Assembly (NCBI GenBank): GCA_020002185.1
Contig: CM034538.1
Coordinates: 64,114,333 to 64,178,332 of the forward strand
DNA length: 64,000 nucleotides
From: Paraescarpia echinospica
Lineage: Eukaryota > Annelida > Polychaeta > Sabellida > Siboglinidae
Direction: 5' to 3'
Below, piece by piece: positions 1 to 64,000 of the stretch. The position numbers were made by a program, and so were the translations under genes. Each line of letters opens with the position of its first letter. Positions within the stretch are counted from its first letter, which is position 1. Below the pieces are notes generated by a model. It worked only from the letters and a program-made list of their open reading frames with translations. It was not told the DNA's origin and did no database searches.

Positions 1-102
1 TCGGCACAGCGTGGGACGCGGAGAAAGACCAACGGTCGGGAACTTGGTGTGAAAAGTTGACGAGGAGCGCTGTGTAGGAAAAGACTGACAAAATAAGGCG
101 AA

Positions 103-3100
103 ATGGCAGCGTGGAAGACGGCGATGGAGGGCGCTGCGGTGCTGATCTTCCTTATGGTGAGTTGGTTGTTTATATATATATATATATATCCTACTATTGT
201 ATACGTCGTGTCCGGTTATGTTATGTTATGTTATGTTATGTTATGTACTTTGGTCTCGCAATGTTATAGTTTATTGTTACCAGATACCCAGTCATAAAAT
301 ACATGTGTCATGTGATTGGGGTAGTTGACACATGTTACCATTTCTACCTAAACGCCTTATCATTGTATTGGAAGAGTATCCTAACTGAACAGGAATAACG
401 ACCAACATTTATGAAGATTTCGATAACCAGCCAGTGTCAATGCAATGGCGGCGAGTGGCAATATCATAATTGTGAAGCAAAAACAGAATCCACAACCACA
501 ACCTTCAACGACCATATAATGCTTCTGAAGCCATCGATTATAATAAAGTCATCTATCAATGTTCAACTGAGTCGCTCAAGATATCGTAACTATAGCTATA
601 TGCGTCTCGGCACATGTTTCAAACTGTTTATGAACTTGGCTCCTTTATTTTATTTCCATTTTATAGTTCCCGACATTGTTTGCCTCAGGACTTGCGTCAC
701 CCGTGAAGTATGCTGTCGTGGGTAGACTGTTTAACTAAGTCTATTACTTATATTGCGTCTCGATGCCACGTCGTTTTAAATTATACCCATCATTGATATA
801 CCCCGTAATCATCTATTTTAAGTCAGACAGTTATTCTAATGCCATCTTAAATCAATCAGACTCCTAATCTATGCGTCATCGGTGCGGTTTGAACTACATT
901 TTGTCTGGTGCATGGTTTATTAGTTCATTCGCTCACCGACGGACCTAATATGGGAACACACTTGCTGATCAGATAACATTTAACTCCAAAGTGAAGTATA
1001 ACAAGTTAACGCGTAAATGGTAAAACGCTCTACAATCCACCTATAATGGAATGCGGTGAAGTCGGTAAACCCGAACATGGTATATAGAACGGACGAACCA
1101 GGCGAAGCGCGGGCTACTACACTCAAACACGCCTGATCCGGTTAAACACATTTACCACTCTTTAAAAAAGTATTTTTTTTGCAGTAGTTTGTGGTTGTTA
1201 TAAAGTGGACCACATTGACTTTGCATCGGCGCGTCGTGAATATAGTAACAATCCGCCTGCTAGCGTGGCGGGTAGACGTGCGAATTAAAACTGTAATATA
1301 TCGCATGCACAACGCTGACAGATCGCGCGTGTAAAATAGGTTTATTTGTTAGACCCGATTTGATCAACAGAAGGAATTTCTTTTCAAAAACGCTGCTTTT
1401 TATAAACTGCATGGAGATGACGTGTGTGTATCCGTGGTTGTGCAAAAATAGTTCATGGAAAAAAGACATACTTATCTTTATGCATGGACGAATGCTTGAT
1501 TTTTGGTTGGCTGGACTTTCAACTTGCACCTCTACAATGAATAGTTGTCTAAATAAGAAGATGCTTTGTAGGTACCCAGTGGAATAAGAAAAACACTCTT
1601 GAGATAATTCCGTGAACATTCCATCATTTCGTCAAAGTAAGCAGATTTTCAAATCACTACCTTGGATCGCCCACGGAATGTCCGTGGAATGTGTCTTTGT
1701 AGTTTCTTTGTCGCATGTATCGAGTGACCACTCGTTTGTTTCCGACCCTATTTCACACTAACCCCATTTCTGGTTTCAGGTGACCACGGCTAATTCATCA
1801 CGTAACTACGGTAAGTAACCACGTCTTTCTTTTCTTTGTGCTGGGTCCACGCGTAGGTATGCCTTGTGCCTTGACGGCGGTCTGTACGACCACTGGTCAT
1901 AACCGATCTTAGCGCGTGACAATAGTGCCTTTGGTTAAGACACTGCTCTGTATAATTAAAGGAACGAGGTTATCTGATATTAATTACACGGTCAGTTATT
2001 GTGGTCTATGCAACTCATTATGATTAGATGACTAATCTTAAATGCGCAATGCTCGTAACACTGATAACATCGGCCTGGCTGCCAGAATCCAAACTATTTA
2101 CTCAACTCAACGCGGTTGCATACTGAAGGTTGTGGAATTTAAAACATCCGAGACAGACATACTAAATAATAACTGATGACAATGAAAACATTCTACAATT
2201 AAAAGGTACTACATTTTACATTCCTCTTCCCTCCGATGTTTGTGGTGAATTTGGCCTCGATATTGGTCCTCGATTTTTGTTTCCCTTCCCCATTCACTGA
2301 TCTCGTTTCACTGCCGTCTCCATTCCCTCGCACCCATCTCTCATTCCCGTTCTCCCTTCCCAATCCCTCCAAATCCGTCCTCCCATCGCAGTCGTAGTCG
2401 TCTCTCTTCAGCTTCTAGCTTTCACTGTGAGCACATCCGCTCACTTCATTAGCTGCTTAAATAATTGGTTTATTGTAATGTTATGAAATTAATTATTAAC
2501 TCATATGAATACAAAATCTGGGTATATAATACAATCGCAAAAATATATCAATATATAATTTCATACATTGTATGATTTTTAAACGCGTTTAAATCCCTTA
2601 AATCAACGCAGATAGATACTTTATTTATGATGGGCAAAAGGGTCGTCGTTGTTGCCGAGAAAGAGCATCACGCATCGCATCGCATCGCGCATAGCATCAC
2701 CCATGGTCCTTAGCATCGTCCATCGCATCCCCTATCGCCCATCGCAACGCGTAATGCATCATCGCGCAACGCTTTGCGAAATTCAGAACTAAACAACGAT
2801 AGCCCTTCTAGGGCATCATAATTATTTTATTTACAACACATATCACAATGCAGAACATGGCGCGTATAAAATGGCACAGCTAGAGGGTTAGCAAGAAAAT
2901 TGCACAAATGCGTGCAATCATCGTATTTTCATTGTGCATCGCTTCCTCGAACGCGTTACGCTTGTTATCTAGAGAGTATAATTTAATCACAAACTTGCCG
3001 TAAGTGTTGTCACCGGACACCGCCTCCCGTTGTTAGCCCGTCTCGGGCGCGGGTCAAGCCGGCATTCCAGCTGTCAACATTTGTCCCACGCGACATACGG

Positions 3101-6100
3101 TCACACGCTTTATTGTGGTGTTTGTTTAACAACACGTCCGTCAAGCGTAAAGAAGATGCCGCAATCCATCGCCGCTCGGTAGTGTTTCGTTACACAGCTT
3201 CATGTGATGTGACGTTTTGCGTGGTTCGTGCGCGGTTTATTTATTTGGATAACAAATGCTGAAACACATCATTCACACATCGATGACGGACATACACAGC
3301 AGGGAATACAAACACCAAATTAACTATGCAGGCATTGTCCGACAGTCCGAGCGACATACTTTCGCTAATGTTAACTTGCCGCTCCCAAATAGTGTTTTGT
3401 GGAATCACTGCACGTTTTCGATCTATCACGTTTGATGAATGCGAATCGTAAGCACAAATGGACGTACAATAGGCCTGGTAGGTAATTGTTCAATACAGCC
3501 ACGGGTATTATATTTACATAGTTCATGGTCCGCTTCGTTTCACCGGTTTTTGTCAAGGTTCGGATGAATGTTAAAGGTGACCAGTTTGCAAGTGTTTCCG
3601 TCGCATATATCAAATATATTGATTCGTGATTCGTTGCAATAAAGCACACAAAATGGCAGGATACGTATGAGCATCGATGACTGCACACGCAACCGATTAC
3701 AAAATAAAGTTATTCGGAAGGTACTTCAAAATTCGGTGAAACAATATAATTCGCTGCAATGTTCAAATCATATCTTGGATTTGGCCGATAGGCATAAAGT
3801 ACAAAATTTAATAATGAAAAGTCAAGTTTAACTTTTTCACCAGGCACAGGACTTGTCTTACTTTATTTTTTATTGTTCGGAGTAAACCGACAAGTCCTAG
3901 TCAGGCTTTTGAGAGAGTATAATTTTCTTACTAATTAACTTGTATTTTCCGTTAAATTGTTGGCGAATAATTAGTCAAGACACGGAAAGAAAAAAGATAA
4001 TGGTCATTTTGTGGTGGCTGCGTTCTGTTTGGGGTTTAACATTATCGCGTGGGTTTACGACGAGTTTGATTACACAGATGTATGTCTTTTTTTGTTTTCC
4101 CTTTGTAACAAAACCCTCCAGACGCTACATTTGCGTGCGCCGTGTTCGCGATTGAAGAAGACAACTAACACGCAGACATGCAAAGATTGCAAAAAGGTGA
4201 CACCTGACGGCCTCTAGGCGCGAAAATAAAGGTGGCTCTTTTTGTTGCAACAACATTTGTGCCGTTGTTGTGGTCGACCCTATATACATGACACTCCATC
4301 TTACAGCCGTATATCACGTCTTTTTTTCCCTCAACAAACCAGATAGGTGTTAAGCGCTCTCTAATTGATTATCTATTAGATCGCCTACTCGCGCCCACTC
4401 TTTATTTACCCAGCTGGCTCGCACATTGGGTAACGTCAAACCGTATCGCATGCATCATTGCGGTATTCTAGGAATGGCGAATCTTCGTTGGGTTCAGTTT
4501 CCCGCGGCGATGGCATTTGACGAGGTAGGGATGACTAGGTTTGTATCGCGATTTGCGGGAGAAGCTCAAGAAAAAGTTACATTCGACAAATTGGTGCACT
4601 TCCGGCGACGATAAGACAAGACGATTTTTGGCGGCAGAACGAGACTAAACAGCGCCGAGTCACTGGCAGACAGCGTCAGATACAGCGGAGACAGTCATAG
4701 GAATACAAAATTGCGTTGTGCCTTGTGCAGCGCCAATATAGCATCAGTGTACACGAAACTAACCGCAGTGATTTTCCGTGGTGTTTTCCTGGTTCACGCC
4801 TTCAACTTCGTGAATCGTCCATGCGATTATACACGCTGAATTAAATTGTAGATGGAGATATTACATAATAGCATGATCGATATATAAAGGATAGATTAGA
4901 TTTATATATATAACAAAATAAATATATATTTCGTATGATGGCATAACTTTTGCAATCACAATGCAGTTCACTGACTGACATGCATGCATAAATGTACCGG
5001 TTGTCCTCCGTTCCTTCGTCCTCATGGTTCCTTCGTCCTCATGGTTCCTTCGTCCTCATGGTTGCTTTGTACAGAGGTGAAGTCCAGCTTATGTACGGTT
5101 GTGTTACTCTTCCTGTAATTGCTTTCCGCTGTTCCCTATCAATAGCCCCCCCCCTACATCCACATTTCACCTACCATAAATTTTATCGGTCCCCCTCTTC
5201 ATGCAATCCTCTCATTTCAGCTGCGATCTTTCCGTTCCTTGTCTTGATGTGTTCCCATGTCTGTCCCCTTTTGTGCGCTGTCATTCTCATCACGTGATCA
5301 GAATGCATCATCCTGCATCTAAAAATCATAGCTTCTGGATGTGGTTATTGCAGTGTCCCACAAATAGATAACTTTTGTCGTTTCAGAATGCGGCACGAAG
5401 CCGGCAGACATCGTCTTCCTGCTGGATTCATCCAGCAGTATATGGGAGAAAGACTTCCCGAAACAACTGCGCTTTGTCGAGGGAGTGGTTGACATGTTCG
5501 ACATCTCGGCAGAGCAGATCCGCGTAGGTGTCGTCTCCTTCAGCAACTGGGCCTTCGTCGACTTCCAACTGAACGCTCACAAGTCGGAGGACGACGTCCG
5601 CCGAGCCATCAGGTGAGTCCGGCTGCTCATCGCTACCTGCAAACCGTTACACCGGGAGTCACTAGCATCAGTACGGTAGTTCGGCTCGTTTACAAAATAA
5701 TACGTCATCTCTAAAATATCATCATCACATTGGTTAATAGTCAAGCGGAAAAATGTTATGGACAAGACAATGGAAAGTGATTCAGTCTACATCGCGAATA
5801 GGGATCGTTGATGAATAGATTTGTGGTGCGTGAATAGGTTGAGTAGCATGCGACATCGATTCCGAAATACACGGGCGGCACACAATCTAATTAAGGAGGC
5901 AATTTTTGTCCCTCTTCCTTATCTTCTTCTTCTCCTTTTCCTTCACCGTCTTTTCTTATTCCTCGACTTCTTCGTCTCCTGGTCTTCCTCCTCCTCCTCC
6001 TCCTCCTCCTCCTTCTTCATCGAGCCTCCTTCTCTGAGTCTTGAATATTCTTCGTTTTTAATCTTGTTTTCCAACCTTCTTCTCTTCGCAGCATCTCCAA

Positions 6101-7998
6101 CAAACTAATCATGTTCACTTCAGTGGACGTTTCCCCTACTTCAAACACCACCACCTGCCAGTATCACACCTCGTCACCTCCTACAAACCAAAGCATAACC
6201 ACCAACAACCTCTTTACTCCCGCAGGAACATCGCCCACATCCGGGGCGACACGAACACGGCGTCGGCCCTGCGCTACATGCGTACGGAGATGTTCACGGA
6301 GAAGAACGGAGCTCGGCCCGGCATACCGCACATTGCCATCATCATCACGGATGGCAAGTCGAACAACCCGCAAATCACGCAGATGGAGGCGGCCAAGGCC
6401 CAGGCCCAGGGCATCCACCTCTTCGCCATCGGCATCGGCAACCACACCGACAACTCGGAGCTATACTACCTCGCCAGTGACCCGGACGACCATTACCTCT
6501 TCACCGTGGAGGACTACACGGCTCTGCTCTATATAGAGGACATCGTCGCCATCAAGACTTGCACAGGTCAGTTGAGCATCGGAACTGTTTTCATTATTCG
6601 TATACATATTAACTGGAATTCGGCATATTCGGATGATATAGCTTGCAGATTCATTGGTATGAATCACGTGCACATTCTTGTTCATGTTTCCTGAAATATT
6701 GCGTATTCGCACTCCAAAAACGTTCGCTACGCGTTCGCCTTTTAGCCCAATGCCACTCGAAGTTTGTAAAGATCATTAACTTATCAAAGCGTGATATGAC
6801 AGTAGGCTGTTTTCACGAGGAACAAGATTATTGCATGGCATTCAAGATCTGCAAAATCGGTCAAAGCAATCAAACTCCGCTGTTGTTGATATTCGGTCGA
6901 ACGTGCTGCCGTCTAGCGGCGTCTTCTGTGTAATGCAGTCACACAGTACTAGGTACACTCCCTTCGGTCTTTTAATGCATTGTAGAAATCAGTGAGACGT
7001 ACCCTTGTAGACATATTGCGATGTCTTTGCACAAACCCTGTTTTCTGATTTTTGTACAGTGTATTAACTTAAATAATTTACAGCACTTGCATGGTTTCGT
7101 TATAAACCTTTTCATTTACAATGTTCTCGTGGACCATTGCAACACCGATGATTTGCTGTTCCTGGTGTACCTATGAGGTTACTAGCCGATTCTCCCAGTG
7201 AGCATTGCAACACACCTGTCAACTGTGGGAACTCGTTCTACCCGGGCATCTAGATACACATCCAATACCAATTATTCACGGTTAACATGATTCAGTTAAT
7301 GCAAGACTGATAAGTAATGCAAGACTGATAAGTAATGCTTGGTACGCAGCAGACAGTGACGTGGTTGATGGACAGGTTAATGACATGTCGTCCATACGTA
7401 TACACATGTAATACAACAGAGGCATGTGCGCGGTCTTTGTGGCGTCATACATACGACGGACAAAGCGAAGATCTAATCTGTGTATGAGCCGGTGCATCGG
7501 CGACAATGTGACATCAAGGCACGTGGTATGACAACAGTAACAATCACTGTTGTCCCTCCGCGTGTCAACAGAACTCAATTCGCCCACTGTGTTGTATGTA
7601 TCATATCGTACCCCACCCTTTGTTGTCTGTCCTGTTGCGTTCTGACTAGTGCTATTGTGTCCCTGACTGGTCCTGTTGTCTGCTTGACTAGTCTTATTGC
7701 GTTATTGACTGCTCTTATTGTCTCTTTGTAGTTATCGACGCGCCATCGACGATTTTTGCAACAACCACCTTGCCTTTACCTGAGTCAGGTAGGTGATTAC
7801 AACGACAATAGGAAAACAATAGTAACTCATTCGTACGACAATATCATATCATACATCGTGTTTGTCCGTAAAACATATCATGATGTCACAGCGTTTAAAT
7901 TGTAACCTTGCCACGTAGACACCATCGACTTGTCCATGTATTAACCTTTATATCATAAATTTAGTAGTATCGGTAGTAGCATTGCTAGTAGTAGTAGC

Positions 7999-8059
<61 letters not shown>

Positions 8060-9610
8060 ATAGTTGTAGTGGTACATATTAGTAGTAATAGTAGTAGTAG
8101 TAGTAGTGGTAGTGGTACATAATACTAGTAGTAGCAGTAGTACTAGTGGTGGTGGTGGTAGTAGTAATAGTATTAGTAGTAGTAGTAGTAGTAGTTGTAG
8201 TAGTTGTAGTAGTAATAGCGCTGTTCCAGTCATTCCAAAGCACGTTAGAGTTTGGTTATCTTCACAGCGACCCATCTAAGTTGTAACTTTACGATAATGT
8301 CACCAATGACCAATCCACGCGATAACAAGTCTACACTGACACCAGTAACCAATCAAAGTAAAGTAAAGGTGGTTCTTATATAGCGCAGTATCCAGATATC
8401 GGGACTGCTCTAAGCGCTTTACACTTTACTCCCTGGCAGACTTTTTCAATCGAACACACAGTCACGCTGCAATTAATGCGCGAAGATCATACACATATAT
8501 CCACCACTATCCATAGCCAGGTACTCATTCATATTTGCCCAAGGTTCGACACGACAACACAGTATTCAAACCCGGGTTCTCTCAGTTGAGAGTACGAAGC
8601 TCTAGCCATTGCACCACTGCGCTCCACAATCAGCATCAAGACATTGTCATATAGACACCAGTGACCCACCAACGTCACAATGTTGTCAAATTGACATACA
8701 TTACACATCGACGTCGCGATCTTGCCACATTGCAACCAACAACCCATTCATGTCTTATCCTTTCCACGCCCCACAAGTGTTCCACCCACGATCTGGCTAT
8801 AGACAGTTGTGGATATTTGTTTACGAATAGTCTTCGTGCATTAACGGCAGCGTGGCTGAATGCTTCCCAGAGAAGTCGACATTGTATGCAATTGAATAGA
8901 TCTGTCAGGGAGTAAAGTGTAAAGCGCTTTGAACAGTCCTAAGGACTGAATACTGCGCTTTATAAGAACTTACGTCTTTACTATATTTTATATATCTTTG
9001 CCTCACTGACACCCCCCTCTCTCCCACAGTGTGCGGTGACGCGGCTCTCGCCGACATTGTCTTCGCCACGTCGCCCGTAGCCGCGGCCAAGAGCACCCGT
9101 CGATCGATGGCCTTCTTCAAGAAGGTTGCCAGCGGCCTCGACATCGCCGAAGGCAAGATACACATCGGCATGGTGCCGAAGGAGTGCGACTCTGTAGACG
9201 CCGTCGACCTGAAAGAGGCCGGGCAGAAACAAAACGCAGTCCTCGAGAAACTCGACACGATCCTCGCCAACCGACAGTCGACGGCGAGCGTGCTGCGCTA
9301 CATGCGAGAGGCGAGCTTCAATCCAACGAACGGCGCCCGACAGAAGGCGAAAAGGATCGGCGTGATCATCGTGGACGAGGCGGAGGGCAGTCTGGCGGAG
9401 GCGAAGAGACAGGCGCGCAAGGCGCGGAGAGACGGCGACATCGAACTGTTCATCATCGGCGTCGGCCGCAAGATCAACAGGAAGGACCTGTATGCGCTGG
9501 CGACGAGACCAGTCAAAGAACATGTGTTCCTCGTGAGAAGTTACAAGGCACTCGGAGGATGGGTCGCCAAGAAAGTACAGAAGGCCATCTGTCCACGTAC
9601 GTACATATGA
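103..9610 (+). CDS. Secreted two-VWA-domain protein, six coding exons
   Basis: Predicted extracellular matrix or adhesion protein of the matrilin/collagen-VI-type VWA class; the ligand is unknown. Exons by GT-AG sites and phase: 103-156, 1780-1810, 5387-5612, 6226-6566, 7732-7788, 9030-9610. They sum to 1290 nt, 429 aa. Residues 1-23 form a signal peptide; the start has good context (gaaATGG). VWA1 (about 36-205) has a full MIDAS: DSSSS at 42-46, TNT at 113-115, TDG at 145-147. Residues 218-237 are a Thr/Pro-rich linker, possibly O-glycosylated. VWA2 (about 240-420) keeps the fold pattern but the DxSxS positions read S251, V253, A255. Cys30/216 and Cys238/424 bracket the domains. The last exon runs to an in-frame TGA, but a C|GTACGT phase-1 donor at 9597/9598 could splice to an unseen exon. 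The reading frame is certain; the function is inferred from domain class. Confidence 0.88.
157..5386 (+). other. Introns 1 and 2 of the VWA gene
   Basis: Long non-coding stretch broken only by the 31-nt exon 2 at 1780-1810, which closes the signal-peptide region. It contains a TA run near 171-189, a short TATGT repeat near 217-246, a pyrimidine-rich run about 2224-2420 and a degenerate CATCG-type minisatellite. Small ORFs here (for example near 3371-3688 and 4426-4614) resemble nothing I recognise and lack supporting splice structure. Confidence 0.6.
2665..2790. repeat. Degenerate CATCGC minisatellite
   Basis: A run of GCATCGCATCGCATCGC followed by many variants (catcacc, catcgtc, catcgc, catcatcgcg) inside intron 2. 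It looks like decayed simple repeat. No coding potential is evident. Confidence 0.7.
7961..8215. repeat. (TAG)n trinucleotide microsatellite
   Basis: Intron 5 holds about 250 bp of TAG/AGT trinucleotides with scattered TGG and TAA variants. The long Tyr-rich minus-strand frame through it is a repeat artefact. Confidence 0.95.
8341..8637 (-). mobile_element. tRNA-derived SINE, near full length
   Basis: On the minus strand the element starts at about 8637 with a tRNA-like head: an A-box-like AGCGCAGTGGTGCAATGG followed ~40 nt later by a B-box-like GGGTTTGAATACTG. It ends with a tail containing GTAAAGCGCTTAGAGCAG, TGCGCTATATAAGAAC and a short TTTAC repeat. The tail recurs at 8905-8975, which supports a dispersed family. 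It lies in the last intron of the VWA gene, antisense to it. The tRNA of origin is not assigned. Confidence 0.75.
8905..8975 (+). mobile_element. 3' fragment of the same SINE family
   Basis: Contains AGTAAAGTGTAAAGCGCTTT, a short spacer and ACTGCGCTTTATAAGAAC, matching the tail of the element at 8341-8637 in the opposite orientation. It is only 54 nt upstream of exon 6, and the acceptor tract is unaffected. The head is absent, so this is a 5'-truncated copy. Confidence 0.7.
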
Positions 9611-9965
9611 CTGTTGCATCTTAGATGTATACTCCCAGAATACTGGGCAACAGGGTGGATACAAATGTTGCCCCTCTAAATTAGTCCCTGTAACCAATTA
9701 CATTTTGTCGTGGAATAATCGTAAGATCATTTAATTCAGTTGGTTTTTCTACATGACGGACTTGTCTTTCAGACTAATTTAATTGTCTAGAAATTGTGTA
9801 ACCGCTATTTTGATTGCCTTGTATTGTTAAAGTGCACACATATAATAACTGCGTATTATTTATGTTCAGAACTGAATCCTATACTGCTGATATATTTACT
9901 GGTTAGTCTGTTCTGCCATGTGTCATACATATTATTAATTTCATAAATTATACTTATAAAATGTA

Positions 9966-9971
9966 AATAAA
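9966..9971 (+). terminator. Candidate poly(A) signal of the VWA gene
   Basis: AATAAA lies about 356 nt after the in-frame TGA, with a GT-rich stretch some 35 nt further on. It fits a terminal exon ending in this 3' UTR. AATAAA is common in AT-rich DNA, so confidence is moderate. Confidence 0.4.
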
Positions 9972-12900
9972 TATAAGGAGGACAATTGAAGTCGAGAGCG
10001 GTTATGTGTATTAAAAAAAACTTTGAATCTACACTTACTTTGAATAATTGATATGAATAAACAACAATTGTAACAAAATATGCACCATTGTTATATACAA
10101 CAGTGGTTGACGATAGACTACCTTATTTGTTTGCGTAGTGAATCCTTCATCTGTCAAGAATATTTCTATGATCGAAACCATTAGAAAGTCAAACAATATA
10201 GACCCCACATGTCATATCTAGATGCAATTATTTATTCGTGCTTTTTTGGTTTCCAGCAGCTTCCCTTTGAGAGGAGATACGACATGAAATTGATGACTGA
10301 TGTATATCTCTCCGCGGTGACTGCAATAGTCGACACGCCGGTCGAACGTTCACAAAACAATACCACGTGATATGGTAGCGAGAAACGAGTCGACGTCTTT
10401 CTTTATCGGCTAAACAGACTATATCTGTATGCAAACCTATACGTCAAACACCCGCTGCTAACTCGTGTGGTTGATGTTTCTCTGGGTGATACGCGAAGTT
10501 TTCAGCGTCATACAAACTGCCAAATGTTCACGACATATTATGTTATCCGCATAAGAACAACCGCCGAAGTCAGTCCGTCATTTGATGCAGTCACGTCGTT
10601 ATTAGATCGACGTGAACTGTGCAGATTGTCAGCGGCTGGAGTCAAACGGGGGTCGACAAGAACTGTCCACGTGATCATCTTCAAAAAGGCCAATGTACAT
10701 ATACTGTAAATAAGGCTAAGAGGGCGTTAAGTCTCTGAGTGCAAAATGCATCTTTCAGACACAAAAGCTACATTTGTGGCACGGCCACGTAGCAGCAGAT
10801 GTGTTGAAAAAGAATCTTTCTGGTATAAGTAGTTTATTTGTTAGTACAGAAACCAGAAGACCAACGAACTTTTGTTAGCAAAAGTTTGTGAATGTTATCG
10901 CCATCGATGTTTGTTCGTATGCTTTTTGTACCAGGTGCCTTGACTGCAGACAGGTGATTACGTCTTTTTGGATCACCGACACCGTCTGATAAGAAGACGT
11001 CAGAAGAACTCGTTGAAATGTTCGTGTGATGATCGGATAGGCAGCTGCAGGCAGCTTTGTAGTTGTTAAATGCTTCTCCGGGGAGTTTGCTCGTGTCTGT
11101 GTGTATACTTGTTAAATCTTGTTAAATATTCCGGCAAGTGATATTCGATGAAGTGGAAGCACTATAAACTAAGGAGGTAAAAATGTAAAATAAGAGAAAA
11201 ATGTAAATATAAAACAAGACAGTTTCCAGACATAGGGATGAACGAGCACTACAACGCTGCTGAATCGCGGAAAGTACTATTAGGGTAGGGTGGGGCAATA
11301 TGTCAGGGTAAGAGACATAGTGTGCTTGGTGTCATACAGTATCTAATTCATTATCTTAGGTACAATGTTATGGAAGTTTGATTTTTCCCCAGGTTTGGTA
11401 AAGACGATTTGTATAATTACGAAGCTTATATTGTAATGTGAATTGCTCATTGCATGCTTTGGTTAAGCAGCAAGCGTATTGTGACCAGATGGACAGGCAA
11501 TGTGTGGCTCCATCTGGGATCTCGAAATTCATAGTTATGATCCTTGTGACTAGATGAAAGGGTTAAGCAAAGAGTGTTTCGTAAATAGTATGATGTTGGT
11601 AGCTGGGTGCAAGACTGCGCATGTGTATGAGCGACTGCAAAGTCCGGTGATGAGTGACGACGTTATTTATGTATTTATTTGAGGACAAGGATACCATCCA
11701 TTCCAAGAAGATATGTATATACCTGTGCCCATAATTTGTAATGTTTGATAAATACAATTTTATTACGCCAAGTATGTGTTGCATCTTGTAGGTAAGGTGT
11801 GCAATGCGTTCAACGTGAGTCTTTTTTTGACATAATCAGTATGTTATGGACCACAAACACACACACACGCGCACGTACTACACACACCACGCACGCACAC
11901 ACGCACGCGCACACACACACACACACGCATACGCACTCACTTTTTATAATACACTAACTTGATAATAATTTCGACGCTAAATGACACATAGCTCCATCTG
12001 TAGGAAATATATGAAATGCGAAAGAGGGCGCTACTTGTAAGCGTGCGGACGTGACCAACGACAGATAGACCTGGTGCATGTTAAGGTTTCGGCGGCGATT
12101 ATCATATCAGTTGATTTCTACTTTTTTTTTCATCGAACATTAGCAGGTGTTGGTATGAACATATGTACTACAAAAGAAAACATGACATTAATGCCATGCG
12201 GCACCAGTCCATCCTTTAAAACACTATTACTTTGTGTGTCACAGACTCAGTGGAATTCCCCTTCAAATTCTTGGAAACTATAACGACGTTTCCGTAGAAA
12301 CGATGACGTCAATTTCATGCCAACGCAGTTGTCTGCGAGTGTAAATTCCCTCGTCGTGCACGCACATCATAATTAGTCTGGTTATTCTGATACAAGTATC
12401 TTGTTTATGAAGATTACATAATTACATCGCGATGTTAAATAACTAATGCTGGCTGTAGTATTCTTGTTTTGCGACCAAACGCTGTTCCACACTCGACAAC
12501 GCCGCCATTTGTCAGTAACACGGGGCTGACCAATCAGATACCACCAAAACACATACTAGCACGTGGGGCCGTAGGCCAGTCATAAACACAAAGTCGTTCA
12601 ACATTTAGTAATTACAAATGCAGATTGCAGGGCCTAGTTGGCTTAAACACAAGATGAATCGGTTCATTGAATTGCATATCTACAACACCATAAAAAAAGT
12701 CAATGCAAGTTTGAAAGGGAATAATCGTGTCCGGTGACTAATTAAATGCACATTACAGTTGCGTTAAAACAGAATTATCGTCAATATTTTGAACAAATTG
12801 GATACAAACCTATTCGCGCCACCCTTTTTGAGCGCGTGACGTTTCTTGGACCGTATAGTTCGCCAGACGGCAGCACCAGCAACGCATTCGAGTCGGTGTC

Positions 12901-13670
12901 GGAGGACATGGTGTCGGTGGACATTTTTGAAAAGCGTCATTTTAATTATATCCGCGAAACACTAGAGCAAACATACATGCTTTTTCTCTGAAACTAATTA
13001 CAAATGAATACTCCTTCCATGGAATATACCAACTATAGTGTTAGCTGTATAACATTTTCAGTACTCTATAGAACCACAAGTGTCGGTGGACACGCCCTTA
13101 AGTTCCCAAACTAAAACTCAGACAGTTTTGGTCTGTGATTAACTTGAAAAGGCCAGCGGTTTAAAAATGTTTGTGGTATTGATTAATTCCGTTTCTTGAC
13201 TTTAAATCATTCTGTTGTAACACTTCCTTATATCTATTTTAATAGGTTACATATTGTTTCAAAATTAGGTGTCGGTGGACACTAAAAATGACATAAAATC
13301 TGTGCAATGAGTAAAATATGTTTTCTGTGATTTTGTGCTTCGTTTGGGATCAAACAAATAGTTAAGACATGTATTCAGTCAAAATAATGTTATAACGTTG
13401 GTGGTACATTGTTGTTTTTATTTTAATGAGGTGCATAACTAAAATAATAAATGCCCACGGACACAAGAAAACTAACAATTTCCAACCGTTTCAGTACTGT
13501 ATATTCATAAATATTCACCACATACATAGAAAAGTATATATGTTCTTCAAGGTTTTTTAGAGATCTATTTGGAAAAAAACTGGATGAACTCAGTTATATT
13601 ATATCTGCTGCAAGTTGCAAGCAATGGAATGGATTTTGGGACCTGGTGCACATTTCGGTAGAATAGGCCA
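9972..13670. other. Intergenic, no gene recognised
   Basis: AT-rich DNA with only short unsupported ORFs. An ORF at 12746-12991 (81 aa) matches no family I know. It includes an AC/GCAC-rich microsatellite near 11848-11935. The string GTGTCGGTGGACA occurs three times (about 12907, 13080, 13270) with a variant near 12896, suggesting a decayed repeat. Confidence 0.6.
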
Positions 13671-13721
13671 ATCAGTCTCCATTCGCCAGAAAGCACCACC
13701 GTCGATGATTTGACTCCATTC

Positions 13722-14222
13722 GGGGTCAGCACACTGATAGTTTTCCCATTGGCGACCATGTTAACGTTTTGTCTGACTGTAGAAAACGTGACCTAGAAAA
13801 TGTATTAAACTTCTCACCCGCCGTTATCATTATCTCATTGACATGCTGATCGGGTTTAGTCAAAATCTAATATTTCTAGCTCTTACAAAATGCCTGTATG
13901 TATGACACCCGTCAATATTTACAAATGGATGCAGGCAGTAATCCGGTTAAAGGTCAACTAGCCAAATTGCTGCCAAATACCCTTCCGCTTAGTAAAATCA
14001 GCTAAAATACACAATTTTACTGTCAGCAGCTTCTACAATCACATCTAGAAATCTGACTACTCAAATGCACTTATGTCATAGAAGGTGAATATTGTAAACA
14101 AATTATTTCCCAATAATATACTGCACTTTTTCGTCTATCAGTGTCCTGACCCCAAATTGTAAACAAATTATTTCCCAAAAATATACTGCACTTTTTCGTC
14201 TAACAGTGTCCTGACCCCAAAT
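13722..14222 (+). repeat. Direct repeat, left copy (partner 15080-15539)
   Basis: Begins GGGGTCAGCACACTGATAG and runs about 0.45 kb with close identity to 15080-15539, in the same orientation. Its last ~65 bp (TGTAAACAAATTATTTCC through CTGACCCCAAAT) is tandemly duplicated here. The flank at 13677-13720 carries a GAAAGCACCACCGT...GACTCCATTCG unit that recurs after the right copy. The ends are not TG...CA, so an LTR pair is not supported. It is probably two fragments of one unclassified element. Confidence 0.7.
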
Positions 14223-15079
14223 AGGCATGGTGATTTTGGAGAAAATTTTGAAAACAACACACTTTATAGGCACCAATGTTACAAGCACTCTGCAATTTTA
14301 TTTTTTGTAATCCCTCCAGGTGTTTGTGTTTTATGCACATTTCAAAGGTGCCACCAAACTTGGCAAGGCACCAGAAAAATCACCACTTCGCTGTTGGACA
14401 ATTTGTAATCCAGCACAATGTTCTCAGGTGGCACTATGAACTCCTGATACAGTTTTCCAGAAAGTCCAATATGTGTTTTATAAGAAAATTCAATACAGCC
14501 AGTTGTTACGTTACATTCAAATTTGTATTTATTTTTTGACCTTGTGCCCTATTTACAAAGGTAAACATCAACAAAAAGTCACCTTAGGGTGTGAATTCCT
14601 CAAAGGCCAGATGTCTCGAGCAGTTCAATTACATAATATTACACAGCCTATTTAGCAGACATTCAGAAAACCATGCCACTTGCTTGATTGACCAGCTATG
14701 ACTGACTCCAGCTAATCACTGTCCTCAGACTTCATTAGGGTCAATGACAACATCTTCACGTGTGTTTAGTTAGCTGAAGTAAACAAAAAACGATTGATGA
14801 ATCACCCTGCTGCAATATTATTGGATAATTTTTATACATATTTTCAAATTGAGGCTTAACTACTGGCATACGCACCTCACCCCCTTATAAGACATGTGTT
14901 CCGTCGCTGTGATTTGGACTGATGAGAAGTCTGTAATATCCAAACACGGTTTATTCCATTCAACTGTAGTTTTGCCATACACGTATTTTCAGTAACTGTT
15001 TCAATATATTTGAAGTAAAATGCGTCCTCCGTGATTGTGCTATGACAATGGCGTGCTTCGGTTGTCAGGCTCTCTAATT

Positions 15080-15539
15080 GGGGTCAGCACACTGATAGTT
15101 TTCCCATTGGCGACCATGTTAACGTTTTGTCTGACTGTAAGAAAACGTGACCAAGAAAATGTATTAAACTTCTCACCTGCAGTTATCATAATCTCATTGA
15201 CATGCTGGTCGAGATTAGTCAAAATCTAATATTTCTAGCTCTTACAAAATGCCTGTATGCATGACACCCGTCAATATTTACAAATGGATGCAGGCAGTAA
15301 TCCGGCTAAAGGGTCAACTAGCCAAATTGCTGCCAAATACCCTTCCGCTTAGTAAAATCAGCTAAAAATTCACCATTTTACTGTCAACAGCTTCTACAAT
15401 CACATCTAGAAATCTGACTACTCAAATGCACTTACGTCAGAGCAGGTGAATATTGTAAACAAATTATTTCCCAAAAATATCCTGCACTTTTTCGTCTGTA
15501 ACCAAGCAGGAAGTCTAACAGTGGCCTGACCCCAAATAG
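15080..15539 (+). repeat. Direct repeat, right copy (partner 13722-14222)
   Basis: Same start string and body as 13722-14222. A 16-nt insertion (AACCAAGCAGGAAGTC region, about 15500) and scattered substitutions distinguish it. It is followed at 15541-15632 by three ~40-bp units with GACTCCATTCG, of the type that precedes the left copy. Confidence 0.7.
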
Positions 15540-15839
15540 TTAGAAGGCAGCACCGTCGGTAATTTGACTCCATTCGCGAGAAAGCACCACCTTGAGTAGT
15601 TTGACTCCATTCGCTAGAAGACAGCACCCTGCACGTGTGTTGTTATTGGGACGACTAACGATTACGTGACATACGGTCTCGCATCGTAACAACGGCCCTT
15701 GGTGGGCTAAACGAGGGAAACGGACCACTATTTTTTAGCTGCACATCTTTGGGCGGTCATCTGAAGAATTTGTATGTTTCTGTCAAGCTTTAGTAGTCTC
15801 AGCAACGAACGATTTAGGTTGGACAAAAATGTTAACAAA

Positions 15840-16700
15840 GCTGTCTCACCTGAAATGGGTTCGTTGGTGGTATGTCTCACCACCAAAAAACCCCCACGCG
15901 AATCCACCAATGACAAAACCTCTTTTTTGGCTCAAATTCAAGATGGCCGAAATTATACAGGGTCTAATATTCAAATGGACCTAATTTTGGAACTAAGCAA
16001 CATAAAAACACATTTGAGGTGTCATTTCCAACTAACTTTTGTATGTCCATTCGCTTGGTGACATTTTGGAGGTCGTTAGAGATCAAGGTCATGCGATAAG
16101 GTCAAGGTCAAGGCAAAATTTGATAAAATAATCTGGAAATAAGCTGGATTCGGATCAAAGTGGCATGACTGCAACGAAGTGAAGTTACAAAAACATATTT
16201 AGGTGTCATTGCAACCAAGTTTACTATGCCTAATAATTTAAACCACATTTTACAGGTGAGTATAGTTCAAAGTCACGTTTCAATGTCAATATATGCATAT
16301 TGTCTATTTACAATCCTGTATGATCCTGATCAACATCCCGGTCACCATCATCCTGGCTCTCCACTTGTGTCATGCTGGTGTGCACTGCAGTCCATTCTTA
16401 CGGCAGGTGCACGTTTTCTTATCGCAGTGACCACCGCAATTGCATCGAATTATCTTGAGGAGTCGCTCTGATGCCGCAGGCTGAGGTATTCTGATAGGCT
16501 CGAGACCACCAGAAGATGCTACCCAACCCCAAAGCTCAGGGGAGATATCGTTGCCACGCCATCCCTGCACCTGATGGTAAGTCCGATGACTATGGAAGGC
16601 GGCTGCATCATTCGTTGGCGGAAGCTTCTCTGGAGGCACGTATTGTATAGAAGTAGCTACCTTCAGCAGGAACTTCGCCACCCGTTGCATAAAAACAACT
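15840..16700 (-). mobile_element. Decayed element carrying the CXC-tail ORF
   Basis: The segment includes a TTCAAGATGGCCG motif, an ATTCAAATGGACCTAA motif and an AAGGTCAAGGTCAAGG run next to the CXC-like ORF at 16370-16690. Such strings are typical of multicopy intergenic repeats. Element boundaries and class could not be fixed, because no terminal repeats or target duplication were found. Confidence 0.4.
16370..16690 (-). pseudogene. C-terminal remnant of repeat-associated protein with CXC-like Cys cluster
   Basis: The 106-aa frame contains VPPEKLPPTNDAAAFHSHR, WGWVASSGGLEPI, and a Cys cluster CNCGGHCDKKTCTCRKNGLQC resembling tesmin/TSO1 CXC spacing. I recognise this layout as the tail of a multicopy protein in many invertebrate genomes. 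Its function is unknown and it usually travels with repeats. Here a stop follows CTPA directly, while an acidic tail (SQDDGDRDVDQD) continues in another frame, so the copy is frameshifted. There is no upstream domain in frame. The recognition is from memory of the family; the break is seen directly. Confidence 0.55.
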
Positions 16701-18222
16701 TATATAATTGAAAGTAGCATAATGAGCTGAGGACATATGCCAAAGCTAAAAAACGGTTGGGCGAAATGTATGGGTTTATTGGGCGTCGTAAACAACACTG
16801 GTATTTCAAATTCAGCTACCGGCATATACCCAAATAGTTGTTTTTTGTTTTCCTTTAATTTTTATGCCAGATTAGATCAATATTCAGTTTGTTATTGTAT
16901 CATAATCAATCAAAAAATACTTCACCCATAAATTCAGATTAGGATATGTTTATTAGGGATCATCTCAGAACGTCGATGTCCGATATCAGACGAAATTAAT
17001 TTTGTTAGGGAGTAACAGAGGGAATTTCGGCTGGCGTCGGATATATTATGCTTCGGACCGATGCAGTTAATATATTGATATCATCTTATCAATGTTTACA
17101 AACCTTTGCCTGGGGGGGAGGCTGAGGCCAAATGAAAGCAGTTTCATCAAATGTCAGACATCGATGTTCTGAGATGATCCATAAAACGTTGTTGTGTTTA
17201 TTTACTATAGTAGTGTCACTTCTCGGATTTGGATGGTGGAAGGCTAAACAAAGTCGGTCTTCTTATATTTACAGGTTATGCGAAGATACTTCAGCTCGAT
17301 CAAATTCACAACCGCGTAGGCTTTTATATTATATACAGATACGTGAATGTATTTAAATGACATTTAATAATAGCGCACGTTTGAATAAATAATGTTTTAT
17401 TCCTTACGATATTACTTTTATAGTATTTAGCATTTAATATTAAGTTAACATTGTACACCTTGTTTGGTCATATTTTAACCGATGACAGTGGGTGAGCCGT
17501 TAACAGTCTGACTGGTTCAAGGTATAAACGGAAGCCAAACAATTTTTTGTTTTAGTCTTGTTGGTACTTAACTGGCTAATGAAAAAAACCACTGAATGAA
17601 ACAAAATAAAGCTTAATGAATTCTGCTTTGCAGATGACACGGCCCTTTTGTCGCCAAACTACATACATGTGCAAGCAAAGGTTATAGGAATGAATCGCTA
17701 TGCATAATGTTATGGATGATAATGAATGTTTCCCTGAGTGGGGCCCGCAGGCTCCGGGACTTGAAATAATTGGAATAATCCCGAGCTCCAGAGGAGTCCC
17801 TCTGGAGCTCGGGACCTTATAATGATTTTTGTATTTCCATGAGCTTTGGGGCTATGGGCCCTGGATTTTGTTCTTACTCGAGTAGGGTCTCGGGGGCTAT
17901 GGGCCAGTGGAATATTTTTCACTTGAGTGGGGCCTTGGGTTCAAGCTCTAGGATTTGGATTTGTTTCTCCGTGGCTTCGGAAGCTCGGGGCTGTAGGGCC
18001 TATGCTCCATTTGCTCCTGTTGTAATACTCTATTAGCGCTCTTTGGCGCACATGTAGAGTCGTTTTGTCGTGAACTTGCAACATGGAATCGGCGCATGCT
18101 TATATACTGGCACGACGTTGCCCGAAGTTGCGCACGACATATCTGCGTATTGATGTAGACCGGTCTACGCATCAACAATTGGTGAAACGTCATTTTCCCC
18201 ATGTCAGCCAGTGGCACGATCA
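16701..18222. other. Intergenic, no gene; hairpin and degenerate minisatellite
   Basis: No supported coding sequence. From about 17737 to 18003 there is a degenerate G-rich minisatellite (GGGGCTATGGGCC, GGGGCCTTGGG, GGGGCTGTAGGGCC). A perfect hairpin at 17779-17814 lies in the same area. Confidence 0.6.
17779..17814. repeat. Perfect 16-bp hairpin, 4-nt loop
   Basis: Arms TCCCGAGCTCCAGAGG (17779-17794) and CCTCTGGAGCTCGGGA (17799-17814) pair without mismatch around loop AGTC. It is GC-rich in an AT-rich setting. No run of T follows as in a Pol III terminator. Function unknown. Confidence 0.9.
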
Positions 18223-18425
18223 CTCACTCGCTCGCTCGCTCACTCACTCACTCACTCACTCACTCACTCACTCACTCACTCACTCACTCACTCACTCACT
18301 CACTCACTCACTCACTCACTCACTCACTCACTCACTCACTCACTCACTCACTCACTCACTCACTCACTCCACTTCACTCACCTTCACTCCACTCACCTGC
18401 TCACTCACTCACTCACTCACTCACC
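18223..18425. repeat. (CACT)n microsatellite at gap edge
   Basis: About 200 bp of CACT/CTCA tetranucleotides run into the assembly gap. The three Thr/Ser/His/Leu frames through it and across the N run are artefacts. Confidence 0.97.
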
Positions 18426-19425
18426 NNNNNNNNNNNNNNNNNNNNNNNNNNNNNNNNNNNNNNNNNNNNNNNNNNNNNNNNNNNNNNNNNNNNNNNNNNN
18501 NNNNNNNNNNNNNNNNNNNNNNNNNNNNNNNNNNNNNNNNNNNNNNNNNNNNNNNNNNNNNNNNNNNNNNNNNNNNNNNNNNNNNNNNNNNNNNNNNNNN
18601 NNNNNNNNNNNNNNNNNNNNNNNNNNNNNNNNNNNNNNNNNNNNNNNNNNNNNNNNNNNNNNNNNNNNNNNNNNNNNNNNNNNNNNNNNNNNNNNNNNNN
18701 NNNNNNNNNNNNNNNNNNNNNNNNNNNNNNNNNNNNNNNNNNNNNNNNNNNNNNNNNNNNNNNNNNNNNNNNNNNNNNNNNNNNNNNNNNNNNNNNNNNN
18801 NNNNNNNNNNNNNNNNNNNNNNNNNNNNNNNNNNNNNNNNNNNNNNNNNNNNNNNNNNNNNNNNNNNNNNNNNNNNNNNNNNNNNNNNNNNNNNNNNNNN
18901 NNNNNNNNNNNNNNNNNNNNNNNNNNNNNNNNNNNNNNNNNNNNNNNNNNNNNNNNNNNNNNNNNNNNNNNNNNNNNNNNNNNNNNNNNNNNNNNNNNNN
19001 NNNNNNNNNNNNNNNNNNNNNNNNNNNNNNNNNNNNNNNNNNNNNNNNNNNNNNNNNNNNNNNNNNNNNNNNNNNNNNNNNNNNNNNNNNNNNNNNNNNN
19101 NNNNNNNNNNNNNNNNNNNNNNNNNNNNNNNNNNNNNNNNNNNNNNNNNNNNNNNNNNNNNNNNNNNNNNNNNNNNNNNNNNNNNNNNNNNNNNNNNNNN
19201 NNNNNNNNNNNNNNNNNNNNNNNNNNNNNNNNNNNNNNNNNNNNNNNNNNNNNNNNNNNNNNNNNNNNNNNNNNNNNNNNNNNNNNNNNNNNNNNNNNNN
19301 NNNNNNNNNNNNNNNNNNNNNNNNNNNNNNNNNNNNNNNNNNNNNNNNNNNNNNNNNNNNNNNNNNNNNNNNNNNNNNNNNNNNNNNNNNNNNNNNNNNN
19401 NNNNNNNNNNNNNNNNNNNNNNNNN
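18426..19425. other. Assembly gap of exactly 1000 N
   Basis: An unresolved stretch flanked by (CACT)n on the left and (CA)n on the right. The round length suggests a placeholder rather than a measured size. Confidence 0.99.
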
Positions 19426-19454
19426 ACACACCCACACACGCACACACACACACA

Positions 19455-19552
<98 letters not shown>

Positions 19553-19558
19553 CACGCA
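19426..19558. repeat. (CA)n microsatellite at gap edge
   Basis: About 130 bp of CA dinucleotide directly after the gap. Confidence 0.97.
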
Positions 19559-20042
19559 CAAACACACTCCATTTTTCCGGGCAACGCCGGATAACCCAGC
19601 TATTTTCGTCTTTAAAGGGCAAGAAAGGGCAAATTATGTTGTACAACAACATATTATTGGGGATAAAGTCTCTAGCAGGGCACGTTCACCGTAAAAAGGG
19701 AAAAAGGTTTCCACAACATATTAATTTCCGTTTAGTTGTAAATGGACAACAGATACTGGCCAGTATAGACTAGGGATGTGATGGGTGCGAAGACTACGTA
19801 CCCCTGCTGAGGCAAGAGTTCAGCTCGACGGAAAAAATTCCGCTCGAGGTCTCTAGGGTGTGTTACAGTTTGACTCGTTTGGGAGTCTCAAGAAAGGTTG
19901 CAGTTGAAGGTTTTAAGGAGTGCACTTTGATGTCTCAAGGGGTGCAGTTGGAGGTATCGAAGGTGTAGTTGGAGGTTTTTTTAGAGCATGATAACAGGTC
20001 GGAAAAGCGCCCCCACCTGTGTGTGCGTGTGTGTGATTGTGC

Positions 20043-20094
<52 letters not shown>

Positions 20095-22516
20095 GCGTGA
20101 GTGTAGTTGCTTCTGCAAGTGCTTTTTTGGAACATTACCCCCGTGGAAATTCAGTAAAAAAGGCCCTTTTCAGTGGTTTTTGTAATATGTCCTCGTTGTC
20201 ATCGTTGGTACTGGTGTTGCTGTTATTGCTGTTGCTGCAGATGTCGCTGTTGTTGTTTTGTTGTTGTTATCGCTGCTGCTGCTATTGAGTTTTTTTTCTG
20301 AATGAATCTTTTTACAAAGTGGATGTTGCACTCTGTGCAACTTACGTTGATGAAAACATCGCTGCACGCAGCATGCGACGAATGTGAGACTTTCAAATGT
20401 ACCAGCGTACAACCTGAAGTTGATTGACTTATTTACGATCGCCAGTAAATGTTGCCCTGTCAATGTGATACTGTTTTGTCGCACGTGTGCGACAGCGAGC
20501 CGCACGACCTATTGTTGACGGTGACAAGTCAACATGTAATTCATTCTCCATTCATTGATCACACGGCGTTCACGTGTCACCCACGTGTCATATCTAACAT
20601 CATACTCACTTCAGGCGTTTTAATAGCATGCCCACCTAAGTGTCCTACCATGAAATCAAAATAATGAAACTTTTATAAATTGTAAAGATTATTCGACCCG
20701 AAAAAAGAAAAAGAAAAAAAAACATTTGTGGGATACCGGGGCAATATTTTGAAATACCCAGTATGATGAGAAGTAGGTCAGCATCGAAATTAGAAAAATA
20801 CTACGGTCTAGTCGTAATCAGTCATAACACGAGATTTATGTATTATCCAAACGTGAAACTTGCAGGAAATTTACAATTTGATATGTTCATAATACAAAAA
20901 GTAATGCATGTGAAATATCATAAACAACTTGTAATGTTTTTATTTTATGTAATTTATTAAGTGTAATAAAATACCACATTTCCGCTAAATTTCGGTGATA
21001 TTCAATACCTGACCCACAAAGCGTAATGCCATTTCAGTAAATTCGTCTAAGTGTTCAAGTACTATTTGTTTTTATGTACACCAAAAAACCCATCAAGTCC
21101 AGAGGAAAAATTGAGATTTTGCTATTCTGGAAGCACCCTCTCTGTAACGTTTTGTTAAAAAATGGTAGCATTGTTATAAAGCAAATTTAGACCTACAATA
21201 ATTATTGTTATTTCAGTAAACCTTGGTAAAGTGTTAGTTCATTATTGACTAGTACGAATAATAAAAATCTTCTTCAAGTCCCGCGCATTTTGGGGCGTTG
21301 CTACTCTAAAATCTTCCCACATTTCTTGCAAATGCTGTAGCGTGGTAACATCCTGAAGAAAACATACATTTTACCAACAAGGTGTAGTGGTATCTTCATA
21401 AAATCTATCAACGTGTTCATATACTATTTGTCGCCATGTAGAACAAAACATCATTTTGTGACGGAAATTGAGGTTTTGCTATCTTTAAAGCACCTCTCCA
21501 CAACTATAGGAAACGGATCGTTCAGTATTCTCCTATACAGGACCTGTGAGAGAGCATTTTGTCTTCACCGCAGCCGAACTTTGTTGAGAACAACATTCGT
21601 CAATGTAGCGCCATCTTCTGATTGTCTTCTTTGCACGTAATACCTCCGCGTACGAATGGTTAAGTGATCGCCAACAGAGCCACTGCCAAAACCTGATGGT
21701 ACATATTCATATGGTCGTAATTTCAGTTTGACCACTGCTGATCTTGTATCTGCGTGTTCCCACAACTCAAGAATATATTAATGCTTTAACTCCGATTAAA
21801 AATATCTCCTATACACAAAACACTGTAGCTCATTGGCAGGTTTAACGTATTCTTAAACCAATATTCGCTAAATATGCATCATGTCATGTGTTGCTAAATA
21901 TTGAAGCCGAACATCTGTCGTTGCAGATATTTTGGTAATTAAACCATCAAATTTAGATCTATAAACTGCTGAAAGTGATCGTCGATTAAACTATGTAAAC
22001 TCCTCTCCACTGAATGATAATTAGACACAAACAATGTTTAAAGGCGTTTTATTTTCGAACTTGAAGCAATGTCAACAACGTATGCGAAATGTTTATGTTT
22101 GTTGTTCTATTCCTTACTGGATGACCAAAAATGAACGTTACTATTGTGTCGATCCCTAAACAACTTACAACACCATAAAAAGGCCTTTAAACTTTCTATG
22201 CTACGCCTAAGCCATTCATCACTACAACAACAATAGCACTGTTCAGCTGGTCGGTGTAACAAACGTGCAGTACACACTCGCAGTCACGCTGACGCACATA
22301 TCGACTTTCAGAGAACTCTCTCGGGCTTATTTTCATCTTTACTCAAGCGTGCAAACCACGTCAGTTGTAGCATGCTTCGTCAATACTCAATAGGTGGCTT
22401 CTCAACTGTATACACTTGAATTCTGATAATTAAATAATATATTTGTTAATTTAAACGAAATGGTCTGGCATCATCATGCGATAACGATCTTTGAAAATAC
22501 TAGTGGATAAAACATC

Positions 22517-22517
<1 letters not shown>
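19559..22517. other. Intergenic, no gene recognised
   Basis: Contains a GTGCAGTTGGAGGT-like short repeat near 19880-19980, a (GT)n tract at 20022-20100 and AT-rich DNA. ORFs up to 111 aa have no recognisable motif and no splice partners. Confidence 0.6.
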
Positions 22518-22518
<1 letters not shown>

Positions 22519-22555
<37 letters not shown>

Positions 22556-22691
22556 TGTGTATGTGTGTGTATGTGTGTGTGTACGTAAATATATATCTTC
22601 TATTGTCTTACACCTTGTGTATGATATATATATATATATATATATCATATATATTTAAATGTACATATATAATTATATATATATATATACT

Positions 22692-22760
<69 letters not shown>
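22519..22760. repeat. Compound (GT)n/(TA)n microsatellite
   Basis: GT tracts at about 22519-22583 and 22727-22758 enclose TA tracts. Further TA tracts occur at 22903-22953 and 23023-23043. Confidence 0.95.
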
Positions 22761-22761
<1 letters not shown>

Positions 22762-22915
22762 CATCTCTTCTTTTGAATGTTATATTTATTTACATTATAA
22801 TTTTTGGGACAGAACATGTTTCCGCAACATTGCGTAACTATGTCGCTGATTAATTTTTAACTGTTCACTCGAAACGGTTAATTATAACTTAACTTATTAA
22901 ACCATATATATATAT

Positions 22916-22953
<38 letters not shown>

Positions 22954-24623
22954 CACGTTCAATGTTATAAAAAATAAATATAACTTATGCGCCGTGTATA
23001 TATATACATATAGCGTCCCATATTATATATATATATATATATATTTCTCAAACAGGGCTGATTTACTCAACACCCCCTGAAAAAAATTAGATTTTGCTAT
23101 CTTTAAAACACCTCCCCACAACGCAAGATGAACGACAACAAAAGAGTTGACACGAAGCCAACGTCGTTGAACCGTTGACACGCAGGTAACGCGTGATCGC
23201 TGAATGACGTTCTCGTTGACTGCCCCGAATTATGTAGCAGTGACGAGGCAACCGGTGCTGGCGGTCGTAAACAAGAACAATTTGGCTTGTGCTTGGCTAT
23301 GTGATATAATATATAATTATTTAACTTCAGCGATTGTAATAATTCATAGCAATTTGAATTATTTTGCATGGATCTACATCATTTCTTCACACAAATCAGA
23401 ATGCACAACCGCTTTAGCATTACGCATACACAAGGGACAAGATCGTATATCAGTTGTTTGGAGGAGTAAGAAACGTTATTAAACATCATTGCGCTGAAGC
23501 AAGACGGTGCTAGTTTGTTCACTCGAGTAGTATGTAGCTAACTCAGGTTCATTATCGCAAACATAGAAAATGTACGATCTTGCAAAACCCTTATAGCGAT
23601 TACTTTTAAACAAAATGTATGTATGCACCCAACGACCCCGCGTTTTGACCATATACAAGAAACTACAAAACAACGACGTGCTAGTCTATTACGTTTAGCA
23701 AATATCCTCTGGCAGCCAACAATCTTTATCGCACAACAAATTGTTGTTTCTAAAGCTAAGCTTAATATTGGCAAACTTACTTTCTCTACACCAGCGAACA
23801 AATCTGGAATGAACTCCTCATTACTTTAGTATCACCTTAAACTATGGATACCTTTCGTAGAAAACTCAACACTTATTTTAAATTGCATTACCACCCTAAA
23901 TAGTCGGTGGTCCCTTGCTCTAAAGAGCGTCACTGTTCAAGATTTCGCCTGATGATGTTTGCATGTTGTTTCTGAGGACGTTGGTGATGTAGAGTTTATT
24001 ATTATTGTAGTTATTATCGTCAAACGCTTATTAACATTGTTTTTGAAAATGAAGTAAGCGACGGAACTTTGAATAAGTTGAGCAAATATCAAACCACAAG
24101 GAACCAACGAGATTGGTTCATAGTGTTTGGGTTCAGTGTCCTTTATTACGATTGCGTTTGTGCATTGGGTGGTATGCCACCCCTCATTTGGGGCCCCTTT
24201 CCAAAATCCTACATATTCCCGTGATTCACACATTCAATGGATGGATGGTAGATGACCCTTACGTCCAATCTTCTTCTTTGTTACAACGGGCGTTGTCATG
24301 ATGATATTTGGAACTTATATGTAAACATATTTATGCTAAATGTTGACAACATTTCTTAGTACGGTCGGATATTGCGACATTCTACACCTTAGCCTAGTAA
24401 ACAATGCACTTAAGACGGCACTCGCCCATTCAACGTCTGTCGTAAGAGTTCGCCTCCCCAACCCATGGACGTTTATTCATACGCAACGAACCAGTGCCTC
24501 TGAAAGCTATCTACAAATTCATCGCGATTTTTTGTGTATATCTATTTACGTTAGTAAGACTACTTGCGTTGCTTACCAATAGGATGTAAGGGCCCACGTC
24601 ATTGCGGGGGTACTAGGAACGTC

Positions 24624-24630
24624 TATAAAT
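24624..24630 (+). promoter_or_regulatory. TATA box candidate of transporter gene A
   Basis: TATAAAT in GTCTATAAATACCCC lies 126 nt before the ATG, a plausible distance for a short 5' UTR. In unit B the same position reads GTATAGAATTACCCC, so the box is altered there. Confidence 0.55.
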
Positions 24631-24755
24631 ACCCCAGCAACGTCTTGGACATCATCATTACCTCAAAGCTCGTGAGGAGAGATGAGAGAATCTACAAACG
24701 CTTACAGTTGGAGTTGTTCTGTTTGATCGTCTTGAGTTTAAATTAGTTCTTCAAC

Positions 24756-27700
24756 ATGCAGAGGGTAGACCCATTATGTGCGGTGCCGAAAGACAAGGGC
24801 TGGGCTTGGATGATTCTTATAGGTAATATTAAAAAATTATTTCTTTAGTAATATTTGTTGATAATGACTACCGTTAACTGCAGTAAAGCCATCGACGTCC
24901 AAATAATCAGAATTATATTGTCAAACGTCTCATTTAGTTTAGGTTTATTTCTAAAAAAATTCAAGTAAGTTTTGTTATGTGTGGTAGTTTTATTAGGACA
25001 CTTCGCTAAGAAGAATGCAACTATAAAGCGACCAGTGTTGGTGTCCGCAAATTACATTACGTTTTTCGATATAATTATATTATAAAGCTGGAAATCATTA
25101 GATCTAAGAGATCAGCCACATGGCCATAGAAGCTTATATGTAAGCTGTAAAGGCTAGCATTTTGCGATTTGAGTAATTTTTAGTAATTTTTGTAACTCAA
25201 GACGGCTGCCAAGATACAACGATAATGAAATGCCGCAGCGTTGTTTTGCTACAGAAGTATATTATCTATGTGAAAAGAGCGCCAATACTACTGCATTCAA
25301 AGCTACATTGTGGCCCAAAATAGTAGCATTGCATAACTAATGTTGTCGTCTTTATAGGTTGTTTCACGGTCAATTTCGCCATCGTCGGCGGCTGCACCTG
25401 GTCGTTTGGCATTCTCCTGCCAGAGATATCTGACAGATTCAACGCATCGGCCACCCAAGTTGCCTGGTTACCGGCTATAGTGAGCTTCATCAGACTGTTC
25501 ATAGGTATGTTACCTTTATTTTCATTATCTTTTGCAATAACATGTCATCACAACATTGCGTGAATATGTCGCTGATTACATTTAATTGTTCTCTCGAAAC
25601 AAATAATTGTGGACTGATTTGGTGTAATCGTTTCATATTCTGTTTAACTGTTGTTTTAATTAATTATTTATATATTATTTATATAATATTGGCTCAATTA
25701 AATACTTTATTATTTAATTGATAGAAGTTCAATGATATTAACTGATTCCTTAGAAACACCATGAGAACATATTTTACTCATAATAATTGTATACTTTTAA
25801 CATAATATACATTATAGCTGTGTATTAGTTATGATTATTTCATGAATAAGAACAGGACATTATTTTCGAATGGGTTGCTCCATACGACACATAATTATTC
25901 TAACATTAAACCAGATATTTCAGCTGCGATTATACATTTCAAGATTATTAATGATAACATAATTTTGAAATGTTACTATAATATATTACTATGTCTGATA
26001 GGAAAGTATAATTATGTATTTAATGCAGCGCATGTTATCCTGCGAAGGAACAAAATGTAAGTGTTGACTCTGTTCCGGTTGCAGCGACTCCAGCCAATAT
26101 GATGGCGGCAAAGATCGGAACGCGCTGGGTCGTCTTCACCGGAAGTCTCCTGATGAATGCTGGTTTCGTTCTGGGAACATACGCTGACCGAATTGAGATT
26201 CTCTACGTCACTTTCGGCGGTATCGTCGGTACGTTTTTGAAAGGATTACAATAAACAGACGCAGCAAAATGCCGACGCATAAAAAATTAAAAATCGCAAA
26301 AACATCCACTAAATATGTCATTCACGTCGAAGCGGTCGTTGGCATCGTTTAATGTTCACAATGCTGGCGGGCACTGTATTGCAGACCAAGCTTAGGAAAT
26401 GGAACATATATATAAGTACCATTAGTGGTAGTATAAAAATTTCTAAAAATAATAGTGATGGCGATGAAAAATGATGATGTTATTTTAAAATTATTTGTAA
26501 CGGGACACAAACGTAAAAATTGACTTTCAGTAATCTATTTTGGTCACGGCATTCCATAAGTTGGAAGCATCTTTTGAACCGTTGATACAAAATGACACAA
26601 CACTTTTGGATTCTCGATAAACAACTTGCTTTCTTGTTCACTTGTCACTTGTATGTAACTATAAAATATAGTTACATATTGTTCAATATTATTGAATCGT
26701 ATTAACGTTGTTTATTACAACTTTGTATAAAAACCGTGCAACAATATATATCTGAAACAACCGTGCATTTTGGTTGTAGGTGTTGGTGCTGGTTTATGCT
26801 ATGCTCCGAGTATTGTCATCCTGGGCCAATATTTCGACAAAAGACGTGCTTTGGCCAACGGGATCTCGTTCTGTGGCGCCGGCATCGGATCCTTTGTGTT
26901 GCCGCCTATGATGAGATACACCGTCGACACATACGGACTAAACACGACATTTCTTCTGTTAGCAACTTGTATGTTGCACGTGTCCATTGCTGGGATGTTG
27001 TTCCGTCCGCCATCGTTCTACGTCAAGAGCTACATGCATTCGCAGTGTTCGCTTGTAAAACTTCCCGAAACTGTGATTTGGGTAACCGAGATGAATCCGG
27101 ACACGAATCTATGTATATCAGAGTCGATCACAATGACAGCGTCACCTATTGGTATGGTATACGCCTCGGAGAAGACACCGAACACTGATGTAATTGGTAT
27201 CCCTGATACAAAACCGACTTCCAAAGATTGTGATACAGCAGACAGGACTCAGGACAAAGCTTCCGGATTTCGTTGGAAGTTACTCTGCAATCCACTCATG
27301 GTGATGTATGCGGTCACGCTATCGATATGTGACAGTAGTTACGGCAATGTGTACATGCTCATGCCTCCACATGTAACATCCGCGGGCTTCTCCAGCACGA
27401 AAGGTGCTCTACTAATCTCCATGATCGGGATCACGCAGGCCGTGTCGCGTCTCGTTTCCGGTTGGTTCGCAGACTATAACTTTGTCGACAAGAAGTACAT
27501 TTACCAAGGCGCGTTGCTCGTGTGTGGAACGACTTTCTGCGTGATGCCTTTCTTAGAGAACTATGCGCTTCTGGCAACTTGTAGCGTCCTCTGCAGCCTG
27601 TCTGCCGGCAGTTTCGTCGTTCTCTCGGCTGTGCTAGTCGCTGAAAGCCTCGGCACAGCGAATCTTCCGACGACCTATGGTATATTGTACAGCACGGAGT

Positions 27701-28367
27701 CGCTCTTCTTCCTCGGGTCCCCCGTCCTCATGGGTGAGTAATGCCGAGTTGTTTTAACCTGTACACGACCTCTGGTTGTACGTTCTGCCGTTGGTATGTT
27801 GTCGTGATGCTGATTGGTTACTTTCACTCGTGTGGGTGTTTCAAATGTTATTTTTAATAATTGACACATCTTGCCATTGCGGTAGCGATTGCGGAAACAA
27901 TGAATGTGGTAATCATTTTAAATTACTTATGCAGTGTGTACACCTAAATGATTGTTATATTTGACATCAAAAATGTTCTACCCATGTTTGAAACTTAGAA
28001 GATTCACGGAATTTGATGACATATAAATATCTTCCATCGATGTTGTTGTTACCAGAAATAAATTCGCTACTGAATTTTCCCAAGTCAAAGAATCATACTT
28101 TACCAACAGATCAAAGAACCACCGTATTCTTTGACAGAAGGACACAACAATGTAACATATTTAATTGTTTGACGTTGTTGTGTCCTTTCAGTATCTTCAA
28201 GTTGCTAATACGTAATGTCTTGTTTGTCAGGTTGGTTGCGGGATATGACTGGCCAATGGAATGACTCGTTCCTCGTCAGTGGCGCTATGCTCATCTTCGC
28301 TGCCTCTGTCTACATCTTCGAGCCATGCGCCGCCAAGTGCTGCAAGAAGTCCTTACAGAAGACATAG
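24756..28367 (+). CDS. SLC16/monocarboxylate transporter-like protein (MFS), five exons
   Basis: Predicted plasma-membrane carrier of the MFS SLC16 family; the substrate cannot be told. Exons: 24756-24822, 25358-25504, 26085-26228, 26780-27733, 28231-28367. All junctions are phase 1 with GT-AG, giving 1449 nt and 482 aa. Residues 12-18 (KDKGWAW) match the conserved N-terminal SLC16 motif before TM1. Exons 2-4 encode TM1-6 (for example GVGAGLCYAPSIVILGQYF). A ~90-residue hydrophilic loop follows, then TM7-12. In TM8 the Arg of the MCT1 Asp-Arg pair is kept (R343), but the Asp position is Gln (Q339), as in several non-lactate members. A TATA box lies 126 nt upstream and AATAAA at 29077. The family is confident; the substrate is open. 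Confidence 0.9.
28138..28187 (+). repeat. Intron-4 hairpin before exon 5
   Basis: AAGGACACAACAA (28138-28150) pairs perfectly with TTGTTGTGTCCTT (28175-28187) around a 24-nt loop, ending 43 nt before exon 5. It could be a miniature transposon remnant or a structure near the acceptor. The segment is deleted in unit B. Confidence 0.8.
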
Positions 28368-29076
28368 ACCGCACGCACGTCGCTGACATTCTATCACGTC
28401 TTCGTCAACGTGCTGCAGAAGACGAACGATACGCTATCACTAACAGTTAATGTTGTTAGTGTTACGTGATTAATATTATTATTATTATATACATATGTCA
28501 GCAGTTGTGTTGCAGTTTAAGGTGGCACTTAAGTATAATTATTATGATGAAGCAATATTTACAAAATGAATGTGACTGTATAAGTTGTTTAAACAAGTTC
28601 CCAATTGTTTTTGGTCAACTAACCATCTACTCTCACTTGCGATGGTTAACTGGTAACCAAGACACCCATTGTCCTCGACGTGCTTACGCCAGTAGTACTC
28701 AGTTCTGTGTGTACTTCGATGACTTGTATTCTTGAGGAGTATTGACTAGATTCGTTATGTTTTCAAAACATCAGTATGCGTGTTAGCATACATACTTTGT
28801 ATACTGACTTAGCTAATCGCTCAATCACAGTTACATTTTTTATCGCGTCTAGTCAAGATTAAATATTGATGAATTGTTTTTTTATGATAATATTAATTGA
28901 CACTTTTATCATTTGTTGACTTATAGTACACATTTAGGCAAATTTATTATTTATTATTCAATATGTTATACCAGTTATGAGTGTGCGTGCGTGTGCGCGC
29001 CATTTTGTGAGTAGTGAGTGTACGCGCGCATATGCGTGTGCAAAATATGCATTTTAATGTAATTATATTAACAGTG

Positions 29077-29082
29077 AATAAA
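29077..29082 (+). terminator. Poly(A) signal of transporter gene A
   Basis: AATAAA in ACAGTGAATAAACATTCG, about 710 nt after the stop, followed by a T/GT-rich stretch (TTGTCTTTATTGTATCTTG). The same signal is present in unit B near 53359. Confidence 0.6.
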
Positions 29083-29216
29083 CATTCGTACAATTCAATT
29101 GTCTTTATTGTATCTTGTTATTAGCAGAAACTGGTGTTATTTATTGAATTTAAGTTGTAACTACCTGGCACCATGTTGCCATCACGTTTGTTAATCACCC
29201 CCCCCCCCTCCTCTCT

Positions 29217-29315
29217 CGCCCTATCTCGGCCCTCTCTTCTTTGTCTTTGTGTCTGTCTTTGTTTGTCTTACTGTCTGTCTCTCATTCTGTCAGTATGTCT
29301 GTCTGTCTGTCAGTA

Positions 29316-29358
<43 letters not shown>

Positions 29359-29395
29359 ATGTCTGTTTGTCTCTCTCTTTCTCCCTCTCTGTCTT
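29217..29395. repeat. (CTGT)n-rich microsatellite
   Basis: CTGT/TCTGT tetranucleotides with variants. The matching tract in unit B is about 53500-53672. Confidence 0.93.
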
Positions 29396-30573
29396 ACTTA
29401 AAACTAGTTAATTGAAATACAATATTTTCTGAGTGACGTTAGTCGAACACAAATCGTACAATCGGACTAACGTTCTACGAAACAACTATGCTGTGAATAT
29501 CCTGATCATCGAGATACAATAAGCTAGCCAGTGATAGCGTCCTGGTTTATTGTTTTTTTTTATGCTAGTTACACGTTTTAAAGTGATCTTTAAAACTATG
29601 TTGTCCAACAAACACGAATATACATATTTAAGTCTGTGCGTGGCCGTATCAACATAACCGCGTCAATAGCTACATGGCAGGGCGGTACCGCGGCAGATAC
29701 CGTTGATGTGGTAGAGACGTGAATTCCTTCAGAGCTACCATTCGAGACTGGACTCTCGCGACAAACATTGAATGGGTAGTTGTAATCATTCTGGTTAGCG
29801 AGAATTTTACCGAGACAGCCGGAATAAGTAACGTATTATCATGCTCATCTGGCTATACAGCATTACTGCAGAAGTAAAATACGCAGTAAGGTGTTTACAT
29901 TAACATTCTGCTTCGTAATTATACAAATCCTTCTTACTAAAATGGGGTCAAACTGGGACATAGAAACGATATAATATTGGAATATAATATTGGAATCGAT
30001 GGACCGGTCTTAGACTTAATTACACATACCTTGAAACGAAGTGCTGCTATTTGTCGATGTTTTTGTAGGGGACATTTGCTGAATCAAAATAAGCTATGGA
30101 ACCGACATACGCGAAGTAGGCGGGACGTCGCAATCACTTATATCAACCAACGAACGCAACGAATTTTGACCCGTTGGTTAGCGTACGTGATCTTGTCGTC
30201 TCGCCGACGTAGAGCTACATCGGTTTCGCTGCGATCAATGCACATCAGTTTCGCCGCGGTTTAAAAGTGGGTGGAGCTTTTAACATGAAATCAAGAAATG
30301 GTGAAGTGCGCATGTGTGAACCTATGGAAATGAAAAAATAGCACCGCAATCGGAAGATTAGTGTACTAAGTTTCCGCAGCCAACATAGTTCGGAACCGCC
30401 GAGTGCACATAAAACGCCTGATTGTAGGTCCGTTTATAAGGGTTCTTTCAATGGTTACCGGGAAATCTAGATGACGCTAGAATAAAAAAAAGTGCATCCG
30501 TTCAAATGATACCAAGGTAGTCTGGATAGGAGGCGCTGTGTGGGTGGTAGCGTCCGTTGAATTTCATGTTTTG

Positions 30574-30579
30574 AAAGTG
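30574..30579 (+). repeat. Left target-site duplication AAAGTG
   Basis: AAAGTG abuts the left terminus of the 12.1-kb element. The matching right copy is 42694-42699. Unit B has one AAAGTG at 54985-54990 joined directly to the downstream flank. Confidence 0.93.
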
Positions 30580-31025
30580 AGTAGTAATATAGGTTAATCA
30601 GCGGGGATGAATCCGTTTTTCCGTCGGAGGAAGAGGAAAAGTAGTTCCGGTTCCCATGTTAAAAGATAGGGAAATACCCGGATGTTCCTCCTTCCTCCGA
30701 CCAACGGAAAACGGATTTGTACCCATTTGGTATAGGTCTAAAAGGGGTAACATGGACTTTGAAAATAGGGCAAAACGTCAATTCGATTTATCGTAAAGGT
30801 ATATGACGACTTTTTGACCTCGATGTACCATTTTACCCCTATATTTTTAGTCGTTCAAACCCCATGTTAAAACATAGCGAAATTTACCTATATTTATATT
30901 TTTCGAGGGTTCAATTAGTCCCAAACGGCTTAAAAACTGTCCTACCAATTTTTCCCATGTTAAAGCATAGGGAATTTTCACCATGTTAAAAGATAGGGAA
31001 TTTTCACCATGTTAAAGGATACGAA
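30580..31025 (+). repeat. Left terminal inverted repeat with subterminal motif array
   Basis: Pairs with 42244-42693. It contains repeated copies of a ~22-bp motif, CCATGTTAAARSATAGGGAA, and the array continues to about 31330 with ten copies in all. Such subterminal repeats often bind element-encoded proteins. Confidence 0.9.
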
Positions 31026-31379
31026 GGTTCCGATTTACCCCAAACGGCTTAAAAAAACTGTCCTACCAATTTTTCCCATGTTAAAGGATAGGGAATTTTC
31101 ACCATGTTGAAGGATACGAAGGTTCCGATTTACCCCAAATTGTCCTCTGAAAGCAACAAATTTTCCCCATGTTAAAGCATAGGGACTAAAACCTGTACTC
31201 GATGACAATGTTGTAGCAGAACCTACAGCCTCGTTTTTTCGAACAGAGCGACCATCTTGGAATTTATAGGGAATTTTCTCCATGTTAAAGGATAGGACAT
31301 TTTTCACATGTTAAAGGATAGGGAGCTCGAGACGTGTCTGACTTGTTTGTTTGTTGCGAGCGTGAGCGCGCGCACCCTG

Positions 31380-32290
31380 TATGACGTCATGGTACGCGCA
31401 GTAATTTTGTACGCGATGTGAGTTGGTCAAGCAGGTAGTGATTTGGTTAGTCATCATTTTGAACTTGCGTATTTGAATATATAATTCCATCATGTGACGT
31501 CATGGTCAGTGACGTCATGGTACACGCAGTAATTCTATAAGCGATGTGAGTTGGTCAAGCAGGTAGTGATTTGGTTAGCCATCGTTTTGAACTTGCGTAT
31601 TTGAATATATAATTCCATCATGTGACGTCATGGTCAGTGACGTCATGGTACACGCAGTAATTCTATAAGCGATGTGAGTTGGTCAAGCAGGTAGTGATTT
31701 GGTTAGCCATCGTTTTGAACTTGCGCATTTGAATATAATTCCATCATGTGACGTCATGGCCAGTGACGTCATGGTACACGCAGTAATTCTATAATCGATG
31801 TGAGTTGGTTAAGCAGGTAGTGATTTGGTTAGTCATCGTTTTGAACTTGCGCATTTGAATATAATTCCATCATGTGACGTCATCATGCAGTGACATCATT
31901 AAACTATAAACTGCTACGTGCAGTAATTTTGTACGCGAGGTGAGTTGGTTATACAGGTAGTGATTTGGTTAGCCACTGTTTTGAACTTGCACGCTTGAAT
32001 ATAATTCCATCATGTGACCCTCATGATGCAGTGACATCATTAAAATATAAACTGCTAACCGCAGTAATTTTGTACGCGAGATGAGTTGGTTATACAGGTA
32101 GTGATTTGGTTAGCCACTGTTTTGAACTTGCGCGCTTGAATATAATTCCATCATGTGACGTCATGATGCAGTGACATCATTAAACTATAAACTACTACGC
32201 GCAGTAATTTTGTACGCGAGATGAGTTGGTTATACAGGTAGCGCTTTGGTTAGCTATTGTTTTGAACGTGCGTGCTTGAATATAACAATT
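31380..32290 (+). repeat. Tandem array (~125-140 bp units) with TGACGTCA octamers
   Basis: Seven units share GTGATTTGGTTAG, TTTTGAACTTGC and CAGTAATT (starts near 31399, 31529, 31657, 31783, 31921, 32063, 32204). Nine perfect TGACGTCA octamers occur at 31382, 31495, 31510, 31623, 31638, 31749, 31764, 31875 and 32156. The full palindrome is the consensus CRE bound by CREB/ATF bZIP factors. The array lies only in the left arm. Confidence 0.88.
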
Positions 32291-32506
32291 AGGTCGTAAT
32301 CATAGTGATTTGGTATTGCTATCATTTGATGTCATCAACAGTGAGTTCAAATTTCCTTGTAAAATCTAATTCTAGAAGTTTCTTTGATACTTTTGTCAAC
32401 ACACTACAAAACCGACGCTACTGTGTACTACTGTGTCATGTAGACGTATCTGTACATGTTTGTTTGTTGCGGGCGCGAACCCGCTTGCGTCCTGTATAAC
32501 GTCAAA

Positions 32507-32870
32507 GCTATCATTGTGATTTGGTTAGCCATCCTTTGTAAGAAATTTATTAGAAAATTCAATCACGACCTTCAGAGTAAAACATCGTTCACCACACTAC
32601 AGTCATATCACGCTATAATCAGACTGGTATGAACTGGTATGAACTGGTATGAACTGGTATAAACTGGTAACTAAGTCCAAGACTCTATGTGTTGGAAGAA
32701 CATCCGTGTATTTGTCTCGTGTTAAGCCATAGGGAATTATAAAACAGTTACTTATCTGTTAAAACACTCAAAGTGCCAGCTATTTATGTAGGATGTTGGT
32801 CAATCCCTTTGACCTGTAACATTATCTAACATACGACATTTGTACTTACCAGACTTTGTATTAACATCGA
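32507..32870 (+). repeat. Direct repeat inside left arm (partner 33480-33810)
   Basis: From TCATTGTGATTTGGTTAGCC through GACCTGTAACATTATCTAAC this block recurs at about 33495-33800 with few changes. The zinc-finger ORF at 32904-33173 lies between the two copies. Confidence 0.85.
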
Positions 32871-32903
32871 CATAGTTAATAGTTAATACTCTTTTGTGAG
32901 AAG

Positions 32904-33173
32904 GTGGTTGGCTCTGAAAAGAACCGTTTAAATATCTTATCCTCCCTTGCTGCCTTCACCTGCCCGGAGTGTAAGACGTTGTTCACACGGCGCAACAGTT
33001 GGAAGTGCCACATCGCACGCGGCTGTCCGACTCCGACAGCTACTGTGACAGTACCGGTCCCAACAACCTCTGTGCCACGAAAATCCCGACGGTCACTGTC
33101 ATTGGGTGTGACTGTATTACCGACCGACCGAGTAGATGTGCTGCCGACTGATATATCGGTGAAAGAAGTGTGA
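32904..33173 (+). CDS. Small C2HC zinc-finger-like protein, left arm only
   Basis: 89-aa ORF with one finger FTCPECKTLFTRRNSWKC followed by HIARGC: C-x2-C-x12-H-x4-C, close to C2H2/C2HC spacing. The rest is Ser/Thr/Pro/Val-rich low complexity. It may be one exon of a larger element gene, since no promoter or partner exon could be fixed. The finger layout resembles that of the ORF pair at 38546-38752 and 40605-40811, suggesting a small family of element proteins that might bind DNA. No right-arm counterpart exists because that segment is missing there. Confidence 0.45.
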   Translation: MVGSEKNRLNILSSLAAFTCPECKTLFTRRNSWKCHIARGCPTPTATVTVPVPTTSVPRKSRRSLSLGVTVLPTDRVDVLPTDISVKEV

Positions 33174-33479
33174 AATATGGCTCCAAGGACGCAAAGAAGT
33201 CCGTCAAGTCAGCAAAATCAGCCACAAATCGGGCAAAATAACTACGAATAAAATAAGGCACCTGGTAATGTGTGTAATTTCTTTATATAGCAGTTCGATA
33301 GAACATAATGGTCACGTGGGCGTGCCGAAAGATTATGGATTGTAGGATAGTACATTAAGGTCACGTGGGCGTGCCGAAAGATCACTGACTTCAGAGTGCA
33401 AACTACACATGCGCAGTCGGTAGATTAGAAAATTCAAAAGCGCGGACTGCAAAATAAAACTAGCTTTCAAGCGCTCGCG

Positions 33480-33810
33480 TCCTGTATAACGTCAAAGCAA
33501 TCATTGTGATTTGGTTAGCCATCCTTTGTAAGAAATTTATTAGAAAATTCAATCACGACCTTCAGAGTAAAACATCGTTCATCACACTACAGTCATACCA
33601 CGCTATAATCAAACTGGTAGTATGAACTGGTAACAAAGGCTCTATGTGTTGGAAGAACATCCGTGTATTTGTCTCGTATTAAGCCATAGGGAATTATAAA
33701 ACAGTTACTTATCTGTTAAAACACTCAAACTGCCAGCTATTTATGTAGGATTTTGGTCAATACATTTGACCTGTAACATTATCTAACATACGACATGTGT
33801 ACTTACCAGC
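33480..33810 (+). repeat. Direct repeat inside left arm, second copy
   Basis: Second copy of the block at 32507-32870, lacking part of the GAACTGGTAT tandem run present in the first (32637-32668). Confidence 0.85.
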
Positions 33811-34334
33811 CGTATCTCACTTGAGCGTCGCTTGAAAACTGAGTCCAAACTGGTTCCAAACTGTTTTAGAATGGTGTTCCCTGTTCAAGTCTCATCTGTG
33901 TTTCGTCTGCATCTAGAGATCAACAGTACTGTTTCAACCTTTTATCATGCTATGATTCTTAACCCACACGTATGTACATATGTAAAGAAGTAAACACAAT
34001 CGACGCGATATGCTTGATGTGCTATGCCAACTCTTCGACCTTGACATCAAACTTATCGAGTAAAGAATTGGTTGCAAACCTCTTTTCCGAAACAGACGCT
34101 TAACAAAGTGAAGCGTTATGATCAACAGTATATGACCATAATAATCTCCCAGATAGGATATACCAGTATTTATACAGTTTACCGTATTAAGGGTCAAGTG
34201 AATAAAGACACATTAGATCGTTTTTGATCTGTTTTCATACTGTAATATTTAAATTCGTGCTTGTTCGGTAAACCTTTTAAACAATATTTTATCATAAAAG
34301 CCCTAACCTGACATCGGTAACCAAAAATGGACCT

Positions 34335-34463
34335 ATAGAGATATACATACATAGAGACATACATAAACACAGACATGGAGACATACATAAACACAGACAT
34401 GGAGACATACATAAACACAGACACAGAGACATACATACATATATACATACATACATACATACA

Positions 34464-34495
<32 letters not shown>
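34335..34495. repeat. (CATA)n tract in left arm
   Basis: ACATACATA repeats and ACACAGACATGGAGACATACATAAA repeats. The inverted counterpart is 42104-42240. Confidence 0.95.
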
Positions 34496-34723
34496 GACCA
34501 CCCAACATTAACCTTCAACATATAAGCATACCTTCAAATATACTTTTAAACATACAACATTGCAAACTTTCACTGACAAACGTTCCAACACACTCTTAAT
34601 CCTGTTTGCAAATTAGTTTGAACTGGTATTCGATTCACAAGTCTAATCTTTTCTACCCATGCTGCCAATGTCGCAACTTCCGCTCCTGACTTTGCTGGTC
34701 CGAACTTTACCATTGATTTCCCT

Positions 34724-35080
34724 GTGACCGAAATGAAGAAGACGCTTCCACGTCACATAGCATGCAGCATCTTTGAACTCTCAAGACGTCAGTGCCGTGG
34801 TTGCGAGATAGACCATCCTAGTCAATTTAATCACGATTGTATGTTATCTGATGACATTCAAATCTGCATGTACTTTGACGAGGCTGTCGAGGTCATTAAT
34901 TCAACTGCAGTGGTGAAAGACTGTTTGAGTGTTTTGTTAGACTCCGGTGTGAAACTATCCGACGTGACAGTCGAACAGTTGTGTAATATCAATACTTGGT
35001 TGCAAGAGTCCGTTTCGAAACAGTGGCGAAACACTATGAAACAAATGGTTCTGACAGTAATGGAGGATGAGGTTGATTAA
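34724..35080 (+). CDS. 118-aa Cys/His protein of the palindromic element, left-arm copy
   Basis: Complete ORF not assigned to any family. It has a compact Cys/His cluster CRGCEIDHPSQFNHDC (residues 24-39: C-x2-C-x3-H-x5-H-x-C), possibly metal binding, followed by an acidic, mostly helical region. An inverted copy lies at 41527-41883 and encodes the same 118 residues with six substitutions (P9A, G26S, N36H, H37Y, M113I, E116G). Both frames are intact, which argues for coding sequence. The arms share it by duplication, so selection at each copy is not proven. It may be an exon of a larger gene; role unknown. Confidence 0.55.
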   Translation: MTEMKKTLPRHIACSIFELSRRQCRGCEIDHPSQFNHDCMLSDDIQICMYFDEAVEVINSTAVVKDCLSVLLDSGVKLSDVTVEQLCNINTWLQESVSKQWRNTMKQMVLTVMEDEVD

Positions 35081-35559
35081 AGACTGGTTGTCTGTCTGGA
35101 ACAATACTGCAACCAAGTATCCGAACCGACTTTGTTGGACCCATAAGGGATCCTCGTCGTATGGCAGGCAAGACTTAAGTAGTGAGGTGTGGTATCGTCT
35201 TGTACAAGATTAAACTTTGCAAGACTCCGTATTAATATTCAGTTTCTGGTTCTTGCAGTTATGGAGCGTGATATGTAAATACGTTTGTGTTGTTCACGAA
35301 TAAACTGTGCAAACCTTATATTGTGTCTTTTTCATAGTGTAATGCAAAGCATGTGTTGGGAACCTTGGCCTTACACAAACAGACAAAGTCGACCTCTTTA
35401 AGGGACAAGAAACTCGGAATAGACGGGTTACTGCGACAACGGACAAGATATTGCACGAGACTACGGATGAGATTGACCAATCTACCGCGCTGAAACGGTA
35501 AAAGTGTGGAGGAGGAGGGATAGAGATGGACGGGTTATTGCATGACATCCCTCCACTTT

Positions 35560-35660
35560 TTGGAGCAAATTCGACGTGTTGTCATGTCAAATCCCTCTTT
35601 TTGGAGCAAATCCGACGTGTTGTCATGTCAAATCCCTCTTTTTGGAGCAAATTCGTCAGT
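35560..35660 (+). repeat. ~40-bp tandem units, left arm
   Basis: TTTTTGGAGCAAAT(T/C)CGACGTGTTGTCATG units, about three, matching inverted units at 40961-41063. Confidence 0.9.
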
Positions 35661-35803
35661 TTATCGCGTGACATCTCTACCAAACTTAGCGCACGAGACT
35701 ACGGCCGAGACATTGCATGAGATACGGACGATACATCGCATGAGACTACGTGATCCAAGAACCATTCCGTTCTTTACACTTGAACAGTAAACACGTACAT
35801 CAT

Positions 35804-38544
35804 TCCTAGTCGAAACCAAAATAGACGAAAACTACCCTACCTATTCGTTCCCACCACCTAACCATAGCGCCATCCGAAAGGACAGAAACACCCATGGTGG
35901 TGGAGTTCTGATAGCCTTCCGCGATGACATTGTAGCAGAACCACTTAATAAACTAAACTCAAGCTATGAAATATTATGGACAAAAATCCATTTCACACGA
36001 AACAAATCCATATACTTTGCATGCTACTCCCGACCTCCCAGTGACCACCTTAAATCCCTTGAAGCTCTCCACGAATCCCTAACAAAACTGTACAGATCAC
36101 TAAAAACTTCTCCTAATGTAGTTATAGCAGGTGACTTCAACATTCCTGATATTAACTGGGGCAAGCAGCAAACCACTGACAACAGAACTGCTAGCAAGCA
36201 TAACAAACTGCTAGAAATAATTAGAGAATTTGGATTACAGAACATGGTCAACGATCCCACACGAGGTGATTCCGGCAATATCCTTGACCTCATACTCACT
36301 TCTAATCCATCGATAATTGCTAACACTCACACCACTCCCGGCATGTGTGATCATGAAGCTGTGACCTTTAACGTAAACCTAAATCCAATCCGTAACAGTA
36401 AACCACCACACAAAGTGTTCCAATATAAATCTGCAAACTGGGATAAGCTTAAAGATGACATAAAACAACTAACAACAACATTCTTTGACCCGAACCCAAA
36501 TTCAACACATGTCAACACAACTTGGAACGTAATAGTGACTGGGAAAGGTTTAGGCAACTCCGAAAACAAGCCACTAAAGCTGCAACCAAATCCTACTCGG
36601 ACTATCTAAACAATCACATTGGAGACAGCCTAAAAACAAACCCAAAACAATTTTGGTCATTCATTAAAGGAAACAAACGAGAATACATTGGCATCCCTAC
36701 ACTGCAAGCAAACGACCAACCAATCACAAATGATCACGACAAAGCAAATACACTTAACAACCAATTTAGTTCCGTGTTTACTCAAGAAATCTACCCCATC
36801 CCCCAACTAGCTCCATCCATCTATCCCGATATGCCCTCCCTCGAAATCGGGATAGACGGAGTAATTAAGCAACTGAAAAACCTAAACCAAAATAAAGCTA
36901 CAGGCCCCGACGAACTCCCAGCCAGAGTCCTTAAAGAGACTGCAGTGGAAATTGCCCCCATCATCACACACATTTTCCAGCAGTCATACAACACTTGCAA
37001 ACTCGCAGATGACTGGCTCCAAGCACTAGTAACACCAATACACAAAAAAAGCCACAAATCAGACCCTGCTAATTATAGACCAATTTCGTTAACATGCATT
37101 CTCTGCAAAGTTATGGAGCACATCATTCTAAGCAACATCTGGACACAAACTTACACAAACACAACATCGTCATCCACTTCCAACATGGATTCCAATCAGG
37201 TCTGTCTTGTGAATCCCAACTCATCGAGACAGTCCACGACTGGTTGATTGCTATGGACAATAAGATACAAATAGATGCCATCCTACTCGATTTCGCCAAA
37301 GCCTTTGACAAAGTCCCCCATAAACGCCTCCTATCCAAATTAGCTTTCTATGGAATAACTGGAAACACACAAAACTGGATCAAATCGTTTCTATCCAATC
37401 GCAAACAGAGAGTCTCAGTCAATGGAGCCCTGTCGGACAGCACAAATGTTACATCTGGTGTACCACAGGGCTCAGTCCTAGGACCTGTCCTATTTTTACT
37501 CTACATAAACGACATAACCGAAAATGTCCAATCTTCCGTACGTCTCTTTGCAGACGACAGCATTATATATCGCAAAATCACATCCGAAACCGACCACGAA
37601 ACTCTCCAATCTGACCTGATCAAACTCCAAACATTGTCTAATAAATGGCAGATGGAATTTAACATATCTAAATGTGTGCATCTCCCAATAACAAACAAAA
37701 CCAAACCCAGACTACATTCATATTCACTCTTTGGCATACCACTCTCTACCCCCTCTAGCCACACATATCTTGGAATAAAATTAGATTCTAAACTAACCTG
37801 TGCTAACCATATCACTGACATAACTTCCAAATCTTCAAAAGTCCTAGGCATGATCAAACGAACCCTCGGACCATGCAAACCTGAAGTAAAAGAAACAGCC
37901 TATAACATGCTAATCCGACCAAAACTCGAGTATGCCTCTCCCATATGGAACCCACACACTGCCACCCAAATTAAACACCTTGAAAGAGTACAACACTGTG
38001 CTGCCAGATTTGTCAAAAAATGACCACAGACGCCAAACAAACGCAGCAGACCTAATAGCCACCATTGGTTGGTCAACTCTTGAACGACGACGCATTATCA
38101 AACAAGCCGTGACATTTTACAAAATACTAAATAACATAATCAACATCACACCCCCACCAGGTCTACTAACACAGTCAACATCACACCCCCACCAGGTCTA
38201 CTAACACAGTCAACATCACACCCCCACCAGGTCTACTAACACAGTAAAAAAACCGTGGCCACTACGTAGCTCCTAGGTGCCGCATCAATGCAGCAGTGTT
38301 CTCTTTCTACACCCGAGCAGTTCGAATCTGGAATATGATTCCACCACCGTTTACTGAACTAGAAAGCCCCATAGCGTTTCAAACAGCGATCATGAACCTC
38401 CCTTTCACCACACCCAATCATCTAAAGTGCCTATAAAATAAACAAGCAAACTACCCACAATGCATGCGCACAAACAAACACCATACAACTCCTGCGTTAG
38501 CTCAAGTTTGGGCTGTTTGGAGTAAATCACCTAAGACCTAAGAC
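35804..38544 (+). mobile_element. CR1/L2-group LINE, 5'-truncated and frameshifted
   Basis: A non-LTR retrotransposon copy inserted in the left arm, splitting ACATCAT/ATGAGC, which is continuous in the right arm near 40811-40815. Endonuclease segment (to about 36500): ETKIDENY with the catalytic Glu, GDFNIPDINW, and CDHEAV with the terminal His. The reverse transcriptase follows (KATGPDELPARVL, YRPISL, DFAKAFDKVPH, SGVPQGSVLGP, and FADD near 37550). The protein is split by frameshifts near 36530, 37130 and 38020. A 37-bp tandem triplet lies at 38140-38240. The 3' tail is a short CCTAAGA repeat; such short repeated tails are typical of CR1/L2. The clade is inferred from motifs. Confidence 0.85.
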
Positions 38545-38545
38545 C

Positions 38546-38752
38546 ATGAGCTTATGGACTAGTCTACCAGATACCAACAAGCCTACATCATCATCATCGT
38601 CACGGGCAGTCTTCCAGTACCCAGATTGCAAGAGACATTTCACACATCGAGCCAACTTGAAACGACACAGTAGCCTCAGTCGCTGTGCACTGTCGACAAA
38701 CGCTACATTGCTGAAATCACTTGTCCTGAAGCTCACTACGACATCTGTGTAA
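38546..38752 (+). CDS. Small zinc-finger-like protein of the palindromic element, left-arm copy
   Basis: 68-aa ORF MSLWTSLPDTNKPTSSSSS... with FQYPDCKRHFTHRANLKRHS: the finger spacing is [Y]-x2-C-x12-H-x5-C, the first Cys being Tyr. The right-arm copy (40605-40811) has the second Cys changed to Phe and AN changed to DK, so neither copy has a full ligand set. The LINE ends one base before the ATG. Spacing resembles the finger at 32904-33173. Possibly a decayed exon; function unknown. Confidence 0.45.
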   Translation: MSLWTSLPDTNKPTSSSSSRAVFQYPDCKRHFTHRANLKRHSSLSRCALSTNATLLKSLVLKLTTTSV

Positions 38753-39159
38753 CACCAAACACTTATATCAAAGAGTGACAAGAACCAAACTTGTCGGACA
38801 AACGAAACACCAAACACTTAGATGAACGAGCGACAAGAATCAAACATCACATACCTTCATGTCAAGAGACAATCATCTGTTCGGATTCACGTCCAACGAG
38901 GCGACCATAGGACTCGTATGAGGTATCGCTTCTTTTAACGGAAAACATATGTATATGAAAGATCCGTCTTTACAACGTAACAATTCCATATTTACAAATA
39001 ATGCGAGCGATCAGACACGATACGACCTTCTCGAGAGTCGAAAAAGGAAAGACCAGAATCGTCGGAAGTATGGTATATACACTAGTTTTCGGCGTCATCT
39101 CATTTACATAACCATTCAGACCTAACGTACATCACGTGACTTTCCTTAACACAAAAATT

Positions 39160-39720
39160 GTGCACGCTCATGAGAGGCGACATCCGACGCCACTCAACGG
39201 ACACCAATGTAATTAGTCAGAGTATTGCCATCTACCGGCCACGATAGATCTCTATTCGTTGACACACTTCCGGGAATACCGGAAGCATAGAGGTCGCCAT
39301 GACAGTCAAGTAACTTCCGGTGCGAATGTACTTCCGACTAGCGTTCCTAGTAGAGGCTGCCATAGCAAGCGAATTTGAAAACTGCTATGATCGAAAACGA
39401 CTATGTCAATAACATGTAAGGACAACCACCTGAAAGGACTTCATTCAAAGAGGTGACCATCTTGGTTCCCGATGCCACTCAACGGACACCAGTGTAATTA
39501 GTCAGAGTATTGCCATCTACCGGCCATGATAGGTCTCTATTCGTTGACACTCTTCCCGGAATACCGGAAGCGTAGAGGCTACCATGACAGTCAAGTAACT
39601 TCCGGGGTGACGTCACTTCCGACGTTGCGTCCCTAGTAGAGGCTGCCATGACAGTCAAGTAACTTCCGGTACGATGTCACTTCCGGCGTAGCGCCCCTAG
39701 TGGATAATCTGAGCACTACG
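39160..39720 (+). repeat. Tandem ~290-bp duplication in left arm
   Basis: GCCACTCAACGGACACC ... ATTGCCATCTACCGGCC ... GAGGCTGCCATGACAG occurs at about 39190-39365 and again at 39470-39655. The sub-unit AAGTAACTTCCGG occurs four times. The right arm has a single equivalent (about 39953-40170), so the duplication arose after the palindrome formed or was lost on the right. Confidence 0.8.
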
Positions 39721-39814
39721 TTACATGATAGCGCCATCTATCGGGTAAAATATATAATTAGGTTAGATAGAGAAAAAAAAGTTGGGGTTAATCTCGCGAA
39801 AATTTAAACAACGA

Positions 39815-39826
39815 CCACCAAGGTGG
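39815..39826. repeat. Centre of the palindrome
   Basis: CCACC (39815-39819), AA, GGTGG (39822-39826): the two arms meet with an essentially absent spacer. Flanks continue as ACAACGACCACC / GGTGGTTGTTGT and then as long inverted homology. Confidence 0.92.
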
Positions 39827-39937
39827 TTGTTGTATACATTTTCGGGAGATTAAACCCAACTTTTTTTCTGTATGTAACATAATTATATATTTTTACCCGC
39901 TAGATGGCGCTATCATGTAAAGTAGTACTCCGATTAT

Positions 39938-39951
39938 CCACTAGGGGGCGC
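39938..39951 (+). promoter_or_regulatory. CTCF-type consensus near palindrome centre
   Basis: CCACTAGGGGGCGC matches the CTCF core consensus. The left-arm counterpart near 39695-39707 has one G fewer (CCACTAGGGGCGC on the minus strand), so the two lie in inverted orientation about 240 bp apart around the centre. Host binding is untested. Confidence 0.35.
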
Positions 39952-40604
39952 TACGCCGGAAGTGACATCGTACCGGAAGTTACTTGACTGTCATGGCAGC
40001 CTCTACTAGGGACGCAACTTCGGAAGTGACGTCGCCCCGGAAGTTACTTGACTGTCATGGTAGCCTCTACGCTTCCGGTATTCCGGGAAGAGTGTCAACG
40101 AATAGAGATCTATCATGGCCGGTAGATGGCAATACTCTGACTAATTACATTGGTGTCCGTTGAGTGGCGTCGGATGTTGCCTCTCATGAGCGTGCACAGT
40201 TTTTGTGTTAAGGAAAGTCACGTGATGTACGTTAGGTCTGATTGGTTATGTAAATGAGATGATGCCGAAAACTAGTGTATATACCATACTTTCGACGATT
40301 CTGGTCTTTCCTTTCTCGACTCTCGAGAAGGTCGTATCGTTTCTGATCGCTCGCATTATTTGTAAATATGGAATTGTTACGTTGTAAAGACGGATCTTTC
40401 ATATACATATGTTTTCCGTTAAAAGAAGCGATACCTCATACGAGTCCTATGGTCGCATCGTTGGACGTGAATCCGAACAGACGATTGTCTCTTGACATGA
40501 AAGTATGTGATGTTTGATTCTTGTCGCTCGTTCATCTAAATGTTTGGTGTTTCGTTTGTCCGCCAAGTTTGGTTCTTGTCACTCTTTGGTATAAGTGTTT
40601 GGTG

Positions 40605-40811
40605 TTACACAGATGTCGTAGTGAGCTTCAGGACAAGTGATTTCAGCAATGTAGCGTTTGTCGACAGTGCACAGCGACTGAGGCTACTGTGTCGTTTCAA
40701 TTTGTCTCGATGTGTGAAATGTCTCTTGAAATCTGGGTACTGGAAGACTGCCCGTGATGATGATGATGATGTAGGCTTGTTGGTAGCTGGTAGACTAGTC
40801 CATAAGCTCAT
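40605..40811 (-). CDS. Small zinc-finger-like protein, right-arm copy
   Basis: Inverted counterpart of 38546-38752, 68 aa, still open but with the finger Cys replaced by Phe (YPDFKRHFTH) and two further changes in the helix. It is probably no longer able to bind zinc. Its position is symmetric about the palindrome centre, reading toward it. Confidence 0.4.
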   Translation of the reverse strand: MSLWTSLPATNKPTSSSSSRAVFQYPDFKRHFTHRDKLKRHSSLSRCALSTNATLLKSLVLKLTTTSV

Positions 40812-40960
40812 GATGTACGTGTTTACTGTTCAAGTGTAAAGAACGGAATGGTTCTTGGAACACGTAGTCTCATGCGATGTCTCGTCCGTATCTCATGCAA
40901 TGTATCGGCCGTAGTCTCGTGCGCTAAGTTTGGTAGAGATTTCACGCGATAAACTGACGA

Positions 40961-41063
40961 ATTTGCTCCAAAAAGAGGGTTTTGACATGACAACAGGTCG
41001 AATTTGCTCCAAAAAGAGGGATTTGACATGACAACACGTCGAATTTGCTCCAAAAAGTGGAGG
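40961..41063 (-). repeat. ~40-bp tandem units, right arm
   Basis: Inverted counterparts of 35560-35660 (GAATTTGCTCCAAAAAG units). Confidence 0.9.
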
Positions 41064-41526
41064 GATGTCATGCAATAACCCGTCCATCTCTATCCCTCCC
41101 CCTTCACACTTTTACAGCGCGGTAGATTGGTCAATCTCATCCGTAGTCTCGTGCAATATCTTGTCCGTTGTCGCAGTAACCCGTCAATTCCGAGTTTCTT
41201 GTCCCTTAAAGAGGTCGACTTTGTCTGTTTGTGTAAGGCCAAGGTTCCCAACACATGCTTTGCATTACACTATGAAAAAGACACAAGATAAGGTTTGCAC
41301 AGTTTATTCGTGAACAACACAAACGTATTTACATATCACGCTCCATAACTGCAAGAACCAGAAACTGAACATTAATACAGAGTCTTGCAAAGTTTAATCT
41401 TGTACAAGACGATACCACACCTCACTACTTAAGTCTTGCCTGCCATACGACGAGGAGCCCTTGTGGGTCCAACAAAGTCGGTTCGAATACTTGGTTGCAG
41501 TATTGTTCCAGACAGTCAACCAGTCT

Positions 41527-41883
41527 TTAATCAACCCCATCCTCAATTACTGTCAGAACCATTTGTTTCATAGTGTTTCGCCACTGTTTCGAAACGGACT
41601 CTTGCAACCAAGTGTTGATATTACACAACTGTTCGACTGTCACGTCGGATAGTTTCACACCGGAGTCTAACAAAACACTCAAACAGTCTTTCACCACTGC
41701 AGTTGAATTAATGACCTCGACAGCCTCGTCAAAGTACATGCAGATTTGAATGTCGTCAGATAACATACAATCGTAATGAAATTGACTAGGATGGTCTATC
41801 TCGCAACTACGGCACTGACGTCTTGAGAGTTCAAAGATGCTGCATGCTATGTGACGTGCAAGCGTCTTCTTCATTTCGGTCAC
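41527..41883 (-). CDS. 118-aa Cys/His protein, right-arm copy
   Basis: Inverted duplicate of 34724-35080 with six amino-acid differences and no stop or frameshift. The cluster reads CRSCEIDHPSQFHYDC, so one His of the left-arm copy is Tyr while the new His at 36 is adjacent. Surrounding non-coding sequence of the arms shows similar scattered differences, so frame retention is suggestive only. Confidence 0.5.
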   Translation of the reverse strand: MTEMKKTLARHIACSIFELSRRQCRSCEIDHPSQFHYDCMLSDDIQICMYFDEAVEVINSTAVVKDCLSVLLDSGVKLSDVTVEQLCNINTWLQESVSKQWRNTMKQMVLTVIEDGVD

Positions 41884-42103
41884 AGGGAAATCAATGGTAA
41901 AGTTCGGACCAGCAAAGTCAGGAGCGGAAGTTGCGAAATTGGCAGCATGGGTAGAAAAGATTAGACTTGTGAATCGAATACCAGTTCAAACTAATTTGCA
42001 AACAGGATTAAGAGTGTGTTGGAACGTTTGTCAGTGAAAGTTTGCAATGATGTATGTTTAAAAGTATATTTGAAGGTATGCTTATATGTTGTAGGTTAAT
42101 GTT

Positions 42104-42111
42104 GGGTGGTC

Positions 42112-42143
<32 letters not shown>

Positions 42144-42240
42144 TGTATGTATGTATGTATGTATGTATGTATGTATGTATGTATGTATGTATGTCTCCAT
42201 GTCTGTGTTTATGTATGTCTCTATGTATGTATATCTCTAT
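42104..42240. repeat. (TATG)n tract in right arm
   Basis: Uniform GTAT tetranucleotides to 42193, then CTCCATGTCTGTGTTTATG variants. It is the inverse of 34335-34495. The Met/Tyr/Val/Cys frames are artefacts. Confidence 0.95.
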
Positions 42241-42243
42241 AGG

Positions 42244-42693
42244 TTCGTATCCTTTAATATGGTGAAAATTCCCTATCTTTTAACATGGTGAAAATTCCCT
42301 ATGCTTTAACATGGGAAAAATTGGTAGGACAGTTTTTTAAGCCGTTTGGGGCAAATTGAACCCTCGAAAAATATAAATATAGGTAAATTTCGCTATGTTT
42401 TAACAAGGGGTTTGAACGACTAAAAATCTAGGGGTAAAATGGTACATCGAGGTCAAAAAGTCGTCATATACCTTTACGATAAATCGAATTGACGTTTTAC
42501 CCTATTTTCAAAGTCCAAGTTACCCCTTTTAGACCTATACGAAATGGGTACAAATCCGTTTTCCGTTGGTCGGAGGAAGGAGGAACATCCGGGTATTTCC
42601 CTATCTTTTAACATGGGAACCGGAACTACTTTTCCTATTCCTCCGACGGAAAAACGGATTCGTCCCCGCTGATTAACCTATATTACTACTACT
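42244..42693 (-). repeat. Right terminal inverted repeat
   Basis: Reverse complement of 30580-31025 with scattered differences and one extra AGT at the tip. Five subterminal motif copies remain. Confidence 0.9.
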
Positions 42694-42699
42694 AAAGTG
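42694..42699 (+). repeat. Right target-site duplication AAAGTG
   Basis: Follows ...ATTACTACTACT directly and continues into TTCCGAG, the same flank that follows the single AAAGTG in unit B. Confidence 0.93.
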
Positions 42700-42999
42700 T
42701 TCCGAGTTGTTCATTTTTTGCTCGCTTATCTATTTTTGATGGTATGCATTACGTGTAATGTTAATTCTACTCGTATCCAAAACAGCGACATGTATTGCTT
42801 AATTAGTGCGATCAATCATATATTCTGCTGTGACGGTAGTTATCGTGTACGTCGTTTGCATGCATGCACGTGTGTGTTTGGTTGGGTGTGCTTGCATGAT
42901 CGAGTGTGGATATTCACGCGAGCGCATGCATGCGCGTGAGTGCATGTGAGCATGTGTTTATGGAAAGCGTACAAAATATGCATAAATTAAAAACTAATT

Positions 43000-43479
43000 T
43001 AATACATTGATACATATATAAATACATTCATACATTCATACATACATACACACATACAAACACACATATATGCAGACAACCATGCATATCCACATGCATA
43101 CATTCGTACATACATACATACATACATACATACATACATACATACATACGTACATACATACATACATACATACATACATACATACATACATACATACATA
43201 CATACATAGGCACGCACGTATGTACGTACATACATACATACTTACACATATACATACATACATACTTTCATACGTGCATACATACACACATACATACATA
43301 CATTCATACATACATACATACATACATACATACATACATACATACATACATACATACATACATACATACATAAATACATACGTACATACGTACATACGTA
43401 CATACATATATACATACATGCATACATGCATACATACATTCATACATACATACATACATACATACATGCATACATACAT

Positions 43480-43510
<31 letters not shown>

Positions 43511-43514
43511 TTCA

Positions 43515-43547
<33 letters not shown>

Positions 43548-43800
43548 GCATACATACATATATACATACATACATACATACATACATACATACATACATA
43601 CATACATACATTCATACATACATACATTCATACATACATACATATATACATACATACATACATACATACATTCATACATACATACATATATACAAACATA
43701 CATACATACATACATACATACATACATAAATACATACATACATACATACATAAATACACAAATACATACATACATACGTACACACATACATACATGCATC
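43000..43800. repeat. (TACA)n microsatellite, unit A
   Basis: About 800 bp of TACA/CATA tetranucleotides with scattered variants. Long open frames on both strands (for example 43070-43729) come purely from the repeat. The unit-B equivalent is about 55150-55592. Confidence 0.97.
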
Positions 43801-45160
43801 TGTATATTTATGTGTGAGAATCCCTCGATGGCTTTGGGAATTGTAGTAAGTTGAAAACAGTATGAATGTATATACGTATTACCGAATACGACATTCTATA
43901 TCAATTACAAAAAAAAAACAAAAAAAAACAAAAAAAAACTCAGAATCAACAACTAGACATATAATCATTACATTGTCAGACAATGAAATAATATACATAT
44001 CTCATCTGCGGTATTTACAAATTACAGCAGGACATATTTTAATATGCTTACTTCATAATGTTTATTTCGCAGTATATTGTTTTATGTGCAACAGTTTATC
44101 TGTGAGCACTTCTTGTCAGACGCTCACGGCTACTCGCCGCTGACGGCTAGTCGCTTTGTCGTTTACAAAATCAAGCAATGTTTCCGCAGCCATGCAACGG
44201 CTGCCGTGCTAGTTGTCAGCTATCTGTCCCTTCATTGGTACCGTGCCGCATCTGCTGCATACTTCTGATAGTTGTCTGCTGTTATGTGATGCTTCGGTCT
44301 GTATGGAGCAACGCGGTTCGAACATTTCTACATCCCGCAAGGTGTTAAACCCGATAAATGTACTAACCACCAACAAACATTACACGAAAGCACACTTCCC
44401 ATGTTGAATCAGGAGTTCACATTTCACGCAATAACCATTTTGATGGATGAGGTGTTGGGAATTCCTAGGTGCGAGAGTTCGTACTGCCTGGTCTATTTAC
44501 AGGAATGAGGAGGGAGTAATTTATATAGCATATATATGGTAGGCTGTCATAATTACGTAATTGTTGCTTAATTACATCTTAAAAGTATGATATTTGAGAG
44601 GCGTATTCAAATTTTGTTCAATCGATACCTCAGATGTAGTAGTTTGGCAAATATGTGTTATATAATGGACCTATCTGGCCTAAGGGTGAGTGATTTACAT
44701 ATAATCCTTTAGGTATGATGTAAACATAACGTCACTACCTAACAATTACCTATTAATTGTGACAACGGTGGAAAGAATATTTAAATATATTTCGAACGAT
44801 ATCTCATATGCTATAGTTCATGTGATCTGTATTGATGAAATGGACATATACCCACCCCCTCCCCTTTATATTCACCCCTCCCCCTTGTACCCACCCCTCC
44901 CCCTTATTTCACTTGTCACTTGTTGTAATAAATCAGTAAAACCACACGATCGTTTTCACTCCCAGGTAGAAAATTACTAGATTTCACATTTGCATGATGT
45001 GAACGTCTTAAGAAACATAGGCGCGAACATTTCATAGGTGGGACGGTTTCATCTATCTGAATTACGGTCTAAAATGTGAACTTGATTTATACATAATAGT
45101 TAAGATCTGACGTCATTTTGACCCCCCATACCATCCTGGCGAGTGGTATGGGGGTGGGGG
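43801..45160. other. Non-coding flank of unit A
   Basis: Shared with unit B up to about 44470. The stretch 44480-45160, including three CACCCCTCCCCCTT units near 44859-44904, is present only in A. No gene recognised. Confidence 0.6.
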
Positions 45161-45177
45161 GGTGGACCTCCTATTAG

Positions 45178-45272
45178 CGTGTGCGTGTACGTGTGCGTGT
45201 GCGTGTGCGTGTGCGTGTGCGTGTGCGTGTGCGTGTGCGTGTGCGTGTGCGTATGCATATGCGTGTGCGTGT
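45178..45272. repeat. (GTGTGC)n hexanucleotide tract
   Basis: GTGTGC repeats, followed by the GGAGGTGGTGGACGG block that also occurs twice in unit B (56317 and 56460). Confidence 0.93.
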
Positions 45273-45640
45273 AAGGGAGGTGGTGGACGGCTAATGACCG
45301 CCCCTTATCGGGTGTACTGTCGTGTGTGTATGCGTGCGTGTGTATAAAGACAAACAAAACACGATATTATACGAATGCACAAGTATTTTATTGACCAAAG
45401 ACGTGACGTGCGGTTGTTTAATTACCGCGCCAGCGGTGAGAGTTTACGGGTGATTACCACCATGCCACTGACTCGTGCATGCCTGATACGTACGGGTGTT
45501 TTAACACCACGCTAGCGGTGAGAGCTTACGGTTGTTTGATCAGAGCGCCTTCGGCTCAATCGATGATGATGATCATACCTTGTTAATGAAACACGGTTCT
45601 AATCAATACCGAAACAAGCAGCACATGTCAAACACTATTT

Positions 45641-45858
45641 TTTGGACAGAACATGTTTCCGCAACATGGCGTAAATATGTCGCTGATTAATATTTAACTG
45701 TTCACTCGGAACAAATAATTGAAGACTAATTAGATGTGTAATCGTTGCATAGTCTATTTTTCCAAATATTAACATAATGTACATCATAACTGTTTAATAC
45801 TTATGACTATTTCATGAATATATCACTGCATAACACCACATTTATTTCGAATGTGGCG

Positions 45859-45901
<43 letters not shown>

Positions 45902-45968
45902 CACGACAATTAAGTTATAATTATTATAATATTAAACCAGATATATATATACATGTTTATATATATAT

Positions 45969-46002
<34 letters not shown>

Positions 46003-46110
46003 CACGTTTAATGTTATAATAAATAATTATAACTTGAGTGTCGTGTATATATATATATATATATATATATAGCGCCCCTTATATTATATATATATATATA
46101 TATATCAAAC
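45641..46110. repeat. ~0.5-kb AT-rich interspersed repeat, four copies
   Basis: The string AATATGTCGCTGATTA followed by TTCTCTCGAAACAAATAATT-like sequence and an AT-rich body recurs at about 22805-23060 (shortened), 25548-26060, 45641-46110 and 50577-51090. Two copies are the same intron-2 repeat in units A and B. The other two sit at the left ends of the duplication units, so the duplication breakpoints lie inside this repeat. Confidence 0.7.
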
Positions 46111-47594
46111 ATTGCTGATGTACTCAACATCCCCTGAAAAAAAAAAGAGATTTTGGTATCTTTAAAACATCTCCTCACAACGCAAGATGAACGACAACAG
46201 AAGAGTTGACACGGAGCCAACGTCGTCGAACCGTTAACTCGCGGGTAACGCGTGATCGCTGAATGACGTTCTCATTGACTGCCCCGAATTCTGTAGCAGT
46301 GACGAGGCAAACGGTGCTGGCGGTCGTAAACAAGAACAGTTTTTTTGCATGGCTATGTCATATAATATAACATTATTTAACTTCAGTGATTGTTTTAATT
46401 CATAGCAATTTGAATTATTTTGCATGGATCTACATACTATCTTCACACAAATCACAATGCGCAACCGCTTTAGCATAATGCATACACGAGGGACAAGATA
46501 GTATGCCAGTTGTTTGGAGGAGTAAGAAACGTTACTAAACTTCATTGCGCTAAAGTAAGACAGTGCTAGTTTGTTCACTCAAATACTATATGGCTAAGTC
46601 AAGTTCATTATCGCAAACAAAGCAAATATGTGATCTTGCAAAACCCTTATAAGGATCTCTTTAAAAAAAAATCTATTCGTTGCATGTATTCCCCCAACGA
46701 CATGAGCGCTTTGGCCATGTTCAACAAACTCCAAAACGTGCCACCCCTCATTTGGGGCCCCTTTCTAAAATCCTATATACTCCCGTGATTTACACATTCA
46801 ATGGATGGACGGTAGATGACCCATACGTCCAATCTTCTTCTTTGTTTCAACGGGCGTTGTCATAATAATACTCTTTTTGTAAACATATTTGTAAACATAT
46901 TTGTGCTAAATTTCTACAACATTTCTCCGTACCTCAGCTTAGTAAACAGTGCACTTACCACAGCACTCGCCCATTCAACGCCTGTCGTATGAGTTCGCCT
47001 CCCCAAACCATTGACGTCCATTCACATGCAACGAACCAGTGCGTCTGAAAGCTATCTCAAAAATCATCGCAATTTTTTGTCAGATCTGTTTACGTTGTTA
47101 AGACTATTTACGTCCAATCTTCTTCTTTACTACAACGGGCATTGTCATGATGATACTCGGAACTTATATGTAAATATATTTGTGCTAAATTTCGACAACA
47201 TTTCTCAGTACGGATATTGCGACATTCTACACATTAGCCTAGTAAAAAATGCACTTACGACGGCACTCGCCCATTCAATGTCTGTCGTAAGAGTTCCCCC
47301 CCCCCAACCATGGACGTTCATTCATATGCAACGAACTCGTGCCTCTGAAAGCTATCTCACAAGTCATCGCGTTTTTTTGTGTATATCTATTTATGTTACT
47401 AAGCCTATTTACGTTGCTAACCATTAAGGTGTAGGGACCCTCGTCATTGCGGGGGTACTAGAAACGTATAGAATTACCCCAGCAACGTCTTGGACATCAT
47501 CATTACCTCGCATCTCATGAGAAGAGATGAGTTAATCTACAAGCGCTTGGACTTGTTTTATTTGATCGTCTTGAGTTTAAAGTAGTTCTTCAAC

Positions 47595-50500
47595 ATGCAG
47601 AGGGTAGACCCATTATATGCGGTGCCGAAAGACAAGGGCTGGGCCTGGATGGTTCTTATAGGTAATATTAAAGATTTATTGCTTTAGTAATATTTGTTGA
47701 TGATGATTACCGTTAACTGCAGTAAAGCCATTAATGTCCAGATAATCAGAATTACAATGTCAAACGCCTCATTTACTTTAGGTTTATCACTACAAAAATT
47801 CAAGTAAGTTTCCTTATGTGTGGTAGTTTTGTTCGGACACTTCGCTAAGAAGAATACAACTATACGGCGACCAAGTGTCGGTTTCCGCAAATTACATTAC
47901 GTTTTTCGATATAATTATATTAAACAGCTGGAAATCCTTAGATCTAAGAGATCAGCCACATGACCATAGAAACCTATATGTAAGCTGTAAAGGCTAGCAT
48001 TTTGCGATTTTAGTAATTTTAGTAATTTTTATAACTCAAGATGGCTGCCAAGATACAGCGATAACGAAATGTCGCAGCGGTGATTTGCTACAGGAGTATA
48101 TTATATATTGTATTTTATTGTATTTATTCAGTTTCCAACAGGTCCAGTGGACCCAATAACAGGACTGACAACTGAAACAATACATGTAAATAATAAAACA
48201 ATAATATAATAATAAAAACAATAAGAACAATAAGGACATAAAATCCACACAATATCAACATCAAATACACCAGGCAAACATCTTTTATACATAGAAATGT
48301 ATTTGAATTGAGGATCTAAATGGTTCAGCTTCTGATTATATATCACATGTTGGATCATGTAAATACAATGTGTTGAAAGTAGTCATACATCTATTCAAAA
48401 CACACTGTTTTCTAATGTTGATTCTGCTATTGGAAACTCTAAAAGGGATGTTGTTTCGTAGAGATCGTGAAGTACAGTGAAATTGGATAGCCCCTACCAG
48501 ATACGACGAGTCTAGTTGGGAGAGCACACACTTGTGTAAAAACATAAAATCTGCAACTTGCCTACGGTGTTGAAGGGAAGGTAGTCTAAAATGATGGCAA
48601 AGCTCAAGATAACTGTCAGAGGAGTACTGTATTTTGGATTTGTAACATAGATATTTAATGAATTTCTTTTGAACTCGTTCGATTTTGTCAATAAACGTAC
48701 GTTGCCAGGGATTCCAGATAACACTGCAATACTCCAACTTGCTTCTGACTAGAGATATATACAAGGATCGCAAAGCCTGTACATAGGTAAATGTTGTGCA
48801 AACGCGCTCAATAAAACCACTCATCTTAAATGCTTTACAAACATAACGATTAATATGATCTTTAAAAGTCAAACTGTCGGTCAATGTGATACCGAGATCT
48901 TTGACAGCGGTGACCTTGGGCAGAGACTGGCTTAAAATCGTGTAGTCATAGGATATACGTTTTTTTGTTAGTGAATGACATTGTGCAGCATTTCTCAACG
49001 TTAAGTTTAAGTTGCCATGTGTCACATCAAAGACATACACTGTCCAGATCCTTCTGCACCAACTGACAATCGGTCACCGACGTAATTTCTTTAAACAATT
49101 TGGAATCATCAGCTTACAGTGACATTTCACATGAATCAACATGATTACTAAGATCGGTAATATACAAGATAAACAGAAATGGTCCAATTTGTGAACCTTG
49201 TGGTACACCAGACAACACTGGCTTCCAGTCAGATGTTTTGCCTTCGATGACAAACCGTTGTTTTCGGTTGACAAGGTAAGATTGCAACCACTCTATGCAT
49301 TGCGCGGAATAGCCATATGATCTAAGCTTGTAAATTAACAATGGGTGGCATACTGAATGAAAGGCTTTACTGAAATCCAAATAAACAGAATCAACCTGTT
49401 TCTTGTTGTCAATAGATTCAGAAATTGCGTTCAAGTAACACGCTAGATTATATACTGTACTTCTACACCTCACAAATCCGTGTTGGCTGCCCGAAATTGT
49501 GTTACGCACATGCTCATACAATGAATCGACTTTCTCAAAAACTTTGCTAAATAGCGGTAAGAGAGAGATAGGTCTGTAGTTGCACACCTTTCGTTTATTT
49601 CCCTTCTTGTACAGAGGAACAAAATTTGCTCTTTTAAAACAAGTTGGAAAAGTTCCACAGTTTAAGGACATATTAAAAAGCATAGTTAGTGGACCTGCTA
49701 ATTCGGCAGCACATTCCCTAAGGATTACACCTGATATATTGTCAGAACCGCATGCTTTGTTTACATCGGTGGTTCTTAGTACTCCGATGACATCATCATA
49801 AGATACATTGATATTAGCAATTGAGTCGGATTGATAGGAGGGAATAATTGAATAAACAAGGTTATCTACTAATGTAAAGACAGATTCGAAGTAGTCAGAA
49901 AATAGTTCTGCTATGTCAGCTGGACTGTCTGCCTCAGTGCCTTTATATACCATTGAGTTAGGAAGTTTTATATTAGCTTGTTTGCTTTTGGCAAAACTGA
50001 ATAGACGTTTGGTGTTTCGTTTGACGGACTTTTCAATTTCCGATATGTAGTCACAATACTTTTCTCTTTTAAATCTCTTAAAAGTGGTTCGTTGTTCAGA
50101 AAATACTTGGTAATCAGATAACGAATGTGAGCGTTTCCGTGCTTTGTGTGCGGTGTCTTTCTCGTTCAAGGTTACGATCATATCGTTATCATACCATACA
50201 GGATATATATTCACGAATGCAGATACGAGGAATGCATTCGTTTATGGCAGCATACAAAATGTCATAAAATATATCAAAACCGTCGTCAAATAACACATGT
50301 GAAAAGAACGTCAATACTACTGTATTCAAAGCAACATTGTGGCCCAAAATAGTAGCTTTGTTTAACCAATGTTGTCGTCTTTCCAGGTTGCTTCACTGTC
50401 AATTTCGCCATCATCGGCGGCTGCACCTGGTCGTTTGGCATTCTTCTGCCGGAGATATCTAACATATTCAACGCATCGGCCACCCAAGTTGCCTGGCTAC

Positions 50501-52643
50501 CAGCCATAGAGAGCTTTATAAGACTGTTCATAGGTATGTTACCTTTATTTTCATTATATTTTGCAATAACATGTCATCACAACATTGCGTGAATATGTCG
50601 CTGATTAATATTTAATTGTTCTCTCGAAACAAATAATTGTGGACTGATTTGGTGTAATCGTTGCATAATCTGTTTACTGTTGTTTTAATTAATTATTTAT
50701 ATATTTTTTATATAATATTGGCTCAATTAAATACTTTATTATTTAATTGATAGAAATTCAATGATATTAACTGGTTCCTTTGACACACCATGTGAACATA
50801 TTTTACTCATAATAATTGTATACTTTTAACATAATATACATTATAGCTGTGTATTAGTTATGATTATGTCATGAATAAGAACAGGACATTATTTTCGAAT
50901 GGGTTGCTCCATACGACACATAATTATTCTAACATTAAACCAGATATTTCAGCTGCGATTATACATTTCAAAATTATTAATGATAACATAATTTTGAAAT
51001 GTTACTATAATATATTACTATGTCTGATTGGAAAGTATAATTATGTATTTAATGCAGCGCATGTTATCCTGCGAAGGAACAAAATGTAAGTGTTGACTCT
51101 GTTCCGGTTGCAGCGACTCCAGCCAATATGATGGCGGCAAAGATCGGCACGCGCTGGGTCGACTTCACCGGAAGTCTCCTGATGAATGCTGGTTTCGTTC
51201 TGGGAACATACGCTGACCGAATTGAGATTCTCTACGTCACTTTCGGCGGTATCGTCGGTACGGTTTTGAAAGGATTACAATAAACCGACGCATAAAAATG
51301 CCGACGCATAAAACATTAACCATCGCAAAAACAGCCACTAATATGTCATTCACGTCGAAGCGGTCGTTGGCATCGTTTAATGATCACAATGCGGGCGGGC
51401 ACTCAATTGTAAACCAAGCTTAGGAAATGGAACATATATATAATTCGTGGTAGTATAACAATTTCTAAAAATAATAGTGATGGCGGCGAAAAATAATGGT
51501 GTTATTTAAAAAATATTTGTAACGGGACACAAACGTAAAAATCGACTTTGAGTAATCTCTTTTGGTAACGGCATTCCATAAGTTGGAAGCATCTTTTGAA
51601 CCGTTGATACAAAATGACACAACACTTTTGGATTCTCGATAAACAACTTGCTTTCTTGTTCACTTGTCATGTGCAGGGTTTTACTCAGGATACTACTACT
51701 AATAATAATGTTGTTTTTGTTTAATCGTGTTAAACTTTGTTCAATTGTGTTTAATATTGAACAATATGTAACTATAAAATATTGTTACATATTGTTCAAT
51801 ATTATTGAATCGTATTAACGTTGATTACTACAACTTTGTATAAAAAACCGTGCAAAATATATATCTGAAACAACCGTGTGTCTTGGTTGTAGGTGTTGGT
51901 GCTGGTTTATGCTATGCTCCGAGTATTGTGATCCTGGGCCAATATCTCGACAAACGACGTGCTTTGGCCAACGGGGTCTCGTTCTGTGGCGCCGGCATCG
52001 GATCCTTTGTGTTGCCGCCTATGATCAGATACACCGTCGACACGTACGGACTAAACAAGACCTTTCTTCTGTTAGCAACTTGTATGTTGCACGTGTCCAT
52101 TGCTGGCATGTTGTTCCGTTCGCCATCGTTCTACGTCAAGAGCTACATGCATTCGCAGCGTTCGCTTGTAAAATTTCCCGAAACTGTGATTTGGGTAACC
52201 GAGATGAATCCGGACACGAACCTATATATATCAAAGTCGATCACAATGAGAGCGTCACCTATTGGTATGGTATACGCCTCGGAGAAGACACCGAACGTTG
52301 ATGTAATTGGTATCCCTGATACAAAACCGACTTCCAAAGATAGTGATACAGCAGACAGGACTCAGGACAAAGCTTCCGGGTTCATTGGAAGTTACTCTGC
52401 AATCCACTCATGGTGATGTATGCGGTCACGCCATCGATATGTGACAGTAGTTACGGCAATGTGTACATGCTCATGCCTTCACATACAACAATCGCGGGCT
52501 TCTCCAGCACGAAAGGTGATATGACTGGCCAATGGAACGATTCGTTCCTCGTCAGTGGCGCTATGCTCATCTTCGCTGCCTCTGTCTACATCTTCGAACC
52601 GTGCGCCGCCAAGTGCTGCAAGAAGTCGTTACAGAAAACATAG
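47595..52643 (+). pseudogene. Broken duplicate of the SLC16-like transporter (unit B)
   Basis: Exons 1-3 (47595-47661, 50387-50533, 51114-51257) are intact with conserved splice sites. Exon 4 starts at 51893 but loses one base at about 52380 (CTTCCGGGTTCATTGG against CTTCCGGATTTCGTTGG in A), shifting the frame into a stop soon after. At about 52518 it jumps from STKG directly to DMTGQWND, deleting about 836 bp (A coordinates 27407-28242): TM8-TM11, intron 4 and the start of exon 5. Without the frameshift the tail would still be in frame. The TATA position is altered and a LINE sits in intron 1. It could still be transcribed, but cannot encode a 12-TM carrier. Confidence 0.9.
48105..50293 (-). 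mobile_element. Jockey-like LINE fragment, dead, in intron 1 of unit B
   Basis: Minus-strand non-LTR reverse transcriptase, absent from the matching intron in unit A (junction after AGTATATTAT, resuming at ATGTGAAAAG). The first frame (50214-49114) has KACGSDNISGVILRE, NYRPISLLP, SGSQHGF, VYLDFSKAFHSV and SGVPQGSQIGP. The catalytic box follows in the same frame as stop-ADD: a TAA (about 49122) replaces the residue before Ala-Asp-Asp. The last part (49040-48336) includes GITLTDSLTFKDHI, LEYCSVIWNPW and IERVQKKFIKYL. The 5' end is truncated after the endonuclease. The tail is ACTGAATAAATACAATAAAA. Clade assignment from overall motif style is tentative. Confidence 0.8.
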
Positions 52644-55150
52644 ACCGCACGCACGACGTTGACATTTCTTCACGTCTTCGTCAACGTGCTGCAGAAGACG
52701 AACGATACGCTATCACAAACAGTTAATGTTGTTAGTGTTACGTGATTATTATTATTATTATAATATACATATGTCAGCAGTTGTGTTGCAGTTTAAGGTG
52801 GCATTTATGTATCATTAATATGATGAAGCAATATTTACAAAATTAATGTGACTGTACAAGATGTTGAAACAAGCCCCAGTTGTTTTGGGACAACTAACCA
52901 TCTACTCTCACTTGCGATGGTTTACTGCTAACCAAGACACCCATTGTCGTCGACGTGCTTACGCCAGTAGTACTCAGTTCTGTGTGTACTTCGATGACTT
53001 GTATTCTTGAGGAGTATTGACTAGATTCGTTATGTTTTGAAAACACCGGTATGCGTGTTAGCATACATACGTAGCATACTGACTTAGCTAATCGCTCAAT
53101 CACATTTACGTGTGTTATCGCGTCTAGTCAAGATTTAACATTGATGAGTTGGTTTTTATAATAATATTAATTGACACGTTTATCATTTGTTAACTTATAG
53201 TACACATTTAGGCAAATTTATTATTTATTATTCAATATGTTATAATTTTATCAGTTATGAGTGTGCGTGCGTGTGCGCGCCATTTTGAGAGTAGTGAGTG
53301 TACGCGCGCATATGCGTGTACAAAAATATGCATTTTAATGTAATTATATTAACAGTGAATAAACATTCGTACAATTCAATTGTCTTTATTGTATCTTGTT
53401 TTTAGCAGAAACTGGTGTTATTTATTGAATTTAAGTTGTAGCTACCTGGCACCATGTTGCCATCACGTTTGTTAATCACCCCCCCCCCCTCCTCTCTCGC
53501 CCTATCTCGGCCCTCTCTTCTTTATCTTTGTGTCTGTCTTTGTATGTCTTTCTGTCCGTCTCTCATTCTGTCAGTATGTCTGTCTGTCTGTCAGTATGTA
53601 TGTCTGTCTGTCTGTCTGACTGTCTGTCTGTCTGTATGTCTGTTTGTCTCTCTCTCTCTCCCTCTCTGTCTTACTTAAAACTAGTTAATTGAAATACAAT
53701 ATTTTCTGAGTGACGTTAGTCGAACACAAATCGTGCAATCGGACTAACGTTCTACGAAACAATTCTGCTGGCAACATCCTGATCATCGAAATACAATAAG
53801 CTAGCCAGTGATAGCGTCCTGGTTTGTTTCTTTGTTATGCTGGTTACACGTTTTAAAGTGATCTTTAAAACTATGTTGTCCAACAAACACGAATAGACAT
53901 ATTTAAGTCTGTGCGTGGCCGTATCAACATAACCGCGTCAATAGCTACATGGCAGGGCTGTACCGCGGCAGATAACGTTGATGTGGGAGAGACGTGAATT
54001 CCTTCAGAGCTACCATTCGAGACTGGACTCTCGCGACAAACATTGAATGGGTAGTTTTAGTCTTTCTGGTTAGATATCTTGTGTGCAAGATATCCGACCA
54101 GACTGACTACAGAATGAAAGCCCTGTTAGGCCGGTAGGTTGGAACCAGACGCGCGCAAATTATTCTTTTCCATCGGGACATGAGGCGAGAATTTTTACCG
54201 AGACAGCCGGAATAAGTAACGTATCATCATGCTCAGCTGGCTATACAGCATCACTGCAGAAGCAAAATACGCAGTATGCTGTTTAATTTTAAAATTTTGC
54301 TTCGTAATTATACAAATTCTTCTTACTAAAATGGGGTCAAACTGAGACAAAGAAACGATATAATATTGGAATCGATGGACCGGTCTTAGACTTAATTACA
54401 CATACCTTGAAACGAAGTGCTGCTATTTGTCGATGTTTTCGTAGGAGACATTTGCTGTTTTCATCGTGACAAAAAAACGATGTTTTCACCCTGAATCAAA
54501 GTAAGCTATGGAACTGACATACGCGAAGTAGGCGTGACGTCGCAATCACTTATATCAACCAACAAACTCAACGAATTTTGACCCGTTGGTTAGCGTACGT
54601 TATCGTGTCGTCTCGCCGACGTAGAGCTACATCGGTTTCGCTGAGATCAATGCACATCAGTTTCGCCGCGGTTTAAAAGTGGGTGGAGCTTTTAACATGA
54701 AATCAAGAAATGGTGAAGTGCGCATATGTGAACCTATGCAAATAAAAAATAGCGCCGCAATCGGAAGATTAGTGTACTAAGTTTCCGCAGCCAACATAGT
54801 TCGGAACCGTAGAGTGCACATAAAACGCCTGATTATAGGTCCGTTTATAGGTGTTCTTTGAACGGTTACCGGGAAATCTAGATGACGCTAGCATAACAAA
54901 AAGTGCATCCTTTCAAATGATACCAAGGTAGTCTGGACAGGACGCGCTGTGTGGGTAGTAGCGACCGTTGAATTTCATGTTTTGAAAGTGTTCCGAGTGT
55001 TTTGGTATGGGTGTGCTTGTATGTTTGGTTGGGTGTGCTTGCATGATCGAGTGCGGATATTCACGCGAGCGCATGCATGCGCGTGAGTGCATGTGAGTAT
55101 GTGTTTGTGGAAAGCGTACAAAATATGTATAAATTAAAAACTAATTTAAT
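52644..55150 (+). other. 3' flank of unit B
   Basis: Parallels 28368-30573 of unit A, then continues across the empty insertion site (54985-54990) into sequence matching 42694-43000. Contains the (CTGT)n tract and a 110-bp B-only segment at about 54075-54185 with the small hairpin GATATCTTG/CAAGATATC. No gene. Confidence 0.65.
54985..54990 (+). other. Empty target site of the 12.1-kb element
   Basis: TTTTGAAAGTGTTCCGAG: one AAAGTG with the left flank of 30574 and the right flank of 42699 fused. This establishes the element's exact borders. Confidence 0.93.
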
Positions 55151-55251
55151 ACATTCATACATATATACATACATTCATACATTCATACATACATACACAC
55201 ATACATACACACATATATGCAGACAACCATGCATATCCACATGCATACATT

Positions 55252-55283
<32 letters not shown>

Positions 55284-55592
55284 TTCATACATACATATAT
55301 ACATACATTCATACATTCATACATATATACATACATTCATACATTCATACATACATACACACATACATACACACATATATACATACATACATACATACGC
55401 ACGCACGTATGTACGTACATACATACATACTTACACATATACATACATATTTTCATACGTGCATATATACATACATTCATACATACATACATACATACAT
55501 ACATAAATACATACATACATACATACATACATACATACATACATACATACATACATACATACATACATACGTACATACATACATACATACAT
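55150..55592. repeat. (TACA)n microsatellite, unit B
   Basis: Counterpart of 43000-43800 but roughly half as long. Confidence 0.96.
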
Positions 55593-56270
55593 GCATCTGT
55601 ATATTTATGTGTGAGAATCCCTCGATGGGTTTGGGAAGCTGTAGTAAGTTGAAAACAATATGAATGTATATACGTATTACCGAATACGACATTCTATAAA
55701 ACTCAAAATCAACAACTAGACATATAATCATTACATTGTCAGACAATGAAATAATAAGGTATGTATATTATAAATACCTCATCTGCGGTATTTACAAATT
55801 AACATTTTGCACAATGTGACATATCTATTACCCACAGCAGGACATAGTTTATTATGCTTACTCCATAATGTTTATTTCGCAGTATCTTGTTTTATGTGCA
55901 ACAGTTTATCTGTGAGCACTTCTTGTCAGACGCTCACGGCTACTCGCCGCTGACGGCTAGTCGCTTTGTCGTTTACAAAATCAAGCCATATTTCCGCAGC
56001 CATGCAACGGCTGCCGTGCTGGTTGTCAGCTATCTGTCCCTTCATTGGTACCGTGCCGCACCTGCTGCATACTTCTGATAGTTGTCTGCTGTTATGTGAT
56101 GCTTCGGTCTGTATGGAGCAACGCGGTTCGAACATTTCTACATCCCGCAAGGTGTTAAACCCGATAATTGTAATAACCACCAACAAACATTACACGAAAG
56201 CACACTTCCCATGTGGAATCTGGAGTTCACATTTGCACGCAATAACCATTTTGATAAATGAGGTGTTGGA

Positions 56271-56307
56271 AATTCCTAGGTGGGAGGAGCTCTCCCACCT
56301 AGGAATT
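56271..56307. repeat. 16-bp inverted repeat with 5-nt spacer at a B-specific junction
   Basis: AATTCCTAGGTGGGAG (56271-56286), GAGCT, CTCCCACCTAGGAATT (56292-56307). In unit A only the left arm is present (near 44460, diverged as GAATTCCTAGGTGCGAG) and is followed by ~800 bp missing here. The palindrome marks the rearrangement joint. Confidence 0.9.
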
Positions 56308-56309
56308 CC

Positions 56310-56760
56310 CATGTAAGGGTGGTGGTGGACGGCTAATGACCGCCTCTAATCGGGTATATCGTCGTATGTTCATGAGAGTGTGTACGAAAAAACGAACAAA
56401 AGTGGACTTCCTCTTAGTGGACGTGTGCGTTTGTGCGTGTGCGTATGCGTGTGCGTGTAAGGGAGGTGGTGGACGGCTAATGACCGCCTTTTATCGGTGT
56501 ACTGTCGTGTGTGTATGCGTGCGTGTGTATAAAAACAAACAAAACACGATAGTATACGAATGCACAATTATTTTATTGACCAAAGACGTGACGTGCGGTT
56601 GTTTTACCACCACGCCAGCGGTAAGAGCTTACGTTTGATTGCACCATGCCATTGACTCGTGCATGCCTGATACTTACGGGTGTTTTACCACCACGCCAGC
56701 GGTGAGAGCTTACGGGTGTTTGATCAGAGCGCCATCGGCTCAATCGATGATGATGATCAT
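56310..56760. repeat. Short direct repeats at the right end of unit B
   Basis: GGTGGTGGACGGCTAATGACCGCC occurs at about 56320 and 56465, followed by TCGTCGTATG/TGTCGTGTGT-type sequence. ACCACCACGCCAGCGGT and GAGCTTACG units recur at about 56605 and 56688. The same block occurs once in unit A at 45280-45600. Confidence 0.8.
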
Positions 56761-56938
56761 ACCTTGTTAATGAAACACGGTGCCAATCAATACCGAAATA
56801 AGCAGCAAATGTCAAACACTACCGAAACTTCTCACCAAACAAACAAAGGTATACTACACAATTGGTGCCGAAAGTTAACATAAAAATAAACACTACATAC
56901 ACACGAATCAGTATCGAAACACGGTACTACAGTGTAAA

Positions 56939-57315
56939 TTATCTCAAGTGTTTAAGCGAGTCAAACACACGGCAATATTTTGCCACCAAATCAGTGCCGA
57001 AACCATTCACAAAAGGCTGTATCGAAAACCCGTGAGAGGGAACCATGAGATTAGCTGTACAATATTGTCCGCAAACGTTGGACAGAGGACCGTGCAATGC
57101 TTATTCATGAAGGCGCATAACTCGACGTGTCAGAAGTATTCGCCGTGTCCGTCGCCGTCCAGGTACAGTGCTATCCAATGTTTGCCCGGTTTGCAACCGT
57201 CGTGCGTGTTGCACAAGAAGGCGGCCGGGAAAGCGTCTATCGTCATGGGTAGTTTGTCTTTGAGCACGATAAATAGGTTTGGAGCGTATATGTCGTCCGT
57301 CCACGTACACTGCAA
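56939..57315 (-). pseudogene. Adenain-like cysteine protease remnant with catalytic motifs in two frames
   Basis: The first frame (57315-57130) has VLKDKLPMTIDAFPAAF, then PGKHWIALYLDGDGHGEYF, giving the catalytic His in the usual HW context; it meets TGA after GEYF. The second frame (57097 to TAA at 56939) has LSNVCGQYC, the catalytic Cys motif, and ends GFSIQPFVNGFGTDLVAKYC and a short tail. Viral proteases of this C5/Ulp1-like fold cut capsid precursors. Both catalytic landmarks survive, but the frames are out of register, so the protein is not made. Confidence 0.65.
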
Positions 57316-58225
57316 GGAAGTTGATGTCGTTGTTCTTGGTATGGAATAGGTTCTTCTCGAACGACCCGGTGTAGGCGTCGTTATCGATTCTGCACAGCAC
57401 GAGACTTTTCGGCACGATGCCGAGGAACAGATTACGTTGTGTGTGCGACCGGGTTCCAGCGGGAATGGCGGAGACCTTACAGTCGACGGGAAGCATCGGA
57501 TACTTGGCCATGGCCTTCTCGAGGGCTTTCATGTGCACCATCTAAACAGTGGGAATTAAAATAACCTTCTTTATGAACGAGGTGGCGTTGACGATCTTGA
57601 TCTTGTAGTCGGGGTTGCCTCCACCAGCCATTAGCGCGAACGAGTTCTTTCTGCGAACATGTCGTATTTTGGCCTCGACGCCGTTGATGAGGAATTCATC
57701 CTGCATGAAGAGATCCACGTGGAGGCGACCCATCCTGTGGACGACTGTACTCCGGACGATCTTTTCTTGTCGGGCCACGAAGCCCGCATTGGACACTTTT
57801 CCGGCAACGATCTCGACGGCCTACATGCGAGTTCTCGTTCCTTGTGCCACAGCTGACTCGACACTTGCGTCGTCTTTGCATTGTCGCCGTGGCAGCATTG
57901 TCTCGATGTAGGCACGGTAAGAATACGTGTTGGTCGAGGGGGTCACGAGCGTACCATTCAGGTAACCGTCAACTTGACTGAACAGCGAATGGAGCCAGTT
58001 ATTCACCATGGAATCGGCGGCGTCGAGGTCCATTCCGTCGGCTGGGGTCACCGTCGCTTGAACATGTAGCATCGTATTGGCGAGATCCAGGTAATCGTCT
58101 CCCGATCCGGGTATCACGAATTTTATCGGGCCGCCCGAGTCGACAGAGGACACGGGTTGTTGTTGCGCAGTGTGACTGTCGACGACGAAGGTTTGAGTCG
58201 GGGGTACGCTAAGAGGTCGAGCTCG
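57270..58225 (-). pseudogene. F54H12.2-like major capsid protein, three-frame remnant
   Basis: N-terminal part in the frame of 57821-58540: LSVPPTQTFVV, GGPIKFVIPGSGDDYLDLAN, VNNWLHSLFSQVDGYLNGTL, YRAYIETML. The frame is lost near 57890. A short piece (NAKTTQVSSQLWHKE) follows in a second frame. From 57796 a third frame carries DLFMQDEFLINGVEAKI and YKIKIVNATSFIKKV, an in-frame TAG just before 57541, then EKAMAKYPMLPVDCKV, FLGIVPKSLVLCRIDNDAY and NNDINFLAVYVDG. This is the double-jelly-roll capsid family of Polinton-like elements. At least two frameshifts and one nonsense codon inactivate it. Confidence 0.7.
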
Positions 58226-58229
58226 CTCC

Positions 58230-58577
58230 TGACCCCGTCGCACGATTGTCTTTGCACGGAAGATATCGTTGACTATATCGAGCTCACGTTTCAGCGACGA
58301 CATCTGTTTCCGGTGCTTTCTCCCTCCTGTACTGGCGCGTTTCTTGGAGGGTGCTTGTTGTAATCGCTTAGGAGCTCGCACACCTGGATTCAAGAGGCCA
58401 TTCAATAGGGTCTCAGTCGTGACGCGATGTTTGGTCGCCGTTTTGATGTTTTGCCCGGACACGACACTGCGCAGTAGACATCCGAAGAAATTTCCTAGTG
58501 ATCTCGTTGATATTGGGCACCTGCAAAATAGGCAAGGCAAAACCCTGTTGGCGAGCGTAGTAGTCGTTGTAATTCAT
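58230..58577 (-). pseudogene. Minor-capsid-like small protein, frameshifted and run into the capsid gene
   Basis: Starts MNYNDYYARQQGFALP at 58577. After about 16 residues the expected continuation appears in another frame (RSLGNFFGCLLRSVVSGQN, from about 58505) as a Gly/basic-rich protein (PSKKRASTGGRKHRKQ). The second frame passes without a stop into the major capsid sequence near 58225, so the normal gene boundary has been lost. Identification rests on position, small size and composition. Confidence 0.5.
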
Positions 58578-58613
58578 CTTTAGAACGTCGTCGTCGGAAA
58601 TGAAGTGTCACCG

Positions 58614-59330
58614 TCACCTACCGAGCTCAAATGGCAAGTGTCGTTCGGTGTTGTCTCTAATATATATATCTCTATCGTCACGAACTCTTTGCACTAGAGA
58701 CACGTATTGGACGTGATCGTAAGTTTTCGACACGGTGAAACAGTTCAGTCCGTTGACCGCAACGATCCGCAACAAGGGTGCGAGACGGTCGCCGACGATA
58801 CGTGACTCCACGACGTACGTGTAGATGTACATCTTTGTGAGTCCTTGATGCATGTCCACTACTGAATCGGCCTTTTTCTCGACGGGGTACTCACGAAATC
58901 TGTCTGGTGGATCGGATACCGTTGCCGACGATCTGAGATTTAAGTTGTTTGTAGTATGGTTCCCGTGGTGCTCTCTAGCGGTATGTTAAACTCGGTCCTG
59001 GGTGTCATGTGCAAGGTCACCCTTCGAGAGATGTCGCTGTAGCTCAATTTCGCCTTGACTCTATCTGTCGACATCTTCATCAGCGCCTTGTTCATGTTGC
59101 GTATCAATTGGCTCGCGTTGTAGTAATACCCGTGCTCGAACGAGCCATACAGAGTCCCATATGATCGGACTCGTAGAGGTAGAACCGCCTATCATTTTTG
59201 CTGCATTTCCACTCGTCAGACAGAAGCCATGATAAGGCAAGTCCATCATGTATTGCGCCAGGGTGTTATTGGGACGCGACTTCATGGAAGCGTTGCTAGG
59301 CAACGTCAGGTAGAAATCACTCATCGTCAT
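58614..59330 (-). pseudogene. FYLTLPS-type protein of the viral block, frameshifted
   Basis: Starts MTMSDFYLTLPSNASM at 59330. The frame changes near 59205 (EWKCSKNDRRFYLYES in another frame) and again near 59135 (GYYYNASQLIRNMNKAL to ESTTGTILQTT, TAA at 58940). It resumes in the 58614-58930 region with DIHRG-like DMHQGLTKMYIYTYVVES, then VGDRLAPLLRIV and DIYIRDNTERHLPFELGR, and a stop at 58614. The pieces are collinear and make a single broken gene. Proteins of this type sit beside the capsid genes and may be structural; that is inference. Confidence 0.6.
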
Positions 59331-59367
59331 GGTGTTGTTTCATCGTCGGATTGGGTAGTAGGTAATC

Positions 59368-59530
59368 CTACGAACTGCTCAACAGAGCCGTCCACAGATT
59401 CAAATTACCGCGACCGATCGACAGGTGCTGGCCACGGTGACCGTGTACAAGACGATGACCTGACACAGAAAGACGATCTCCTCTTTGGGACACACGGTAC
59501 CGAAAATGTGCCAAGAAGTGCTCTGAGCGT
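59368..59530 (-). pseudogene. Small single-TM protein of the viral block, frameshifted
   Basis: A first frame (to the TGA at 59400-59402) reads CPKEEIVFLCQVIVLYTVT, a charged stretch followed by one hydrophobic helix. The C-terminal part NLNLWTALLSSS is in a different frame and meets TAG at 59368, after which DYLLPNPT is still readable. One frameshift and one nonsense codon therefore break it. The same short protein is a regular member of these capsid clusters; function unknown. Confidence 0.6.
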
Positions 59531-59658
59531 CGGTAAAATCTTCTTTTTTGTTCTTCTTGCGCGATGGAAACCTTTATTGTTTCGTATGTCATCGTACGAA
59601 TGAAAGTTCGTCTAACGCGCGGCTCGCCTTTATACCTGACGAAAGCCGTGGCATCGAT

Positions 59659-59873
59659 TCAGCTGTTGAATTTGGAAGTGAAGCCGTGCCATTTCACCAA
59701 CACCTCCGTTCGTCTGTCTACCTTGCGTCGACGCACTATCAATTCCACGCGGTACAGTTCACCGGCTGCCACTAACACCTTCTGGAACTCCGGTTCGCAG
59801 AAGGTTCCATCCAACATCTCGCCAAAATCGTCCTTCAATCGATAGACGGGTGGATCGGAGGCTTTAAAACTTC
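59659..59873 (-). pseudogene. Integrase-type chromodomain fragment lacking its catalytic core
   Basis: Reads SDPPVYRLKDDFGEMLDGTF, then EFQKVLV, LYRVELIVRRRK and EVLVKWHGF, a typical C-terminal chromodomain of DDE integrases. The zinc-binding and DDE domains that should precede it are absent: upstream is the LVDPR ORF. The frame stops at TGA (59659-59661) right after SKFNS, inside the chromodomain, with readable sequence continuing behind. So the fragment is truncated at both ends and cannot act as an integrase. Confidence 0.7.
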
Positions 59874-60544
59874 TCCCATTCGGCCAATGACGTCTTGCGT
59901 TCTTCCTGCGGCGGGGTGAGCATCGACCTTTCCATCTGACGACGAACGAGGGGTGTCCAACGTAGAGATCGTCGTGCACCACTGACGCCGATTGATCGGG
60001 GAGCAGTAGACGGTGATCGTAGTCGCGTTGGAGTCTTCTTCGCCTGTTGTATGTAGGATCTCCTGGCAACGTAACCCACCAATTCCATGGGTAGATTGAT
60101 GTCGTCGAGTTGTCGTGCAAACATCTGCCACCCCGTCGGATTCCCGCCGCTCTGCATTTTGCGTAACAAACCGTTGACGAGATCCACCACGTTACTTCCG
60201 GCAATCGTCACGCCTTCGTGGATGAGTTCGCCGCGCGTGGTCCACGCGATATCTCTTTTGAGACGTTCCATCAAATGTCTGGCTTTATTCTGCAAGGTAT
60301 TGGGAACGCTGTCGATGAGGTCCGCGGTGATGGAAGGCTCCGCCGCCGCCTTCAGCTCCAAGACTTTGTACTGGTGCAATACATAATTATACATGACGAC
60401 CTTATCCCCATCGTTGAGTTCCTTTCTATCGAGAATGGACACCTCATCGTCGGGTGCTTGCACCTTCTTTCCTAGGGTATCCGTCGGTGTCGGTGTGATG
60501 GTGGTGCGAAGGTAGTCCAGCAGTCGTGGGTCCACCAAGGCCAT
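59864..60544 (-). CDS. LVDPR-type viral-element protein, intact ORF
   Basis: 226-aa open frame beginning MALVDPRLLDYL; it contains DGDKVVMYNYVLHQY, GVTIAGSNVVDLVNG, PTGWQMFARQLDDINLP and a basic C-terminal tail (SLRWTPLVRRQMERS). I recognise it as the uncharacterised protein that commonly accompanies F54H12.2-like capsid genes. Its role in the particle or genome is unknown. It is the only member of this block without an internal stop. It ends at TAA (59864) exactly where the chromodomain fragment becomes readable in another frame, so its natural C-terminus may have been cut and fused to foreign sequence. Confidence 0.65.
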   Translation of the reverse strand: MALVDPRLLDYLRTTITPTPTDTLGKKVQAPDDEVSILDRKELNDGDKVVMYNYVLHQYKVLELKAAAEPSITADLIDSVPNTLQNKARHLMERLKRDIAWTTRGELIHEGVTIAGSNVVDLVNGLLRKMQSGGNPTGWQMFARQLDDINLPMELVGYVARRSYIQQAKKTPTRLRSPSTAPRSIGVSGARRSLRWTPLVRRQMERSMLTPPQEERKTSLAEWEKF

Positions 60545-63500
60545 TTTCCGTATGTTTTCGATCGTCTACGTCATCAGTAGCACCTGTTTGAACAAGGTAA
60601 GAAAGCCTCAAGACAGACCCCTCTGCCCTTGCCCCAGCGCAACATGGGTGGTACCGTCCTTAGGGGCACTGTTCTCGTCAAGACTATCATACTTACAGAC
60701 ACTCCCCTAGCTCCTGCTGATCTACTCAAGCTCACCAAGAGGTGTAACTTCAAAGCAAATAGACTCGGTTGCACCATGTTCTGACACTGCAGAGGAGAGG
60801 ATGATTGCTACAAGAAATAGGCCATCTAACTGAACTGACAGTGGAAATCTTGAATGACTGTGCATGTCGCTGATAACCACTAAGATCTAGTTATTGGAAT
60901 ATATGTACTACTCTCACCGTAGGATGATAATCGTCCTGGTACTTGCTCAGATATAATTAAGATGTTTAATGATTATTGGAGATTAGATGGCCTTGACCTT
61001 TACCATTATATGAATTTGAATTGTAACATTGACAACTGAGTTCAGAATAATTGCAAATCTCACTGTTGAGCCTAATATCACACCATTATGTTAATTACAT
61101 CCCAAAACACTGTTTTCCTACGTATTATCTATGTAACATGACTTTGACTTTACCTCAAATTACAAAAATTACCTCAACAATGGATTGCTCTTAATAAATT
61201 TAGATGAAAAGGTGGTGTCACTCTTGATTTTAGTCCCATTGGTTAAAAAGTAAGTTTTATATGGGCACTGGCTGCCATCTTGACGGCCATCTTGGATTCC
61301 TCGGACTGCTCAATATCCTTTTGATCCTGATATTCAATATAGAGGTCCTAAGGTTGTAGAACCCAGCGAGAAACAAACTATAACAGTGGATGCTTGGTAC
61401 AGCTGCCCAGCTAACTGACTATTGAACATTCTGGTGTCTATATCAACCTAGCCTCGATTATCCAGCCGCCGTGAAGTGGCAGCATTGGCCCGTCACAACG
61501 GACTGGATTATTAAGCTCCAGCCATTGTTACCGGTAGGGGGCTTTACCCCAGATTAGAGATGATGATTGGCTCTCAGGCCAACTATGAAATAACAAATTC
61601 AATATGGATACACTTTTATCAGATAATACTATACTTTAAAACAACTATTCAACATTAAACTTAACTAATACATGTCACACAAAAAATAAACCGATATTAA
61701 ACTTTTTTCGTGGTTTAATGCCTTTTAATCACATACATATTCACTAGGTGGCAGCTCTCATGGCATAACATTCAAATGGGCCATTCAGGGCCAGACTATC
61801 GATCTGGCGACGCCACGCAGCCAGGCGAGAGCCGGTTAAGCGAGACTAGTATTAACCGAGTGCGACATTGGGGCCCCTGGGAGCTGAAGGCCATGGGGCA
61901 CATGTCCCAGTTGCCTTTGTGGTAATACGCCATTGTGTATATACCTCTAAAACGACACAAAAAGGAAGTTATACACACAATATTGAAGTCGATAATCTTA
62001 TTTTCCTAGTGGACCTTACGCGGTTAAGAGTTGCTGTGTTATATGATTCATGTTATTGCGTGAGTCGTCTGAATGCAACCGACGTTTTAAGCGGGTTCGA
62101 ATGCTTCTTATATACCAGCGGTATTCAACTCTTTTGACATTGTCACAATTTGAGCGTACCAACAAAACCGTATTTATTCCTCCCTTTTTATACATCAAAC
62201 ATGAGAACATCAATAATTTTCAAACGAACAGTTACTCATATAATTGAAATATTTAATATTAAAAACAACTTGGTCACAATGAATAAATGTTATATATTTG
62301 CTTCAGTAACATTATCTTATGTAAGATCAAAGCTATGACAAACAATGAGAGTATATGTATGTGGCTTCAAGTAATTTGCTTCTTCTTGATAAACTATGAT
62401 ACTTGAAGCTTTATCGCAAATGCTGTACATCATTAGTTATTAGAAAATACAAAAAACCAATATATCCATTGTATTGGTGTTGGTTGTAATGTTGATCAAT
62501 TTAGGAATGCAAGTTTTCCACTGCAATATTATATTGTGACTAGTAGGATAAGGTTTTGAAAGCTCTGTCAGGGCGATTTGAGTATATACCACCAGCTTTG
62601 TTTACAGAAAGTTGCCGGTCAAAATCAAAACAGTCTTCTTTCAACGTGCAACCTTCTCGCGAGCCTCGGGACACTACTTTCGGCGTATGATATTTTGACA
62701 ACTACTTCTTCCAGTAAAGCAGTTTTCATACTTCATGTAAGCATGTGCCGCACCATACCACCAGAAAAGGGTGTTAGCTGCTCTTCGTTTACACTAAATA
62801 GTGCTAGCAGTTTGGAGAACATGACGACATAATCAGCCTGCATTATATGTTGGGAAAACTTAATATTGCGAAGGTAGTTGGCAACCTTGCTTTGAGATAT
62901 GAAAATATTCACCATGTTCCATTCTAGTGAGAGGTTTAACCGATTTGCATCGCCAAAAGTGATTCTCACTATTCCAAAAATATGATTTATTTTGATTGTA
63001 CGAAAACGCGATATAATACTGTCCCTACGATAACCAGCGAACATTCAATTGAAGTGGAGAACACTGGAATCAGCTCCAACCTGTTTACATTCACTGACAA
63101 TTCACCTTGTTCGGTGGCATTCCATATTAAGCAATTCACTTAACAGACAATCCAATTGTAAAGAATTGCCTTTCAAATACCGAATATGCACAGACAACTG
63201 TACACAAGACACCACACAATTGATGTCTATGTTTCAGTTTTAAGCGCGAAGTACAGAGGTTTCGCTATCCTATCACATCTGCATCTAGCGACGTGATCCA
63301 AAGCAAGTCTCCCTCGATCAGGACAGAGATTCAGATTTTCGCAGTGGCGATCCAAAGTGTTATCGGGTTTTGTGCCTCGCTGCTTCGAGTAGACACTACT
63401 TGAAAAGTTTATATCAGATTGCACGAGACTTGGTACATTTAATTTAGTAAGTGGCGTCCTTAACTTCTGGTTTGTCAGAATTTAAGTAACGCCGAATTAC

Positions 63501-63600
63501 TATTGAGCGTTTTACCCACAACAGCGCCAAAGTTACCACCGAGGGAGTAATTACCTTCAAGTTAAATACAGCTGGTATAAACTGACACAAATATATACTT
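60545..63600. other. No gene recognised beyond the viral block
   Basis: A plus-strand frame at about 60643-60783 (MGGTVLRGTVLV ... RCNFKANRLGCTMF) ends in a Cys-containing tail faintly like repeat-associated proteins, but is too short to call. The TTGGGGCCCCTGGGAGCTG segment near 61868 is GC-rich. TCACTAGGTGGCAGC at 61740-61754 is a near-match to CTCF. Other ORFs (60-103 aa) have no recognisable motif. Confidence 0.55.
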
Positions 63601-63615
63601 AAATATGTACGTTGA

Positions 63616-63629
63616 GCGCCCCCTGGTGG
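63616..63629 (-). promoter_or_regulatory. CTCF-type consensus
   Basis: GCGCCCCCTGGTGG is the reverse complement of CCACCAGGGGGCGC, a full match to the published 14-bp CTCF core. No other mark supports occupancy, and similar motifs travel in repeats. Confidence 0.4.
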
Positions 63630-64000
63630 CAGCTGTGTTTTGAATATGCTCGTGGATTTCACTGGTTTAATGCGTTTTCTAAACATTCGATCATCGTTAT
63701 AATTGTACAACCGTTTTATGATACTACGCACTATGCATGGGTTCATGCTGATTGGAACTATACTCGTGAACATTTGTGATATTTGGACACTACAGCCTGC
63801 AATCAAACATGTTCGTGTTAACGAAGACTACACTGTTCTACCTATGGTGACCCACATTCGATACGACAGGCGCTAACTGCTGCGCCATAGCAAGGTAATA
63901 ACGAAATTGCCCACTGAAGCTATTTGGGATAGCCGTACCACCGCGTGGGTGTCGAGCCGGCAAGCACCGTAGACATAAACGTACTTCAATACACACTGCA

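Follow-up and report, generated by a model that had tools for sequence, protein, structure and literature searches.

A giant palindrome with Polinton-like ends in Paraescarpia echinospica is one member of an integrated multi-copy family

Polintons, also called Mavericks, are supposed to replicate by protein priming largely on account of their gene content and end motifs. Palindromes of the left genome end also exist in adenoviruses, and parvoviruses have T-shaped terminal hairpins. The vertebrate Mavericks described in PMC8097293 carry the end motif (AGT)2//(ACT)2 or (AG)3//(CT)3 and a 6-bp target duplication, and the size of Polintons is given as typically 15-25 kb (PMC6431247). Adeno-associated virus (AAV) gives rise to snapback genomes, described in PMC8235507 as self-complementary molecules derived from one genome end that replicate with proteins supplied in trans. 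Among elements with long inverted repeats, Galileo is classed with the P elements by its transposase (PMC3573991). In the literature searched, which lay outside subscription journals and Repbase, no palindromic or non-autonomous Polinton class was found.

The window analysed here, a stretch of 64,000 nucleotides, contains an inverted duplication that spans positions 30580-42693, is centred at 39820/39821 with a 2-nt spacer and ends in (AGT)2 and (ACT)3. The initial annotation had described an inverted-duplicated body with 446-bp terminal inverted repeats (TIRs) and a near-zero-spacer centre at this position, all of which self-comparison confirms, the sequence matching itself (i) in the TIRs, 30580-31025 against 42244-42690 (446 bp, 97.5% identity); (ii) at 34369-35803 against 40810-42230 (96.7%); (iii) at 38545-39363 against 39993-40812 (95.9%); and (iv) around the centre, where 39469-40173 matches itself inverted (94%). 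The left arm, read on the plus strand, comprises the left TIR (30580-31025), starting with (AGT)2AATATAGG; block X (31026-34329), an arm segment confined here to the left arm, with 128/140-bp tandem repeats and a weak C2H2-like frame at 32883-33170; block B (34330-35803), with an open frame of pattern C-x2-C...HPSQ...H-x-C (the HPSQ frame, 34622-35077); a LINE (35804-38544) found in the left arm only, with a reverse transcriptase frame at 37094-38023 (RVT_1, 1.9e-25); and block C (38545-39820), of which the segment C[15-181] corresponds to the first part of a C2H2-type gene of Polintons (77% DNA identity). The middle of the giant palindrome is occupied by the central hairpin H (39808-39833), with 12-bp stems and a 2-nt loop at 39820/39821, and the minus-strand right arm comprises block C (39821-40812), block B (40810-42243) with a mirror copy of the HPSQ frame (41530-41985; 98% DNA identity with the left copy over 399 bp), and the right TIR (42244-42693), ending in (ACT)3. 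The element is flanked by AAAGTG on the left (30574-30579) and on the right (42694-42699), and the window also contains a paralogous empty site (53281-56286, plus strand), which duplicates the flanks 29001-30579 and 42871-44475 but lacks the element and has a single AAAGTG near 54985-54990, showing a 6-bp target duplication.

This duplication and the ends of the (AGT)2//(ACT)2 type resemble the Maverick arrangement (PMC8097293), the TIRs are long as in Polintons, and the termini and arm genes are common to gene-bearing Polintons of the same genome (C13 and C3:7.3 Mb), so that the Polinton/Maverick-like nature of the ends, as first proposed, is borne out. The HPSQ frame is likewise common to Polinton ends (125-aa match, 95%, in L019), and the suggested genome search for gene-bearing relatives with the arm sequence did recover them, with PolB, integrase or capsid pieces. 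The idea that TIR pairs about 13 kb apart are intact palindromes was rejected, since four of the five sampled carry PolB, capsid or integrase pieces and are not simple palindromes. The fragment behind the Polinton termini is one that we take to be PolB from its polymerase motif, and a capsid homologue behind the same termini shows a fold like the mavirus penton; neither the PolB-like fragment nor the capsid-like frames fell into a Pfam or PHROGs family at the thresholds used. Compared with a gene-bearing Polinton, both window arms resemble the PRO-side end (90.5-91.5%) more than the ATPase side (79.3-80.1%), and the comparison supports a single type of Polinton end as the source of both arms; the side of origin is not certain, because in C13 this end type lies on the ATPase side (96.7%).

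Unlike the described Polintons, the window element carries an identical end type twice, has a palindromic body and lacks the core genes. Frames, profiles and tblastn disclosed no polymerase, integrase, ATPase, protease or capsid frame within it, the HPSQ frame being the sole match to L019 and L030 pieces in tblastn, and the element is therefore a non-autonomous derivative rather than a full Polinton. The HPSQ frame itself belongs to no Pfam or PHROGs family at the thresholds used and has two relatives in the protein collection; viral contigs searched with the terminal motif and this frame yielded no confirmed relative. Foldback and Galileo elements are similar in that very long, internally repetitive inverted repeats form most of the element, whereas the window family differs from them in its 6-bp target duplication and Polinton ends.

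The element belongs to a palindromic family with many copies, integrated at many sites. The terminus pattern occurs 96 times in forward and 97 times in reverse orientation (reversed-pattern control, 0), and short copies with both ends measure 6.5-17 kb, compared with the 15-25 kb typical of Polintons (PMC6431247). All ten testable short copies, the window element and nine others, display 6-bp target duplications, eight of them exact and two with one mismatch. Gene-region blocks are mirrored past the TIR length in 9/11 short copies sampled at both ends, the two with little mirroring beyond it being C4a and C10a, and the block layouts of the both-ended copies are copy-specific and mirrored across the arms. 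In addition, 16 of 18 TIR arms are closest to their own partner (reached in 0/5,000 permutations), as are 8 of 10 block X arms (27/5,000); in both regions an arm is thus closer to its partner than to the arms of other copies, and the two arms were therefore alike at integration. The sisterhood is weak in the inner blocks, where few copies have both arms (B, 2/4 arms; C, 1/2; centre, 2/6).

The best explanation, to which we assign a probability of roughly 0.6, is a non-autonomous Polinton family derived by inverted duplication of one end, with arms re-equalised before integration, most simply by snap-back (hairpin) replication. Each arm would represent one Polinton end (terminal repeat, HPSQ gene and start of the C2H2-type gene) joined to its inverted self-copy at a short hairpin centre. 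We infer both the copy-back event and the hairpin route from sequence: protein-primed replication may have given rise to the first palindrome when its displaced strand folded back on itself; the palindrome would then be copied through a hairpin form, primed at the AGT terminus and reversing direction at the centre; mismatches between the arms would be removed in the hairpin stem; and the integrase would insert the linear palindrome, with proteins presumably supplied in trans by gene-bearing Polintons with the same termini. The initial annotation had seen in the element an integrated copy-back defective Polinton-like genome, of which the palindrome of one Polinton end type stands and the single defective genome gives way to a family at many sites. 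As in AAV snapback genomes, the molecule is self-complementary and both halves come from one parental end; the AAV forms, on the other hand, are described as subgenomic parvovirus particles (PMC8235507), whereas the family reported here is heritable, integrated, multi-copy and Polinton-ended. Snapback genomes, known as viral by-products, would be shown able to become a heritable multi-copy family. Arm equalisation before integration would be a footprint of extrachromosomal copying that makes the replication route testable from sequence alone, and the family provides a named source of giant inverted repeats in this genome.

The centre also speaks for the best explanation: 19 base pairs there are changed on both sides, where shuffling gives 10.0 and sliding gives 2-7. 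Many centres comprise one hairpin only; two adjacent hairpins occur at L015, L024, L025, L031 and L049, and L032 has two of one type. The L015 fold, two hairpins closed by an outer stem, might be compared with the T-shaped hairpins of parvoviruses, from which the family differs in that its hairpins are integrated in mid-palindrome and its outer ends are Polinton ends. A possible but speculative extension is a class of replicon whose two ends differ in kind, one being a protein-primed AGT terminus and the other a hairpin. The working genome might then be a half-length hairpin, with a T-shaped tip in some lineages; protein-primed synthesis round the tip would give a palindromic linear dimer inserted by the Polinton integrase in trans, and the integrated giant palindrome would represent the replication intermediate in a rolling-hairpin cycle on the scale of a transposon, parasitic on Polintons.

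Alternatively, one-armed Polinton molecules might give rise to new palindromes again and again, with the small hairpins where block C ends acting as a hotspot, and no palindrome would replicate as such. This reading, which we regard as somewhat unlikely, accounts for arms alike at integration, structural variants common to both arms and a single centre, and one-armed places do occur, amounting to 9-12 of the best 40 of 2,410 C-block candidates and including C6 (L022), where one arm reaches hairpin G and is followed by unrelated sequence. Mirrored places nevertheless outnumber them in the same 40 (28 by strict counting, 31 with all short tandem rows, all head-to-head), and none of the fetched stretches contains a complete element in which arm and centre lead on to a different end rather than to a second arm.

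An improbable reading is that a Polinton with very long TIRs lost its core, the palindrome being two long TIRs joined. The gene-bearing element at C3:7.3 Mb, whose TIRs are 1.8 kb long and whose HPSQ and C2H2-type genes are mirrored, fits such an ancestor, as do C10a and C4a, in which mirroring barely exceeds the TIR, and part of the mirroring may indeed be inherited, given these TIRs and diverged mirrored genes. However, the mirrored genes at C3:7.3 Mb are 78-82% alike, whereas the window arms are of one end type and 98% alike, and the mirroring extends to a near-zero-spacer centre common to many loci.

Gene conversion between the chromosomal arms after integration, as in Y-chromosome palindromes, is less probable still. 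Near-zero-spacer palindromes are good substrates for gene conversion and thus suit this reading, and in C3 and C8b the block X arms reach 99.5% identity, higher than the TIRs of these copies (97.1% and 98.6%). Yet 72 of the 2,796 sites compared between the window arms differ (2.6%), with no clustering (dispersion index 0.53), and the longest identical run, 141 sites, is matched by 4,392 of 5,000 random placements; divergence is equal in TIR, B and outer C, and the LINE and a 3.3-kb difference were left unconverted. The innermost 327 sites differ more (4.9%) than the remaining arm, which counts against the best explanation. The LINE target is preserved uninterrupted in the right arm, and the left-arm segment 31026-34329 was probably lost from the right arm, because no target duplication flanks it and other copies have it in both arms. 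With a further left-arm extra of about 285 bp near 39208-39492 also counted, the ancestral arm of about 6.5 kb initially proposed is reasonable.

It is very improbable that block C and the centre are an independent foldback element inserted into a Polinton: outside C[15-181] and 33 matching bp at C[239-271], block C has no match in the sampled gene-bearing Polinton ends, but such an insertion leaves the mirrored TIR, X and B unexplained, and block C adjoins Polinton blocks where arms extend (L031, L032, L071). That C[182-1276] and the centre trace to no known source counts against the best explanation. Although assemblies are known to contain false inverted copies, misassembly can be discounted here, since the 2.6% arm divergence is unclustered, the LINE is arm-specific and the layout recurs on many contigs at loci with their own, distinct target duplications.

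Among further copies, a LINE mirrored in both arms of C8c, C2b and C8d was rejected, since these LINE-bearing copies are one insertion multiplied by segmental duplication; the fetched right half of C8c has no arm. The end motif varies slightly, the window element having a third repeat at its right end, C2a a single repeat at its left end and C10a a mutated right end.

The element at 30580-42693 comprises two mirror-image arms, a layout proposed in the initial annotation and borne out by arm-to-arm matches in the TIR, blocks B and C and the centre, with the tightest stems joining at the predicted near-zero-spacer position, 39820/39821, through a 2-nt loop. The inverted pairs comprise (i) the TIRs (30580-31025 and 42244-42690, 97.5% identity), (ii) block B, which bears the HPSQ open frame (34369-35803 and 40810-42230, 96.7%), and (iii) block C (38545-39363 and 39993-40812, 95.9%), and the centre (39469-40173) pairs with itself at 94%. 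Only the left arm contains a LINE (35804-38544; RVT_1 match, 1.9e-25), the target of which is uninterrupted in the right arm; further left-arm extras are block X (31026-34329), which lacks a target duplication, and ca. 285 bp near the centre. A 128/140-bp tandem satellite inside the arm (31382-32285) also has matches in other copies and therefore travels with the element. Leaving out the ATAC repeat tract and the left-arm extras, the arms differ at 72 of 2,796 sites (2.6%) over five compared segments. The mismatches are unclustered, with a dispersion of 0.53 that is equalled or exceeded in 4,869 of 5,000 random placements, and the longest identical run, 141 sites, is reached in 4,392 of 5,000. 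Divergence amounts to 2.1-2.7% in the TIR, block B and outer block C, 0 in a 60-site piece and 4.9% in the innermost 327 sites.

Both flanks of the element are duplicated within the window (29001-30579 with 53281-54990, and 42871-44475 with 55018-56286). The duplicate locus displays a single AAAGTG in continuous sequence whereas the element carries AAAGTG on each side, so that the target duplication measures 6 bp. The element starts with (AGT)2 and ends with (ACT)3. According to PMC8097293, the end motif met most often in vertebrate Mavericks is (AGT)2//(ACT)2, accompanied by 6-bp duplications, and its repetition is connected with jumping-back during protein-primed replication; the Polinton/Maverick-like ends initially claimed agree with that description in both the 6-bp duplication and the AGT/ACT termini. 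The large regional duplication, one duplicate of which bears the element while the other is without it, also takes in the frame pairs 26731-27738/51844-52413 and 25269-25544/50289-50573, and a duplicated frame looks, from its sequence, like a membrane transporter. Directly right of the empty-site duplicate lie degenerate Polinton pieces (56951-59838, minus strand), which match major-capsid/protease-like, penton-like and chromodomain sequences of L019, the fetched stretch of the gene-bearing Polinton C13.

The family is multi-copy. In the 1.08-Gb assembly (3,111 contigs), the TIR search returned 1,504 candidates, with all 40 scored matching, and a search for an exact terminus pattern found 96 forward and 97 reverse occurrences, against 0 for the reversed-pattern control. 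Among 100 ends listed, neighbours less than 30 kb apart form 24 pairs in plus-then-minus order and one in the opposite order. Eleven short copies, including that in the window, were sampled at both ends (C4b without its outermost left end), of which 10 are testable for target duplications: the 6 bp are exact in eight (window, C2a, C3, C4a, C5, C8b, C10a and C11) and carry one mismatch in C1a and C9. In 9 of the 11, mirroring of gene-region blocks (B or C) continues past the TIR length; in C4a and C10a it scarcely exceeds a TIR. C2b, C8c and C8d were rejected as separate insertions, being one insertion copied by segmental duplication, and so were excluded from the counts. L023, L026 and L027 correspond to one truncated LINE-bearing copy, multiplied together with its flanks by segmental duplication.

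The arms are alike within copies. Over TIR positions 1-280, the nearest sequence by identity is the own partner for 16 of 18 arms (nine both-armed copies), with a mean partner identity of 97.1% that 0 of 5,000 permutations reach; the all-pairs mean between copies is 85.6% (27 rows). In block X the own partner is nearest for 8 of 10 arms (27 of 5,000 permutations, close to the lowest value attainable with five copies). Sisterhood is weak or none in the inner blocks, namely B (2/4 arms, two copies), C (1/2, one copy) and the centre (2/6, three copies), where both-armed copies are too few. Copy-specific block rearrangements are present in both arms of the copy concerned, e.g., C8b, C11 and C4b. 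When the window centre was aligned with 14 of the 20 fetched ones (15 in all, excluding L047-L052 as other centre types or offset), two-sided changes were seen at 19 base pairs, compared with 10.0 in shuffles (0/500) and 2-7 in slid controls, and exchanging whole 3' arms between copies at random gave 0/2,000. The pairing structure was that of the window copy, a choice that gives the unslid version an advantage in percentage paired.

A snap-back at the centre would be the first step in generating such elements, followed by hairpin replication starting at the protein-primed end, with mismatches removed in the stem and integration performed by a Polinton integrase acting in trans. The nearest working analogy is provided by the AAV snapback genomes described in PMC8235507. 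The strongest competing explanation is recurrent de novo copy-back, in which palindromes would arise repeatedly, since the pattern expected from it is nearly identical. A palindromic or non-autonomous Polinton class was not found in the literature searched, a scope outside which Repbase and subscription journals lay.

All 40 scored places (of 1,005 candidates) showed matches to the centre-spanning probe on both strands, the probe itself being palindromic and H-bearing and thus biased toward such places. The block C search scored the best 40 of 2,410 candidates, not a random sample, with 123 matches; the opposite arm is present at 28 (25 with at least 200 bp) when 37 short tandem rows are excluded and at 31 (26 with at least 200 bp) when all rows are counted, the one-armed places numbering 12 or 9, respectively. 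Mirrored block C places are head-to-head without exception. Hairpin H forms the centre of the window element and most probe-selected centres, hairpin G those of C9 and C11, and both types occur at the centres of C8b, C1b, C4b, L031 and L049, with two G-type hairpins in L032. L024 folds into two neighbouring stems, 19 and 22 bp long, and L015 into a T-shape in which an outer stem closes two hairpins. Mirroring extends several kb in L031 and L032. Among five further centres fetched with 4 kb, the arms share 98.3% identity over 1.5 kb in L071 and 95.1% in L073, L074 displays long, more diverged arms (83-86%), and L070 and L072 mirror over only ca. 235-254 bp. In C6 (L022) a full arm stops at hairpin G, at ca. 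5972-6007 of the fetched stretch, and unrelated sequence follows; this locus is possibly a half element or a truncation.

L019 comprises the family TIR (91%), block X and B[7-1078], next to which lies an ATPase frame (Adeno_IVa2, 3.8e-5, above the cut-off). Further frames match a chromodomain (2.7e-7) and, weakly, an integrase (0.053), and others are capsid-like but have no counterpart in Pfam. The polymerase-like fragment adjoining these genes yielded 4,292 candidates genome-wide, all 150 scored matching, and no fewer than 40 of these lie in open frames of more than 1,300 aa; Polinton PolB-like sequence is extraordinarily abundant in the genome, with many long open frames of similar length. 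PF03175 gave 3 matches (91 scored of 338 candidates). The penton-like frame has 32 homologues, none named; the AlphaFold model of one, P0004 (pLDDT 82.7), has the mavirus penton as its top six PDB matches (best E 1.4e-10), and adenovirus penton bases make up most of the matches ranked next, with TM to query of ca. 0.5-0.6 and rmsd of 7-10.

Five TIR pairs spaced ca. 13 kb apart were sampled at three places each; pieces of PolB, capsid or integrase are present in four of them but not in the fifth. The gene-bearing Polinton at C3:7.3 Mb (13,362 bp, exact target duplication AACGTC) matches ATPase, integrase, capsid and HPSQ. As regards the full-length element sharing the arm sequence that the initial annotation sought, the left end of this Polinton is collinear with the window arm (93% over the 30 terminal bases, 92% in the HPSQ block and 77% at the C2H2-gene start), but the remainder of its TIR differs. 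The window arms derive from one Polinton end type, both HPSQ copies showing 90.5-91.5% identity to the left end of C3:7.3 Mb and 79.3-80.1% to the right. In C13 the window-like HPSQ end type (95.7-96.7%) lies beside the ATPase, so the source side of the window arms is not claimed; its location on different sides in C13 and C3:7.3 Mb suggests an exchange of ends between Polintons. At both ends of C3:7.3 Mb (L068 and L069), the HPSQ and C2H2-type genes are present as diverged copies (78-82%), as if one end had originally been a duplicate of the other.
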